Shown: positions 1 through 64,000 of the stretch, in pieces
How the letters are laid out: every line of letters begins with the position of its first letter
Numbering within the stretch: the stretch's first letter is position 1
From: Rugalucina vietnamica
Lineage: Eukaryota; Mollusca; Bivalvia; Lucinida; Lucinidae
Reading direction: 5' to 3'
Assembly (NCBI GenBank): GCA_964017185.1
Contig: OZ024877.1
Location: 4,876,006 to 4,940,005 of the forward strand
Length of the DNA: 64,000 nucleotides
Translations under genes and position numbers: made by a program
The notes under the pieces: model-generated
What the model was told of the DNA's origin: nothing
Database searches by the model: none
The model's input: the letters and a program-made list of their open reading frames with translations, nothing else

Positions 1-18
1 GTAGAATAATTGTACTTA

Positions 19-245
19 ACTCATTTACGCCTACCGCCCCTTTTATGGGACATAGGCAAACATCATAGCCCCAGATGTGACGCCGCAGAACGTCCCATCT
101 GGGGCTATTCTGTTTGCTTAGAAAAATTTCATCGAAAAATTAGATAAAATTTTAAATTCGCTCCTGAAGCCCCTAAAAATGAAAGTGGGCTCACCCAATT
201 GATAAAAATAAGAAGACCAATTCGTCAAATATGGGTTATTGTGAA
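19..245 (+). repeat. Dispersed foldback repeat, copy 1
   Basis: About 225 bp that recurs, inverted and diverged, at 63715-63924. Both copies contain a short palindrome in which AGCCCCAGATG is followed by CATCTGGGGCT around a CpG-rich loop. No coding frame is seen. It is most likely a MITE-like dispersed repeat. The family name is unknown. Confidence 0.6.
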
Positions 246-390
246 AATCGTTTAAGCATTTTTTCTTTGTAATTCTCTGTGTCATGCGCGGATCCAGAAA
301 ATTTTCTCAGAGGAGGTCCAAATTTAGAAGGGGTCTGACGGAAAATTCCAACATGGCAAAAATTAATAATCTGGCAATTCCGGGGCGGGG

Positions 391-424
391 AGGGGGGGGG
401 GGGTCCGGACCCCCCCCCCCCCCC
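391..424. repeat. G-run/C-run inverted repeat
   Basis: Twelve G, the 6-bp palindrome TCCGGA, then fifteen C. The tract could form a perfect hairpin, and with the GGGGCGGGG just before it a G-rich structured strand. Such tracts are also prone to assembly error. No function is assigned. Confidence 0.7.
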
Positions 425-606
425 ATGGATCCGCCCATGTATGGTTAGGTTATGAGAGAACTATAAGGTTTGATAAGTTTGATGAAGGTTTTTCAGAATA
501 CATAGAGCCAGGCAGTGATTCAATGAATAGGTTCGCATGGAACAACGACAGCAACAATGTAATTTTCCTGTGTGTTGCTAACCGTAGTAGTGTTTCCATT
601 ATACAG

Positions 607-751
607 GTACATTTCGGCTTCGGCTTGGCATAGATCGGTTCTGTGGCACTGTGGAGATGTATCACAACCATGAGTGGGGAACAATATGCAACAACGATTT
701 GTTTTATAGGGTGAACAATGCTGAAGTGATGTGTCGCTCTTTAGGACTAAG
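607..751 (+). CDS. SRCR/EGF transmembrane receptor, exon a (first half of SRCR domain)
   Basis: First visible exon of a cell-surface receptor whose 5' part lies outside the window. The acceptor AG is at 605-606 and the donor GTAAGC follows base 751. The frame reads into a classic scavenger receptor cysteine-rich domain, with FCGTVEMYHNHEWGTIC, then AEVMCRSLGL. Group A/B SRCR domains usually bind polyanions or other ligands outside the cell. The exon ends two bases into a codon, which matches the start of the next exon at 1040. No signal peptide is visible; it should be upstream. Six exons (607-751, 1040-1215, 8839-9063, 9253-9408, 11136-11220, 11511-11631) join in consistent phase. The exons were built by reading splice sites by eye. 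Confidence 0.85.
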
Positions 752-1039
752 GTAAGCATGATTTTCTTGGCAATTTTTACCAATAATCCTACATGGGATA
801 CGGCTCATAATAATTCATGTGTCTTATATACACGTAGTTTATAAGATATTTCACACGTAAAATAACATCATATATAATAGTCTATATCAGATATCTTATA
901 TACCTGAATTAAGATAAGATATCTTATATATCATAAATATCTTGTAAACAATTTTAAATCTTAAACGTGAATATTATCGATAATACCTGAATACTGCCTT
1001 ATAGATCCTTCAAACTTTGTTCTTGTGTCTTAATTTCAG

Positions 1040-1215
1040 TGGGGGTACAATTTGGAACAGGAAAAATTCCAGCCATGTGAATGACACAATGCCAATATGG
1101 ATGAACAATGTACAGTGTATGGGGTCAGAGTTCTCCATCACATATTGCTCTTATGACGTAACTACAAAATGTACCCATGCAGACGATATGGCCATTTGGT
1201 GTTCGCCTCCCTTAG
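1040..1215 (+). CDS. SRCR/EGF receptor, exon b (second half of SRCR domain)
   Basis: The acceptor TTTCAG precedes base 1040 and the donor GTAAGG follows base 1215. The frame gives GGTIWNRKN, then MPIWMNNVQCMGSEF, ITYCSYD, CTHADDMAIWC. This is the usual C-terminal half of an SRCR domain, where the cysteine after the conserved W-V-x-C and the final WC pair form disulfides. Together exons a and b make one SRCR domain of about 105 residues. The exon ends in phase 1, as do the next two junctions. Confidence 0.85.
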
Positions 1216-1667
1216 GTAAGGATATACTAAATAACTTGAAGAGTTCAGAACACTATTCCTTTTCAGACAAATACTTAATATTTAAATTCGTAAATGTGAT
1301 GCGACATCTGCATGCTTTGTTTTTAACCCAATCACGGTTAATCACTTTGCTTCCTTCTTTAATTGCACGTTATTTATAAGCGACAGTTCCAAGGCGGAGC
1401 TGCTGCCATGGTTCACATTTATCCAAATCATTCCAGTAATGAGGCTTGACATGTTTTATGCCGTATGACTGTATGACTGTATGACCGCCCTAGTATCATT
1501 TTGTTGCTTTGCATTTTATTTGTTCTGTCCAAACTAGCACTGTGGTCGCCTCACTTCAATAGCTGCTCACCCTGCTTTCCGTTATATATATTATACGTTG
1601 GTTCCTATGATTTATATTTCATAACATGATTTTCCTTATTGCTTATCAATTGTGTATATAAGAGCTA

Positions 1668-1910
1668 CTGAAAAAGCTGAGAGTGAGATTATGGCCATGT
1701 TAAAATCGGTTTAAGCTCGCCAGCAATTTTATATTACTGATTGTTCTAAGGCGATACATCTGTTGTGGTCCTAATTCCTGTATGTTTTGGTGTTGATTTT
1801 TGTGCTGTTTGCAGCTTATGTACGTTTTTATATATTTAGTTTAGATCGGGTAACTGAGTGGCCGCCTATTTAGAAATAGCTGCTCACCCGGCTTTCAACT
1901 TTAAACTCGG
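1668..1910 (+). repeat. Dispersed repeat family R1, copy a (partial)
   Basis: Diverged copy of a repeat also at 2125-2910 (+), 18345-18610 (-), 43180-43410 (+), 58385-58990 (-) and 59468-59840 (-), with fragments at 12106-12190 and 62745-62840. A recognisable piece is the phrase AACTGAGTGGCC followed by TAGCTGCTCA. It lies in the receptor intron. It is non-coding and probably a non-autonomous transposon or SINE-like repeat. Confidence 0.7.
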
Positions 1911-2124
1911 AGATATTAAAACAACTAATGTTTTTCATCATCCAGTGAAAGCTAAAATCTGAATTTCAATACATTTTATATTATCAATCAAGTATCAGAT
2001 TTTTTAATGCACGTAATTTTGGAACAGCTAATGATCGCGCTTAACACCATGACGATACGCGATCGACGTCACGCCGACAAGCGTAAACAAACAATGTCAC
2101 TGGCTGGTTTTGTCGTCGCCCCGC

Positions 2125-2910
2125 CCATAGGCGTGGCCTCTAGATCAGGTGACTTAATGTTTGGGAAAGATACACCGGGGTCCAACTGGTGTTTTTCTTT
2201 TGCTCCGGAGTTAGTAGGTGGATCTCCATCGTCGGGCAGCTTACTCAGTCTGTGAGTCCTGGTGTTTGATTCATCAGGATGTTTATCATGATTTATTTGT
2301 TTGTTCTTGATGATTCATTGACTAGTTAGAGATTCACCACGAGGACCGAATAACTAACTAAATGTTATGAACCACTGCAGAAGCTGAGGGTGAGGTTATG
2401 GCCATGTAAAACCGGTTTAAGCCCGCCAGTAACTTTGTGTTACTGATCGTTCCAAGTCGATACTTCTGTGGTGGTTCTTTTTGTTTTATGTCTTGGTGTT
2501 TAAAAAATTTTTTGTGCTGTTGGCGCCTTATGTATGTTTTCATATTTTTAGTTAAGTTAAGGTAACTGAGTGGCCATCTATTGGGAAAATAGCTGCTCAT
2601 TCGGCTTACGATATGTTTCATGGTATAAGTGCCTGACTGTTGGTTTGGTTTTTTCCCACCTCGGTTTTTGGAGTGGGAATCTTTTTCTGATTGCGCCTTT
2701 TCCTGATCTTTGCCTACTTGTACCTTTTTTTATCAGGCCGATTGCAATAAAAATGTAAATACTGAGCAAAAGCTTCTCACTCGGCTCACAACATTTTCCA
2801 TTAGTATAAGTACCTTACTGTCAATTTGATTTTCTCCCACCTCCGGTTTTGGAGTGGGAATTTCTAATTGTGCCATTTCCTGATCATTGCCTATGTTGAC
2901 TTTTTTATTT
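2125..2910 (+). repeat. Dispersed repeat family R1, copy b (longest; 3' part duplicated)
   Basis: The longest plus-strand copy of R1. It matches, inverted, the copies at 58385-58990 and 59468-59840, including the segment TCCATCGTCGGGCAGCTTAC near 2228. The 3' section (about 2570-2760), with TTTTTGGAGTGGGAATC, is repeated in diverged form at 2765-2900. Short open frames here are shadows in the repeat. It lies in the receptor intron. Confidence 0.7.
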
Positions 2911-4640
2911 TATGCTGCTGTTTTGTAAAATCAGTCATATGGTTAGTAAAAGCCGTGCAAACGTTTCTAATAGCCTCTACTGGATAGCAGCGGCGTACGA
3001 GCATATTATTTTCTGGAGGGTAGCCATTAGCCGTAGTATTGACCTCTCCATATGTTTTCAGTATTCTGTCAATCATTTGACGTAATAAGGCTCCTAAGGG
3101 ATTTCTGAAGGTGCATTTTCATTTCTGTTTCTATACACGATATTGAATTCCCTTTCTTGGGTCTCACACTTCGAGGCTAGACTAGGCTAGTGTTTGTTTT
3201 GTCGGCCATTTTTTGTCACTTTCACTTCGATAAATAAATCTATTTTCTTCACGCTAACAAGATCAGTACATACGATGCTTATGATAAAATTAAACTGGAG
3301 ATGTATTTAACTAGGGTTGCTTAGTTTCAAATGTTTTTAGGACGAACTCTCTCGTTGACCTATTTATCGGTTTATATCGGAAAACGATGGATATGAAATT
3401 ATACTGTTTCCAATACAGTGTTCTCTTTCACGTCCGCTGTACATAGATGATTGACATGCGGTATCACGAATTACCGGACCGACACTGTCCGAAACGAACC
3501 GATACTGACGATAATATCAAAGCTACAAAGCTAATCATGGGTCACCACATAGTAGCATGTGAAGAATTTTATGTACACAACAATATTGTGATTTACTTAG
3601 AACGCAAGAAAGCCGTACCCGAACCGGATTTCTTGCAGTACGGATTTATGATACATCACACGACGCCACAAAAAATGTATTTATATTGATCGAACTCTTA
3701 AAATGCAACCGTTTGTAATTTCAAGTGGTGACAAAATATCTAAATTGCAGTAGTACAAAAGTTCACAAAAGTTATATCAGATTTTAAGAAAAAAATGGGG
3801 AATTCGGAATTTTTTTTATCCATTTCTTTTCTGTTTCAACTATGTGACTTTTTTAAGTTTTGAAAGTATGTTCACAGAAAACGTCAACTTGAACTGTAAC
3901 ATGTCTACAGACATGACAGACATGTATTATTTCACATTTTTTTGTCACGGAAAATAGAGTATATCTAGGTGAATGCCCGAGATATTTTGCCAGTGTTATT
4001 TACAAAACAAACAGCTAAGGCAAAGTCTGATCACACTACCCCTAACCAAGCCTCATGGATGAAGATTTATGGGGTTTCAGTTTAACCTCACATTTAAGAT
4101 TATACCATTTGCATCACGTGCTAGCAGATTTTGGCTTATGTCACACAACCTTAGATTTAAATTATATTTATAGCACAGGTTTATAAAATTCGAACCATAC
4201 TAGATTCACACTGTCCTTCCATTATTGCTTGATCATGTGATATTTAGTATTATTCTGGTTGGCTCTAGCAAAATCAAACTTTCATCATGTATTTAAAATC
4301 TTTGTTTGGAGACTCGAGAATCTAATCAGGTTAGGCACAAGCACGCTATATAGTGTACAACTTTGGGTCACTCAGACAGCAAGAATACATGTTTGAAATT
4401 TTGAATAAAACTTCCTTTGCTGATGGAATTTTACATATGTTTGTTTGTTTCTATTAAGTTTTAAATGTCAAGTCAACAATTTTTTCAGACGTGGTGATGA
4501 AACCGTGATTTTTCAGACGTGGTGATGAAACCATTCACGGTTTAACGCAGTATCTGTTTTATTTGGTATCAAAATGCACTATACGTTACTAAAGGAATCA
4601 TTCTTCTTCACAATCTCAAATATATTGTAAACTTCCAAAT
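2911..4640. other. Intronic DNA without recognised gene
   Basis: AT-rich intron sequence of the SRCR/EGF receptor. An 80-codon open frame at 3447-3689 (+) starts with ATG but has no recognisable domain, no splice context and no repeat in the window, so it is not called as a gene. Confidence 0.5.
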
Positions 4641-4796
4641 TTCTATGAACCCCTCATATAGCATGTTACTAAGAACATGCTATAATTTTCTTGTCGCTTA
4701 TTGTATGGGTCTGCATAGATAGTGTAGTCTAAAGTTGTGCCTGAATCTGAATCTGAATCTGAATAGTTTACTGGTGACACGCCAAATGACATTATT

Positions 4797-6494
4797 TCAC
4801 CAGGGGGTTCGGATGGGGGAGAAATTAGTCCCTTGAACGCACGAGTGAAGCGAACTTGGACACACAATCATCTGACATTTCAGCAGTAGAAAACAGAGAG
4901 TCAGGGAGGTCATTCCAGTCCCTGATAGTCTGGGGAAAAAACTACATTTATAGGCCTCTATACTAGCGGATGGAAGCTGAAATGCCTTGGAGTGGCTATT
5001 TCTACAACGCCTAGTCTTTGGGATAAGGTCATCTGTAGGTATTTTGGCTTTACCCTTCAGACCTTTGTATAGTAATATAAGTCGATTATCCGTCCGCCTT
5101 TTCTTGAGAGATTCCCATTTGAGTTGTTCAAGAATGCCAGTCATACTACCTTCCTCGAAAGTATAATTCCTAGTTACAAATCTAGCGGCACGATTCTGTA
5201 CCTTCTCCAATTCCTCCTGGAGGCATTTCGTATGAGGATCCCAAACAGAACTTCCATATTCCAGGACTGGGTGCACCAGTCCTTTACAAGCTGCTTCTTT
5301 AGCATCTTGGGGGCAAGAAAATAAGTTTCTCCTCAAGAATCCAAGTGTTCTGTTGGCTTTAGTACAGATATTATTTATATGGGTATTCCACTTGAGGTCA
5401 TTTGTAATTGTTACACCAAGATATTTAATGCTATCAACATTTTCCAATACCGTTCCCTCGAGGGTGTACGAGGCCTCAATTTTATTTATCCGCTTATTTG
5501 TCAGCTGCATCATGTTGCATTTGACAGGTTGAAATCTCATGCCCCATTTTCGGGCCCAGCTCCCTAAAAGGTCAATGTCTTTCTGTAGTTTCAGTGTATC
5601 TTCTACTGTTCTAATTTCACGGTAACAAACACAGTCATCAGCAAAAAGCCTGATTTGAGAGTCAGTGCCAACGGGTATGTCATTTATGTACAAGGAGAAC
5701 AACAATGGACCGAGAACGGTGCCCTGAGGGACACCAGACACAACAGGGACCCAGTCAGATTTAACACCATTAACTACTACCCTTTGCTGCCTGAAGCACA
5801 AAAAAGCATTTATCCATTCCAATGTCTTTCCACATATACCATAACTAAACAATTTGCTTTTAAGAAGTTCATGTGGAGGGGTGTCAAAAGCTTTTTCAAA
5901 GTCCAAAATAAAAGTGTCAACCTGACCCTTTTTGTCCAATATTTTTGCCCAATCATTTATTACTGTAATCAACTGAGTTTCACAAGTATGCCATTTCCTG
6001 AATGCATGCTGTTTGTCCGACAAAAGATTATACTGGTCAAGATGATCCATGATATTTGAGCAGACAATATGTTCTAGAAGTTTGCAAGGAATACAAGTCA
6101 AAGAAACCGGGCGGTAATTACAAGCAAAGGACCTGTCACCTTTCTTGAAAAGTGGACAAATATTAGCAAGTGACCATTCCTTGGGGATTTCACCCGTATT
6201 GATTGACTGCTGGAAGAGATGTGCAAATACAGGTCCTAATTCTTTTGGCAATTCTTTTAGGACTCTAGGAGTGAGTTCATCAGGTCCTAAGGCTTTAGAT
6301 GGGTTCAGACCTTTAAGGAGTTTTGTTACTCCTTCCTTTGTAACAACAATTTCATCCATGAATGGGGCCGACCTATCCAGAAGTGGGACTTGGGTGTGTA
6401 CCGTTTTGGTGAATACATCTGTGAACTGTCCATTAAATTCTTCTGCTTTTTCGAAATCTGATTGAGCAATACCACTTCCATTTTTCTTTTTCAA
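4797..6494 (-). pseudogene. LINE reverse transcriptase region
   Basis: A 565-codon frame of reverse transcriptase. Visible motifs are the NPSKALGPDEL opening, NYRPVSLT, LDFEKAFD (RT motif A with its aspartates), GVPQGTVLGPLLF (motif B), and FADDCVCYR (motif C, FADD). The thumb and C-terminal region continue to about YEYGSSVWDPHT, as in CR1/Jockey-type elements. Its start overlaps the end of the endonuclease frame at 6433-6494 in another frame, so a one-base indel in an A-rich run near 6480 separates two parts of what is one ORF2 in intact relatives. It would copy LINE RNA at the nicked target if intact; here it is broken. Confidence 0.85.
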
Positions 6495-7320
6495 AGGGGG
6501 ATATGCCTTGGGTATCTTTCCTCTGACTATTGATATACCTATAAAAGTCCCTGGGATTAGCCTTAACGTCCCCTACCAAGTTATTGACATAAAGGTCATG
6601 CTGCTTCCTTATATCAGCTTTGATTTTCCGTCTTAAGTTTTCAAATTTAGATCTGATTTTTGCACTTCCAGTTTTCTTAGCTTTTGCATGAGTTATATTT
6701 TTCCTGCGAATTTTCCTCCTTATCTCAGGAGTTATCCATGGGACAGAAGAGACAGAGCGACTTGTTTTTGATGGGATATGCTTATCTGCCGAGTCCTGAA
6801 TGAAAGATGTAATAAGATTGAAATTTTCCTGAACCGAACGGGTGTCCGAGTAGCCATTGAAATACTTTTCCTTTGCAAATTTTAATGTTTCTGCCCTCAT
6901 AGATTCATAATCACCTTTCTGGTACCGATACACCTTCCTCCGAGGTTTCTTAATGGGGGGAATAACAATATCCAGCGTTCCAGAAACAATATCATGATCA
7001 CTGAGACAATCTGGGGAGTGAATATCTACAAACTGATTGGGAAGAGATGTGATAATCAAGTCCAAAGTATTTCTTTCTCTGGTAGGGAAGTGGACTAATT
7101 GATCAAATCCATGATCATTAATAATGTCAACCAAAATTTGACCTTCAATCCTACTCAATGGTGACCCACATTTATTGTGTCTGTCCGGCCAAACAATATC
7201 TCCAAAGTTGAAATCCCCTAGAACATGAACTGAGGGGGGGGGGTTATTTCCTTTATGTTTATCCCTAATTTTGTTAAGCTGCTCTCTGAACAAAGTATCA
7301 AATTTCTGTAGGTCTTCCAA
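6433..7320 (-). pseudogene. LINE endonuclease C-terminal region
   Basis: A frame of 295 codons whose apparent first codon is TTG, so no real start is present. It carries the second half of an apurinic-like (EEP) endonuclease: VLGDFNFGDIVW (the GDFN motif), RNTLDLIITS, and LSDHDIVSG (the catalytic SDH motif). A basic linker toward the reverse transcriptase follows. The N-terminal third of the domain is missing through 5' truncation at about 7323. It continues into the RT frame only after a frameshift. Confidence 0.8.
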
Positions 7321-7323
7321 AGA

Positions 7324-8838
7324 TTATATATAACACGGTATCTCAATTGTCTGCCTGAATCCAGCAAATACACTATTAATTATTACTTCATTTCATGCCT
7401 GTTATGATCCTGCGTGTAAATTTTGAATCTTTGAATTGTGGAATTTGTACAATTCAAATACCTCTTTTTATGGCATATGAGTGCTTTTTACCGTGTTTTT
7501 GGTATTGTTTTTACACGGGCAGAGACCTATAATTATCGTTCCCATAGACTCCCATTGTAATTTGTCCCCAAACTCATTCATATGCTTCACAACGCATAGT
7601 GAAACAGACGAGAGAACGCCACTGGCCGTGTACAAGTGCGGCAAAAAAATAGGGTGTTTGCCAGCATCCAAGGATGGTGTTTTCCGCTGTTAAAGGGAAA
7701 CATTACTATTTAATTCCCGCATATGATTTTCATGAAACTTCCTATGCTTCAAGATAATTGTATCCTTGGACTAAAATCGAAATAAAAGGTAGGAGTCACC
7801 GGCCTCGTTTCCATGGTATCAGAACTTTTACGATGTTTCTCGTGCATTTCAGAAAACCGCACTCGTAGCGGACATGTGTTTTAATATACATGTTATCACT
7901 GCAAAAACAACTTAAACACACGATGAGTGTTATTTTCTTACATTTTGATACTGTTTCCTCTAAAACTGAGGAGATTACATGCAAAATTAACTTTCCCGCC
8001 ATCTTTTCAAACCTGGAAAAAGTACGTATTTTTGCGATATCTCCTAAACTACGCATATGATTTTGATTAAATTACACTAACAAATAGGAAACGTGGTGAA
8101 AATTCAAATAAAAAGTGGGGGTCACCGGATTGCGTTGGAAGATATAGAGAAAAAACGTTCAATATTCCCGCCTTTTTAGTTTTAACGCCAAACGTTGCAC
8201 TGACGTCGCGTATATTTATGCGACGTCATCAACAGCGAAATAAACGTTTTCACATATAATTAACCTTATACACGAATTTGGGTTTATCAATTGCCACAAA
8301 ACTTCCTTTAAAATAAAAATGAACAATATGTATACACGCATCAGGACTTAATTATGCAGAAACAAAAAGAATAAGATTCTACAGCTTGCAACGTCATTGA
8401 GAAATCAAAACAAAACGACGTTAAAAACTACGCGTAACATGCACATGCTAAACGCCGACGTTGCGCAAACAGTGTGCTCATAAACAATAGTAATGTTTAC
8501 CCTTAAGGGACACTCCAAAATCGCTCAACAATGAAAAAATATTTATTAAAAATTACTAGATCCGCAATTTGGCCATCGTATGGCAAACAGCAGCTGATTA
8601 ACTCACACAATATTGCAAACGTGACAAAGACTGTTGATAGATACACTGTACGCATTTATGACCACTTGTAGGTGGCGTTACATCTTAAATTTACCGCGGT
8701 AGATCTGCCCACACTTTGGGCCCATCGCTGGCAACGTTACAATTACAGGTCTCTGTCCACACCGGAACAGACTATTAATGAGACGATCGTGAAGTATACA
8801 ATTCGGTCAGAAATATCATGCTTTTGCTATTTTGCTAG
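7324..8838. other. Intronic DNA, no gene seen
   Basis: Remainder of the receptor intron. Two overlapping open frames of 67-70 codons on opposite strands near 7468-7693 and one of 86 codons at 7796-8056 show no domain. The sequence is AT-rich with no clear repeat. Confidence 0.5.
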
Positions 8839-9063
8839 GCTGTAGAGAGTGTATGCATATGCTATCCTGTGACCAAGCAACAAATGTGTGTACCTGTGAG
8901 CGGGGCTGGACAGGTGAATTGTGTGACCAGGACATCAACGAATGCTCAGATCCAACAAACTACTACTGCCCTCTGAACACGACCTGCAGAAATACAAATG
9001 GATCATACTTTTGTTTACGAACAGAAGTAGAAGTCAAAGTGGAAGTCAAAACGCTTGACAAAG
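8839..9063 (+). CDS. SRCR/EGF receptor, exon c (two EGF-like domains)
   Basis: Acceptor TTGCTAG before 8839, donor GTAAAG after 9063; both ends are phase 1. It encodes a short EGF module (CRECMHMLSCDQ, then VCTCERGWTGELC) followed by a calcium-binding-type EGF (DINECSDPTNYYCPLN, then CRNTNGSYFCL). The DINEC start and the N-x-x-G-S-Y-F-C pattern are the EGF_CA signature. After the last cysteine is a short acidic/basic stalk (TEVEVKVEVKT). The module pair sits between the SRCR domain and the membrane. Confidence 0.88.
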
Positions 9064-9252
9064 GTAAAGGCATACTAGATGTGATTTTATTTTTTACCTG
9101 TTGTAGAACCTACGCGTGGCTCCTTTTTTACCACGCCGAATCCCATTTTACCTTATTTGGTCAATTTTCCATAGTGGGTTTAAGACCCTGTTAAATAAAA
9201 CCTTGTAAGTAATCTGAAACATATTTTTTACATTATATTTCTTTCTCGCCAG

Positions 9253-9408
9253 AGCTTGTACCACTAATTCTGGTTGCATGTACCACGGGGCTTACCATTA
9301 TATGTCTGGTGGTCACTCTCATTATTCGACACAGAATGTGGACGCGTAAAGAAATTCAGTACAAGCAATTTGGACAAGCACCTACTGATGAGGCGGCCGA
9401 GAACGACG
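9253..9408 (+). CDS. SRCR/EGF receptor, exon d (transmembrane segment)
   Basis: Acceptor CGCCAG before 9253, donor GTGAGT after 9408. The frame begins with a strongly hydrophobic stretch (PLILVACTTGLTIICLVVTL) of about 22 residues, then a basic stop-transfer RHRMWTRK, then a polar tail. This fixes a type I topology: SRCR and EGF domains outside, tail in the cytoplasm. Phase 1 at both ends. Confidence 0.85.
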
Positions 9409-11135
9409 GTGAGTTAAAACGAGAACTTATCCATATTCTACTTGATTGTTGTTGCGTTTGTTTCCTTGTATTTCTGGAGTTCTATCGCACATTTATAAAT
9501 TAGATATAATGACGTTGTATGAGATATTTTGTCGAGTGCGAATGCACATAAAATGTGGGCATATGAGTGGTATGGATGTAGACTGGATTTTCCCTCGGTT
9601 AGAAAATGAATCTTTCACAAACGCATCATATTATTAACCGACAATCAAGAAGTAAGACCAAACGTTTTTATAGAATTAATGAACATCGCTAATGGCAAAA
9701 TATTTTGATATGCACAATCATTATACACAGATGATATTAGGGTAAGTATATTTGCATTCTAAGAAATTACATGTAAAATGGTAAAAGTAGACAACGATCA
9801 CTGTCACTGTCACAAATGTTATGACGTCGCGTCATATGTTCAGGCACAATTTGCGATTTTTCACGTTCTTAGTGCTTGAATGTCAACATTTTTTGAAGTA
9901 GTGGTATGCAAAATACATCAAAATAAAGATCTTTAAACCAGCCTTTAGACCATGTGCAAGTTTGATATGTCTTGTTACCTATTGCTGAATACACCGCCAA
10001 TGAATGATCAAAAAACGCTAAAAACGTCATGTCAGACGTTACAAAATTAACCGTTATTTTCGACGAAAATAATTATAAAATCGCAATCTTCAGTATTTTT
10101 GCACCGAAACGACACACATTTGCAGTGACTTAGTTGATAGAACGACCGACAAAAGCTGAAGTCAGAAGACGAAATATTACAGATACAACTGTATCTTGTT
10201 CGGGAGGTCCGAAAATGTCAGGTTCAGTGTTAAAAGTTATAGGTAGTGTGTTGTTTGTATTATAAAAATACCACAGACATAGTAAATTACTAAACTTTTA
10301 TATGGACGTTTAGTTCCGTAAATGCGCATTTACGCTGTATAGAAATAAATTCGATTCAGAAATTGGAAATAATTAAAGCATAAAATTTTCCGGATCTTAA
10401 AAAAAATGTAACACTTCCGATTTTCGTTTGTTCCGTATCATAATTTTCATATCAGAATACATCTTTTTAAGTTTTGGTTTGCATGACGTTAAATTCCTTT
10501 ACCAATCTTTCATGTGATATTTGTAACATGATTCTGCGTTCACTAACAACATAACTGTGTTGATTTTCCGTGATCTTAAAAAATGTAACATTTTGACGTT
10601 TTAGGCGATTTTACGTTACGTTACGTTATGTTCACAGGGCCAGCCCGCCTATTTGAACAAAGCATCTAGCGAGGTGTTTACTCACAGTCTGGCATAAACA
10701 TACGTGGCTGGTATTGCTATACTGACGCGTACTTTAATGCTCGTAGCTGTCGCTACAAATTGCAATTAAAGCACATGTGAAAACATGCATTAAACCGCAC
10801 TGTAGCCGCGATACTATGATACCGGTTTCATTTTTTTTTCATGTAACGTTATTGTGCACGAACATCTGACGCGACGTCTATATTAATGAGTATTTTGATA
10901 AGAAATGGGAAGCACCTGGTCAAATCAGAACCAAACTCCTACATTCCAAACTAAGAAGGAAAATAATTGAAATCCTAAACTTGTCGGATTTCATAAAGCA
11001 CTGAATGTAAACAAGTTACTTTCTAAACTATTTATCAACTAATTCTCAACTACAGCTGTAGACGCCAATTTGAAAACATAACATGCAGTACTCTGGAATT
11101 CTTAAGGATTTTACCCAAGTCCTTTTTCTCCTCAG
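9409..11135. other. Receptor intron, no gene seen
   Basis: AT-rich intron between the transmembrane exon and the first tail exon. Only short shadow frames; no repeats beyond low-complexity runs are recognised. Confidence 0.5.
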
Positions 11136-11220
11136 ACAATGTTGGATCGTCTGGTATCGATGCGCAACAGACTAACACTGAGCCAAGGAGAGTTGGTATG
11201 GCAGGCCCGATGCTAAGAGT
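11136..11220 (+). CDS. SRCR/EGF receptor, exon e (cytoplasmic tail)
   Basis: An 85-bp exon, too short to show as an open frame. The acceptor follows a pyrimidine tract ending CTCCTCAG, and the donor GTAAGG starts at 11221. It enters in phase 1 and leaves in phase 2, which is what the final exon needs. It encodes a polar stretch (DNVGSSGIDAQQTNTEP) without a known motif. The alternative of skipping this exon would put the last exon out of frame after five codons. Confidence 0.65.
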
Positions 11221-11510
11221 GTAAGGCAAATAACCTTTTTTGTCAGAATTGTTTGATACAAATGAACTCGTAAGAACCAATTCGTTTGTAAAAAAAAACC
11301 AAAAAAAAAAACAACATATAACTATGCTCTCGAACTGACGGTTGTTGCTTTGCGATAGTAAAATCAATTTCATGCTTGTTTCTCTTTTATCTTTGCGTTG
11401 CTGGGTGTAAGCTTAGAACCATTATGATTGATTATATTAGATATTGTGAGGGGCAGTGTCCTTAGTTCGACATAACGTGAATCTCGCCGTTTTTATTTTT
11501 GACATTACAG

Positions 11511-11631
11511 ACAGGCACGTGAGATGACCGGAAGTCTAGTGACCACTGAGACAGGTTACGGAGAGGCTCCGAACAATACAATAGATGGGGGCAACATAAA
11601 CAGTCATACACAAGTCAAACAAATACATTAG
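11511..11631 (+). CDS. SRCR/EGF receptor, last exon (C-terminus)
   Basis: Acceptor GACATTACAG before 11511. With the phase supplied by exon e the frame runs 40 codons (QAREMTGSLVTTETGYGEAP and on) to TAG at 11629-11631. ETGYGEAP is the only tyrosine in the visible tail after the membrane anchor region. It has no ITAM or other clear signalling motif. Confidence 0.65.
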
Positions 11632-11837
11632 AAAGCAGGGATGGGGTGCATTTATTCGATGCTCTACAAGTGCTCAAAGAGTCGACGTTGCTTTCTCTAT
11701 GAATATGAATCAAAACAGAGACAAACATTGCTTTGTCTTGATAAAACTTTATTACGATGAACAATTTTCATGTTTATAAAGAGGACTTACTAAACAGACA
11801 CACGTAATCTTTACCTCTGTACTACTTGCCTTCAAGG

Positions 11838-11843
11838 AATAAA
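11838..11843 (+). terminator. Candidate poly(A) signal AATAAA for the receptor gene
   Basis: AATAAA about 207 bp after the receptor stop codon; the first good hexamer downstream. No cleavage site can be placed. Confidence 0.45.
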
Positions 11844-11876
11844 CTCACGAAATGTGGGATTTACAACCAGATTCTT

Positions 11877-11879
<3 letters not shown>

Positions 11880-11915
<36 letters not shown>
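11880..11915. repeat. (TC)n microsatellite
   Basis: About 18 perfect dinucleotide units. Confidence 0.95.
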
Positions 11916-11918
<3 letters not shown>

Positions 11919-13035
11919 CCATTTATGTCATATTGACTGATTTTCTGTTTATACGGGGTAGGGACGTGGTTATAATAAGATGAAGGATTTTCCTAACTGT
12001 CGCTAGTTGACCCGAGGTAGAATGGGGTGAGAGCCAGTTTCATATCATACCTATGTGTATTCAAAGTCATTGTATTTTATTGTAGTATGTAAATATTACA
12101 GAGCTCGCTTTTCATGGTATAAGTACCTGATTGTTGGTTTGTTTTTTTCCCGCCTCGGTTTTTGGAGCGGGAATCTTTTTCTGACATAGGGAACAATAGT
12201 CTTCACTAGCATAATCGGCTATTATCGGATTTACGGAAATACCCGAGCGCTTACCTGTGAAATTACTGTTGAGCGATGTACACAATTGAATAGGAAAACC
12301 ATATAAAATGTTAAAAATGACACTTTTTCCGTTTTACGACAAAATTTTATAAGTTATGGTCATAATGTTTATAATATGCCATAAAATGTGGTATAAAAAT
12401 ATACAAAATAAGTATTTGCCTTGTTTCTTCCTTTTGCGATTGAAAATCCTTCCATATTCGAAAGTTCGTCCATATTAATCTCATAGACTCAGTTGGAATT
12501 TTGCGAAAAGGTGTAAGAAGCCATTTTTAGCCTTAAATTTCATAAATTTGGGATTTTTTGCGAACTTTTTATAAGTTATCACCATTTAGAAAATTTTATA
12601 AGCTTTAATCTGATGTGTTTTATAATAAAATAAGTATTTTCAAAATTTCTTCCATTTTACTCAGAAGATGCAAAATTACGCGTTTCGCGACTACCATCCT
12701 GACTTACTCTATGAAATGTCTAAGTCCAAACCAAGAGGAGCAGCGTTGCTACCACCGTAACCAGTTCAGCTGGTTATTCAATAAAGAAATAAAGAAAGAA
12801 TGAAAGATCATGTTTAATTAAAGAAATTATTTTAATGAAAGGAGCCGAATTCAATGCAGAAATTAAAGGTTTGTACTCGCTATAGTGATTTGTTTTACTC
12901 AACAGCAGTTTAGCTGGAAGTGAGAAATTTAAATCATTTAACATGACACCATGATAGACAACTTTTAACAGGCAGAAATCAACTGCATGGAAATTGTACA
13001 TACATTTAATCAGTGCGTGTTAGAATGCATAGTAC

Positions 13036-13039
13036 AGAA

Positions 13040-13074
<35 letters not shown>

Positions 13075-13085
13075 TGAATGAATGA

Positions 13086-13121
<36 letters not shown>

Positions 13122-13132
13122 AAAGAAAGAAA
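13036..13132. repeat. (GAAA)n microsatellite
   Basis: Two runs of GAAA/AAAG units broken by a short GAATGAATG interruption near 13075. Confidence 0.95.
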
Positions 13133-14289
13133 CGATAATAAAATATTAAGTTCAAATCATGTTTAATTAAAGAACTTATTTTATGAAATGTGGAATTTAA
13201 AGATTTTGACTTACTAAATGCATCTTTTTTAATAAAACTATTACCTCACAATGAGAACTTTTAACGCGAAATACATGTTAGATAGCTTTTTATAGATGAA
13301 AATAAGCTGCATGAGAATTGAGCATGTATTTAATCAGCATGCATGATTTTGCTATGTAGATAGTATACATGTCCCAAACTCCGAGTTTTGTGAGAGCGTT
13401 ATCATCTGTTGTCACAAACCGGCCTGGTTTGATGACAGGCTGGTGAAAACCTGAAGCAAGATTTTTTTTTTATGTCGCGGCCAAACTGATTGTTCACACA
13501 TTGAATCAGTTTGTCATTCTCAAATCAACTTGTGGCACGTGTCTTAAATAAACATTCCCTGCAATAAAGGCTGGGGCCTGCGGCCCTGTTACCTTGACGA
13601 TAGGTGATTTTGACAAATTCAGCGTTTGGAATAGAGATTGCATCTTGCGTATGTTTTTCTTCGTAAAATAAATGATCTATTTAGAGCTACATGTAGAAAA
13701 CAAAAAAGTCGCTGTGAAAAGAGGACTAGACCCAACATTATTTATCCTACGCAAGTACAGAAACTAGATGCACCCAGGACGAACTGGATATAGATCTGAG
13801 TATATGGATAACAAAACATGTTTCGATCAGCCTGCAAACAATACCTACTCCATTAACACGTACATACATATTGACGAGTCTCCGAGATTGGTAATATAAC
13901 AAAGCATTGTTTCTAGGCGCAAAACGAAGGAAGCAAATTTTCACCTACAAAAATAGGCTTTTTTTTTATTACAAAAAGTTTTTAGTCTGAAAAATAATGC
14001 GTCTAAATTCCAATTCATTTTAAGACATGAGACTGTGTTTGTGCAAATCAACATGTGTGTCAATAACTGCATCGAGGTGATAGACGCTTTAGCCAAGTGA
14101 CAATTCACAATTAAAAGACAATAGGCCATCAGACCGGTCCCTATTTACTCTCTGATCTCTTACGATTAGCCTGCACACTGAATCTCCTCAGGCAATTTGT
14201 ACCTCTATTGTGCGATTCGTGCCTGATCATGTAAAATAAATTGCATAATTGCATCATGATTTGTTGTCTTTCTTTAACGTTACTCTAGG

Positions 14290-14400
14290 GAATTAATGCG
14301 TCGTGCTCAAGGACAAAACACAGTGCCCCATGAGGGTTTCGAACTCCAGGACTGCTCGATATGGAGTCTGACACCATATCACCTGGAAAAAGCTTCCTTC
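14290..14400 (-). repeat. Possible tRNA-like SINE fragment
   Basis: On the minus strand, GAGTTCGAAACCC near 14333-14346 resembles a pol III B box (GGTTCGAATCC). The preceding sequence could form part of a tRNA-like arm. No A box or poly(A)/tail is clear, so this is weak. Confidence 0.25.
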
Positions 14401-15435
14401 TACTGTATTTTAATTACCGAAAAGCACCCAGACCGACAGCAAAGTCCACTCCTGCAATTCTAAGGAGCATGCACATGCGTGGTAATTTTATGAAAAATAA
14501 TTGTTATCTTTTCTAATTTCAAGAATTCAAAGATAGTACCCATTACGAAAACTTGCTCGTGCAATATATAGAGATTTTTTCAGTGACAATGATTGAAACA
14601 TTTCTCTGGAAATATTTGATATTTTCATATTTTTGCTCAAAACATGGAATAAGGATACACGTTAGAACCGCTTTGGAGCAAAAATATAAAAAAAAATAGG
14701 TTACCCTGTATTCCCCAGTTTTTTTAAATTATTTTGGGGTTTAAGGGAGTATTCATTACATCGACATGTTTTCATGGTGCTTTTATGACTGCACAGACGG
14801 AATACGTCTAATCTGGTCAGAAAACTTGAAACATCCATTTCTTATTACTATTACGAGCTCTTTTTCTTTCAATTTCATATAACACAAATTGCATAAATCT
14901 ATCCCAGGTCTTAGCCACAAGTTACCTGTAAAACACAGGTCTATATTGGTAATTGTCCCTCAGGTGTCAAAATAGGACATCGCGCACATCGCAATCTATG
15001 GGAAATAATCGAAATTTGATCTGCACAGGTAATTTTCCAGGTAACGCCTTGGTAACGTCCCTTAGCTGACTGAGGTTAATTGTCCCAGTTGTTGCGCCTT
15101 TTCCTGATCTTTGCCTTTTCATTCATCAAGTGAATTTTTTAATTACATGGTGATGCCTGCATGAAGATATGTCCGCATGAAATTATGAATAAGCACTTGT
15201 TTTACTGTCGATGCCCTATAAAGGGCTTTAGGAATATACCAATATTGAAAATATGTGTAGATATAAATAATGCCTGCCGTTGTGTTTTTGGATTATATGG
15301 GAGCGTTTTGAGTTTGTCGTGATATTTGAGACTTCGTCTCAATGATATGGAATACTTAACAAAGTTATTCAGTGGATATGGGAGACTTGGGATCACTTTT
15401 CAAGATCTCACTAACTTCTGGTCATCTGTATCATA

Positions 15436-15670
15436 TGAGCCGTCTCGTGGGAAAACCAACAATGTGGTTTTTGAACAGGTCCGACACAAACCGACCTGTA
15501 CAAGCACAGAAAAGAGCTAGAAGCTTGAAATTTCGGATTTAAGTAGAAGAGGAATTGAACTATACGAGTAGCGAAAACAAAGGCGCTGAACAGCTTCGCA
15601 GTTACTGCGAAGCTGATCTGCGCCTTTGTTTTCGCCTGTGCAGATTGTTGTTTTCCCATGAGGCGGCTCA
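15436..15670. repeat. Foldback MITE family M1, copy 1
   Basis: Ends are inverted: it starts TGAGCCGTCTCGTGGGAAAA and finishes with the complement-type GTTTTCCCATGAGGCGGCTCA less one base. Inside is a second palindrome built around GCGCCTTTGTTTTCGC. Other copies are at 39103-39220, 41880-42092, 42910-43142 and 63354-63599. Non-coding. Confidence 0.8.
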
Positions 15671-16108
15671 ATTATATCCTTAGTGATTGTACTGGGGTCA
15701 ACTAATGTATAACACATAGCAATGACGATATACATACGCATGTTTCTTTAATGTTGCCCTCTTATTCGTGATAAAGTGTTGAGTATGTTCAATTTGTGAC
15801 TAACGAAACTTTTAACAAGAATTTTTGCCTTCTTTCGTCTGCCTGGAATAAAAAACGATAACAGTTGGCTCCTTTTACTTCCTCTTTGGCGAACCAGTAT
15901 AGGCATGCATATACAAGTATTTTGTTGAGGCTAGATGGATGGCAAAATAACTCTTTTCTTCTTATGTAATATTATATTTCGTGCTACCACTTGTGATGTC
16001 TCTGATGTCTCCCTCCAGGAGATCAAATTCAGTAATATCAATTCCTGAATGTTTTAATCCCTTCTTTAAATGAGTTTGGTCTAGAAAGGGAGCCCTCTTT
16101 TGACTGTT

Positions 16109-17030
16109 TTATCCCGACAGATCTTTCCAAGCTTCTCTGACCCTCTCAACAAGGTTATCACCATATTTAGCAGGTATACTACCATCTTGTAGTTTCTCAC
16201 TGTCGAACACTGTTCCAAACACATACCTGTGAACCAAACCAATGCTCGGCTGCACAAGCGTGCTAGAATAGTCAGGATTCATTACAGAAACACTACTTTC
16301 TCCAAGAATCTTTACCCTATGAGAATGAACAATATACCTCGTTGCCATTCCTGGGGGTGAAACCTACTCCTCCCGATTGATTTTCAACAAAGTCTGAAGA
16401 CCATAGTTTTGAGCATTTGCTACGTTAGTTACGTTATCGCTAGGGGAAGCGTCTGGCCAATCTGTTCGAAAGTAAGCTACATGAAACACAAATGCCCCCT
16501 TTCTTATGGAAGGGATTTGCTGCATCATATCAATCCAAGTAAATATTTCAGAGTTCTTAGGGATTAGAAATTCATTTAGATCAAGAATGACAATATACGT
16601 AGATTTAAACCTCATTCTTCTATAGCAATCATTTATTGCTCCGATGCGACCATACTGGTCAAGTTCAAATGGTAATATATTTATATGGGTCCAATCTACT
16701 ATTTGCACCATACCTTTGTCAGAGTAAGCTCTTAAAACATTGTCAAAAGCTGTTGATTTTGATAAATAACGATAGAAAACAAAGTATTCTGCTCCTAAGA
16801 TTCTGTTCAGTTCGATCCATTCAATCAACATCATTTCTTTATCAATAGAGTGTAACTGGGGTGGAATGCAAACAGCAAATGTTATCCCCTCATTCTGGTT
16901 AGTCTCTATGTTAAGTGGTAGGTAGTTCCGCGGAGTGATATCCTTGTGTAACTGAACCAGTGACACAGCTTCTGGAGGGCTGAATGCCGAGCTGTCAGAA
17001 AGTTGGCATCTGTACATCACTGATCTTCCT
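16109..17030 (-). pseudogene. GT92-family glycosyltransferase, exon 2 (with in-frame TAG)
   Basis: The catalytic part of a glycosyltransferase family 92 (former DUF23) protein, a Golgi type II enzyme; characterised animal members transfer galactose to glycans. Visible signatures: FAVCIPPQLHS, LIEWIELNRILGAEYFVFY, then a core ILDLNEFLIP where the family usually has DLDEFL, so the second acidic residue is Asn here. The frame stops at TAG (16364-16366) yet continues in the same frame with PPGMATRYIVHSHRV, a normal GT92 C-terminal region (PPG and YIV are family-like), to a stop at 16109. A single nonsense change is the simplest reading. The acceptor TTTTCAG lies just before 17030, in phase 2 with exon 1. 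Confidence 0.75.
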
Positions 17031-17166
17031 CTGAAAAGTTTAAGCTCATTATAATGACAGTCAAATTTCTATATATCAAATTGGATACTTAAAAATGCAA
17101 ATTTAACAAAAGTAGAACATTACTAGTAACTTCAACCGACAAAATATCATACTAACTGACATTGTT

Positions 17167-17169
<3 letters not shown>

Positions 17170-17219
<50 letters not shown>
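17170..17219. repeat. Poly(A) run, 50 bp
   Basis: Uninterrupted A on the plus strand (T on the coding strand of the GT92 intron). Not linked to a recognisable retrocopy. Confidence 0.95.
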
Positions 17220-17220
<1 letters not shown>

Positions 17221-17289
17221 ACAAGTTTAAATTTTAAACTCAAATTAATGATGCACGTGTATACAATACGTTAAGATGGATAAGTTTAC

Positions 17290-17792
17290 TTTTTCCTTTC
17301 CACTAAAGGACTCTCGACTTTTTCAGCTTCCACTAACTTGTTGGATAAATGTCCCAAATACCAGTATGCACAATACAAGCTTGATTCTTCAGTCTTCTGA
17401 CCAATAATTGTTTCTCCTCGTTCTGCTACCAGTTTCTCCGCAGCAATGATTAAAACTTCACTGCCTCCAGGCCAATCTATATACGCTGAATAAACACACA
17501 CCATGCCAGTTTCGTCAACTCCCTGCCAGTTCTCCGTGTCAAATGTTTCTTTAGTCCCGTTCACAATTTCACTCTTTGTGGTGTTATTTTCTCTAGTTTC
17601 CATACCACCAATGCCTTCCGTTATTTCCTCATCAAGTATAAATATTTCTGACTTATTAACATGGTGTAGTCTTTCCACCGAAGCCATTCGTTCACTTTGA
17701 ATAAACAAATATGTAATGATGATTACGCCTAACATAATTAGCATAATCAGATCGTTTCGGAGGTTTCGCTGCAATGCCAACATTTTAATCAT
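17290..17792 (-). CDS. GT92-family glycosyltransferase, exon 1 (signal anchor and stem)
   Basis: N-terminal exon of the same gene. It starts at ATG 17790-17792 (or the ATG at 17781-17783). A short basic stretch is followed by a signal anchor, LIMLIMLGVIIITYLFIQ, which gives type II Golgi membrane topology. A Ser/Thr/Glu-rich stem with several N-x-S/T sites follows, then GMVCVYSAYIDWPGG, the usual start of the lumenal domain. The donor GTAAAC begins at 17289. The intron (17031-17289) is 259 bp and contains a 50-bp A run. With exon 2 the product would be about 474 residues, normal for the family, apart from the stop in exon 2. Confidence 0.75.
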
Positions 17793-18344
17793 TTCTGCAC
17801 TTACGCCGACCGTCAAATATGTGACATATTCCAATATTTGGTGAAATGGAGACAATTTCCTGTAAGTCTTTTACTGTTAGAGAGTAAGTTTGTATAGTAG
17901 CATTGACAAATATTCATTACGATTGTGTTCAGCTTATTTAGTGCATATCGGATTGTTTTAAAACTAAACAATACAATCTTAAAGTAAAATGAACCTGCTG
18001 ATATTACTCGTAAATACAACTACCCACATTTATCAGTTTTAAATGAAGAAAGTCTTGTATTGATTTTTTTTATTTTATTTTATTTTATTTATTTTTTTTA
18101 TTTTTATTTATTTATTTTTTTTTTCATTTTAATACATGTAGGAGCGGTGTATACTAGTATATGATATATTAAGCTATGATACTTGAAGTTAATTGGTTCA
18201 TGCTCAGAAGAGTCATGTATAAAATGATCAATTATGCACTATGCTTTCATATATCATGTAAAACAAACCACGTATAGCCTAGACTAAATAGTAACACCAA
18301 GGACCCAATTTTAAAGGTAAAAGTAGACAATGATCAGGAAATGG

Positions 18345-18610
18345 TGCAATCAGAAAGAAATTCCCACTCCAAAAGTCGAGTAAATCAACAACCACTTATA
18401 AATACTTAGAAAACATATAATAAGCCGAGTGAGCAGCTATTTTCCCCAGTACGTGGCCACTCAGTTACCGAAAATTAACTAAAATAAGGTGCTTATAGCA
18501 CAAAAATTCAACACCAAGACACAAAACAATAAGAACCACCACAGAAGTATCGCCTTGGAGCGATCAGTAATATTAAATTACAGACGGGCTCAAATCGATT
18601 TTAAAAGGCA
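18345..18610 (-). repeat. Dispersed repeat family R1, copy c
   Basis: Inverted, diverged copy of the 2125-2910 repeat, recognised by AGCAGCTATTTTCCC next to GTGGCCACTCAGTTACC. Confidence 0.7.
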
Positions 18611-18759
18611 CCTAACCTCACCCTCTAATATACACAAATATAAACAAGTGTTTATAAGTCGAAAACCTACTGGCAATAAAACTAAAATAAGAGCTGTCGC
18701 AGGACAGCGTAACTCGCCTGACTTGTGCTTTGCCACTAAACTTATCAAAATCTATGACC

Positions 18760-19250
18760 CATGACCTTGACCTCAAGGTCGCTCAGGTGGGTTGTGATGG
18801 TACAGCATAAGATTTCAGACCAATATCCACAAACATGCAAAGTTTCAACTTGATCCATCAACATAGAGATATATAAACTTCAAAAATCTTTAACCCAAAA
18901 CTTTAACCAAAAATTTCTAAGGCCATGACCTTGACCTCAAGTTCACCCAGGGTGGGTCATAATGGTACAGCATAAAACTTCCGACCAATATCTACCAACA
19001 TGCAAAGTATCAACTTGATCCATCTACATGTTCAAGAGATATAGACTTCTAAAAACTTTAACCAAAAACTTTAACAAATAATTCTAAGTCTGTGACCTTG
19101 ACCTCAAGGTCATACAAGGTCAATGTCATACAGGGTGGGTCATGATGGTACTGCATAAAACTTCAGACCAATATCTACCAACATGCAAAGTATCAACTTG
19201 ATCCATCAACATGTTCAAGAGATATAGACTTCTAAAAACTTGAATGAAAA
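18760..19250 (+). repeat. Tandem repeat, period about 160-165 bp
   Basis: Three diverged units, each starting with the phrase TGACCTTGACCTCAAG (18767, 18927, 19092) and containing ATGCAAAGTATCAACTTGATC. It leads directly into the 146-bp repeat. Confidence 0.75.
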
Positions 19251-19921
19251 AGTCACTAGAGCACGAAATATAGGTCAAGGTCACTAGATCAATGTGGGTG
19301 CAAAGTTGGGACATCGAGGAGAAGCCATATGCAAGGTTTGATGGTTGTAGGCTTTATAGTTGATGAGATATTAAGGGTTGGCTTAAAAATGACAAAGTCA
19401 CTGGAGCATGAAATAAGGTCAGTAGGTCAATGTGGGTGCCGAGTCGGGACATCGAGGAGAAGCCATATGCAAGGTTTGATGGTTGTAGGCTTTATAGTTG
19501 ATGAGATATTAAGGGTTGGCTTCAAAATTGACACAGTCACTCGAGCACAAAATATAGGTCAAGGTCACTAGGTGAATGTGGGTGCCGAGTCGGGACATCG
19601 AGGAGAAGTCATATGCAAGGTTTGATGGTTGTAGGCTTTATAGTTGATGAGATATTAAGAGTTGGCTTCAAAAATGACAAAGTCACTAGAGCACGAAATA
19701 TAGGTCAAGATCACTAGATCAATGTGGGTGCAAAGTTGGGACATCGAGGAGAAGCCATATGCAAGGTTTGATGGTTGTAGGCTTTATAGTTGATGAGATA
19801 TTAAGGGTTGGCTTAAAAAATGACAAAGTCACTGGAGCATGAAATATAGGTCAAGGTCAGTAGGTGAATGTGGGTGCCGAGTCGGGACATCGAGGAGAAG
19901 TCATATGCAAGGTTTGATGGT
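19251..19921 (+). repeat. Tandem repeat, period about 146 bp (left part)
   Basis: Four to five units marked by CGGGACATCGAGGAGAAG and TGCAAGGTTTGATGGTTG. Spacings between equal points are 138, 146, 146 and 146 bp. The last unit is cut after GATGGT (19916-19921) by the Polinton, and the array resumes at 38324. Confidence 0.85.
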
Positions 19922-20161
19922 AGTAGTAATGGTGGGCGGTATAGGCCAAAACTTATAGGCCAAAACTTATAGGCCAAAACTTATGGGCCAATTCTGTTAA
20001 GCGTAGCGGCAGAATTGGCCCATAAGTTTTGGCCTATAAGTTTTGGCCTATAAGTTTTGGCCTATACCGCGCACCCTGGGTCTCACTTTTAATAATGAAC
20101 TAGCTAAGTTGCATGTGTAGGTAAGTATCCTTGAGTTAAGACAGGGACTTTAAGTAATGTG
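19922..20161 (+). repeat. Polinton left terminal inverted repeat (240 bp)
   Basis: Exact inverted match, by eye, to 38084-38323. It begins with AG like other Polintons. It contains a near-terminal hairpin with two 61-bp perfect arms (19936-19996 and 20010-20070) around a 13-bp loop; each arm has three 14-bp units starting GGCCAAAACTTAT. Likely role: origin for protein-primed replication and integrase binding. Confidence 0.95.
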
Positions 20162-20573
20162 TTTCTGGGTAGACTTGTCACATTGTGACACTTGCTGGAC
20201 TTGTCTGGGGCAGTCATGTGGGTATGTAGTAGTCTCTGTTGCTATACAGCTGAATGCGTCTGAAGAGTGTCTTAGTCTTGTATCTCAAGACTTCAACTCT
20301 ATTAGAGGCATTACTCTATAGCTTCCTTAGAGGCTTTAAAGTGGTATGCGTTTCACTGTCTCTTGGTCTTGTATCTCAAGACCTCAACTAGTCAAAAGGC
20401 ATAACTTTATAGCGTCTTCCTAATATATTGAGGCTTTTCAATGTTCTCGTATCTCGAGAACATTGATTAGCGTCAAAAACTCAGCTAGTTATTGTCAAAC
20501 TTTAAACCCTTTACTACTACCTCCTGAGAGGAGAAATAAAAAAAACAAAGACTGACTAACATTTTCAACAATT
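20162..20573. other. Polinton left non-coding segment
   Basis: Between the left TIR and the protease 3' end. Two direct repeats of TCTTGTATCTCAAGAC lie near 20277 and 20370, and a related CTCGTATCTCGAG near 20448. Each is a short palindrome. No gene is seen. Confidence 0.6.
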
Positions 20574-20579
20574 TTATTT
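20574..20579 (-). terminator. Poly(A) signal for the leftward gene block
   Basis: AATAAA on the minus strand, about 90 bp past the protease stop codon. It would end the leftward transcript(s). Confidence 0.55.
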
Positions 20580-20668
20580 GTCCCGCTAACTGTTAATGCA
20601 CGATGAAACAGAGGATTAGGACCGTCCCTCTGTTCTCGTTTACAATGTAACTCTTAACGACAACATAT

Positions 20669-21247
20669 TTACAATAATCTGTACATGGGATACTGTTTTG
20701 AAAGACAATGTGTTTTATGCAGACATCTGCAAGTTTGTACTCGTTGTTTTAATAGAATGTCTGGAATTGTCTTGCACATTGTACTGTCTTTGATAAATGT
20801 TCCATAGGTCTTTCTGAACCACATGCCAATGTCTCTGTCATTTTGAGATAAGTCTTCTCCTGTGCCTTTGAGCTCTTTGTGAATAGCTGTTTTCAGATCA
20901 TGTCCTCTGTTGAGCTGGTAGATGATATAGATACACCACATTCCACAAGTGTTACTCCATGGATCTTGTAACACTTGTGTGTTCTGTATCCATCCAGTTG
21001 AATTTCGTTTGATAAATGGTAGGATGTAATCTTCATCTGGTGGCAAACCATAGGAATCAAAGTAGATCACTCTATCGTCTCTGAAGTACACTGCTGTCCA
21101 ATGTTCTCCTGGGTCATCTGACAAGTCTGTGTTTACTATGTATGCTTTTGTGTGCAGTGGTTTTCTATCTGGTAATAAGTCTTTAGCACACACTTCTCCT
21201 TTCACTGGCATATTGTTCAATATTCTGTTGAGTTGTATAGTATCCAT
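20669..21247 (-). CDS. PRO: Polinton adenovirus-type cysteine protease
   Basis: 192 residues from the ATG at 21245-21247; the longer frame upstream has only a TTG. Adenain-type (C5) protease, which in adenovirus matures capsid and core proteins. Visible catalytic set: His49 in GEHWTAVYF, Asp64 in YFDSYG (Glu/Asp position), Gln94 in QDPWSN, and Cys101 in NTCGMWC. The Gln-to-Cys spacing of 7 equals that of adenain. The C-terminus is Cys/basic rich. It starts two bases after the upstream stop codon and is last in the leftward block. Candidate substrates with adenain-like sites are at 23183-23617 and 26679-27083. Confidence 0.92.
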   Translation of the reverse strand: MDTIQLNRILNNMPVKGEVCAKDLLPDRKPLHTKAYIVNTDLSDDPGEHWTAVYFRDDRVIYFDSYGLPPDEDYILPFIKRNSTGWIQNTQVLQDPWSNTCGMWCIYIIYQLNRGHDLKTAIHKELKGTGEDLSQNDRDIGMWFRKTYGTFIKDSTMCKTIPDILLKQRVQTCRCLHKTHCLSKQYPMYRLL

Positions 21248-21249
21248 TT

Positions 21250-21867
21250 TCAATTTTCTGTTGGTGGAGATGATTCTGGGCAATCTTGTTCTTTGTTGTA
21301 TTTTTCAGCTGTTCTTTCTTCTTCAGCTGCTTTTGCTTCTTGGTATGATTCTAACAGTTTATTGGCCCAGAATGTCTTCCACTGATCTGTCATGTCTCTC
21401 TGATTGTTTTTGAAATACTGCCAGTCTTTATATACTTCATTGGTGAGTTCTGGATTCAGTAAATGGATAGCTTCTATGGATTTTCTCTTTGATCCCATCA
21501 TGTGTTCCCACATGAGATCATCAAAATCCTCAAGGACATCGAAGATGTTGAGGCATTCTAAAGCAGGTTCATGATACTTGTAGTCGGTGATCCATTCTTC
21601 TGCAGTGGTCCATAGACACATATCGTGGTATTTCTGACTTGGATGGTCAATTCTACATCCCTGACATTCATGTCGAACATAGTCTCTGACACCTTCTCTC
21701 AGATTCATCAATACAGCTTTGACGAGAAAGTTTTCTCTTTTCACATCTTGTCCTTCCACTTCTTTCTGTAAGGCACTTGGCTCATCTGATGCATGTGACG
21801 AGAATGTCTGTCTGTATACGTCTGCTTGGTATTCCAGGTCTTTCTCAATGTAATAGCCCTGATGCAT
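21250..21867 (-). CDS. Polinton-conserved Cys/His protein of unknown function
   Basis: 205 residues. There is no named family I can give with certainty. Visible: an acidic/amphipathic N-terminus, then a Cys/His cluster YVRHECQGCRIDHPSQKYHD followed by MCLWTTAEEW, which could bind a metal ion, then a helical acidic C-terminus rich in Glu/Lys. Similar proteins next to the capsid genes are known in animal Polintons, which suggests a virion or assembly role; that is inference. Its stop lies 2 bp before the protease ATG, and its start 4 bp after the capsid gene stop. Confidence 0.75.
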   Translation of the reverse strand: MHQGYYIEKDLEYQADVYRQTFSSHASDEPSALQKEVEGQDVKRENFLVKAVLMNLREGVRDYVRHECQGCRIDHPSQKYHDMCLWTTAEEWITDYKYHEPALECLNIFDVLEDFDDLMWEHMMGSKRKSIEAIHLLNPELTNEVYKDWQYFKNNQRDMTDQWKTFWANKLLESYQEAKAAEEERTAEKYNKEQDCPESSPPTEN

Positions 21868-21871
21868 CTTC

Positions 21872-23176
21872 TTAATAATCTGTGGTCACTTCTCTCAGTC
21901 CGTTTATTTCTATCAGATTGTCAAACTCTGCGTAGACAATGACGTTGAGTGTGTAGTCAAGTGCTCTGGCAAACTGAAGCTCTAGTCTCAGGTTTCCTGT
22001 TTTTAAGGGGTGCAGATGGTTCTGGTCAGCTCCTTGGTCTGGTGTCAAATCGAATCCCCAGAAGCAGTATCCGTCTTTATAGTCTTGAAGACTGATGTTA
22101 CAGTTCTGAACTTGATTCTGACTGCTCAGTGCTTGATATAGTGACATGTATGATCTCAGATACTGATTGTCATTGAAGTTTGGTTCGAATGGTCTGCCAT
22201 ATATATTGTGTCCATCACACGTGACATCCAGTTTACTTAGTCTGAAATGTTGGAATCTGAAAGGATTGCTTGCATAGCTTCCATTGAATTCTTCATTTGT
22301 GACCATGCCAATGAACACACGTTTTGGAAGTTGGCCTTGAAACAAATGATCCTCAATTTTGGATCTCAATCCAGCGTTTATCGTGAAAGTTTTGACTTCT
22401 ACTCTTCTGATAGGAAACTTTGCCTGTTTCTGAGCTATGGTCTGATTCAGATCATTTGTAATTGCTGGTAGAAGTTGTACTGTTCTCACAGAGACTTTAG
22501 CAACATCAATTTTGACTACCGATGGATAAGCATCATTTTCACCGACCATCAAACAAAACTGAGGTGAAGCTCGATTCAATCTGAGTCTGATCTCAATTCC
22601 ATTTGGCAAATATTTTTCCTGCATGGCTAGATCCAAATGCAATCGTCCCATCAATTCCAAAGGTTTACTTTCTGCCACAGCTGCCATGCGAGCTTTGATC
22701 GGCTCAGAATCAAAAGCAACAAATTTTCCAGTTTCATCTTGGTACCAAAATTCCCCAGCTTTCAGTTGATTTTGTTTTACATCAGAACCAAATGAAAACA
22801 AGTTTTCTAGATATGCTCTGTATGGATAAGTATCCATATTGCTTGTCACAAGTTTGTTATTCAAATACAAATCGATACTGCTAAACATGCTGTGAAAGAA
22901 ATTATTCACAGGGGCTACTTTCTTGTTGGCTTCAAGATCATTTCCAACACCAGCTTGCAAAATTCGACATCTCAGATAGAGATACGTCTGAGATAAATCT
23001 GTATAATTTTCTGTCTGTGGTGGAATGACGAATTCAATGGGTGCATGATGACTATCCAATGAAGCAATAGGATGATAATCTGTCCACTGAGTATCCTCCA
23101 TGGTTGTCATGGTTGGAGGAACTGATTCCATTTCTATTTCGGTTTTACTGCAGTCACAAGAACCAATTTGAATCAT
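21872..23176 (-). CDS. MCP: Polinton major capsid protein (F54H12.2-like)
   Basis: 434 residues from ATG 23174-23176. It matches the pattern of the Polinton capsid family often annotated as F54H12.2-like: IEFVIPPQTENYTDLSQTYL near residue 48, APVNNFFHSMFSSIDLYLN near 87, PYRAYLENLFSFG near 120, then KPLELMGRLHLDL. The family is predicted to fold as a double jelly roll and build an icosahedral shell. It follows the core-like gene by 6 bp and precedes the Cys/His protein by 4 bp. A QAGVG string near residue 75 fits an adenain consensus but lies inside a predicted folded region and may mean nothing. Confidence 0.85.
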   Translation of the reverse strand: MIQIGSCDCSKTEIEMESVPPTMTTMEDTQWTDYHPIASLDSHHAPIEFVIPPQTENYTDLSQTYLYLRCRILQAGVGNDLEANKKVAPVNNFFHSMFSSIDLYLNNKLVTSNMDTYPYRAYLENLFSFGSDVKQNQLKAGEFWYQDETGKFVAFDSEPIKARMAAVAESKPLELMGRLHLDLAMQEKYLPNGIEIRLRLNRASPQFCLMVGENDAYPSVVKIDVAKVSVRTVQLLPAITNDLNQTIAQKQAKFPIRRVEVKTFTINAGLRSKIEDHLFQGQLPKRVFIGMVTNEEFNGSYASNPFRFQHFRLSKLDVTCDGHNIYGRPFEPNFNDNQYLRSYMSLYQALSSQNQVQNCNISLQDYKDGYCFWGFDLTPDQGADQNHLHPLKTGNLRLELQFARALDYTLNVIVYAEFDNLIEINGLREVTTDY

Positions 23177-23182
23177 TTTGTT

Positions 23183-23617
23183 TTATTTACTCAAAAAATC
23201 TGGTGGAAACCTAAGATTTTTTCTTGTAAGTGTTCTCCTGCCTTTGTGAACAGGTCGATGTCTAGATTTGGACTGAGGCTTTTTGGATTTCTGATTTGAT
23301 TTTATACCCTCTGAGAACTGATCGATTGTAGACTGACCAAAAGATTTCAATGCTGATTTTCCTCTGTGTTTTAAAACTTGTTTGACATTCTGACCTTTAA
23401 CAATTTCTCTCAAAGCTTTAATTCCATGATCTTTTGCTACTTTTTTCGCACTCTGTATGCCAACTTTTGCTAAAGGTTTTAAAATTGGAGTAACTGTTCT
23501 CAAAGCAGCTTTAAAGATTGATCCTAAACCATTTCCATATTGTCTTGAAACGCCACGATAGACGGGATAATCGTTGAATCCCGACCCATATTGACAAATT
23601 GTTCCACGCGTACGCAT
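23183..23617 (-). CDS. Polinton basic core/pVI-like protein
   Basis: 144 residues, strongly basic toward the C-terminus (KKPQSKSRHRPVHKGRRTL). The N-terminus has QYGSGF and QYGNGL, both fitting the adenain cleavage pattern (M/I/L/N/Q)-X-G-X before G. Between and after them is an amphipathic stretch (LGSIFKAALRTVTPILKPLA). This layout resembles adenovirus precursor proteins VI/VII/X, which are trimmed by the protease and help in core packing or membrane disruption. The role here is inference. It is tightly spaced between the penton-like gene (7 bp) and the capsid gene (6 bp). Confidence 0.75.
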   Translation of the reverse strand: MRTRGTICQYGSGFNDYPVYRGVSRQYGNGLGSIFKAALRTVTPILKPLAKVGIQSAKKVAKDHGIKALREIVKGQNVKQVLKHRGKSALKSFGQSTIDQFSEGIKSNQKSKKPQSKSRHRPVHKGRRTLTRKNLRFPPDFLSK

Positions 23618-23624
23618 TATTAAA

Positions 23625-24470
23625 TTATTCTTTGGGTCTGAAATGTAACTTGATCAACGTCTTTCCAGTAATGAATGGAATATCTTCACCTGTATCACCT
23701 TTTATACTAATGTGAACTTGATCAATGTAAGATTTTGCAACAGGCACATAATGCAAATTCAAAAACTCTTGATGAAAATGAATTTCTCCTTGAATGTATT
23801 TGAAAGGAATAACTCTAAGTATTGGTGCAGTAACGTCTCCGATATAAGTGTAATTTGCCACATCTGAGTATACATAGAAACGATTGCTATGTGTATTTAA
23901 ATCTACACCATATTTGAACTGATACTTATCGTTTCCTATGGGTTTGCCAAAGAATGTTTTATCCACGCCTAGAATTTCTGCCAATGGTTGTGGAAACATC
24001 AAATGCATTTCATTTTTATATTCTCCCACGAAACGTACTTTTGTACGTTTGCTATTATTTCCATATGACAGAATGACTGAGTGATTAGCTGTGTCCAATG
24101 CAGTTTTGAAACGAGCATCGATCACTTTTTGCATCTCATGGATTAAGTGATGTGCAGAGGTGTAATTAGAATTTGGGATTTGTAGTCGATATTCTACACA
24201 GAAATCTTTTTCCGTGCATACTTCTGTTTCATTACTGGACAATTTGAGTCTCTTTGCAGCTTGTTCAGTTAATCTTAGAAAGAAAAAATTGTTGGCATCC
24301 GAAATATTTAAAATTTCTGCAGGAGTGATAATTTCTGCAAGAGCAACTTCCCAATTTTCTTTGTCAATTTGTATTGGATGATCTAAGCGTACCGTAAAAT
24401 TGGACTGTTTGTTACTTGGAAAAGTGTTCAAACAACTATCACTGAGTAATGTCAAGTAAAAATCTTTCAT
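23625..24470 (-). CDS. Polinton minor capsid (penton-like) protein
   Basis: 281 residues. It starts MKDFYLTLLSDSCLNTFPSN and goes on with NFTVRLDHPIQI and NWEVALAEIITPAEILN, the signature opening of the smaller conserved Polinton capsid protein, predicted as a single jelly roll (penton equivalent). Its ATG overlaps the stop of the membrane-protein gene as ATGA (24467-24470). The family call is by pattern; the fold is from published work on the family and not visible here. Confidence 0.8.
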   Translation of the reverse strand: MKDFYLTLLSDSCLNTFPSNKQSNFTVRLDHPIQIDKENWEVALAEIITPAEILNISDANNFFFLRLTEQAAKRLKLSSNETEVCTEKDFCVEYRLQIPNSNYTSAHHLIHEMQKVIDARFKTALDTANHSVILSYGNNSKRTKVRFVGEYKNEMHLMFPQPLAEILGVDKTFFGKPIGNDKYQFKYGVDLNTHSNRFYVYSDVANYTYIGDVTAPILRVIPFKYIQGEIHFHQEFLNLHYVPVAKSYIDQVHISIKGDTGEDIPFITGKTLIKLHFRPKE

Positions 24471-24772
24471 GATTTTACTTCTTTTGAAAGTTCGTCACTA
24501 GAAGAAGACAGAGATTGTTGTTTTCTGAATTTGAGGCCAGGTGATGGCAAAATGTACCCTATAGAACTGCTGAGTAAAATCAACCACAATTCTTTATCTG
24601 GACTTCTCAAACTGATATGAACTAGAGATGTGATGATTATCATGTATACTACAATGATCTGAGTGAAAAATGTTAAAGGATTTTTAGCTATTTTGGTTTT
24701 ACTGTCTGCAGATGATTGCACAGAAGTGTTATCACCACTGCGATTGAATGAACTTCTAAAATCCATTTTCAT
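24467..24772 (-). CDS. Polinton two-pass membrane protein
   Basis: 101 residues from the ATG at 24770-24772 (a second ATG follows two codons later; the longer frame begins with TTG). It has a polar N-terminus rich in Ser, then two hydrophobic segments, LTFFTQIIVVYMIIITSLV and ELWLILLSSSIGYILPSPG. The C-terminus is charged. A short membrane protein with the LLSSSIGYILPSP motif is common beside integrase in animal Polintons. Its function is unknown; a virion membrane or egress role is only a guess. It overlaps the penton-like gene by 4 bp and starts 4 bp after the integrase stop. Confidence 0.75.
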   Translation of the reverse strand: MKMDFRSSFNRSGDNTSVQSSADSKTKIAKNPLTFFTQIIVVYMIIITSLVHISLRSPDKELWLILLSSSIGYILPSPGLKFRKQQSLSSSSDELSKEVKS

Positions 24773-24776
24773 GCTT

Positions 24777-25847
24777 TTATACAAGATCAGACTCTAGAAT
24801 CCAACTGTCAAATTTAGATGGATATCCTTTCCAGTGTACTTTGATTTCTTTAACCCACTTTTTTCCAACTTTGCGTTTTCTGTGAGCTAAGACCGAATCG
24901 ATTTCAAAAATCTGATCTTTTTCGACACGTTGTAACTCTTGAGAGTAGAATGTACCACTGACAGATTCACCATCGAGATCTCTTATTTTATAGGTGGTGG
25001 GAAACTGCGTTTTCACCACATCAGAAATCTGAAACAATTCCTGTGTCCAATTTGGCAGATATCCTTTGTCAAATGTGCGTTTAGTTTTATTGATCCTAAC
25101 ATAATCAGCTACTTTGATTTTAGTTTGTTTTTGCAGTTTTTTAGGTTTGCCAAAAAGAATTTCAGACACTTGAGGTTCGTTCTCTTTTGTCACAGAAACA
25201 GGTGCACGTTTGATACTTCTGTGATATGCATGATTGTAACCTTCGACTAATTTTGGAAGAACATCAACATATCGCAAAGTGCGATTGTGCGTGAAATACT
25301 TCCACATGCGACTTTTCAAAGTTCTTTGGAATCTTTCAACAATACTTGCTTTTGTTTCTGGGTTTTCAGTTGTGAAGAAATGAATTTTCTTAGATTTTAA
25401 AAAACCTTGAAAGTCTCTGTTTTTGAATTCTGTACCTTTGTCAGTTTGCAAACTTTTTGGTTGACGCCCATTTTTCAACACAAGTTTAAATGCATTTACT
25501 AAAGTCTTTCCCGTCTTGTCTGCAATGGGTACAACCCATGCAAATTTTGAAAACACATCGATAATGCAAAGCAGATATCTAAACTTATCATTGGACTTTG
25601 ACATTTTTGACATGTCTGCTAGATCGGCTTGCCATTGATGATCAATTCCTGCAACCACAGTCTTACGACGTAAAAATTTTCTTCTGATAGGTTTATGTAA
25701 AGTGTAGGTCTGTTGTTTTTTCAACCAATTTCTGACATCTTTCAATTTGACATTTTTAGAAGATTTTCTAGCAAGCTTGTACAAAGCTTGTTCACCAGCA
25801 TAACCTGCAGGACTTTTTGGATCATAATACAATTTGTCGAAATTCAT
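24777..25847 (-). CDS. INT: Polinton integrase with C-terminal chromodomain
   Basis: 356 residues. It is a retroviral-type rve integrase: Asp75 in WQADLADMS, Asp136 in LQTDKGTEF, Glu171 in IVERFQRTLKSRM. It inserts element ends and makes the 6-bp duplication. The N-terminal part lacks an obvious HHCC zinc site. After an SH3-like region (KIKVADYVRINK, then GYLPNWTQELF) the C-terminus is a chromodomain (residues about 312-356: FEIDSVLAHRKRK, then VKEIKVHWKGYPSKFDSW), which may guide insertion to chromatin marks. Its ATG overlaps the upstream stop as TAATG at 25845-25849. A TATATAAAAG lies 68 bp upstream inside the previous gene. Confidence 0.95.
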   Translation of the reverse strand: MNFDKLYYDPKSPAGYAGEQALYKLARKSSKNVKLKDVRNWLKKQQTYTLHKPIRRKFLRRKTVVAGIDHQWQADLADMSKMSKSNDKFRYLLCIIDVFSKFAWVVPIADKTGKTLVNAFKLVLKNGRQPKSLQTDKGTEFKNRDFQGFLKSKKIHFFTTENPETKASIVERFQRTLKSRMWKYFTHNRTLRYVDVLPKLVEGYNHAYHRSIKRAPVSVTKENEPQVSEILFGKPKKLQKQTKIKVADYVRINKTKRTFDKGYLPNWTQELFQISDVVKTQFPTTYKIRDLDGESVSGTFYSQELQRVEKDQIFEIDSVLAHRKRKVGKKWVKEIKVHWKGYPSKFDSWILESDLV

Positions 25848-26692
25848 TATTGATCATCGTAAGTGAGCCACTGTTTGGGTTGGAACTTTGGCGTAGACAT
25901 TTCTTCTTTTATATAACTTTTTGTGGCAGACAAAGGAGAATACAACTGCTTTTTAATTTTTGCTAGCTCGGACGGTGTAAATTCTGATTTGACTTTTCTT
26001 TTAGTTGTTTTCTGTGTTTTAGAAACGGGAATACGACTTGCACGTTTACGTGTTGTCGAAACACGTTTTTGGGCTGGTGTGACATAATTGTCATCTGGAG
26101 TTCTAGGAGATACGCCCCGATGCATCCACTCCCACCTTTCCCTATTTCCAATTACATCTTGAGGAATATTCATTTCTCTTAACCCTTCAGCAAATGGTTG
26201 CCATCCCGTGGGTTCACTGCCTTTTCTATGTCTTAAAACATCATTGACCAAGTCAATGATATTAGATCCTTCAATAGCTTTACCATAAAATTTTACGGTA
26301 CCATCATCATGCCAAGTCATGTTAGGATTATCTTTTAAAATGTTAAGTAAAAGTTGTGCTTTTCGTTTCATCGTGCTAGGTACACTATCTAATACAAGTT
26401 GGTTCATTCTAGAGGAACTGGATGTTACACTTGGTAATTTTAAAGATTGATCTTGCAATGCTTTTTTGTGAGCCGATTGAAATTTGTGTAAAGTTTCACC
26501 AAATAACTGAGCTTTTTCAGCTTCGGATATGTCTTCGTCAGCCATGACCGAAGATAAGTCTCTTTGAAGACTTGCTGTGGCAGACACATTTGGATTAGGT
26601 GGTAATCTAGGTTTTTGAATTTGTTCTTCTTTCCAGCGTTTCATGTCTTCCCAAAGTTTAAATGGAACAATGGCCATTTTACGCCCTTCCAT
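25847..26692 (-). CDS. Polinton-conserved protein of unknown function
   Basis: 281 residues from the ATG at 26690-26692, or 276 from the ATG at 26675-26677 (MAIVPFKLWEDMKRWKEEQ), which sits just after the upstream stop and may be the better start. Motifs: a Trp-rich opening, a helical middle, SNIIDLVNDVLRHRK, PTGWQPFAEGL, then a Lys/Arg-rich tail with RKRASRIPVSKTQ. I know the FxxGL-type block from animal Polintons but not its role. The basic tail suggests nucleic-acid contact. It ends in TAATG with integrase. Confidence 0.7.
   Translation of the reverse strand: MEGRKMAIVPFKLWEDMKRWKEEQIQKPRLPPNPNVSATASLQRDLSSVMADEDISEAEKAQLFGETLHKFQSAHKKALQDQSLKLPSVTSSSSRMNQLVLDSVPSTMKRKAQLLLNILKDNPNMTWHDDGTVKFYGKAIEGSNIIDLVNDVLRHRKGSEPTGWQPFAEGLREMNIPQDVIGNRERWEWMHRGVSPRTPDDNYVTPAQKRVSTTRKRASRIPVSKTQKTTKRKVKSEFTPSELAKIKKQLYSPLSATKSYIKEEMSTPKFQPKQWLTYDDQ
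25906..25915 (-). promoter_or_regulatory. TATA box for integrase (inside upstream gene)
   Basis: TATATAAAAG on the minus strand, 68 bp before the integrase ATG and within the coding region of the preceding gene. Confidence 0.45.
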
Positions 26693-27083
26693 GATGAGGA
26701 TTGAGGAGACTTCCAAGTACTGAACCAACAATGGGAGCAAGCAAAGGTTTTAGTAATAAACCGAGCAATGCACCTCCTTTCTGATTGATAATTTTCTTTT
26801 TATCTGGCACAGACACTTGCTTTGAACTCAGTAAACGTATGTGACGTTGTCGAGCTTGCAATTTTTGTTTTTGAGCTTTTGTCAAACGGACATTGCCTTT
26901 TATAATGTTCAGGCAACATTCACCGACTGAGTCGATGACTTCTTTAGGTGAATCATTGATCATTTTTTGACGACATCTAGGTGGTAAATGAGTCAGGCCT
27001 TCAAGAAAAGAACCATACGATTTGATTAAACTTTTTTTCTTTAATATTTTTCTAGTACGACGCTTTGTTTTAGTAGCTGCCAT
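26679..27083 (-). CDS. Polinton small basic protein with adenain-like site
   Basis: 134 residues from the ATG at 27081-27083 (the open frame extends upstream only through TTG). It starts MAATKTKRRTRKILKKKS. The middle has Cys residues (PPRCRQKM, GECCLNII). The C-terminus is INQKGGALLGLLLKPLLAPI, a hydrophobic tail after QKGG, which fits the adenain consensus (M/I/L/N/Q)-X-G-G before X. Cleavage there would free a hydrophobic peptide. This matches small virion-type proteins in other Polintons. The role is inferred. Confidence 0.72.
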   Translation of the reverse strand: MAATKTKRRTRKILKKKSLIKSYGSFLEGLTHLPPRCRQKMINDSPKEVIDSVGECCLNIIKGNVRLTKAQKQKLQARQRHIRLLSSKQVSVPDKKKIINQKGGALLGLLLKPLLAPIVGSVLGSLLNPHHGRA

Positions 27084-27129
27084 GCTGATGCAATTTTGCA
27101 AACTGTGTTAAAACTTATTTGACATTGAG

Positions 27130-27137
27130 CTTTTATA
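27130..27137 (-). promoter_or_regulatory. TATA box for the 134-aa basic protein
   Basis: TATAAAAG on the minus strand, 47 bp before the ATG at 27083, directly after a 28-bp A/T run. Confidence 0.6.
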
Positions 27138-27139
27138 GT

Positions 27140-27167
27140 GTTTTTTTTTTTTTTTTTTTTTTTTTTT
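27140..27167 (-). repeat. A-tract abutting a stop codon
   Basis: About 28 T on the plus strand; on the minus strand it is a run of A that begins with the last base of the TGA of the 265-aa basic gene and ends at the next TATA box. Confidence 0.85.
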
Positions 27168-27964
27168 CAAAATAAAAGTCGTTTCTTAGCAGTTCTTCTT
27201 ACAAGTTCTTGTTTTGCTCTTTTTATTCTTTCAACATCAGAAGGAAATGCAGTTTGATCATTCATGACAAACTCTTTTGGATCTAACAAGTGCATGTATG
27301 GAATAGTTCCGTGTCGTTTCTGAAATGTAGGACTGTTTTGCATGATGTAACGTTGTTTTGAATTCAGAGGTGAAACAATTGGTTTTGGTGAAGTTCTAAG
27401 TGGTGAAAATCTTGCAATTGACAAAGACATTCGTCTTGCATTGGCATCAGGTGAAGACATTCCTAGATTTTGCCAACTTGTACCTACTGCTGGTGAATTA
27501 GGACTTACAGATTTACTTTTTTTATTTCTTCTTTTGGTCACATATTTATCATTGATACGTTTTTTGGATTTTTTGGCAGGCCTTTTTTTAGATTTAGATT
27601 TCTTTGGAGTTGATCTTTTACGTCTCAAGAGTTTAGTACCATCCCATCGAATCAAACTTCTGATAATTACACCACCAAAGAAACCACCACCGCCTGGTTT
27701 TAGAATGATACTACGTTTGACTTCTGGATCTGTCATTGCACTTGCTAATTTTCTAACATCATCTTTATGTCTATCCATGAAGTTTTTAGTTTGTTTAGGC
27801 AATTTCATTTTTCCCTCAATGATTTTACGAGCTGCTAATGAAAACCATTTGATCATTTCAGCTAAACCTGCATTAAGCAAAGTTTTTCGTTTTTGAGCAT
27901 CGTGTTCTTTGCTCAAATTGTAAAGTGCACGAATCAAGTTAGCAGATGTTTTTCCTACAGCCAT
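27167..27964 (-). CDS. Polinton basic protein of unknown function
   Basis: 265 residues, ATG at 27962-27964. It has a helical N-terminus (ANLIRALYNLSKEHDAQKR), a Gly-rich centre (LKPGGGGFFGGVIIRSL), a highly basic block (TPKKSKSKKRPAKKSKKRI) that looks like a nuclear signal and DNA-binding tail, and a Ser-Pro-rich region (SLSIARFSPLRTSPKP) suited to phosphorylation. I do not recognise a named family. The charge suggests a genome-packing (core) protein; that is inference. Its stop is followed at once by an A tract. Confidence 0.65.
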   Translation of the reverse strand: MAVGKTSANLIRALYNLSKEHDAQKRKTLLNAGLAEMIKWFSLAARKIIEGKMKLPKQTKNFMDRHKDDVRKLASAMTDPEVKRSIILKPGGGGFFGGVIIRSLIRWDGTKLLRRKRSTPKKSKSKKRPAKKSKKRINDKYVTKRRNKKSKSVSPNSPAVGTSWQNLGMSSPDANARRMSLSIARFSPLRTSPKPIVSPLNSKQRYIMQNSPTFQKRHGTIPYMHLLDPKEFVMNDQTAFPSDVERIKRAKQELVRRTAKKRLLF

Positions 27965-28000
27965 GATGACTTAACTGATCAATGTCAAACCAAACACATC

Positions 28001-28008
28001 CTTTTATA
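28001..28008 (-). promoter_or_regulatory. TATA box for the 265-aa basic protein
   Basis: TATAAAAG on the minus strand, 37 bp before the ATG, overlapping the last codons of the ATPase gene. Confidence 0.6.
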
Positions 28009-28693
28009 CGCTTGGAAAATACACAACTGGCCCTGATTGATCTGATTTTGTAAACCAATGTTGAAAAATATTTGTTCTCAATCTCAAGTAATTTGGTGTG
28101 GTTGGTTTCAAATCGATCAGTAAGTAACCATGAGGTTTTGATGTTGCATCGTTAAAGGCAGGAATCATATGTGGTGTTTGCAGTTGATTGGAAAGAACTT
28201 TGATCTGCATTTTGTCCCTTGGACTTTGGAACAAAACCAGATAATGAGCATTCAAACTAATTGTTCGAGATGCTTTGCTTTGTTGAAATAAGTTTTGTGT
28301 GATGTAGACCAAACTCGCATTTCTATGATGTCCTTTTCTCGTAAACCATAACTTAATTTTTTCTTCATCTTTGTCTCCCAACATATCGTCAAAGATGACT
28401 AAGTGTGGTACACTGACATCAGTGACGATGTCATCCTCGTCATCTGGGATGCCGAGAATGAATTTTATGTTTGATCCTTCACGTTCTTGCAGGATATTGT
28501 AGGCAGATTGCCATTCTTTGTAACACCACACAATTTGTTGTGGTTGAATGTCAAACAAATTTTCTTTGTATTCAATCATTTTCTTAACAAATTCCGTTTT
28601 TCCAGAACCACTAGGACCAGATATAAAGATATTGGCAGTATGTTTGAAGAACAAACTACCAATATCTTGTTGTAAAACTTGTATAGCCGACAT
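28004..28693 (-). CDS. ATP: Polinton genome-packaging ATPase (FtsK/HerA-A32 type)
   Basis: 229 residues. Walker A is GPSGSGKT (residues 26-33), Walker B is HLVIFDD (97-103), and a polar sensor-like motif YITQN lies at 130-134. This is the compact A32/FtsK-HerA ATPase that pumps DNA into capsids in Polintons, adenovirus-like and larger DNA viruses. It is full length for the family. It is separated from the polymerase gene by a 364-bp AT-rich gap that holds its own TATA box. Confidence 0.92.
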   Translation of the reverse strand: MSAIQVLQQDIGSLFFKHTANIFISGPSGSGKTEFVKKMIEYKENLFDIQPQQIVWCYKEWQSAYNILQEREGSNIKFILGIPDDEDDIVTDVSVPHLVIFDDMLGDKDEEKIKLWFTRKGHHRNASLVYITQNLFQQSKASRTISLNAHYLVLFQSPRDKMQIKVLSNQLQTPHMIPAFNDATSKPHGYLLIDLKPTTPNYLRLRTNIFQHWFTKSDQSGPVVYFPSV

Positions 28694-29057
28694 GACCTTA
28701 ACTGTTTAACTGTGTAACAAACTGATGAAAGAACAAGAAAGACGTGTTTTTATATGTTTTTTTAATTGCATGACAAAACAAATGTCTGCAAAAAATTGAC
28801 ATCTTGTAACCTAGAAAAAGTTTTTGCTAAAAAATTTACATCTTGTCACCTAACAATATTTTTTTAAATTAACATCAAACAATTGCAAAAAACTTTTGTG
28901 GAAACAATTTTGTGAAACATTATTTAACATTTGCAAAAACAGGTTTCGACAAAAAAAAACCTTTTTGTCAACTTGTATACTTTCTGTGTTCTATACTTTC
29001 TGTGTTCAAGTCATATCACTCTGTTCAACTTTTGTTCAGTTCATTTTTTTTTGTCTC
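28694..29057. other. AT-rich gap between ATPase and polymerase genes
   Basis: No gene. It contains the ATPase TATA box (TATAAAA on the minus strand, 28747-28754, 54 bp before the ATG). A tandem pair of related pieces, ACATCTTGTAACCTA and ACATCTTGTCACCTA, lies near 28799-28855. Confidence 0.6.
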
Positions 29058-32000
29058 TTACAAATCATATCCATAGGGTACCGTGTAACCTTTAACTAAA
29101 ACCACGCGTTTATTGTACGTGAATTTATAAGTCTTTGTTTGTTCTTCAGTGGTTACTTTCCTGTCACTGTGCTTTTTGATTCTATTGTATTTGGCAGTCA
29201 CTGAAAAGTTCCTACTTTCAGACTTTGACCATTCCAACATCTGATGGAAATGTATCAGCTGAGACGTGTTATAGTCCAGTGTCAATCCTTTCACTTTACA
29301 TGTAGATTTTCTTTGTCCATCTTTCTCCACATACTCATATCCATAGTTCTTAGGTCCCATACCAACAAATTTCACAATTCTTGCATCTGGTACTTCATCA
29401 GTCCATTCACCAAGACGATCCCCAATTTCTGGATTCCATTTATCTGGTTCGTGAACGTAGATGATTGAGTCCGTGTCAAAGTACAATACTCTTGATCCCA
29501 GTTTATCTAACTTATCGTACAATCTCAACCTGGCTTGTGCCGTCACAAATGCACCTACAACCACATTGCTACAAGTGTGAGGTTCAACAAGATTGTCTGT
29601 TTCTTCCCAGTTCACGTGTACAAACCTTTCTCCGTATATGTCTACATTCTTCACGATCTTAGATGGATTTGTTATCAGTTCAAAATATTTGGCTGGGTCA
29701 GATATGTATTCAGTCTTTGTCATTTTTTCACGCTGTGCCAGCTTACCCCACAAACTATTCAACATAATCTTGGCAATAGCTCTCAGTCCGGGATTCTTTT
29801 CTATTTCTTCTAATGAGATTCCTTCTGCTTCAAAGTAATCACGTATGAATTTTTCCTTGTCAGCTTCGGTCTTGCACCATTCGGGATAGCCACTCGATTC
29901 TTGCTTGACTTTCAAGAAGACATCGATGTACTTCGTGAAGATACCACCCTCGCCAGTTTTCTTGTCATATTGTGTCGTCTCCGGGAAATGCCACACTTCA
30001 TACACGTCCAGTAATTCATATCCTTTTTCTAATGCAGCCTTTAACTCAATGCTAACCCAAGTTCCTACAAGTGCTCTTTCGTCTTCTGAATGTGTACACT
30101 TTTGGGAGGGATCACATCTTTCTGCACAAGTTCTACATAAGGGAAACATGAGTTTATTGTTACATTTGTAAGGGAGTACGGGATGAAACAAGTCTCTAGG
30201 AGGCAATACCTTACATTTGATCAGTCCTTCATATTGTTCAATACTGTCTTTGTCCACGTTTTCTTGAGATAGGATGGTTGGATGACCCAAGGGAAACAGT
30301 CCATACTTGCATACGGTTGGGTACAGGGAACAGACGTCAATGTACTTGATTTCATCCTGTGATGTCTCGTCGATTTCATGATAGAGTTTTGTTGAATTGG
30401 TCCGGCCACCAAACAAAGCATCTCTTGGTCTCAGTGGATCTAAGTTGGTAAAGTGAGAGTCTACAGTCTTTCTGAATTCTTCGTCCTCTTTGTACTTTCT
30501 GTCATATTCACATTCCCACATCTCGATTACGAGGTATCCATTGTCTTTGAATTTCTGCATCAGGTAGTTGGTGTTAGTATACAGTTGTCCCATCGTCTGA
30601 CAGCTTTGTTTGTGAATCGTCTCTCTATCTGGGAAATGTGTTGGACAACCATGCCAGTAACATCCGTGGAACTCGTAGATAGTTCTAGATTCTCTGTGAT
30701 AACCATCCACGCAGTGTCCACATATCCTAGCTTCTCCTCCATTCAGTGCATGTTGTATCTCTATATCTTGTTCCTTTGCTATACTTTGAATCCATCTCAC
30801 TGCTTTGATCGAGTAGTTTTTCTGGTTTGGATATCCTTCTGGAGGAATGATGGCAACACAATTTTCAGGCATGTAGTTCTTTCTCCAGACTTTGGAACAG
30901 GCTTGGGCAATCGTACAGGATTCCATCAAAGGATCTAAACCACTGATATCTTTCAGGATCTTTCTGAAACTCCCGCATCCACGCCTCAATATATCCACAT
31001 CACTCCGACAATATTCTTCCATCTCTCGTCTAAAGTCAAAGATCGTTCCAGACTCTACTTTTTCGTTGTACCATTTGTAAAATTCGGTCCTATCCTTTTC
31101 TGACATCTGTCCGGGCATGTACATCTCTGCAGGGAAGTAAGGTCCTACATAGTCCTGATTGGCTTGTGTATTGGCAAGATGAGGAAAGTAGCCTTTCTTC
31201 ATTTCTTTCAATCCAAATGTCTTTGGGAAATTGGCAAGTCTCATATGCAGGAACAAGTACGAGTCCAGGAATGTCACTTTGCCTATTCTCATTCTCATGA
31301 TCGTGTTTCCATTCATGATCACGTCAGGTTTCATTGTCCCATTTTCCAAGATGTGTCTCAAGATAAACTGTCCATCGTATCCACCAAAGTTATGAGCTAT
31401 ACAAGTCACTCCTTTATTATCATCTCCCAGTATCCAAGCGCAAAATCTAGATAGCGTATCTGTTCCTTCGAAGATAACTTCTCGTCCCCCTGGTAACGTG
31501 CTGCAACCTGGACAATATTCATCGCTAGGCAGATCTATGCAGTAATCGCAAGCTCTTTGTGCCACGCAAAAGTTGACTTGATGTTCTCCAGTTTCTTGTG
31601 ATGACTCGAAATCGAAGAAGACGAATTTCGGACCAGTACTTGTTTTCTCTTCATCTTCGCTTTCCTCGGCATCTGAATCTGCAGCCTTAGATACATTTTT
31701 CTTAGATACATACTTCTGAATGTAGCATTGATGATTTGGACCTACAATTTCCTTACAGATCTTACACTTTCTATTACCAGGACATACATGATTCTTTTTG
31801 TTACCAACGATACGACGTGAACACTTTTCACAATTGTATACAAGTTGACAAATAGATTTCTTCTGATTACCCTTAATTGCCTTATGATTATCAAAACAAT
31901 TTTGACTCTTAAAAGTTCTCTTACAATCAACACATTTGACTTTCTGTCCAGGTATACATGGAATGTCACTATAGCAACCATCACATCCATCACTGCATCG

Positions 32001-32359
32001 ATGATCTCCTCGTTGATTGTACCCAGTATCGCAATACTCGCAGTAGTATGAACACCCCATCAGTCCCGTCACCTTGGTTACAGTATCGTAGTGTTTGTCC
32101 CCATTCCAGTACAGATGTATGACTTTCGTCTCTCGTTTTTTCTTGAATTGAAGTGGAAAGATCAGTCCATCCTTAGGATGTTGTGAATGGACTTTGATCA
32201 GGTAGTCTGGAGCCAATACAGCCTGAATCTTCTTGTACTCCTCAATGCCACAGACTTGGTCGTGAGGAATCTTAGCTTGGTCCAGTAACTTCTTTGCTTC
32301 CCGAGTCTGCATTGGACGATCAGAGTACTTAATGTTTTTCCAGTTTTTCTGCCAAGTAT
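29058..32359 (-). CDS. POLB: Polinton protein-primed DNA polymerase B, exon 2
   Basis: Main exon, 1,099 complete codons plus two bases plus stop. Order: a Cys/His-rich zinc-finger region (CSYYCEYCD to about CYIQK, some twenty Cys), 3'-5' exonuclease motif VFFDFESSQ (near 31613), AHNFGGYDGQF (Exo II), polymerase motif A DVCSLYPT (near 30330), motif B KIMLNSLWGKL (near 29765) and motif C YFDTDSIIY (near 29470). It would copy the element from protein-primed ends. Exon 2 starts at 32359 after a TTTTCAG acceptor, in phase with exon 1. The joined product is about 1,311 residues. No further intron or break is seen. Confidence 0.95.
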
Positions 32360-32524
32360 CTGAAAATGGAAATTGTGAAAAAACTAAACAATCAAGTACT
32401 AAGAAAACATTTCTTTGGATCTTTTTTCAATAGACCTCAGTTACTCAAAACTTATGAAAGCGTACATCAGGTGCAAACATATAATCATGTTTAAGGTTTA
32501 AATTAGTTTTTACAAGATTCTAAC
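32360..32524 (-). other. Phase-1 intron in the polymerase gene (165 bp)
   Basis: GT at 32524-32523 and AG at 32361-32360 on the minus strand, with a pyrimidine-rich acceptor. Without removal, exon 1 meets TAG at 32520-32522. With removal the frames match exactly. Confidence 0.85.
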
Positions 32525-33158
32525 CTGAATCGTCTTTGTCAGCATTACATTTCCCCACCACCACAGCTCTGGCCATACACATCACATCGTCAGTGTTGTT
32601 GATCTGGACAATACTTCGTTTGTTCTGTCTCATGGTCTCTGACTCGAAGTACAGTCCATGGTGAAGTGGTTTTCTTCTTCCAGCACCAGTAGGGAGACTA
32701 CATGTTGTCACATCAATTCTCATCTGTCCATCGTTGATCTTGAAATTGTCATTGGATTGCATCACTTTCTCAATTTCTTGTAGAATGATTTCTCCAGTCA
32801 ACGAGGACACATCACGCCATGTCACAAATACTCCCAACTTCAAGCCTGGATGGTTGACAGTCATACGGATTTTGTCATCGTCTGCCACTTTACACTGTAT
32901 CTTGATAGCTTCCACCAAATCGTCAAACAGCTTTGGAACAAACTCTAGTGGTGACACATCTTCAGGAAATTTCTTTACATCCACTTCGTAAATTTTGGCT
33001 TTCGATCTGAACAATCTAGATTCAGTCTCTCTCTTCAGCTTGATATCAAAATATTTGTCATCAGACACTTTCTGCCTTTTGCCGGGTGGTGGCCTCATCA
33101 TCTCATCTTCACTCTCTTCGCTATCGGAATAATCTACAAGTCTTCGTTTATTTGCCAT
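32525..33158 (-). CDS. POLB: Polinton DNA polymerase B, exon 1 (N-terminal region)
   Basis: 211 codons and one base. It starts at ATG 33156-33158; the frame extends upstream only through TTG. The N-terminus is basic, then acidic (VDYSDSEESEDEMM) with a nuclear-signal-like PPPGKRQKV. Then comes the conserved Polinton polymerase N-terminal region: GEIILQEIEKVMQSNDNFKI, RKPLHHGLYFESETMRQNKR, SIVQINNTDDVMCMARAVVV. In other Polintons this block is fused directly to the zinc-finger/exonuclease part. That is why the 165-bp gap is read as an intron and not as two genes. Confidence 0.88.
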
Positions 33159-33182
33159 GTTGACTCTTCGAAGTTTATTCAA

Positions 33183-34212
33183 TGAATGAATTCAGAATAC
33201 CAGATTCTCTCAGCTTATATACCTAGGGACGCGACATGACAAATTTTTAGTCAAATGTTGTCTCGCCTGACAGCAAGAAATATGGCCAGTCTCACAACTG
33301 ATCGACCTTGTTGGTCTACCACAAATCCCCAGCTATCATATTGGGATTACCCTGCACTTCAGAATCCCTGGCGAGATGAAGATATCCACTGCAAGTGAAA
33401 CACCCGAATGTGAACCATGCACCGGACTGTTTCTGAGGCGGGGCCTATTACAATTCTCTAGCCAAGCTAGCGCCCTTAGATGTGGCCTGATATATCATTC
33501 CACACCCCTGCCTCTAAATGCTTGTTCAATATCTTCATATCTACGGGCTGAAGCGGTATAACCTTCCAAATAACTGGTAACTCTGAGCTGAGCTAATTTT
33601 GAGAAGTTGTGAAAAACTATATATAGGGATCAATTTGTCCTGTGTAGTAAAATTGGGTTTGAGTATTTGCATGGACTAGTAAAACATTTTTTTCTATGAA
33701 AGTAAGTCAACAGCTATGATAATTTACATAAAAATAATTATGACAATAAGTTTAAAACATGTTACAAAAAATTTCATGTTGATACAAAGTCAAATGGTAA
33801 AGCTATTAAGATACTAAAGTTAATATTTACATATAACGTTTACAAGGGAAACAACTGTGTTGTAACTGAAAATAACAAGTATAAGCTTTTAAAAAAATTA
33901 CTTCTAAACTACTTATCCGATTTACATAATTCTTTTTGCATATGGTAGGATATCTCAAATACGTTAAATTTCAAAATTAAATTTCGCGCCACTGCGCATG
34001 CGCGAAATAGAAAAGTAAAATTTAGAAATTAAAATTTACAGTAACTTTATTATGACTTGATCGATTCTCGAAATTCTTTTTGCACATGTTTCAGTATTTC
34101 GTAACGTTCCTATTTTGAAAATAATTAATTACGTATTGCGCATGCGCAAACGTATGCATAAGTATTATTACTGCTATATAAGACAATTTCCCACTATTCA
34201 TTTTGTAGAATC
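33183..34212. promoter_or_regulatory. Divergent control region between leftward and rightward Polinton genes
   Basis: No gene longer than 60 codons is convincing here. Leftward: TATATAAG (33214-33221, minus strand), 56 bp before the polymerase ATG. Rightward: TATATAAG at 34175-34182, 31 bp before the ATG at 34213. Two NRF1-like palindromes, TGCGCATGCGCG (33993-34004) and TGCGCATGCGCA (34137-34148), precede the rightward TATA. NRF1 sites are known in host promoters of proliferating cells; their use here is inference. Confidence 0.6.
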
Positions 34213-34917
34213 ATGGCTCAAGTCTACATACCACCAGAAATCCAAGAAGACATTTTCAGCTACTTGATGTATTCGTCTGCAAAAGGACTTGCATTCAAAT
34301 GGAACATACAAGAGGCGTGGTTTAAAGTCAACTTCCCAAGACTACAGAGAGCTTTGTCTACAAGATCTCGGGAAACTTATCACAGAGAATTGGTGCGAAT
34401 GTTATTGGACATAGATCAAATGCCAAACCTGACCGATGAAATGAGAACGAAGTTCCACACGGCAATTTATGACTTACATAAACGTAAGTTATTTACACTG
34501 ACATCATCCAGACTGTGGCGAGTAGCATGGCCATTTTATCGTGATCTGGGTATAGAACCATTACTTCATCACGACTTAAAGGACCATTTCATGACAGGAT
34601 ACATTTCTGCGGGAAGTAGTACGTACCATGGATATGTGTTACTCAATCGTGAAATGAATAGATATCAAGTCCATAAATTATTAGGTGGCACACAGTTATT
34701 GTTCTTAAGAATGTTGGGAATAACCAAATCAACATTTCATATTAGACCTGAGAGTGAACGTTGCTTGAATTGGAGACTGTTAGACAATATAAAGCACGAA
34801 GACGGAGACATGGTATCATTTGGAAACTGGAAGTTGTTCGAGACACAAGCAGATAATCAAGTTACTTTGCAGTATCCAACAAGTTATTCCAGATACCTGC
34901 TCGGATATACATCATGA
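34213..34917 (+). CDS. Rightward Polinton protein, 234 aa, unknown (weak F-box-like start)
   Basis: First rightward gene, ATG at 34213. It has no family that I can name. The first 25 residues, with IPPEIQEDIFSYL then a hydrophobic stretch and FKWN, look somewhat like an F-box (LPxEIxxxIFSYL), but no substrate-binding repeats follow, so this is a weak hint only. The rest is mixed alpha/beta with many Arg and aromatic residues. The last four bases, ATGA, overlap the start of the next gene. It has its own TATA 31 bp upstream. Confidence 0.65.
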   Translation: MAQVYIPPEIQEDIFSYLMYSSAKGLAFKWNIQEAWFKVNFPRLQRALSTRSRETYHRELVRMLLDIDQMPNLTDEMRTKFHTAIYDLHKRKLFTLTSSRLWRVAWPFYRDLGIEPLLHHDLKDHFMTGYISAGSSTYHGYVLLNREMNRYQVHKLLGGTQLLFLRMLGITKSTFHIRPESERCLNWRLLDNIKHEDGDMVSFGNWKLFETQADNQVTLQYPTSYSRYLLGYTS

Positions 34918-35300
34918 ATAGCATTACAAAGAGTCTACCCGTATGTTTGGACCAGATCTTACAGTTTGACGTGTATAAGTGTGCTTTGCAACAGACTTTG
35001 TCATTAGAACCAACCGATGCTGAATTCTTGAAAACAAGAGAAGGTATCAATATGTGGTTGAACAGATTGGAAACATTTGGTACTTTCAAATATTGGTGCA
35101 GAAAAATTGCAAATGAAATGTGGAGACTCATTGATGACAGTCCGATAACTTATCTCCACTGGCTAACTCACGTTGCCAATAACGACGGCGTGATTTCTCA
35201 TCTAGACTCTATACTGACAGATATTCGAAGAGATTGTGAGGAGGAAGATATGGAATATGAAGATCTCATTTCTGCAATCGACAAACTGACACTGAACTGA
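34914..35300 (+). CDS. Rightward Polinton protein, 128 aa, unknown
   Basis: The ATG at 34914 overlaps the previous stop as ATGA, so both are probably read from one mRNA. No TATA box is seen before it. Mostly helical, with Trp/Tyr patches (NMWLNRLETFGTFKYWC) and an acidic C-terminus (RRDCEEEDMEYEDL) ending DKLTLN. The last five residues KLTLN are the same as those of the next gene. The function is unknown. Confidence 0.65.
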   Translation: MNSITKSLPVCLDQILQFDVYKCALQQTLSLEPTDAEFLKTREGINMWLNRLETFGTFKYWCRKIANEMWRLIDDSPITYLHWLTHVANNDGVISHLDSILTDIRRDCEEEDMEYEDLISAIDKLTLN

Positions 35301-35303
35301 GCG

Positions 35304-35310
35304 TATAAAA
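35304..35310 (+). promoter_or_regulatory. TATA box for the CCHC protein
   Basis: TATAAAA just 4 bp after the previous stop codon and 48 bp before the ATG at 35358. Confidence 0.6.
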
Positions 35311-35357
35311 ACTGGAAGAACAGACTCACATTATCATTTCTAATCTGAACAAGCAAC

Positions 35358-36107
35358 ATGTCACAAGATCCAAGAAAAGAAAAATTCAATGACCCAAAGA
35401 GTATCTACTATCAACATCGATCATTGATGAAAGGTACCTTTACGCATGCTGCGCCAGGGTATAAAGTCGGTGACACAGACTCACAGAATCATTCTACTTC
35501 AAATCGTCAAAGAGTAAACATGGATTCAACTATGAGCAGTGAGACTAAGAGTATCTACTACCACTTCATATCTTTGAAGAAACTTCTCACTACAGATGAA
35601 GTTCAACAGCTAAAACCATTAGAAGATATGCTGAGGGCACAAGGAAAACTTGTTCCACCTTTTGGACAATGTTACTACTGTAAAGAAACAACACACTGGG
35701 CCAGCGATTGTTTGAAACTAAAGCTTGCTAGAGAACAACCAGATGGAAAACCAGCACATGGACAATGTTTCAAGTGCGGTTCGTTTGATCACTGGGCTTC
35801 AAAGTGTCCACAGAAAGATGAGACAAAACCAGAGAAAATTTCAACATCAACTGAATCAACTGCAGTGGTGGAAAAGACAAACAAACGAAAGCGAATGTGT
35901 GACGAAGATGTGCCAGAGCCAACTCCAAGCAAGCAGCGAAAAGTAGAGAAGACAGCTGAGCCAAAGAAGACGAAACGAAGGATTCCTAAGAGGAAATATT
36001 GCTTCATCTGTAAATCAGAGACTCATGATGCTAAGAACTGTGACGAAATTGTTCTTGATCCAGAAGAAGAGCTGAAGAAATCATTAAGTAAATTGACATT
36101 GAACTGA
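35358..36107 (+). CDS. Rightward Polinton protein with three CCHC zinc knuckles
   Basis: 249 residues. It has three C-X2-C-X4-H-X4-C knuckles: residues 105-118 (CYYCKETTHWASDC), 137-150 (CFKCGSFDHWASKC) and 215-228 (CFICKSETHDAKNC). The first two are near copies. Between the second and third are two basic nuclear-signal-like blocks (KRKR at 176-179; KKTKRRIPKRK at 203-213). The N-terminal part has an internal echo (KSIYYQHRSL and KSIYYHFISL). Such knuckles bind single-stranded nucleic acid, as in retroviral nucleocapsids. A role in replication, RNA handling or packaging is possible but not shown. It ends SKLTLN, like its neighbour. Confidence 0.8.
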   Translation: MSQDPRKEKFNDPKSIYYQHRSLMKGTFTHAAPGYKVGDTDSQNHSTSNRQRVNMDSTMSSETKSIYYHFISLKKLLTTDEVQQLKPLEDMLRAQGKLVPPFGQCYYCKETTHWASDCLKLKLAREQPDGKPAHGQCFKCGSFDHWASKCPQKDETKPEKISTSTESTAVVEKTNKRKRMCDEDVPEPTPSKQRKVEKTAEPKKTKRRIPKRKYCFICKSETHDAKNCDEIVLDPEEELKKSLSKLTLN

Positions 36108-36441
36108 TTTTTAAGTTGTGAAATGTGACTGTTGTCAAAATGTTCTAAGAGACTGTATTAGTCAAATAATTCTAGAGACTATATTATTCAAATGTGTTTA
36201 CTTAAAAATTGTTTGTACAAATTAAAATTGAAAAAATGTTTTATTGTGTTAGTTGTTTCTTACAATGGTATTCTTTCTGGAGATTTGGTAGTCATGAAAT
36301 ATTGGTCATTATACAAGTTAGTAACATTATTACAAAGATATTCTTTCTGAAGAAATGGTCAGCAAATTTCTTACAAAGATATTCTATCTGAAGATTTGGT
36401 CATTACCAATATTACAAAGGTATTCTTTCTGAAGATTTGGT
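36108..36441 (-). repeat. Imperfect tandem repeats beside the 58-aa gene 3' end
   Basis: On the minus strand, four diverged copies of a block with CAGAAAGAATA or close variants follow the 58-aa gene stem-loop (near 36421, 36376, 36339, 36262). The farthest block is preceded by TTTCATGACTACCAAATC, a decayed form of the stem-loop 3' half. It looks like a duplicated 3'-end region. A weak poly(A)-like ATTAAA at 36221-36226 (+) may serve the CCHC gene. Confidence 0.6.
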
Positions 36442-36457
36442 AGTCCTGAAAAGGACT
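36442..36457 (-). terminator. Histone-type 3' stem-loop of the 58-aa gene
   Basis: Minus strand AGTCCTTTTCAGGACT: a 6-bp perfect stem with TTTC loop, the shape and loop of replication-dependent histone mRNA ends. It lies 26 nt after the stop. GAAAGA follows 12 nt downstream (36424-36429), like the histone downstream element. Confidence 0.75.
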
Positions 36458-36483
36458 GTTTGGTCATGAGAGACAAGAGATTC

Positions 36484-36660
36484 CTAAGGTTTTCGAGGCA
36501 TTGGTCGTACAATAGCTACTGGTTTGCAGTAACCAATACCTCTTCTGGCCAAAAAAATCTGTATCCCCATCTTGTTTTGTTGCCTCTCAATTTCCCGATA
36601 ATCTTTTTTGTGAAAAGCAGCACACAATTTCCTCAAACTGAATTTTTCAAAGAACCCCAT
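36484..36660 (-). CDS. Small basic 58-aa Polinton protein
   Basis: Short intact frame, ATG at 36658-36660, TAG at 36484-36486. It starts MGFFEKFSLRKLCAAF and ends VAIVRPMPRKP; MG could be a myristoylation start, which is a guess. It is strongly basic with no known domain. Support for a real gene comes from context: a TATA-like CTATATAA (36697-36704) 37 bp before the ATG, the shared AGGATTGACCTACTTT motif with CCAAT upstream, and a histone-type stem-loop 26 nt after the stop. Both neighbours with the same promoter motif have the same 3' end type. Confidence 0.65.
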   Translation of the reverse strand: MGFFEKFSLRKLCAAFHKKDYREIERQQNKMGIQIFLARRGIGYCKPVAIVRPMPRKP

Positions 36661-36695
36661 AGTTCCAGAATGTACAGAGAGGCACAGAACACGAT

Positions 36696-36775
36696 GTTAT
36701 ATAGTCAATGACTAGGATTGACCTACTTTTAATCAGAACCAATCAAATGCGTTTTGATCAGAACCAATGAGAAGT
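36696..36775 (-). promoter_or_regulatory. Promoter of the 58-aa gene (shared module, copy 1)
   Basis: Reading leftward: two ACCAAT boxes (near 36738 and 36763; the second in GAACCAATGAG), the 16-bp AGGATTGACCTACTTT (36714-36729 as written on plus), then TATA at 36697-36703. The same motif recurs at 37413-37445 and 37515-37547. Confidence 0.65.
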
Positions 36776-36877
36776 TCACATACGATCACGCCACAAAGAT
36801 CACACCATAACCGTAAGACAACACATATACATCATAAATATATTAATAAAAGTTATTTCAATCGGAAAGAAATGTGT

Positions 36878-36893
36878 GGCCCTGAAAAGGGCC
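36878..36893 (-). terminator. Histone-type 3' stem-loop of the 148-aa gene
   Basis: Minus strand GGCCCTTTTCAGGGCC, a match to the histone consensus GGYYCTTHTHAGRRCC, 27 nt after the TGA/stop at 36921. The flanks (AAC before, ACACA after) also fit animal histone genes. No purine-rich downstream element is clear here. Confidence 0.8.
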
Positions 36894-36920
36894 GTTGGGT
36901 GGAACTTAAGCCACAGATGA

Positions 36921-37367
36921 TTAGGAGCAGGCACAGTATCTACTCCCACAGGCAGGGCAGCGCTGTCCCCAACGATCAAACTTGACCGTTCTGTAGGCAG
37001 GAATCGAAAGATTCCTGCCTTCAAAACTATAGGACGGTTCGTTTGCCTCGGCATCCCAATCTTCAGTCTGTTCACTGTAGTTATGACCGGGCCTGTCATC
37101 ATCCCAGTCTTCCTCAGATACAATTGGTGACAACGCCTCCCTCTTTATCTCCGTCTTCTCTACAACCCGTCCTCCATGAGCTAAATTCATAGCACTTCTT
37201 GTCATACTGATCATGGACTTCAGATTTTCTACCGTCCGCTGCAAGGACTCAGCGCTGTTCTTGAAAGTATTAATAGCTTCCAACATGCTGGTAGCCGCCC
37301 CACCAATACTGTCTGCCTGCTCCTCCAAAGCTCTTAAGTAGCACTCACAGTCAAACTGTTTTGCCAT
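36921..37367 (-). CDS. Polinton 148-aa coiled-coil/zinc-ribbon-like protein
   Basis: ATG at 37365-37367 (upstream in frame only a GTG). Start MAKQFDCECYLRALEEQADS, then a long heptad-like helix (about residues 10-65), an acidic Trp-containing part (SEEDWDDDRP, EDWDAEANEP), and a C-terminal Cys cluster CPACGSRYCACS that could bind zinc. No named family is known to me. It is expressed from one side of a bidirectional promoter (TATAAAAG at 37413-37420, minus strand) and ends in a histone-type stem-loop. Confidence 0.72.
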   Translation of the reverse strand: MAKQFDCECYLRALEEQADSIGGAATSMLEAINTFKNSAESLQRTVENLKSMISMTRSAMNLAHGGRVVEKTEIKREALSPIVSEEDWDDDRPGHNYSEQTEDWDAEANEPSYSFEGRNLSIPAYRTVKFDRWGQRCPACGSRYCACS

Positions 37368-37412
37368 TTTGTTGTACACGAGAATAGTGTACAGAACTGC
37401 AAAATGCGTTTG

Positions 37413-37547
37413 CTTTTATACTCTCTGGGGGGATTGGCCTACTTTAAACTTCAAACCAATCAGAAGGTCCTGTATAAGTAACAAATCACAGCCGACTTTA
37501 CAAACATGAGACAGAAAGTAGGTCAATCCTCTCAGTGAGTATAAAAG
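37413..37547. promoter_or_regulatory. Bidirectional promoter, two mirrored 33-bp arms
   Basis: The left arm (37413-37445) and the reverse complement of the right arm (37515-37547) agree at 29 of 33 positions. Each arm carries TATAAAAG at its outer end and (A/G)TTG(A/G)CCTACTTT-type sequence at the inner end. The left TATA serves the 148-aa gene, the right one (37540-37547) the Gln-rich gene 40 bp on. ACCAATCAG lies just inside the left arm. Confidence 0.75.
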
Positions 37548-37586
37548 CTTAGCTCAACAGTCCAAGTTTTACATACATGTTCAGTC

Positions 37587-38009
37587 ATGGCTTCGAATCA
37601 AATCAGCTTCGACGATATGATTAACAACCCAGACATATTACTGCAAGCATGTAATGAAGTCTTTACTAATGACACTGCAACTACACAACAGCAGTACTAT
37701 CAACAACCAGTACAAGCGGTTTCTCCTTACTAGCAACAGACATCACAGTTGCAGCAACAACTGCAAAGAACACAGATAATAGATGTCTTGGTTAAAGAAC
37801 TCAATGAGTTGAAATCCAAAGTCAAACAACTGGAAGAAGAAGTACAGCGACAAGCTCAGATGCCAAGCATACAGTTCCCTGCGATCAGAATGCCTATCAG
37901 ATTAGACATCATCAATACCGACCAACCGGCTACATCATCTCCAGCTGTAGGATTAGGCATAGCTAAGAAAGAAATACAAGCAACCAAGCGAAAGAAGACT
38001 ACAAAATAA
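37587..38009 (+). pseudogene. Gln-rich coiled-coil protein with an in-frame TAG at codon 49
   Basis: From ATG 37587 the frame reads MASNQISFDDMINNPDILL, then a Gln/Tyr/Thr-rich part, to TAG at 37731-37733. The same frame stays open for 91 more codons with a Gln-rich stretch, a leucine-heptad helix (VLVKELNELKSKVKQLEEEV), and a basic tail ending KRKKTTK, to TAA at 38007-38009. The codon context is TAC TAG CAA; neighbours are CAG/CAA, so a CAG-to-TAG change is simple. Regulated readthrough is a second option, since TAG followed by CAA favours it. A histone-type stem-loop follows the distal stop by 26 nt, so the whole 140-codon region was the original gene. Confidence 0.65.
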
Positions 38010-38035
38010 ATTCAGACTTCACAAAATACTCAAAC

Positions 38036-38051
38036 AGCCCTTTTCAGGGCT
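38036..38051 (+). terminator. Histone-type 3' stem-loop of the Gln-rich gene
   Basis: AGCCCTTTTCAGGGCT, perfect 6-bp stem and TTTC loop, followed by ACCA. GAAAGA (38065-38070) lies 13 nt downstream, like the U7-binding histone downstream element. It lies 26 nt after the TAA stop. Confidence 0.8.
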
Positions 38052-38083
38052 ACCAACTATTTCTGAAAGATAACCTTGATTTG

Positions 38084-38323
38084 CACATTACTTAAAGTCC
38101 CTGTCTTAACTCAAGGATACTTACCTACACATGCAACTTAGCTAGTTCATTATTAAAAGTGAGACCCAGGGTGCGCGGTATAGGCCAAAACTTATAGGCC
38201 AAAACTTATAGGCCAAAACTTATGGGCCAATTCTGCCGCTACGCTTAACAGAATTGGCCCATAAGTTTTGGCCTATAAGTTTTGGCCTATAAGTTTTGGC
38301 CTATACCGCCCACCATTACTACT
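38084..38323 (-). repeat. Polinton right terminal inverted repeat (240 bp)
   Basis: Inverted copy of 19922-20161, no difference seen by eye, with the same near-terminal hairpin (38175-38309). It is followed by the target duplication GATGGT at 38324-38329. Confidence 0.95.
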
Positions 38324-38800
38324 GATGGTTGTAGGCTTTATAGTTTATGAGATATTAAGAGTTGGCTTCAAAAATGACAAAGTCACTAGAGCACGAAATA
38401 TAGGTCAAGGTCACTAGATCAATGTGGGTGCAAAGTCGGGACATCGAGGAGAAGCCATATGCAAGGTTTGATGGTTATAGGCTTTATAGTTGATGAGATA
38501 TTAAGGGTTGGCTTAAAAAATGACAAAGTCACTAGAGCATGAAATATAGGTCAAGGTCAGTAGGTGAATGTGGGTGCCGAGTCGGGACATCGAGGAAAAG
38601 CCATATGCAAGGTTTGATGGTTGTAGGCTTTATAGTTGATGAGATATTAAGGGTTGGCTTCAAAATGACAAAGTCACTGGAGCTTGAAATATAGGTCAAG
38701 GTCAGTAGGTCAATGTGGGTGCCGAGTCGGGACATCGAGGAGAAGCCTTATGTAAGGTTTGACAGTTCTAGGCTTTACAGTTGATGAGAAACTAACACAG
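38324..38800 (+). repeat. Tandem repeat, period about 146 bp (right part)
   Basis: Continues the array interrupted by the Polinton; about three units, then decays near 38800. Confidence 0.85.
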
Positions 38801-40321
38801 CATCTGAGCATTGTACAAAGGTGATCTAGATATTGACCTCTAGCCCCGCCCCCAGGCACGACCCCACGGGTCCCTTCACACTAAATCACAGAGGACCCTC
38901 ATATGCAGCAATGTTCCAAATATGAATGATTTCTGGTCAGTGACTATCAAGATATAACAATTTTAAAAACTTTAACCGAAAGTGTGACGCGGACGCGGAC
39001 GTACACGTAAACGCGGACGACCGAGGTGACAACAATAGCTCTGTGCACTTCGTGCAGGCGAGCTAATGAAACATGAATCACAGAAGGCTGATTAATGATA
39101 AATGAGCCGTCTCATGAGAAAACCAACAGTGTGCATATGCGAAACCAAAGACGCAGATCAGCTTCGTGGTGTCAGACCTGTTCAGAAGCCACTTTGTTGG
39201 TTTTCCCACGAGGCGGCTCAAATTATACGACTACTCACTAGGTTAGCATTTGAACCTATGGTTGAAATATTTACATCACCGTGTTAAGCCTAGGTCGGGT
39301 ACGGTCAAGTTGAAAAAGGAGGCGTTGATGATATACGTTGATGATATACGTTGTAAAAAAAGAGAAGATATGTCGCTGTTCACTTTCGGGTTGTTCTTAG
39401 CTATCTTTTCTCGGATAAGGACAGCAGGTACATATAAATAATTTAGTATAAATGAATTTAATTCAGCGTAGACCCTGTCACAGACTTAGCGTTATAAATA
39501 TGAATGGAATGTCTGTTATTTTGGTCAGTTATAATTAGTAATACGGCAATTCATATGATTAGGTAAAAGTAGGCAATGGTCAGGTTTACAGATCCTCCTA
39601 CCCCATAATGAGGTTTTATGACTATGCTTAAGAAAATCTTGAATTAAGAAATGACATCAAACAGTTATTTTGTTTATAACAATTTTATAAAATTTGCAGA
39701 CAGTTTCAAGATATAATCAATGTTGTTATCAAGAACGGTTTAAAGGTTCAGACTCTGATTATTCATATTTGCAAGTTTTGTCCAAAAACATGCCCATATA
39801 TACCTATATACATTACAGTTGAGAAGAAAATGTTCTTCATCCTCTATTTAATCGAAATCACATACAAATGTAAAAAATATCAATTATTTAACCTTATAAA
39901 TATGTTATCCTGCAAAACGAAACACCGCATTACAACAGAAAGCCCAGAATACACATCATCGAAAATATTGCAGTTAAGTGCCGGTCCCACTGAATCGTAC
40001 GATTGTATAATTATTAGTTTTGTGATAAGACTGCGCATGCAAAATATGTAACATGTTTTCCAACGTGTTTTAGCTTTTTCTAATTTACATAACATAACAT
40101 AATTTGGGGCCAAATTAATTGTTAGACAATCGTATGGCGATCTTAAGCGCAGTGGGGCCGGCACTTCAGTGGAGAATGTTGGTCAGTGTTACCGTCACCA
40201 GAAAATTCAAAGCCGGCGACTTGTCAGGGAAATAATCGAACATGTGAATTGCATAATCGCTGACGAATGCTTTTCAAATGTTTTTTTCTTTCTAACAGAT
40301 AATTTCGTTATCTTATTCTAG
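38801..40321. other. Intergenic or intronic DNA with one short MITE
   Basis: Contains a short M1 copy (39103-39220), which keeps both inverted ends but lacks the middle. Other open frames up to 94 codons (39880-40164, minus) have no domain. Confidence 0.5.
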
Positions 40322-40410
40322 ATTCTGCTACATGTCCCGATGGATTCAGAGCACATGGTTCATCCTGTTATTTATTTAGCCATGAAACTGCGACCTGGGC
40401 AGATGCAGTG
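40322..40410 (+). CDS. C-type lectin domain, exon 1
   Basis: Acceptor TTCTAG before 40322 and donor GTGAGT from 40411. It reads TCPDGFRAHGSSCYLFSHET, then ATWADAV, the standard opening of a C-type lectin domain (CPxGF...SCYxF...TWxDA). It enters after one base and leaves in phase 0, which fits the exon at 42140. The 5' exon(s) with signal peptide are not found between here and the Polinton. Confidence 0.72.
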
Positions 40411-41879
40411 GTGAGTTATAGTGTTATAAGTTATAATCTAGTGAGGTAGGGGTAAGTAGATATACTATTTCAATGATAGAACTTGTGCCAAAACCTGCTT
40501 TGACATTTTAAGAACCAGACGCGGAATCTACATAAGTTAAGCATCACCCTAACATTTTTCTAAATGTATTTTTCATTAAAAATAACTTCAAAACCACAAT
40601 AAATTAGTAAGGGTCTTTAACTCACGTCTATCCCTGACTGTTTAGGTCTGTCCGAATGGCTTTTTACCATGTCGCTCAAGTTATATGGTGTACTAAATAC
40701 ACCTACCCCTATTTTGGGAGGTTGCCTTTAAAAGTTGTATTAATGTCCCCTATATGATCGCAAATGGGTTTCTATATGCATGGAAAGAAAGTAGTATCAT
40801 GTTGTAAAAATGTCCCAAAAAAGTTTTCTTCTACCAAAGGTTAAATGGCAGTTACATGCTGATTCAGGCAAACGTGTTTTCTTGTTTATTAGCACGACGT
40901 TTTCACTATGTAACATGCCATTCTTTAAACGCCCATAACTGTTGATGTTTTAGAGATATTTATCTGAAATTTTCAGACTGATCATGGTTTTTAAATTGTA
41001 ACAAAATGGCATTATCTTTTTACGCTGTTTGGCGGATTAAAAATTACGCATTTTTCTGGCGGCCATCTTGGATTTATGCAAATTGCAAGCATTGTCCAAA
41101 GTTGACAGCCTGTCATTCAAGCCAGATTGGTTCTATGACACCCGTAAAGGACAAAGAAACAAAGAACTCCATAGCACTAAACATTTCGAGGTCAAAGTTA
41201 AAGCCTTTTAGCAGCGTCATATGGACTAGGAAACAGTGATTTTTGGCCATGTGGGGGTGTGTCTGCTTAAACAACGCCTACATGTTTACCTTAAGAACAA
41301 CCTCATCCGCGTTTACTTTAATTTATTACCAATATAACAAATAGCACAAATATTAAAAGAAAATATTTCTGTATTGAAGGTTTTACTGATTATTTCGGAA
41401 AATATTCAAGTGATGCTTAACTTTTGTCCGACTGTATATAATTGACTTTTAAATTGATCTGTGATACTGAGATGCAAGTTTTATTTCTTTTAAATGTGTA
41501 AATATGTAAGAATGTACAAACGTCGGTTTTATGGTCTCTCATAGCTCTAAACTAGAGCCTCTCACGCATAAAGTTTTAAATGTTTGTATTTTTAACTTTT
41601 TATGAGGTGAGACTTTAATAAATTATTTGTATTTGTATTTGTACATATAGCATGTGGAAACAAGCTACAAAATGCTATCAGTATCCTACATGTCTTGACA
41701 CAGTCGTCAAACAATTCGTACTTGTGCCGACTGTTCAGTGGGGAAATTCTTGATCTTTTTACCAGAAAATGTTTTATGAAATCACCCCACTAAATGAGTG
41801 ACACACTCCAGCTGGGAAAACTTCACAAATATTCTTTCGTTTGCGCAAAAAACAATTATATTAGTAGAAAAAAGACAAA

Positions 41880-42092
41880 TGAGCCGCCTCATGGGAAAAC
41901 CAACAATCTGCATAGGCGAAAACAAAGACGCAGATCAGCGCCTTTGTTTTCGCTACTCGGATAGTACAATACCTCTTCTCATTAAATCCGAAATTTCAAG
42001 CTTCTAGCTCTTTTCTGTGCTTGTACAGGCCGGTTTGTGTCGGACCTGGTCGGTCGGAAACCACATTGTTGGTTTTCCCACGAGGCGGCTCA
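41880..42092. repeat. Foldback MITE family M1, copy 3
   Basis: Inverted ends TGAGCCGCCTCATGGGAAAA and its mirror ending GAGGCGGCTCA at 42092. It lies in the lectin gene intron. Confidence 0.85.
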
Positions 42093-42139
42093 CTTATACG
42101 GTTTTCTAGGAAGTAACCAAAGCATAATTGCCATTTCAG

Positions 42140-42230
42140 TTGACCTGTCAGATGTTTGACAGCGACCTTGTTGAGATAGAAGATGCTACAGAGAACAACT
42201 ACCTTAAAAGTGTGGCCACAACTCTTGGCG
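42140..42230 (+). CDS. C-type lectin domain, exon 2
   Basis: Acceptor CATTTCAG before 42140; donor GTAGTT from 42231. The frame is TCQMFDSDLVEIEDATENNY, then LKSVATTLG, as expected after the first conserved Cys in C-type lectins (LVEIxxxxEN). It leaves in phase 1. A 42-bp T run begins 4 bp inside the intron (42235-42276). Confidence 0.72.
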
Positions 42231-42232
42231 GT

Positions 42233-42279
<47 letters not shown>

Positions 42280-42512
42280 CTAGAGTAAAAAAAACTTATT
42301 TTTGTATATGAGAGAATGAACGCGTGTTTTCGAATCAAACGAATATTCCCTGAAAAAGTATTCAACTAAGCATTTTATGGTCAGTTTATTTTCTAATTTG
42401 GTCTGTCACTTTTTTTTTTCTTTTTTTTTTAAATTTGGTCTGTATCATAAAACTACATGTATCTGAACAGTATAGTGCTACAACACATGTTACTTGTATA
42501 ATGGTTAATCAG

Positions 42513-42690
42513 GTGATGGTTGGTTAATCGGAGCCACAGACAATGCAGTTGATGGCGAATACGTATGGATGGTGGGCAGAACTAAACTGTCTCAGGTCTT
42601 CAACAACTGGGTGCCACTTGGCAGGCAGTATGGACAACAATAACAAAGACGAGGCATGTCTTGGGCTCTGGAGACATGTCATCAGGAAAA
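42513..42690 (+). pseudogene. C-type lectin domain, exon 3, frameshifted
   Basis: Acceptor TTAATCAG before 42513, phase 1. The frame reads GWLIGATDNAVDGEYVWMVG, then VFNNWVPLG, and stops at TAA shortly after. One frame over, the expected continuation DNNNKDEACLGLWRHV appears. The two parts are separated by a length that is not a multiple of three, so a one-base insertion (or equivalent) breaks the domain. The last part of the lectin fold (WNDxxC...ICE) is not found. The 3' limit is approximate. Confidence 0.65.
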
Positions 42691-42909
42691 CATGTCCGTG
42701 TATTGTATACCCCCTCATACCCCACCGCGGAGGCGGTTCTAACGTGTACCCACAATCTATGTTTTGAGCAAAAATAAGAAAAATATCATTTTTTTTTCCA
42801 ATGAAAACTTCAATTTTTTATGCTGAAAAAAATCTTTGTATATTGCATGGACGTGTTTTCGTAATGCAATTACAGCTGGGCTGATGTCAGCTGTGAGCAG
42901 TCTGTGATA

Positions 42910-43142
42910 TGAGCCGCCTCATGTGAAAGCCAACAATATGGTTTCCGAACAGGTCCGACACAAACCCACCTGTACAAGAACAGAAAAGAGCTAAAAGCTT
43001 GAAATTTCGGTTTTAAGTAGAAGGGGAATTGTTCTATCCGAGTAGCGAAAACAAAGGCGCTGATCAGCTGCTTCGCAATTACTGCGAAGCTGATCTGCGC
43101 CTTTGTTTTCGCCTTTGCAGATTGTTGGTTTTCCCATGCTCA
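42910..43142. repeat. Foldback MITE family M1, copy 4 (right end shortened)
   Basis: Starts TGAGCCGCCTCATGTGAAAG; the right end lacks the GAGGCGG part. It has the same internal palindrome around CTTCGCAATTACTGCGAAG. Confidence 0.8.
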
Positions 43143-43179
43143 ATTATATTGTTATTGCCAATGGTCGTACGTTTCTCAG

Positions 43180-43410
43180 TAACGAAAATTAAAATTCTGA
43201 TCTTCCCAAGGCGATACTACTGTTTGTGATTCTACTTGGTTTATATTTTGAATTTTGGGCTTTAAACACCTTATGCACGTTTTCATATATTTAGTCAAGC
43301 TAGTTCAGGTATAAACTGAGTGGCCACCTATTGGGAAATAACTGCTCACTCGGCTTATGATATGTTCCCTTAGTATATCTTTCTGATTGCGCCATTTCCT
43401 TATCATTGCC
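43180..43410 (+). repeat. Dispersed repeat family R1, copy d
   Basis: Shares AACTGAGTGGCCACCTATTG and TGCTCACTCGGCTTA with the other copies. Confidence 0.7.
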
Positions 43411-44380
43411 TACCTAACCGTTTTATTTCTTAAATATTACTTGTTTATGTGTGTTTTGAGTTCTATGATGACTGACTAGTCAAAATTTAGCTCTCTAAAA
43501 CAGTTACTGTTGACTGCAATTAGAGCAAGTCAGTGTCGAAGAAACTGACTCTGGCTTTGCGGTCTCTGCTCACGGGATTCTCTTTTCTGCATAATGAGCT
43601 GCTCCTTTGTTGATGAGAATTCTTTGACAGATCATGGACAGTCTGTTTACAAGACTCTATTGATATGTTGAAATTCCTTCAGCGAGCTTTGAGGGTGTCT
43701 TTGTAGCGTTTTCTTCTGGCCACCTTGAGAGCACTAAATACCTTCATATTTTTTTATTTCAGACCCACCTTTATTTTTAGACATAGGCTAATAATATCAT
43801 GTAGGTCAATAGTTCTTTTTTTTCATTGAAAAACTTAATTCTGTTATGAGACCGACTATGAAAGCTTCTACTCTGCTCTCAATGGTTACGCTATTGATAG
43901 TGCACTGTAAAATGCTGTTATCCCATCACACTCTCTGATTTACAAACCTAATGTATCAAGGCTATCTTTTTCAGGAAGTTACCTACAGGGACAGTAGTAG
44001 GCTGAGCTGGATATGGTGACGACACTGAAAATTAGAAATAATCGTATTTTAAAACATGTATTATCTATTATCAAAAAGAATAGTTAACACAGAACTGAAT
44101 TCAAAGAAGAGATGAAAAACAACTGTTACATACGGTTCAATAATATTGATTCTTTGTAAAACTATTTCTTGTATCAAAGGGGAGTAACACTGATTATATA
44201 TTTCATTTATATTATTCTATTTTGTTCTAGTATTTAAAGAACTTTGTAGAAGAATGTCATTGATTATTTTTATCACTGTTATATAATTTAGAAGTATAGA
44301 AAATTCTATGAGCACCTTATAGACAATTCCAGATGAAACTGGAATGAATATTTTATCACCATTAGATAAAAATATATTTA
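43411..44380. other. No gene seen
   Basis: AT-rich DNA without long frames, between the R1 copy and the satellite-bearing element. Confidence 0.5.
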
Positions 44381-44449
44381 AACTACAGCTGGGGTTAATT
44401 CTCAAAAATGGAGACATTCTCTCGATCGGGAGACACTGCCATAGAGTGT

Positions 44450-47400
44450 AAGGTAGCAATCCACAGTTTTAGGAGCATTTTTCAGTTAATTTTGCTAGAT
44501 CCGCCAAAATTGATAATAGCTCTGTCAAATCTGGTGAACAATCCGATTTCTCCCATAAAATCATTAAATCAAATGTCTAACAACAAAATAACATCATTTA
44601 GATTGCCTAGAACTGACTATCACCCTACCTGTATTGGGGATATTTTCCCCTACCCCCTCTTTCAGACCAGTGAATTTTCGTAAAATATGCCTGAAGTCTG
44701 GGCCCCCATGCATATTCTGTGCAAAAGGAAGCCCCATAGACCTCATGCAAATACTTAGAGAATCGACCCAGGATCATAATGAGCAGTGCACAAATATGTG
44801 CCATCCATCTACTTTTTTCGCTATTTGTGAACAAAGATAACCCCTGCAAAAACGACAGTGAAGAGCGTCACCGGCTATGACTGGCGAACGATCCGGGATC
44901 CTTATATAATCCCGGTTTTTACCAGTCTAAAAATAGAAAATAAGTATTTTTCACATGTTTGAGGCATAATTGATCCGATTTGGGGAAAGATGTCGGCAAA
45001 TTATTGAAAGATGATAATTTACAGCCCAATTTCATGCCCTACCCCTTAATATTGAAATTTTTGGCCCACCTCAAAAGTACGAAACTGTGAATGGAACCTT
45101 AAAGCAAAACCTTTTGCTCTAGTTTCTGGCAATTTTCGTCTAAAACTATTCTTTAACATAATTCCAATTAAATTCAGGCAAAGAAAGTGGATTTGCATTA
45201 AAACTGGCCTTTCAGGAGGATTCAGAACGAGTCATATGCTTTCGAGGCATTTTTAGGTCGATTTTTGAGGAATGGAGCCCCAACTAACCGCATCCAGCTT
45301 TACTCACTCTGTGGTCGTGCGAGTGACCAAAAGATCACGAAACAGTTATGTCCATATATTGGGCCACCTGATCAAAGAAAACTGAGACCTTGAAATGGAA
45401 ATTAAAAAAATCGGTTATTGCTTTAAGGTAGCAATCCACAGTTTTAGGAGCATTTTTCAGTTAATTTTGCTAGATCCGCCAAAATTGATAATAGCTCTGT
45501 CAAATCTGGTGAACAATCCGATTTCTCCCATAAAATCATTAAATCAAATGTCTAACAACAAAATAACATCATTTAGATTGCCTAGAACTGACTATCACCC
45601 TACCTGTATTGGGGATATTTTCCCCTACCCCCTCTTTCAGACCAGTGAATTTTCGTAAAATATGCCTGAAGTCTGGGCCCCCATGCATATTCTGTGCAAA
45701 AGGAAGCCCCATAGACCTCATGCAAATACTTAGAGAATCGACCCAGGATCATAATGAGCAGTGCACAAATATGTGCCATCCATCTACTTTTTTCGCTATT
45801 TGTGAACAAAGATAACCCCTGCAAAAACGACAGTGAAGAGCGTCACCGGCTATGACTGGCGAACGATCCGGGATCCTTATATAATCCCGGTTTTTACCAG
45901 TCTAAAAATAGAAAATAAGTATTTTTCACATGTTTGAGGCATAATTGATCCGATTTGGGGAAAGATGTCGGCAAATTATTGAAAGATGATAATTTACAGC
46001 CCAATTTCATGCCCTACCCCTTAATATTGAAATTTTTGGCCCACCTCAAAAGTACGAAACTGTGAATGGAACCTTAAAGCAAAACCTTTTGCTCTAGTTT
46101 CTGGCAATTTTCGTCTAAAACTATTCTTTAACATAATTCCAATTAAATTCAGGCAAAGAAAGTGGATTTGCATTAAAACTGGCCTTTCAGGAGGATTCAG
46201 AACGAGTCATATGCTTTCGAGGCATTTTTAGGTCGATTTTTGAGGAATGGAGCCCCAACTAACCGCATCCAGCTTTACTCACTCTGTGGTCGTGCGAGTG
46301 ACCAAAAGATCACGAAACAGTTATGTCCATATATTGGGCCACCTGATCAAAGAAAACTGAGACCTTGAAATGGAAATTAAAAAAATCGGTTATTGCTTTA
46401 AGGTAGCAATCCACAGTTTTAGGAGCATTTTTCAGTTAATTTTGCTAGATCCGCCAAAATTGATAATAGCTCTGTCAAATCTGGTGAACAATCCGATTTC
46501 TCCCATAAAATCATTAAATCAAATGTCTAACAACAAAATAACATCATTTAGATTGCCTAGAACTGACTATCACCCTACCTGTATTGGGGATATTTTCCCC
46601 TACCCCCTCTTTCAGACCAGTGAATTTTCGTAAAATATGCCTGAAGTCTGGGCCCCCATGCATATTCTGTGCAAAAGGAAGCCCCATAGACCTCATGCAA
46701 ATACTTAGAGAATCGACCCAGGATCATAATGAGCAGTGCACAAATATGTGCCATCCATCTACTTTTTTCGCTATTTGTGAACAAAGATAACCCCTGCAAA
46801 AACGACAGTGAAGAGCGTCACCGGCTATGACTGGCGAACGATCCGGGATCCTTATATAATCCCGGTTTTTACCAGTCTAAAAATAGAAAATAAGTATTTT
46901 TCACATGTTTGAGGCATAATTGATCCGATTTGGGGAAAGATGTCGGCAAATTATTGAAAGATGATAATTTACAGCCCAATTTCATGCCCTACCCCTTAAT
47001 ATTGAAATTTTTGGCCCACCTCAAAAGTACGAAACTGTGAATGGAACCTTAAAGCAAAACCTTTTGCTCTAGTTTCTGGCAATTTTCGTCTAAAACTATT
47101 CTTTAACATAATTCCAATTAAATTCAGGCAAAGAAAGTGGATTTGCATTAAAACTGGCCTTTCAGGAGGATTCAGAACGAGTCATATGCTTTCGAGGCAT
47201 TTTTAGGTCGATTTTTGAGGAATGGAGCCCCAACTAACCGCATCCAGCTTTACTCACTCTGTGGTCGTGCGAGTGACCAAAAGATCACGAAACAGTTATG
47301 TCCATATATTGGGCCACCTGATCAAAGAAAACTGAGACCTTGAAATGGAAATTAAAAAAATCGGTTATTGCTTTAAGGTAGCAATCCACAGTTTTAGGAG

Positions 47401-50400
47401 CATTTTTCAGTTAATTTTGCTAGATCCGCCAAAATTGATAATAGCTCTGTCAAATCTGGTGAACAATCCGATTTCTCCCATAAAATCATTAAATCAAATG
47501 TCTAACAACAAAATAACATCATTTAGATTGCCTAGAACTGACTATCACCCTACCTGTATTGGGGATATTTTCCCCTACCCCCTCTTTCAGACCAGTGAAT
47601 TTTCGTAAAATATGCCTGAAGTCTGGGCCCCCATGCATATTCTGTGCAAAAGGAAGCCCCATAGACCTCATGCAAATACTTAGAGAATCGACCCAGGATC
47701 ATAATGAGCAGTGCACAAATATGTGCCATCCATCTACTTTTTTCGCTATTTGTGAACAAAGATAACCCCTGCAAAAACGACAGTGAAGAGCGTCACCGGC
47801 TATGACTGGCGAACGATCCGGGATCCTTATATAATCCCGGTTTTTACCAGTCTAAAAATAGAAAATAAGTATTTTTCACATGTTTGAGGCATAATTGATC
47901 CGATTTGGGGAAAGATGTCGGCAAATTATTGAAAGATGATAATTTACAGCCCAATTTCATGCCCTACCCCTTAATATTGAAATTTTTGGCCCACCTCAAA
48001 AGTACGAAACTGTGAATGGAACCTTAAAGCAAAACCTTTTGCTCTAGTTTCTGGCAAGTTTCGTCTAAAACTATTCTTTAACATAATTCCAATTAAATTC
48101 AGGCAAAGAAAGTGGATTTGCATTAAAACTGGCCTTTCAGGAGGATTCAGAACGAGTCATATGCTTTCGAGGCATTTTTAGGTCGATTTTTGAGGAATGG
48201 AGCCCCAACTAACCGCATCCAGCTTTACTCACTCTGTGGTCGTGCGAGTGACCAAAAGATCACGAAACAGTTATGTCCATATATTGGGCCACCTGATCAA
48301 AGAAAACTGAGACCTTGAAATGGAAATTAAAAAAATCGGTTATTGCTTTAAGGTAGCAATCCACAGTTTTAGGAGCATTTTTCAGTTAATTTTGCTAGAT
48401 CCGCCAAAATTGATAATAGCTCTGTCAAATCTGGTGAACAATCCGATTTCTCCCATAAAATCATTAAATCAAATGTCTAACAACAAAATAACATCATTTA
48501 GATTGCCTAGAACTGACTATCACCCTACCTGTATTGGGGATATTTTCCCCTACCCCCTCTTTCAGACCAGTGAATTTTCGTAAAATATGCCTGAAGTCTG
48601 GGCCCCCATGCATATTCTGTGCAAAAGGAAGCCCCATAGACCTCATGCAAATACTTAGAGAATCGACCCAGGATCATAATGAGCAGTGCACAAATATGTG
48701 CCATCCATCTACTTTTTTCGCTATTTGTGAACAAAGATAACCCCTGCAAAAACGACAGTGAAGAGCGTCACCGGCTATGACTGGCGAACGATCCGGGATC
48801 CTTATATAATCCCGGTTTTTACCAGTCTAAAAATAGAAAATAAGTATTTTTCACATGTTTGAGGCATAATTGATCCGATTTGGGGAAAGATGTCGGCAAA
48901 TTATTGAAAGATGATAATTTACAGCCCAATTTCATGCCCTACCCCTTAATATTGAAATTTTTGGCCCACCTCAAAAGTACGAAACTGTGAATGGAACCTT
49001 AAAGCAAAACCTTTTGCTCTAGTTTCTGGCAATTTTCGTCTAAAACTATTCTTTAACATAATTCCAATTAAATTCAGGCAAAGAAAGTGGATTTGCATTA
49101 AAACTGGCCTTTCAGGAGGATTCAGAACGAGTCATATGCTTTCGAGGCATTTTTAGGTCGATTTTTGAGGAATGGAGCCCCAACTAACCGCATCCAGCTT
49201 TACTCACTCTGTGGTCGTGCGAGTGACCAAAAGATCACGAAACAGTTATGTCCATATATTGGGCCACCTGATCAAAGAAAACTGAGACCTTGAAATGGAA
49301 ATTAAAAAAATCGGTTATTGCTTTAAGGTAGCAATCCACAGTTTTAGGAGCATTTTTCAGTTAATTTTGCTAGATCCGCCAAAATTGATAATAGCTCTGT
49401 CAAATCTGGTGAACAATCCGATTTCTCCCATAAAATCATTAAATCAAATGTCTAACAACAAAATAACATCATTTAGATTGCCTAGAACTGACTATCACCC
49501 TACCTGTATTGGGGATATTTTCCCCTACCCCCTCTTTCAGACCAGTGAATTTTCGTAAAATATGCCTGAAGTCTGGGCCCCCATGCATATTCTGTGCAAA
49601 AGGAAGCCCCATAGACCTCATGCAAATACTTAGAGAATCGACCCAGGATCATAATGAGCAGTGCACAAATATGTGCCATCCATCTACTTTTTTCGCTATT
49701 TGTGAACAAAGATAACCCCTGCAAAAACGACAGTGAAGAGCGTCACCGGCTATGACTGGCGAACGATCCGGGATCCTTATATAATCCCGGTTTTTACCAG
49801 TCTAAAAATAGAAAATAAGTATTTTTCACATGTTTGAGGCATAATTGATCCGATTTGGGGAAAGATGTCGGCAAATTATTGAAAGATGATAATTTACAGC
49901 CCAATTTCATGCCCTACCCCTTAATATTGAAATTTTTGGCCCACCTCAAAAGTACGAAACTGTGAATGGAACCTTAAAGCAAAACCTTTTGCTCTAGTTT
50001 CTGGCAATTTTCGTCTAAAACTATTCTTTAACATAATTCCAATTAAATTCAGGCAAAGAAAGTGGATTTGCATTAAAACTGGCCTTTCAGGAGGATTCAG
50101 AACGAGTCATATGCTTTCGAGGCATTTTTAGGTCGATTTTTGAGGAATGGAGCCCCAACTAACCGCATCCAGCTTTACTCACTCTGTGGTCGTGCGAGTG
50201 ACCAAAAGATCACGAAACAGTTATGTCCATATATTGGGCCACCTGATCAAAGAAAACTGAGACCTTGAAATGGAAATTAAAAAAATCGGTTATTGCTTTA
50301 AGGTAGCAATCCACAGTTTTAGGAGCATTTTTCAGTTAATTTTGCTAGATCCGCCAAAATTGATAATAGCTCTGTCAAATCTGGTGAACAATCCGATTTC

Positions 50401-53400
50401 TCCCATAAAATCATTAAATCAAATGTCTAACAACAAAATAACATCATTTAGATTGCCTAGAACTGACTATCACCCTACCTGTATTGGGGATATTTTCCCC
50501 TACCCCCTCTTTCAGACCAGTGAATTTTCGTAAAATATGCCTGAAGTCTGGGCCCCCATGCATATTCTGTGCAAAAGGAAGCCCCATAGACCTCATGCAA
50601 ATACTTAGAGAATCGACCCAGGATCATAATGAGCAGTGCACAAATATGTGCCATCCATCTACTTTTTTCGCTATTTGTGAACAAAGATAACCCCTGCAAA
50701 AACGACAGTGAAGAGCGTCACCGGCTATGACTGGCGAACGATCCGGGATCCTTATATAATCCCGGTTTTTACCAGTCTAAAAATAGAAAATAAGTATTTT
50801 TCACATGTTTGAGGCATAATTGATCCGATTTGGGGAAAGATGTCGGCAAATTATTGAAAGATGATAATTTACAGCCCAATTTCATGCCCTACCCCTTAAT
50901 ATTGAAATTTTTGGCCCACCTCAAAAGTACGAAACTGTGAATGGAACCTTAAAGCAAAACCTTTTGCTCTAGTTTCTGGCAAGTTTCGTCTAAAACTATT
51001 CTTTAACATAATTCCAATTAAATTCAGGCAAAGAAAGTGGATTTGCATTAAAACTGGCCTTTCAGGAGGATTCAGAACGAGTCATATGCTTTCGAGGCAT
51101 TTTTAGGTCGATTTTTGAGGAATGGAGCCCCAACTAACCGCATCCAGCTTTACTCACTCTGTGGTCGTGCGAGTGACCAAAAGATCACGAAACAGTTATG
51201 TCCATATATTGGGCCACCTGATCAAAGAAAACTGAGACCTTGAAATGGAAATTAAAAAAATCGGTTATTGCTTTAAAGCAAAACCTTTTGCTCTAGTTTC
51301 TGGCAATTTTCGTCTAAAACTATTCTTTAACATAATTCCAATTAAATTCAGGCAAAGAAAGTGGATTTGCATTAAAACTGGCCTTTCAGGAGGATTCAGA
51401 ACGAGTCATATGCTTTCGAGGCATTTTAGGTCGATTTTTGAGGAATGGAGCCCCAACTAACCGCATCCAGCTTTACTCACTCTGTGGTCGTGCGAGTGAC
51501 CAAAAGATCACGAAACAGTTATGTCCATATATTGGGCCACCTGATCAAAGAAAACTGAGACCTTGAAATGGAAATTAAAAAAATCGGTTATTGCTTTAAG
51601 GTAGCAATCCACAGTTTTAGGAGCATTTTTCAGTTAATTTTGCTAGATCCGCCAAAATTGATAATAGCTCTTTCAAATCTGGTGAACAATCCGATTTCTC
51701 CCATAAAATCATTAAATCAAATGTCTAACAACAAAATAACATCATTTAGATTGCCTAGAACTGACTATCACCCTACCTGTATTGGGGATATTTTCCCCTA
51801 CCCCCTCTTTCAGACCAGTGAATTTTCGTAAAATATGCCTGAAGTCTGGGCCCCCATGCATATTCTGTGCAAAAGGAAGCCCCATAGACCTCATGCAAAT
51901 ACTTAGAGAATCGACCCAGGATCATAATGAGCAGTGCACAAATATGTGCCATCCATCTACTTTTTTCGCTATTTGTGAACAAAGATAACCCCTGCAAAAA
52001 CGACAGTGAAGAGCGTCACCGGCTATGACTGGCGAACGATCCGGGATCCTTATATAATCCCGGTTTTTACCAGTCTAAAAATAGAAAATAAGTATTTTTC
52101 ACATGTTTGAGGCATAATTGATCCGATTTGGGGAAAGATGTCGGCAAATTATTGAAAGATGATAATTTACAGCCCAATTTCATGCCCTACCCCTTAATAT
52201 TGAAATTTTTGGCCCACCTCAAAAGTACGAAACTGTGAATGGAACCTTAAAGCAAAACCTTTTGCTCTAGTTTCTGGCAATTTTCGTCTAAAACTATTCT
52301 TTAACATAATTCCAATTAAATTCAGGCAAAGAAAGTGGATTTGCATTAAAACTGGCCTTTCAGGAGGATTCAGAACGAGTCATATGCTTTCGAGGCATTT
52401 TTAGGTCGATTTTTGAGGAATGGAGCCCCAACTAACCGCATCCAGCTTTACTCACTCTGTGGTCGTGCGAGTGACCAAAAGATCACGAAACAGTTATGTC
52501 CATATATTGGGCCACCTGATCAAAGAAAACTGAGACCTTGAAATGGAAATTAAAAAAATCGGTTATTGCTTTAAGGTAGCAATCCACAGTTTTAGGAGCA
52601 TTTTTCAGTTAATTTTGCTAGATCCGCCAAAATTGATAATAGCTCTGTCAAATCTGGTGAACAATCCGATTTCTCCCATAAAATCATTAAATCAAATGTC
52701 TAACAACAAAATAACATCATTTAGATTGCCTAGAACTGACTATCACCCTACCTGTATTGGGGATATTTTCCCCTACCCCCTCTTTCAGACCAGTGAATTT
52801 TCGTAAAATATGCCTGAAGTCTGGGCCCCCATGCATATTCTGTGCAAAAGGAAGCCCCATAGACCTCATGCAAATACTTAGAGAATCGACCCAGGATCAT
52901 AATGAGCAGTGCACAAATATGTGCCATCCATCTACTTTTTTCGCTATTTGTGAACAAAGATAACCCCTGCAAAAACGACAGTGAAGAGCGTCACCGGCTA
53001 TGACTGGCGAACGATCCGGGATCCTTATATAATCCCGGTTTTTACCAGTCTAAAAATAGAAAATAAGTATTTTTCACATGTTTGAGGCATAATTGATCCG
53101 ATTTGGGGAAAGATGTCGGCAAATTATTGAAAGATGATAATTTACAGCCCAATTTCATGCCCTACCCCTTAATATTGAAATTTTTGGCCCACCTCAAAAG
53201 TACGAAACTGTGAATGGAACCTTAAAGCAAAACCTTTTGCTCTAGTTTCTGGCAATTTTCGTCTAAAACTATTCTTTAACATAATTCCAATTAAATTCAG
53301 GCAAAGAAAGTGGATTTGCATTAAAACTGGCCTTTCAGGAGGATTCAGAACGAGTCATATGCTTTCGAGGCATTTTAGGTCGATTTTTGAGGAATGGAGC

Positions 53401-56400
53401 CCCAACTAACCGCATCCAGCTTTACTCACTCTGTGGTCGTGCGAGTGACCAAAAGATCACGAAACAGTTATGTCCATATATTGGGCCACCTGATCAAAGA
53501 AAACTGAGACCTTGAAATGGAAATTAAAAAAATCGGTTATTGCTTTAAGGTAGCAATCCACAGTTTTAGGAGCATTTTTCAGTTAATTTTGCTAGATCCG
53601 CCAAAATTGATAATAGCTCTGTCAAATCTGGTGAACAATCCGATTTCTCCCATAAAATCATTAAATCAAATGTCTAACAACAAAATAACATCATTTAGAT
53701 TGCCTAGAACTGACTATCACCCTACCTGTATTGGGGATATTTTCCCCTACCCCCTCTTTCAGACCAGTGAATTTTCGTAAAATATGCCTGAAGTCTGGGC
53801 CCCCATGCATATTCTGTGCAAAAGGAAGCCCCATAGACCTCATGCAAATACTTAGAGAATCGACCCAGGATCATAATGAGCAGTGCACAAATATGTGCCA
53901 TCCATCTACTTTTTTCGCTATTTGTGAACAAAGATAACCCCTGCAAAAACGACAGTGAAGAGCGTCACCGGCTATGACTGGCGAACGATCCGGGATCCTT
54001 ATATAATCCCGGTTTTTACCAGTCTAAAAATAGAAAATAAGTATTTTTCACATGTTTGAGGCATAATTGATCCGATTTGGGGAAAGATGTCGGCAAATTA
54101 TTGAAAGATGATAATTTACAGCCCAATTTCATGCCCTACCCCTTAATATTGAAATTTTTGGCCCACCTCAAAAGTACGAAACTGTGAATGGAACCTTAAA
54201 GCAAAACCTTTTGCTCTAGTTTCTGGCAATTTTCGTCTAAAACTATTCTTTAACATAATTCCAATTAAATTCAGGCAAAGAAAGTGGATTTGCATTAAAA
54301 CTGGCCTTTCAGGAGGATTCAGAACGAGTCATATGCTTTCGAGGCATTTTAGGTCGATTTTTGAGGAATGGAGCCCCAACTAACCGCATCCAGCTTTACT
54401 CACTCTGTGGTCGTGCGAGTGACCAAAAGATCACGAAACAGTTATGTCCATATATTGGGCCACCTGATCAAAGAAAACTGAGACCTTGAAATGGAAATTA
54501 AAAAAATCGGTTATTGCTTTAAGGTAGCAATCCACAGTTTTAGGAGCATTTTTCAGTTAATTTTGCTAGATCCGCCAAAATTGATAATAGCTCTGTCAAA
54601 TCTGGTGAACAATCCGATTTCTCCCATAAAATCATTAAATCAAATGTCTAACAACAAAATAACATCATTTAGATTGCCTAGAACTGACTATCACCCTACC
54701 TGTATTGGGGATATTTTCCCCTACCCCCTCTTTCAGACCAGTGAATTTTCGTAAAATATGCCTGAAGTCTGGGCCCCCATGCATATTCTGTGCAAAAGGA
54801 AGCCCCATAGACCTCATGCAAATACTTAGAGAATCGACCCAGGATCATAATGAGCAGTGCACAAATATGTGCCATCCATCTACTTTTTTCGCTATTTGTG
54901 AACAAAGATAACCCCTGCAAAAACGACAGTGAAGAGCGTCACCGGCTATGACTGGCGAACGATCCGGGATCCTTATATAATCCCGGTTTTTACCAGTCTA
55001 AAAATAGAAAATAAGTATTTTTCACATGTTTGAGGCATAATTGATCCGATTTGGGGAAAGATGTCGGCAAATTATTGAAAGATGATAATTTACAGCCCAA
55101 TTTCATGCCCTACCCCTTAATATTGAAATTTTTGGCCCACCTCAAAAGTACGAAACTGTGAATGGAACCTTAAAGCAAAACCTTTTGCTCTAGTTTCTGG
55201 CAATTTTCGTCTAAAACTATTCTTTAACATAATTCCAATTAAATTCAGGCAAAGAAAGTGGATTTGCATTAAAACTGGCCTTTCAGGAGGATTCAGAACG
55301 AGTCATATGCTTTCGAGGCATTTTTAGGTCGATTTTTGAGGAATGGAGCCCCAACTAACCGCATCCAGCTTTACTCACTCTGTGGTCGTGCGAGTGACCA
55401 AAAGATCACGAAACAGTTATGTCCATATATTGGGCCACCTGATCAAAGAAAACTGAGACCTTGAAATGGAAATTAAAAAAATCGGTTATTGCTTTAAGGT
55501 AGCAATCCACAGTTTTAGGAGCATTTTTCAGTTAATTTTGCTAGATCCGCCAAAATTGATAATAGCTCTGTCAAATCTGGTGAACAATCCGATTTCTCCC
55601 ATAAAATCATTAAATCAAATGTCTAACAACAAAATAACATCATTTAGATTGCCTAGAACTGACTATCACCCTACCTGTATTGGGGATATTTTCCCCTACC
55701 CCCTCTTTCAGACCAGTGAATTTTCGTAAAATATGCCTGAAGTCTGGGCCCCCATGCATATTCTGTGCAAAAGGAAGCCCCATAGACCTCATGCAAATAC
55801 TTAGAGAATCGACCCAGGATCATAATGAGCAGTGCACAAATATGTGCCATCCATCTACTTTTTTCGCTATTTGTGAACAAAGATAACCCCTGCAAAAACG
55901 ACAGTGAAGAGCGTCACCGGCTATGACTGGCGAACGATCCGGGATCCTTATATAATCCCGGTTTTTACCAGTCTAAAAATAGAAAATAAGTATTTTTCAC
56001 ATGTTTGAGGCATAATTGATCCGATTTGGGGAAAGATGTCGGCAAATTATTGAAAGATGATAATTTACAGCCCAATTTCATGCCCTACCCCTTAATATTG
56101 AAATTTTTGGCCCACCTCAAAAGTACGAAACTGTGAATGGAACCTTAAAGCAAAACCTTTTGCTCTAGTTTCTGGCAATTTTCGTCTAAAACTATTCTTT
56201 AACATAATTCCAATTAAATTCAGGCAAAGAAAGTGGATTTGCATTAAAACTGGCCTTTCAGGAGGATTCAGAACGAGTCATATGCTTTCGAGGCATTTTA
56301 GGTCGATTTTTGAGGAATGGAGCCCCAACTAACCGCATCCAGCTTTACTCACTCTGTGGTCGTGCGAGTGACCAAAAGATCACGAAACAGTTATGTCCAT

Positions 56401-57119
56401 ATATTGGGCCACCTGATCAAAGAAAACTGAGACCTTGAAATGGAAATTAAAAAAATCGGTTATTGCTTTAAGGTAGCAATCCACAGTTTTAGGAGCAGTT
56501 TTCAGTTAATTTTGCTAGATCCGCCAAAATTGATAATAGCTCTGTCAAATCTGGTGAACAATCCGATTTCTCCCATAAAATCATTAAATCAAATGTCTAA
56601 CAACAAAATAACATCATTTAGATTGCCTAGAACTGACTATCACCCTACCTGTATTGGGGATATTTTCCCCTACCCCCTCTTTCAGACCAGTGAATTTTCG
56701 TAAAATATGCCTGAAGTCTGGGCCCCCATGCATATTCTGTGCAAAAGGAAGCCCCATAGACCTCATGCAAATACTTAGAGAATCGACCCAGGATCATAAT
56801 GAGCAGTGCACAAATATGTGCCATCCATCTACTTTTTTCGCTATTTGTGAACAAAGATAACCCCTGCAAAAACGACAGTGAAGAGCGTCACCGGCTATGA
56901 CTGGCGAACGATCCGGGATCCTTATATAATCCCGGTTTTTACCAGTCTAAAAATAGAAAATAAGTATTTTTCACATGTTTGAGGCATAATTGATCCGATT
57001 TGGGGAAAGATGTCGGCAAATTATTGAAAGATGATAATTTACAGCCCAATTTCATGCCCTACCCCTTAATATTGAAATTTTTGGCCCACCTCAAAAGTAC
57101 GAAACTGTGAATGGAACCT
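44450..57119 (+). repeat. Satellite-like array, 975-bp unit, about 13 copies
   Basis: Units begin AAGGTAGCAATCCACAG at 44450, 45425, 46400, 47375, 48350, 49325, 50300, 51598, 52573, 53547, 54521, 55496 and 56470. Each has module A (about 650 bp, ending GGAACCTT) and module B (about 323 bp, AAAGCAAAACC to GCTTT). An extra lone B lies at 51275-51597 and the last unit is A only, ending at 57119. Units are nearly identical: GGCAAG for GGCAAT occurs in the units at 47375 and 50300, and a one-T loss in CATTTTTAGG occurs in the lone B and in several of the last five full units. Small frames repeated in every unit (87, 74, 68 codons) show no domain. Confidence 0.95.
51275..51597 (+). repeat. Lone B module in the 975-bp array
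   Basis: A 323-bp unit that lacks module A. Its start coincides with the A/B border at which the array also ends at 57119. Confidence 0.9.
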
Positions 57120-57764
57120 AATGCATTTTGATCAATTTATACAGCAGGTGTTAAAATTTTGTCCCCCGATCGGGAGACAGGAAATGACCTAAATAAAAAG
57201 TTTTAGATTAAAGCTCATGCCTTCTGATTGAAAATTTATCGTAAAAGTAACCATGCTTAACAATAAAATCACGAAGAAAATAAACAATTCTTCCAAGTCT
57301 TTAATCTAGTGACTATACCAGGGTCTGTCCCATATCTCTGTACTAATCGCAACGGTGAATTTCTTTGATGCAACGGATTAAATTTAGGTCTTGATGGACT
57401 GGTGTCTTCCCAACTTGTTTTAACATGCGCTTTTTCGTAGTAAAATGCGCAGGACAGTATGAGAATGCCTAAAATATGACATTTTTTCATACTGTCTCCC
57501 GATAGGGAGAATGTCCCCAGAATCGGAGACAAGTTTGTCTCCAAAACGGGAGACATTCCCCCGATCGAGGGACATCTTATTTTTTGGCAATGTAGCAATT
57601 TTTTTAACATATATTGTCTCCTAAAACGGAGACAATCCCCCGATATGGAGATTGTCTCCGTATTTGAGAATTATCCATAGCTGAACTATGTATACTACTG
57701 AGTTCTCGAAGAACCCAATACTTCTTGTTTGGTCTTGATGGTCATTACGGCCCTTGAACTCTCT

Positions 57765-57861
57765 AGAAAATTCTAAAGGAAAAAAGTTCTTTTATTTTCT
57801 AGAGAAAAATTTATTATATAATTCTCTAGAAACTTGGAGAATTTCCCCATATGTATAAATA
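57765..57861 (+). promoter_or_regulatory. Possible heat-shock-type promoter
   Basis: Several GAA/TTC blocks (AGAAAATTCT near 57767; TAGAAACTTGGAGAATTTCC near 57827) resemble heat shock elements, and TATAAATA follows at 57854-57861. The next ATG (57885) opens only 17 codons. It may be the promoter of an unrecognised gene or a relic. Confidence 0.3.
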
Positions 57862-58384
57862 CAGGTCTCAGTTCAGTCTCTGGCATGAATTCAGAAATTC
57901 GAAGTGAATTAAAATTTATAGTTTGGTTTTTTCACTAGTGTTTTGGGATTAGAATAATATTGTGGATTAAATATACATGTGCTCATATTCTGGATACTGG
58001 ATTGAGGATACCTTTGGACTTACATTTGAGGGACAAGGATCTATTTGAACAGTATTTAATTTGTAAGTTATTTATTTATTTATTTACTTACTTATTTGTT
58101 CATTTGATTGTATGTATTTACTGCATTTATTTGTTTATTTGTTTGATTAAACTTGTTAAGTTTAAATTACTTGGTTGTTTTTCGCTGTACCTGTGTTGTC
58201 TTGTTACGCTTGCTCGTAACACAACTTTTAACTTAAAATAAGTTGTTGACTTCTACTGACGTCCCCTTGCAATAAAACGGTAAAAGATCTTTGGCTGCCT
58301 ATATAACGGCATAATAATCAACATCGTATCCAAACGGAACGGTTTGTACGTATAAAAGGAATTTCGTAAAACATGTACTACACG
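57862..58384. other. No clear gene downstream of the putative promoter
   Basis: A TTTA/TTTG-rich stretch near 58065-58145 gives a 93-codon frame of low complexity, not called as a gene. Confidence 0.45.
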
Positions 58385-58990
58385 ATACAAAAAGGTACAA
58401 GTAGGCAAAGATCAGGAAAAGGCGCAATCAGAGAAAGATTCCCACTCCAAAAACCGAGGTGGGAAAAAAACCAAAGTAACAATCAGGTACTTAGGCTACC
58501 ATAAAAACATTTCGTAAGCCGAATGAGCAGCTATTTTCCCAATAGGTGGCCACTCAGTTACCTTAACTTAACTAAAAATATGAAAACATACATAACGCGC
58601 CAACAGCACAAAATAATTTAAACACCAAGACATGAAACAAAAAGAACCACCACAGAAGTATCGACTTGGAACGATCAGTAACACAAAGTTACTGGCGGGC
58701 TTAAATCGATTTTACATGGCTCAGCTTCTGCATTGGTTCATAACATTTAGTTAGTTCTTCGGTCCTCGTGGTGAATCTCTAACTAGTCAATGAATCATCA
58801 AGAACAAACAAATAAATCATGATAAACATCCTGATGAATCAAATACCAGGACTCAAAGATTCAGTAAGCTGCCCGACGATGGAGATCCCTGGGCGCCGAA
58901 TAACTTACTAACTCCGGAGCAAAAGAAAAACATCAGTTGGACCACGGTGGGCCAAGCAACAGACAAGAAGCTCCGGCCCCAACCAACTAA
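58385..58990 (-). repeat. Dispersed repeat family R1, copy e (long)
   Basis: Inverted match to 2125-2910, including GGTGGCCACTCAGTTACC and AGCTGCCCGACGATGGAG. Confidence 0.8.
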
Positions 58991-59467
58991 AATGAATAGC
59001 TTTAAGTCGGGGCCATCATAGAGTCCTTAAGAGCTTAGCTACTTAAGGAATAAAGAAACGCAACAAACACTTTGGGTCACTGTAGTCAGGATGTGTGATG
59101 CAAGTCTGGTGAAACTGGTCTTACTACATGATCGCAGTATCTATACGTCTAATTACAGCAGTTAAAGCCTTTATGTCGGTTACGTTTGCTTGATGGCGTG
59201 CGCATAACCTCACTGGCCCACAGTCACGCACTCTGGAAACATGATCAATTAAAGTCAAATCTGAACCAAAACCAATTTTATTGTTTCCAAATCTGCTAAA
59301 AGTGATTGCAGAGGTAATCATTGGCCGTGGGTAGCATTTGTTGTGATTTGGGACGTTTAACGCCACTTACGTCAATGCCAAAACAAACGTTAGGTGCCCC
59401 ATTACTACAGTAATTGTGGCGTCATTGTTGCTTGAAAAGCATGTCGTGTCGTCTTTTTGTTCGATGA
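58991..59467. other. No gene seen
   Basis: An 80-codon minus frame (59124-59366) has no domain. Confidence 0.45.
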
Positions 59468-59840
59468 AAAGGTACAAGTAGGCAAAGATCAGGAAAAGGC
59501 GCAATCAGAAAGAGATTCCCACTCCAAAAACCGAGGTGGGAAAAAACCAAACTAACAATCAGGCACTTATACCATGAAACATATCGTAAGCCGAATGAGC
59601 AGCTATTTTCCCAATAGGTGGCCACTCAGTTACCTTAACTTAATCAAAAATATGAAAACATACATAAGGCGCCAACAGCACAAAAAAAAAATAAACACCA
59701 AGACATAAAACAAAAAGAACCACCACAGAAGTATCGCCTTGGAACAATCAGTAACACAAAGTTACTGGCGGGCTTAAACCGGTTTTACAGGATCCTAACC
59801 TCACCCTCAGCTTCTGCAGTGGTTCATAACGTATAAACAC
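59468..59840 (-). repeat. Dispersed repeat family R1, copy f
   Basis: Inverted match to the 2390-2760 part of copy b and to copy e; close to copy e in sequence. Confidence 0.8.
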
Positions 59841-59937
59841 AAAACGTCCACATCGAAAATTGTAAATGACGTTAATTGCTTATCATTCATTATTGTGCAC
59901 TTTTGCATTCCGTTAACCAGTTTTGACGCAACATGTC

Positions 59938-61290
59938 ATAATAATAATAATAATAATAATAATAATGTCTTTATTTCGAGAGGATTACATATTTAGCTGA
60001 AACAACTAATCTTACATATGGTCCTCTGTAAAAGTTACATATATACATTTAACAAATATATACAAATTTACAAAAATCCTTAAGACTGTTATCTAGGAAT
60101 CCTAGCATCTAAAAGTGATAAACAATCAATATATTATATTATTGTAAATGCTGTGTTTAAACAGTAAAATATGTCTTTAAGACCTTTTCTTTGAAAAATA
60201 CTTTTTAAAGCGCACAACAAATGATGAAATCTATATTAAGATTATAATTGTAACTTTGGTTAAAAGTAATATGCTTTATAAAATATAAAAATATGAGGTA
60301 ATGTAAAATGATTACGATAGAAGTTGGTATATAAATTGCATTTTATGGTGCATTTAACATTACAGACCTGGTCAGCCAAGTTGAGCGAAAATTGATTTCT
60401 TTTAGTAAAGGGCTGCCTACTGATAAAATTAAAATTAACTCTCCTGCTACTCATCCCCTTTCTTTCGTCCCACTCCTTCTGTGGAGCGGACACTTCCTAA
60501 ACGTCCAACACCGCCTCGCGAAAGCGGACGTGCTCACAAAGAACAAAGTTCAGTGATCGAACACGTGTGCAATCCCGAAATCAAGAGGATGGGTTTAAGG
60601 AGAATTTTAAAACTTTTAATGGTTGAAATTGTTAGACTACGATGAGCGAAGCAGATATAATTTGATAGCGTTTTTGAATGAATTAATATCTGATATTCCT
60701 CTAGTTTCAATTGGGAGAGAATTCCATAGTTTAGCACCACTGACAGAAAATGAGTTTTCGAAGTAAGCTGTTTTAGCAAACGGAACTCGAAGCTCTGCGT
60801 TATCTCTAGAGCGTAGATTTCTATTATGTATTTCGGAAACTTTGGTGAACATTTCTGTGATATAAGTAGGTGTTTGTCCGTTAAAAGCTTTATACATCAT
60901 TATGAATGTGTGGTATTGTATACGTTTCGTAAAAGATAACCATTGTAATTCTTGAAACATTGTTTCAGATGGTGTCATAATATCGGCTTTTAATATGATT
61001 CTCGCTGCTCGTTTTTGAAGTTTTAGCAGTCTTTTTGTATTATTGTCTGTGCAACGACTCCAAATGAGACAGCCATAGTCGAAAATAGGGAGAATATACG
61101 AATTATAATAAAGTTTAAGGCTATCTCTATTAACATATTTAGATAATTGTTTCAGCAAAGTAATTCTTCTTGAAATGTTGAGGCAAACACTATCTATTTG
61201 GTTATTCCAATTAAGGGTTTGGTCTATTATTATTCCTAGGAGCTTTTGGGTTTCTGTATTCCGTAAAAGTTCATGACACCCAAGTATGCA
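59938..61290 (-). mobile_element. LINE 3' fragment (L2/CR1-like)
   Basis: Minus-strand non-LTR element. Its 3' end, at the left, is an (ATT)n tail (59938-59966) preceded by AAATAAAGACATT, and its 5' end is cut near 61290. It retains only the C-terminal RT region and the 3' UTR. Confidence 0.75.
60637..61290 (-). pseudogene. LINE reverse transcriptase C-terminal region
   Basis: Upstream of the first ATG the frame is already LINE-like (LLGIIIDQTLNWNNQI near 61215-61262), the usual stretch after the RT thumb. It then reads YYNSYILPIFDYGCLIWSRC, LKLQKRAARIILKAD and ENSFSVSGAKLWNSLP to a stop at 60637. No catalytic FADD part remains, so the copy cannot work. Confidence 0.75.
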
Positions 61291-62080
61291 ATCACGCCAG
61301 TCTTAATGGCATATTTTCTAGTCGATGTCATATTACCAATAAAATAATTGTTAGATCCTTTGGAAGCAGTAAAACATTCAAAGCGAGAAGATGGGCCATA
61401 TTGTACAATTTCGGGTAATAAACCTTCATCAGTGAGCAGCGAAAGCCAGACATTTTGCTGCAATTTCAAGAATTTACATCTGTGTAGTCTAAATCAAAGA
61501 CTCATAATTATATTCCCAAAGGGGCCAAATCATCAAAATACTGTTAAAAAGATGATTCTTAACGTACAATATATTTGGCATACTCCAAATATATTAACTG
61601 ATCTCAAAGGATCAAAAGAAAAATATTATCTGCACTATGGATGATGTACGGGGAGACTTTTTAGGGCCGCCACACGGCACAACACCAGCTGCAGTGATAG
61701 CAATTAAAAAGCATGTACAGTATTTGGAATATTCACCTTCGCCCCGACGTTTACGCCACAATTTGCTTGCCCATGGTTTTTTTACGTTTTGACGTTAATT
61801 TTATCAACAAAATGACGTTTTTTTTTCTTTTATTTCACCACATGCCACATGCAGTCTGCATGACATTTCTAAAAAGGATTTCATCAAAATGTTAAATACA
61901 TACGTTACAGTTGATCTTTTATGTGTTGCGTATTTTAATTCCTTAAGTTTATTATTTATGACCATTCTAACAATTTACCAGTAATTCAACACTACAAGAA
62001 GATTCATCTTGCTTGCCATACCATGACAAAACATAACAAACTTTTTTCACTCAGGTCATATACACTGGCGTGTGACATAT

Positions 62081-62115
<35 letters not shown>

Positions 62116-62146
62116 TTATGTTATATCTTATGCTATGTCCAGTAGT

Positions 62147-62201
<55 letters not shown>

Positions 62202-63353
62202 CTTCTTCTTCTTCTTTCTTTTACGTCTGGTGTATGGGTTGGAATTTTTTTTTTTTTTTCTGCATCGATTCTTTAGTAATTTGTTCTTTCTAAATGCTAT
62301 TAATTGTTCGTTTTGAAATCATATATTTGGACCAAAGCTAGCACTGAACGCTTATAATAAAGTGTCTTAAATTATAATATTTTAATTACAATTGCTTGCT
62401 TGAAGAATCTGGTGCAGTTTCGCTTATGTTAAAATATTAAAACACTTAAACCTGGTAACCTGTGTTTATTACTTTCTGTTAGAATATTAATAAGAAATGC
62501 CTGCTTTAAGGTGCAACCGTTAAAATAAAGACAGAATATTCATGAAAAGCCGGTGCACTTTTAATGACCATTCATTTCTATAATTAAGTACCACCATTAA
62601 GTACCAATTAACTTTATTGGTGGAGGAGATGATCTTTTCGTGCAGTTTTGCTGCTTCTTACTAGCTCTTTGCTGTCTCGGTTCTGAGGAATTTCCTCCGT
62701 TTCTGTGTTCTGCAGATAGCTACCCACTGCATATTTCGTATTATTATTTTATAAGTTCCTGATTGTTAATTTAGTTTTTTCCCACCTCGGTTTTTGGAGT
62801 GGGGATCTTTTTCTGACTGCGCCTTTTCCTGATCTTTACCTTCTTTCTACCCTCAACTTGTTGAGAAACTCTGCATACGTGTTTCTAAAATGTTTACTGT
62901 TAATGTGTGACGATGCGTTCTTGTCTTGGGTAGCTGATTACATGATTCTAAAACTTGATTCTTATCCTCAATTCATTTGTACCTCTGAGCTTGCATTCTT
63001 TCCCATGTCATTTGCATAGAGGAGTCCGTCCAGCACATCTGTCTGCACCTTAAGTTTGACTTGAAGAACATTGCACTATATTTGTGGAAGGACGTCGATT
63101 GATACATGCTGGTCAGTTATATCACACACGAATTACTTCCATGCACACTTTTTAAGCATTCTGTCCACCTTATAGCATGTCACTGTGAAAATAGTGCTCC
63201 CATCTACACGTAGACTGGAAGTTGGGGACATAAACATTTTTCAGTAGTACATTATGGATGTTTCGTGCCTTCAGTCAGCAAAGGGTTCGAATTCTTCTGC
63301 CTTTCCTCCTCATCCCAGATATTTACATCCCTTGGCTTGTTCTATAGACTGTA
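61291..63353. other. Gene-poor interval with simple repeats
   Basis: Contains (TTTA)n at 62078-62117, a T run of about 54 bp at 62148-62201, and an R1 fragment at 62745-62840 (TTTTTGGAGTGGGGATC). A minus frame at 61236-61469 and others show no domain. Confidence 0.55.
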
Positions 63354-63599
63354 TGAGCCGCGACGCGAGAAAACCGGTCTTCGAGGTTTCCGACCAGGTC
63401 TGACACAAACCGACTTGTACAGTCACAGAAGCAGGATAGAAGCTTGAAATTCCGGATTTAAGAAGAAGAGAAATTGTACTGTGTAGCGACAACAAAGGCG
63501 CTGATCAGCTTCGCAGTTACTGCAGTTACTGTGAAGCTGATCTGCGCCTTTGTTGTCGCATCTATAGGCAAAAATTCTGTTTTCCTACGATGCGGGACG
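63354..63599. repeat. Foldback MITE family M1, copy 5 (diverged)
   Basis: Starts TGAGCCGCGACGCGAGAAAA and keeps the inner palindrome around GATCTGCGCCTTTGTTGTCGC. The right end is worn. Confidence 0.7.
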
Positions 63600-63714
63600 T
63601 ATTATATTAATGTTGATGCATATTTTGCTAGCAACTTACTTTTCTTCGTCGGAGAACCTCGGAATTTCTTCATCATTCTCATCCAGTTTCTTTTTGGTCC
63701 TCTGTACCTAGATT

Positions 63715-63924
63715 AACCCATATTTGACGAATGGATTTTCCCATTATTATCATTCGGGCGAGTCCATTGACAATTTTAGGGGCGTCAGGGGTGATTTTTA
63801 AATTTTATTCAATTTTTCGATGAAAAACAGCCCCAGATGGGACGCCGCGTTTTGCGGCGTCACATCTGGGGCTATTCTGTTTGCCTATGTCCCATAAAAG
63901 GGACGCCAGGCTTAAATGAGTTAA
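63715..63924 (-). repeat. Dispersed foldback repeat, copy 2
   Basis: Inverted, diverged copy of 19-245, with the same CCATAAAAGGG and AGCCCCAGATG palindrome features. Confidence 0.65.
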
Positions 63925-64000
63925 TGGCACTTAGTTTGTTGCAAATGCCATAGAAAGATAAATGTACTTTTCCTGAATAAGGAGGTATCCAGTCTCGTAG

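Follow-up and report, generated by a model that had tools for sequence, protein, structure and literature searches.

To our knowledge, histone-type mRNA 3' ends are hardly ever met outside replication-dependent histone genes, and this locus raises the question of what three putative ends of this type are doing behind three small genes of a mobile virus-like element. The genes lie in the 64-kb stretch of DNA that was analysed as a whole (the window). We consider it quite probable that the three genes, which encode non-histone proteins, form one histone-style, S-phase-linked regulon carried by this element. The element itself, 18.4 kb long, is a Polinton, identified by TIRs, a 6-bp TSD, a polymerase, an integrase, an ATPase and a weak adenain match. 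Its features and the neighbouring gene outside the proposed set are as follows.

19922 to 38323, no strand: whole Polinton, from TIRs, TSD and Pfam gene content
19916 to 19921 and 38324 to 38329: TSD GATGGT, 6 bp, on both sides of the Polinton
19922 to 20161, plus strand: left TIR, 240 bp, 100% complementary to the right TIR
20669 to 21247, minus strand: adenain-like protease, weak match (Pfam PF00770, 0.0031, under the Pfam cut-off)
24777 to 25847, minus strand: integrase with rve core and chromodomain (Pfam PF00665, 6.4e-13; PF00385, 6.7e-7)
28004 to 28693, minus strand: A32/FtsK-like packaging ATPase (Pfam PF04665, 3.4e-5)
29058 to 32312, minus strand: type B DNA polymerase (Pfam PF03175, DNA_pol_B_2, 2.3e-49)
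35358 to 36107, plus strand: zinc-knuckle protein, a neighbour gene without hairpin (Pfam PF00098, 1.4e-7)
38084 to 38323, minus strand: right TIR, 240 bp, identical to the left TIR

The polymerase is presumably protein-primed, judging from its family. Two ORFs of 434 and 281 aa were named candidates for the double jelly-roll major and single jelly-roll minor capsid proteins of Polintons by their size and place, and they showed no informative profile match. The identity of the two TIRs suggests that the insertion is young. The Polinton sits inside a 146-bp host tandem repeat (19243-19926 and 38323-38789), and in the host flanks a GT92 glycosyltransferase, an EGF fragment and a reverse transcriptase were recognized, a content that suits an animal, possibly a mollusc. 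Each TIR exhibits a large internal palindrome with 66-bp arms (98%) and 14-bp repeats (19931-20075, 38170-38314); miRNA-like Rfam matches in the TIRs were put down to these palindromic repeats and dropped. At 44449-56299, some 12 copies of a unit of ~975 bp form a long tandem array, which contains a 323-bp sub-duplication and gave no Rfam match at gathering score.

The three genes adjoin the right TIR, with 32 nt between the gene-3 hairpin and that repeat.

36484 to 36660, minus strand: gene 1, ORF for a small basic protein of 58 aa, stop TAG
36442 to 36457, minus strand: gene 1 hairpin AGTCCT TTTC AGGACT (Histone3 match 36416-36462, 29.1 bits)
36921 to 37367, minus strand: gene 2, ORF of 148 aa, stop TAA
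36878 to 36893, minus strand: gene 2 hairpin GGCCCT TTTC AGGGCC (Histone3 match 36853-36898, 33.1 bits)
37587 to 38009, plus strand: gene 3, in two pieces, stop TAA at 38007-38009
38036 to 38051, plus strand: gene 3 hairpin AGCCCT TTTC AGGGCT (Histone3 match 38031-38076, 33.9 bits)

The original prediction had described hairpins with perfect 6-bp stems and TTTC loops on the coding strand of three different small genes, 26-27 nt past the stop codons. The positions, stems and loops were all correct, and the distances from stop to hairpin are 26, 27 and 26 nt for genes 1, 2 and 3, respectively. Gene 3 calls for a qualification: an in-frame TAG at 37731-37733 breaks the gene in this copy, and what precedes the hairpin is thus the latter of two frame pieces. 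Among 27 relatives of gene 3, 17 have lengths of 139-146 aa and read through the position of the TAG.

A scan with the Rfam histone stem-loop model, which had been proposed as a check, gave Histone3 (RF00032) matches spanning the full model length at exactly these three sites. The E-values over the element were 1.5e-6 for gene 3, 3e-6 for gene 2 and 9.1e-5 for gene 1, and the search in E-value mode on the whole element (E up to 1) showed no further site. The gathering score of 34, however, was not reached by any of the three, with 29.1 bits clearly under it, and a default Rfam scan of the window therefore lists no Histone3. Histone-type 3' ends have a 6-bp stem and a 4-nt loop, UUUC or UUUA. 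SLBP recognizes a hairpin with a G-C second pair, a U-A closing pair, a UUUC loop, an A/C-rich 5' flank and a stem followed by ACC(A) or ACA. All three sites showed the 6-bp stem, the TTTC loop, the G-C second pair and the U-A closing pair, and they also carry these flanks on both sides. The agreement over the full model and in the flanks, together with the hairpins encodable in protein relatives and the shared promoter, both described below, supports the predicted reading as histone-type 3' ends. Stem pairs 1 and 3 differ on both sides among the three copies with the pairing intact, as had been claimed; the conclusion drawn from it, selection on structure, is a weak argument alone with three copies, although it is in line with the other evidence.

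Three copies of the core CCTTTTCAGG are present in the window, where 0.17 are expected (largest count in 100 shuffles, 2), and GGCCCTTTTCAGGGCC with up to three mismatches occurs twice against 0.14 expected, a count of two that is also reached by 2 of 100 shuffles. The window contains four hairpins with a perfect 6-bp stem and a TTTC loop; three are the gene-end hairpins and the fourth (37000-37015, minus strand) falls within the reading frame of gene 2. For at least three of four such hairpins to lie, on the coding strand, within 60 nt past the 19 ORF ends, the chance is ~1.2e-6. Among the 16 remaining ORFs counted, none has a perfect 6-bp hairpin with a 4-nt loop within 60 nt of its stop.

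The three hairpin genes were also found to share an upstream motif, which is new here and goes beyond the first observation. The promoter elements are as follows.

36715 to 36727, minus strand: gene 1 promoter motif AGTAGGTCAATCC
36696 to 36703, minus strand: gene 1 TATA box TATATAAC, 11 nt past the motif
37431 to 37443, minus strand: gene 2 promoter motif AGTAGGCCAATCC
37413 to 37420, minus strand: gene 2 TATA box TATAAAAG, 10 nt past the motif
37517 to 37529, plus strand: gene 3 promoter motif AGTAGGTCAATCC
37540 to 37547, plus strand: gene 3 TATA box TATAAAAG, 10 nt past the motif

Exact copies of AGTAGGYCAATCC were observed three times in the window, each upstream of gene 1, 2 or 3 only, and the distances from the motif start to the ATG are 67, 76 and 70 nt, respectively. 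With up to two mismatches, five copies were found against 1.83 expected, and 4 of 100 shuffles reach five. The two extra copies, each with two mismatches (at 19421 and 38704), lie within the 146-bp host tandem repeat and are probably due to chance. No promoter motif was present within 300 nt upstream of the other 16 ORFs counted. Because AGTAGGYCAATCC, a spacing of 10-11 nt and a TATA box are common to genes 1 to 3 only, these genes look like one co-regulated set. Together with its 5' neighbour, the motif reads AAGTAGGTCA in two cases (36715-36727, minus strand; 37517-37529, plus strand), which we take to resemble a monomeric nuclear-receptor site.

Behind the hairpins, GAAAGA had been reported for two of the genes 12-13 nt further on, and it was present at the following positions.

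36424 to 36429, minus strand: GAAAGA, purine-rich downstream element of gene 1, 12 nt past the hairpin
38065 to 38070, plus strand: GAAAGA, purine-rich downstream element of gene 3, 13 nt past the hairpin

In gene 2, no GAAAGA was found in the region after the hairpin. A bivalve study describes the palindrome close to the stop in its histone mRNAs, with purine-rich elements in a subset of them, according to the accessible part of PMC6210712, and the lack of the element in gene 2 is therefore not decisive. The sequence CAGAAAGAAUA would be a candidate pairing site for the host U7 snRNA. The GAAAGA-like units of gene 1 continue in a 41-bp tandem repeat on the minus strand (36328-36441), in which a unit beginning with ACCAAATCTTCAGAAAGAATACC recurs behind the hairpin; TRF counted 2.8 copies, whereas about four were seen by eye, to ~36262, and the farthest of these contains an apparent decayed hairpin arm, also by eye.

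Conventional poly(A) signals also lie downstream of the three genes, with AATAAA 238 nt past the stop of gene 1 and ATTAAA 187 nt past that of gene 2 and 142 nt past that of gene 3, so that polyadenylation of these genes is possible. Like the missing GAAAGA of gene 2 and the Histone3 scores under the gathering score, these signals count against U7 cleavage of the three ends. The neighbouring zinc-knuckle gene has ATTAAA 113 nt past its stop. These signals bear on the alternative that the hairpins are true SLBP-bound histone-type ends serving mainly as compact, poly(A)-independent 3' ends, without meaningful S-phase control, and that the downstream poly(A) signals may also be used. Such an explanation would suit the crowded right end, where ~150 nt separate the second hairpin from the promoter motif of gene 1, and it would suit an element in which poly(A) signals are sparse, since only 5 of the 16 other ORFs have AATAAA or ATTAAA within 400 nt; the presence of a signal downstream of all three genes fits the supplementary use of polyadenylation. 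The shared special promoter, however, argues for common timing and not for compactness alone, and the flanks that have been kept, with a purine element in two of the three genes, are as expected of true processing. We regard the compact-end explanation as a minor possibility and prefer the S-phase-linked regulon.

Database searches with the three proteins showed that they are conserved. For gene 1, 33 of 34 candidates were relatives, for gene 2 72 of 100, and for gene 3, searched with its second piece, 27 of 38; the largest clusters of relatives have 382, 118 and 112 members for genes 1, 2 and 3, respectively, the one of 382 being a single cluster of gene-1 relatives. The hairpin and promoter in these relatives were read by back-translation of the proteins, which is blind to silent changes and to the silent side of the stem. 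Over the three genes pooled (n = 132), 15 relatives have a tail of at least 10 residues past the alignable region, and these were listed regardless of motif. Judged from tail lengths, 6 of them can reach the hairpin zone; the other nine, of which all but one belong to gene 2, diverge early from the family sequence and end before that zone. The 10-nt core alone fitted 5 proteins in back-translation against a shuffle mean of 2.7 (largest 8), which is not significant, and the full 16-nt test was therefore used.

The complete hairpin NNNCCT-TTTC-AGGNNN was encodable in four of the six tails that reach the hairpin zone, namely P0065 (gene 2), P0094 (gene 3), and P0129 and P0132 (gene 1). These four proteins are 60-73% identical to the window protein, and they stay alignable up to a point no more than 3 residues from where the family normally ends. 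In controls, the 16-nt hairpin fitted 15 of 6000 open 26-codon stretches drawn at random from the window and, for each tail, 1 to 11 of its 3000 shuffles. The remaining two tails are those of P0059, which is frame-shifted earlier and reaches the zone with a changed loop, and P0111, which has unrelated sequence there. The tail of P0094 continues, by eye, into residues fitting TCTGAAAGA.

Upstream extensions of at least 15 residues were present in 11 of the 33 gene-1 relatives. Nine of them fitted the motif with zero or one mismatch (three with none), followed exactly 11 nt on by TATATAAC, the same spacing as in the window. P0107 fitted the motif without the TATA box, and P0108 fitted neither part of the promoter; in the control, 0 of 3000 stretches fitted both. 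The relatives share descent, and their counts are thus not independent events. At the DNA level, searches of IMG/VR with the capsid ORF, PolB, integrase and the gene 1 and gene 2 alignments gave pattern matches, none of them confirmed as relatives, and a search of GTDB contigs with gene 1 gave no stretch confirmed as a relative.

The hairpins might instead have arrived on a captured fragment of a host histone gene, been copied among the three genes and persisted as a neutral leftover, and two observations would agree with such a history: the 48 nt around the hairpins of genes 1 and 3 share 75% identity, and the downstream repeats of gene 1 occur without an intact hairpin. A neutral copy would not be expected to change stem pairs 1 and 3 on both sides and keep the pairing, nor to remain encodable in relatives at 60-73% protein identity, nor to hold its distance from the stop constant at 26-27 nt in the window, and we consider this origin improbable.

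Hairpins near gene ends are known in other DNA viruses, for example in mimivirus transcripts, but generic transcription-end palindromes of that kind, or chance, are a highly improbable source of the present ones, whose loop (TTTC), closing pair (U-A), second pair (G-C) and flanks are all as in the histone model, as the Rfam matches attest. In IMG/VR, the hairpin pattern gave 242 sites in 240 stretches among the matches listed, 102 of them fully paired; these sites look like chance. Among the 102 paired sites in the matches listed, three have an ACCA-like flank, three a purine element and one has both, so that the full arrangement is rare by chance.

The proteins of genes 1 to 3 showed no histone match in Pfam, PHROGs or NCBIfam, where gene 3 was queried as its two pieces in Pfam and through its relative P0073 in PHROGs and NCBIfam. 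Neither solved structures nor profile libraries pointed to a function for any of the three. The lowest E-values in these searches, for a RecN match to P0073 (E 0.0014, NCBIfam) and a match to a stathmin-like domain (E 0.0035), were both read as coiled-coil similarity. By eye, the gene 2 protein has a helical-looking first half, an acidic middle and a C-terminal CPxC...CxC, and the gene 3 protein is Q-rich with a coiled-coil-like stretch and a basic tail. These features of genes 2 and 3 would suit nuclear regulators.

Returning to the S-phase-linked regulon, each of its units would consist of AGTAGGYCAATCC, 10-11 nt, a TATA box, a single short frame and a histone-type stem-loop just past the stop, with a U7-type purine element after the hairpin in two of the three genes. 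We infer from this layout that the host SLBP and U7 snRNP would cut the pre-mRNA a few nt past the hairpin. The resulting mRNA would have no poly(A) tail, would be exported and translated with SLBP, and would be degraded at the end of S phase. The element would thereby gain three short proteins, perhaps nuclear regulatory ones, only during host DNA replication. Alternatively, the timing may be that of the early embryo and germ cells, which would be rich in SLBP. It also seems likely, though somewhat less so than the regulon itself, that an animal Polinton lineage carries a cell-cycle regulon of this kind, with one promoter type and a histone-type 3' end, tied to S phase through SLBP and U7 and producing poly(A)-minus mRNAs. 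If true, this would be a natural takeover of cell-cycle control at mRNA 3' ends by a mobile virus-like element, exerted on three unrelated genes, and the timing of gene expression in some animal Polintons would become testable. Poly(A)-selected RNA-seq could miss such transcripts.

LXCXE is a motif associated with Oncoids, and none was seen by eye in the proteins of genes 1 to 3. The adintovirus-type 'Oncoid' accessory genes resemble the present ones, as far as the accessible sections of PMC11071296 go, in encoding short accessory proteins of unknown fold and, for gene 2, in the cysteine pairs. Oncoids are defined there solely by short linear motifs, which are not listed in those sections, and the term 'stem-loop' is absent from that paper.

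The element agrees with Polintons/Mavericks and adintoviruses in its TIRs, 6-bp TSD, type B polymerase, rve integrase with chromodomain, ATPase and adenain-like protease, the last by a weak match here. It differs from them in its histone-type mRNA ends, which we did not find described for these elements. The original prediction had known of no Polinton of this type, and the open-licence literature agreed: no paper was found in which 'Polinton' and 'histone stem-loop' occur together, and among the matches listed, such mRNA ends are described in none of the titles and abstracts of the open-licence Polinton, Maverick, adintovirus and virophage literature, nor is such a case in those on viral histone stem-loops. 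PMC8097293 uses neither the word histone nor the word stem-loop. As of 2021, no Polinton particles of animals had been observed, according to the accessible part of the same paper.

In metazoans, the replication-dependent histone mRNAs carry this hairpin instead of poly(A); SLBP increases during S phase, at the end of which histone mRNA is degraded, as described in the available sections of PMC12775136. The genes studied here share with these mRNAs (RF00032) the 16-nt UUUC hairpin, its flanks and its location near the stop, and with their genes the TATA promoters and, in two of three cases, the purine element, as far as the accessible sections of PMC5011920 and PMC6210712 describe them. Compared with Histone3, two of the three hairpins have A-U as the first stem pair and all score under the gathering score. 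Furthermore, in contrast to the replication-dependent histone genes, genes 1 to 3 encode non-histones and are carried on a mobile element.
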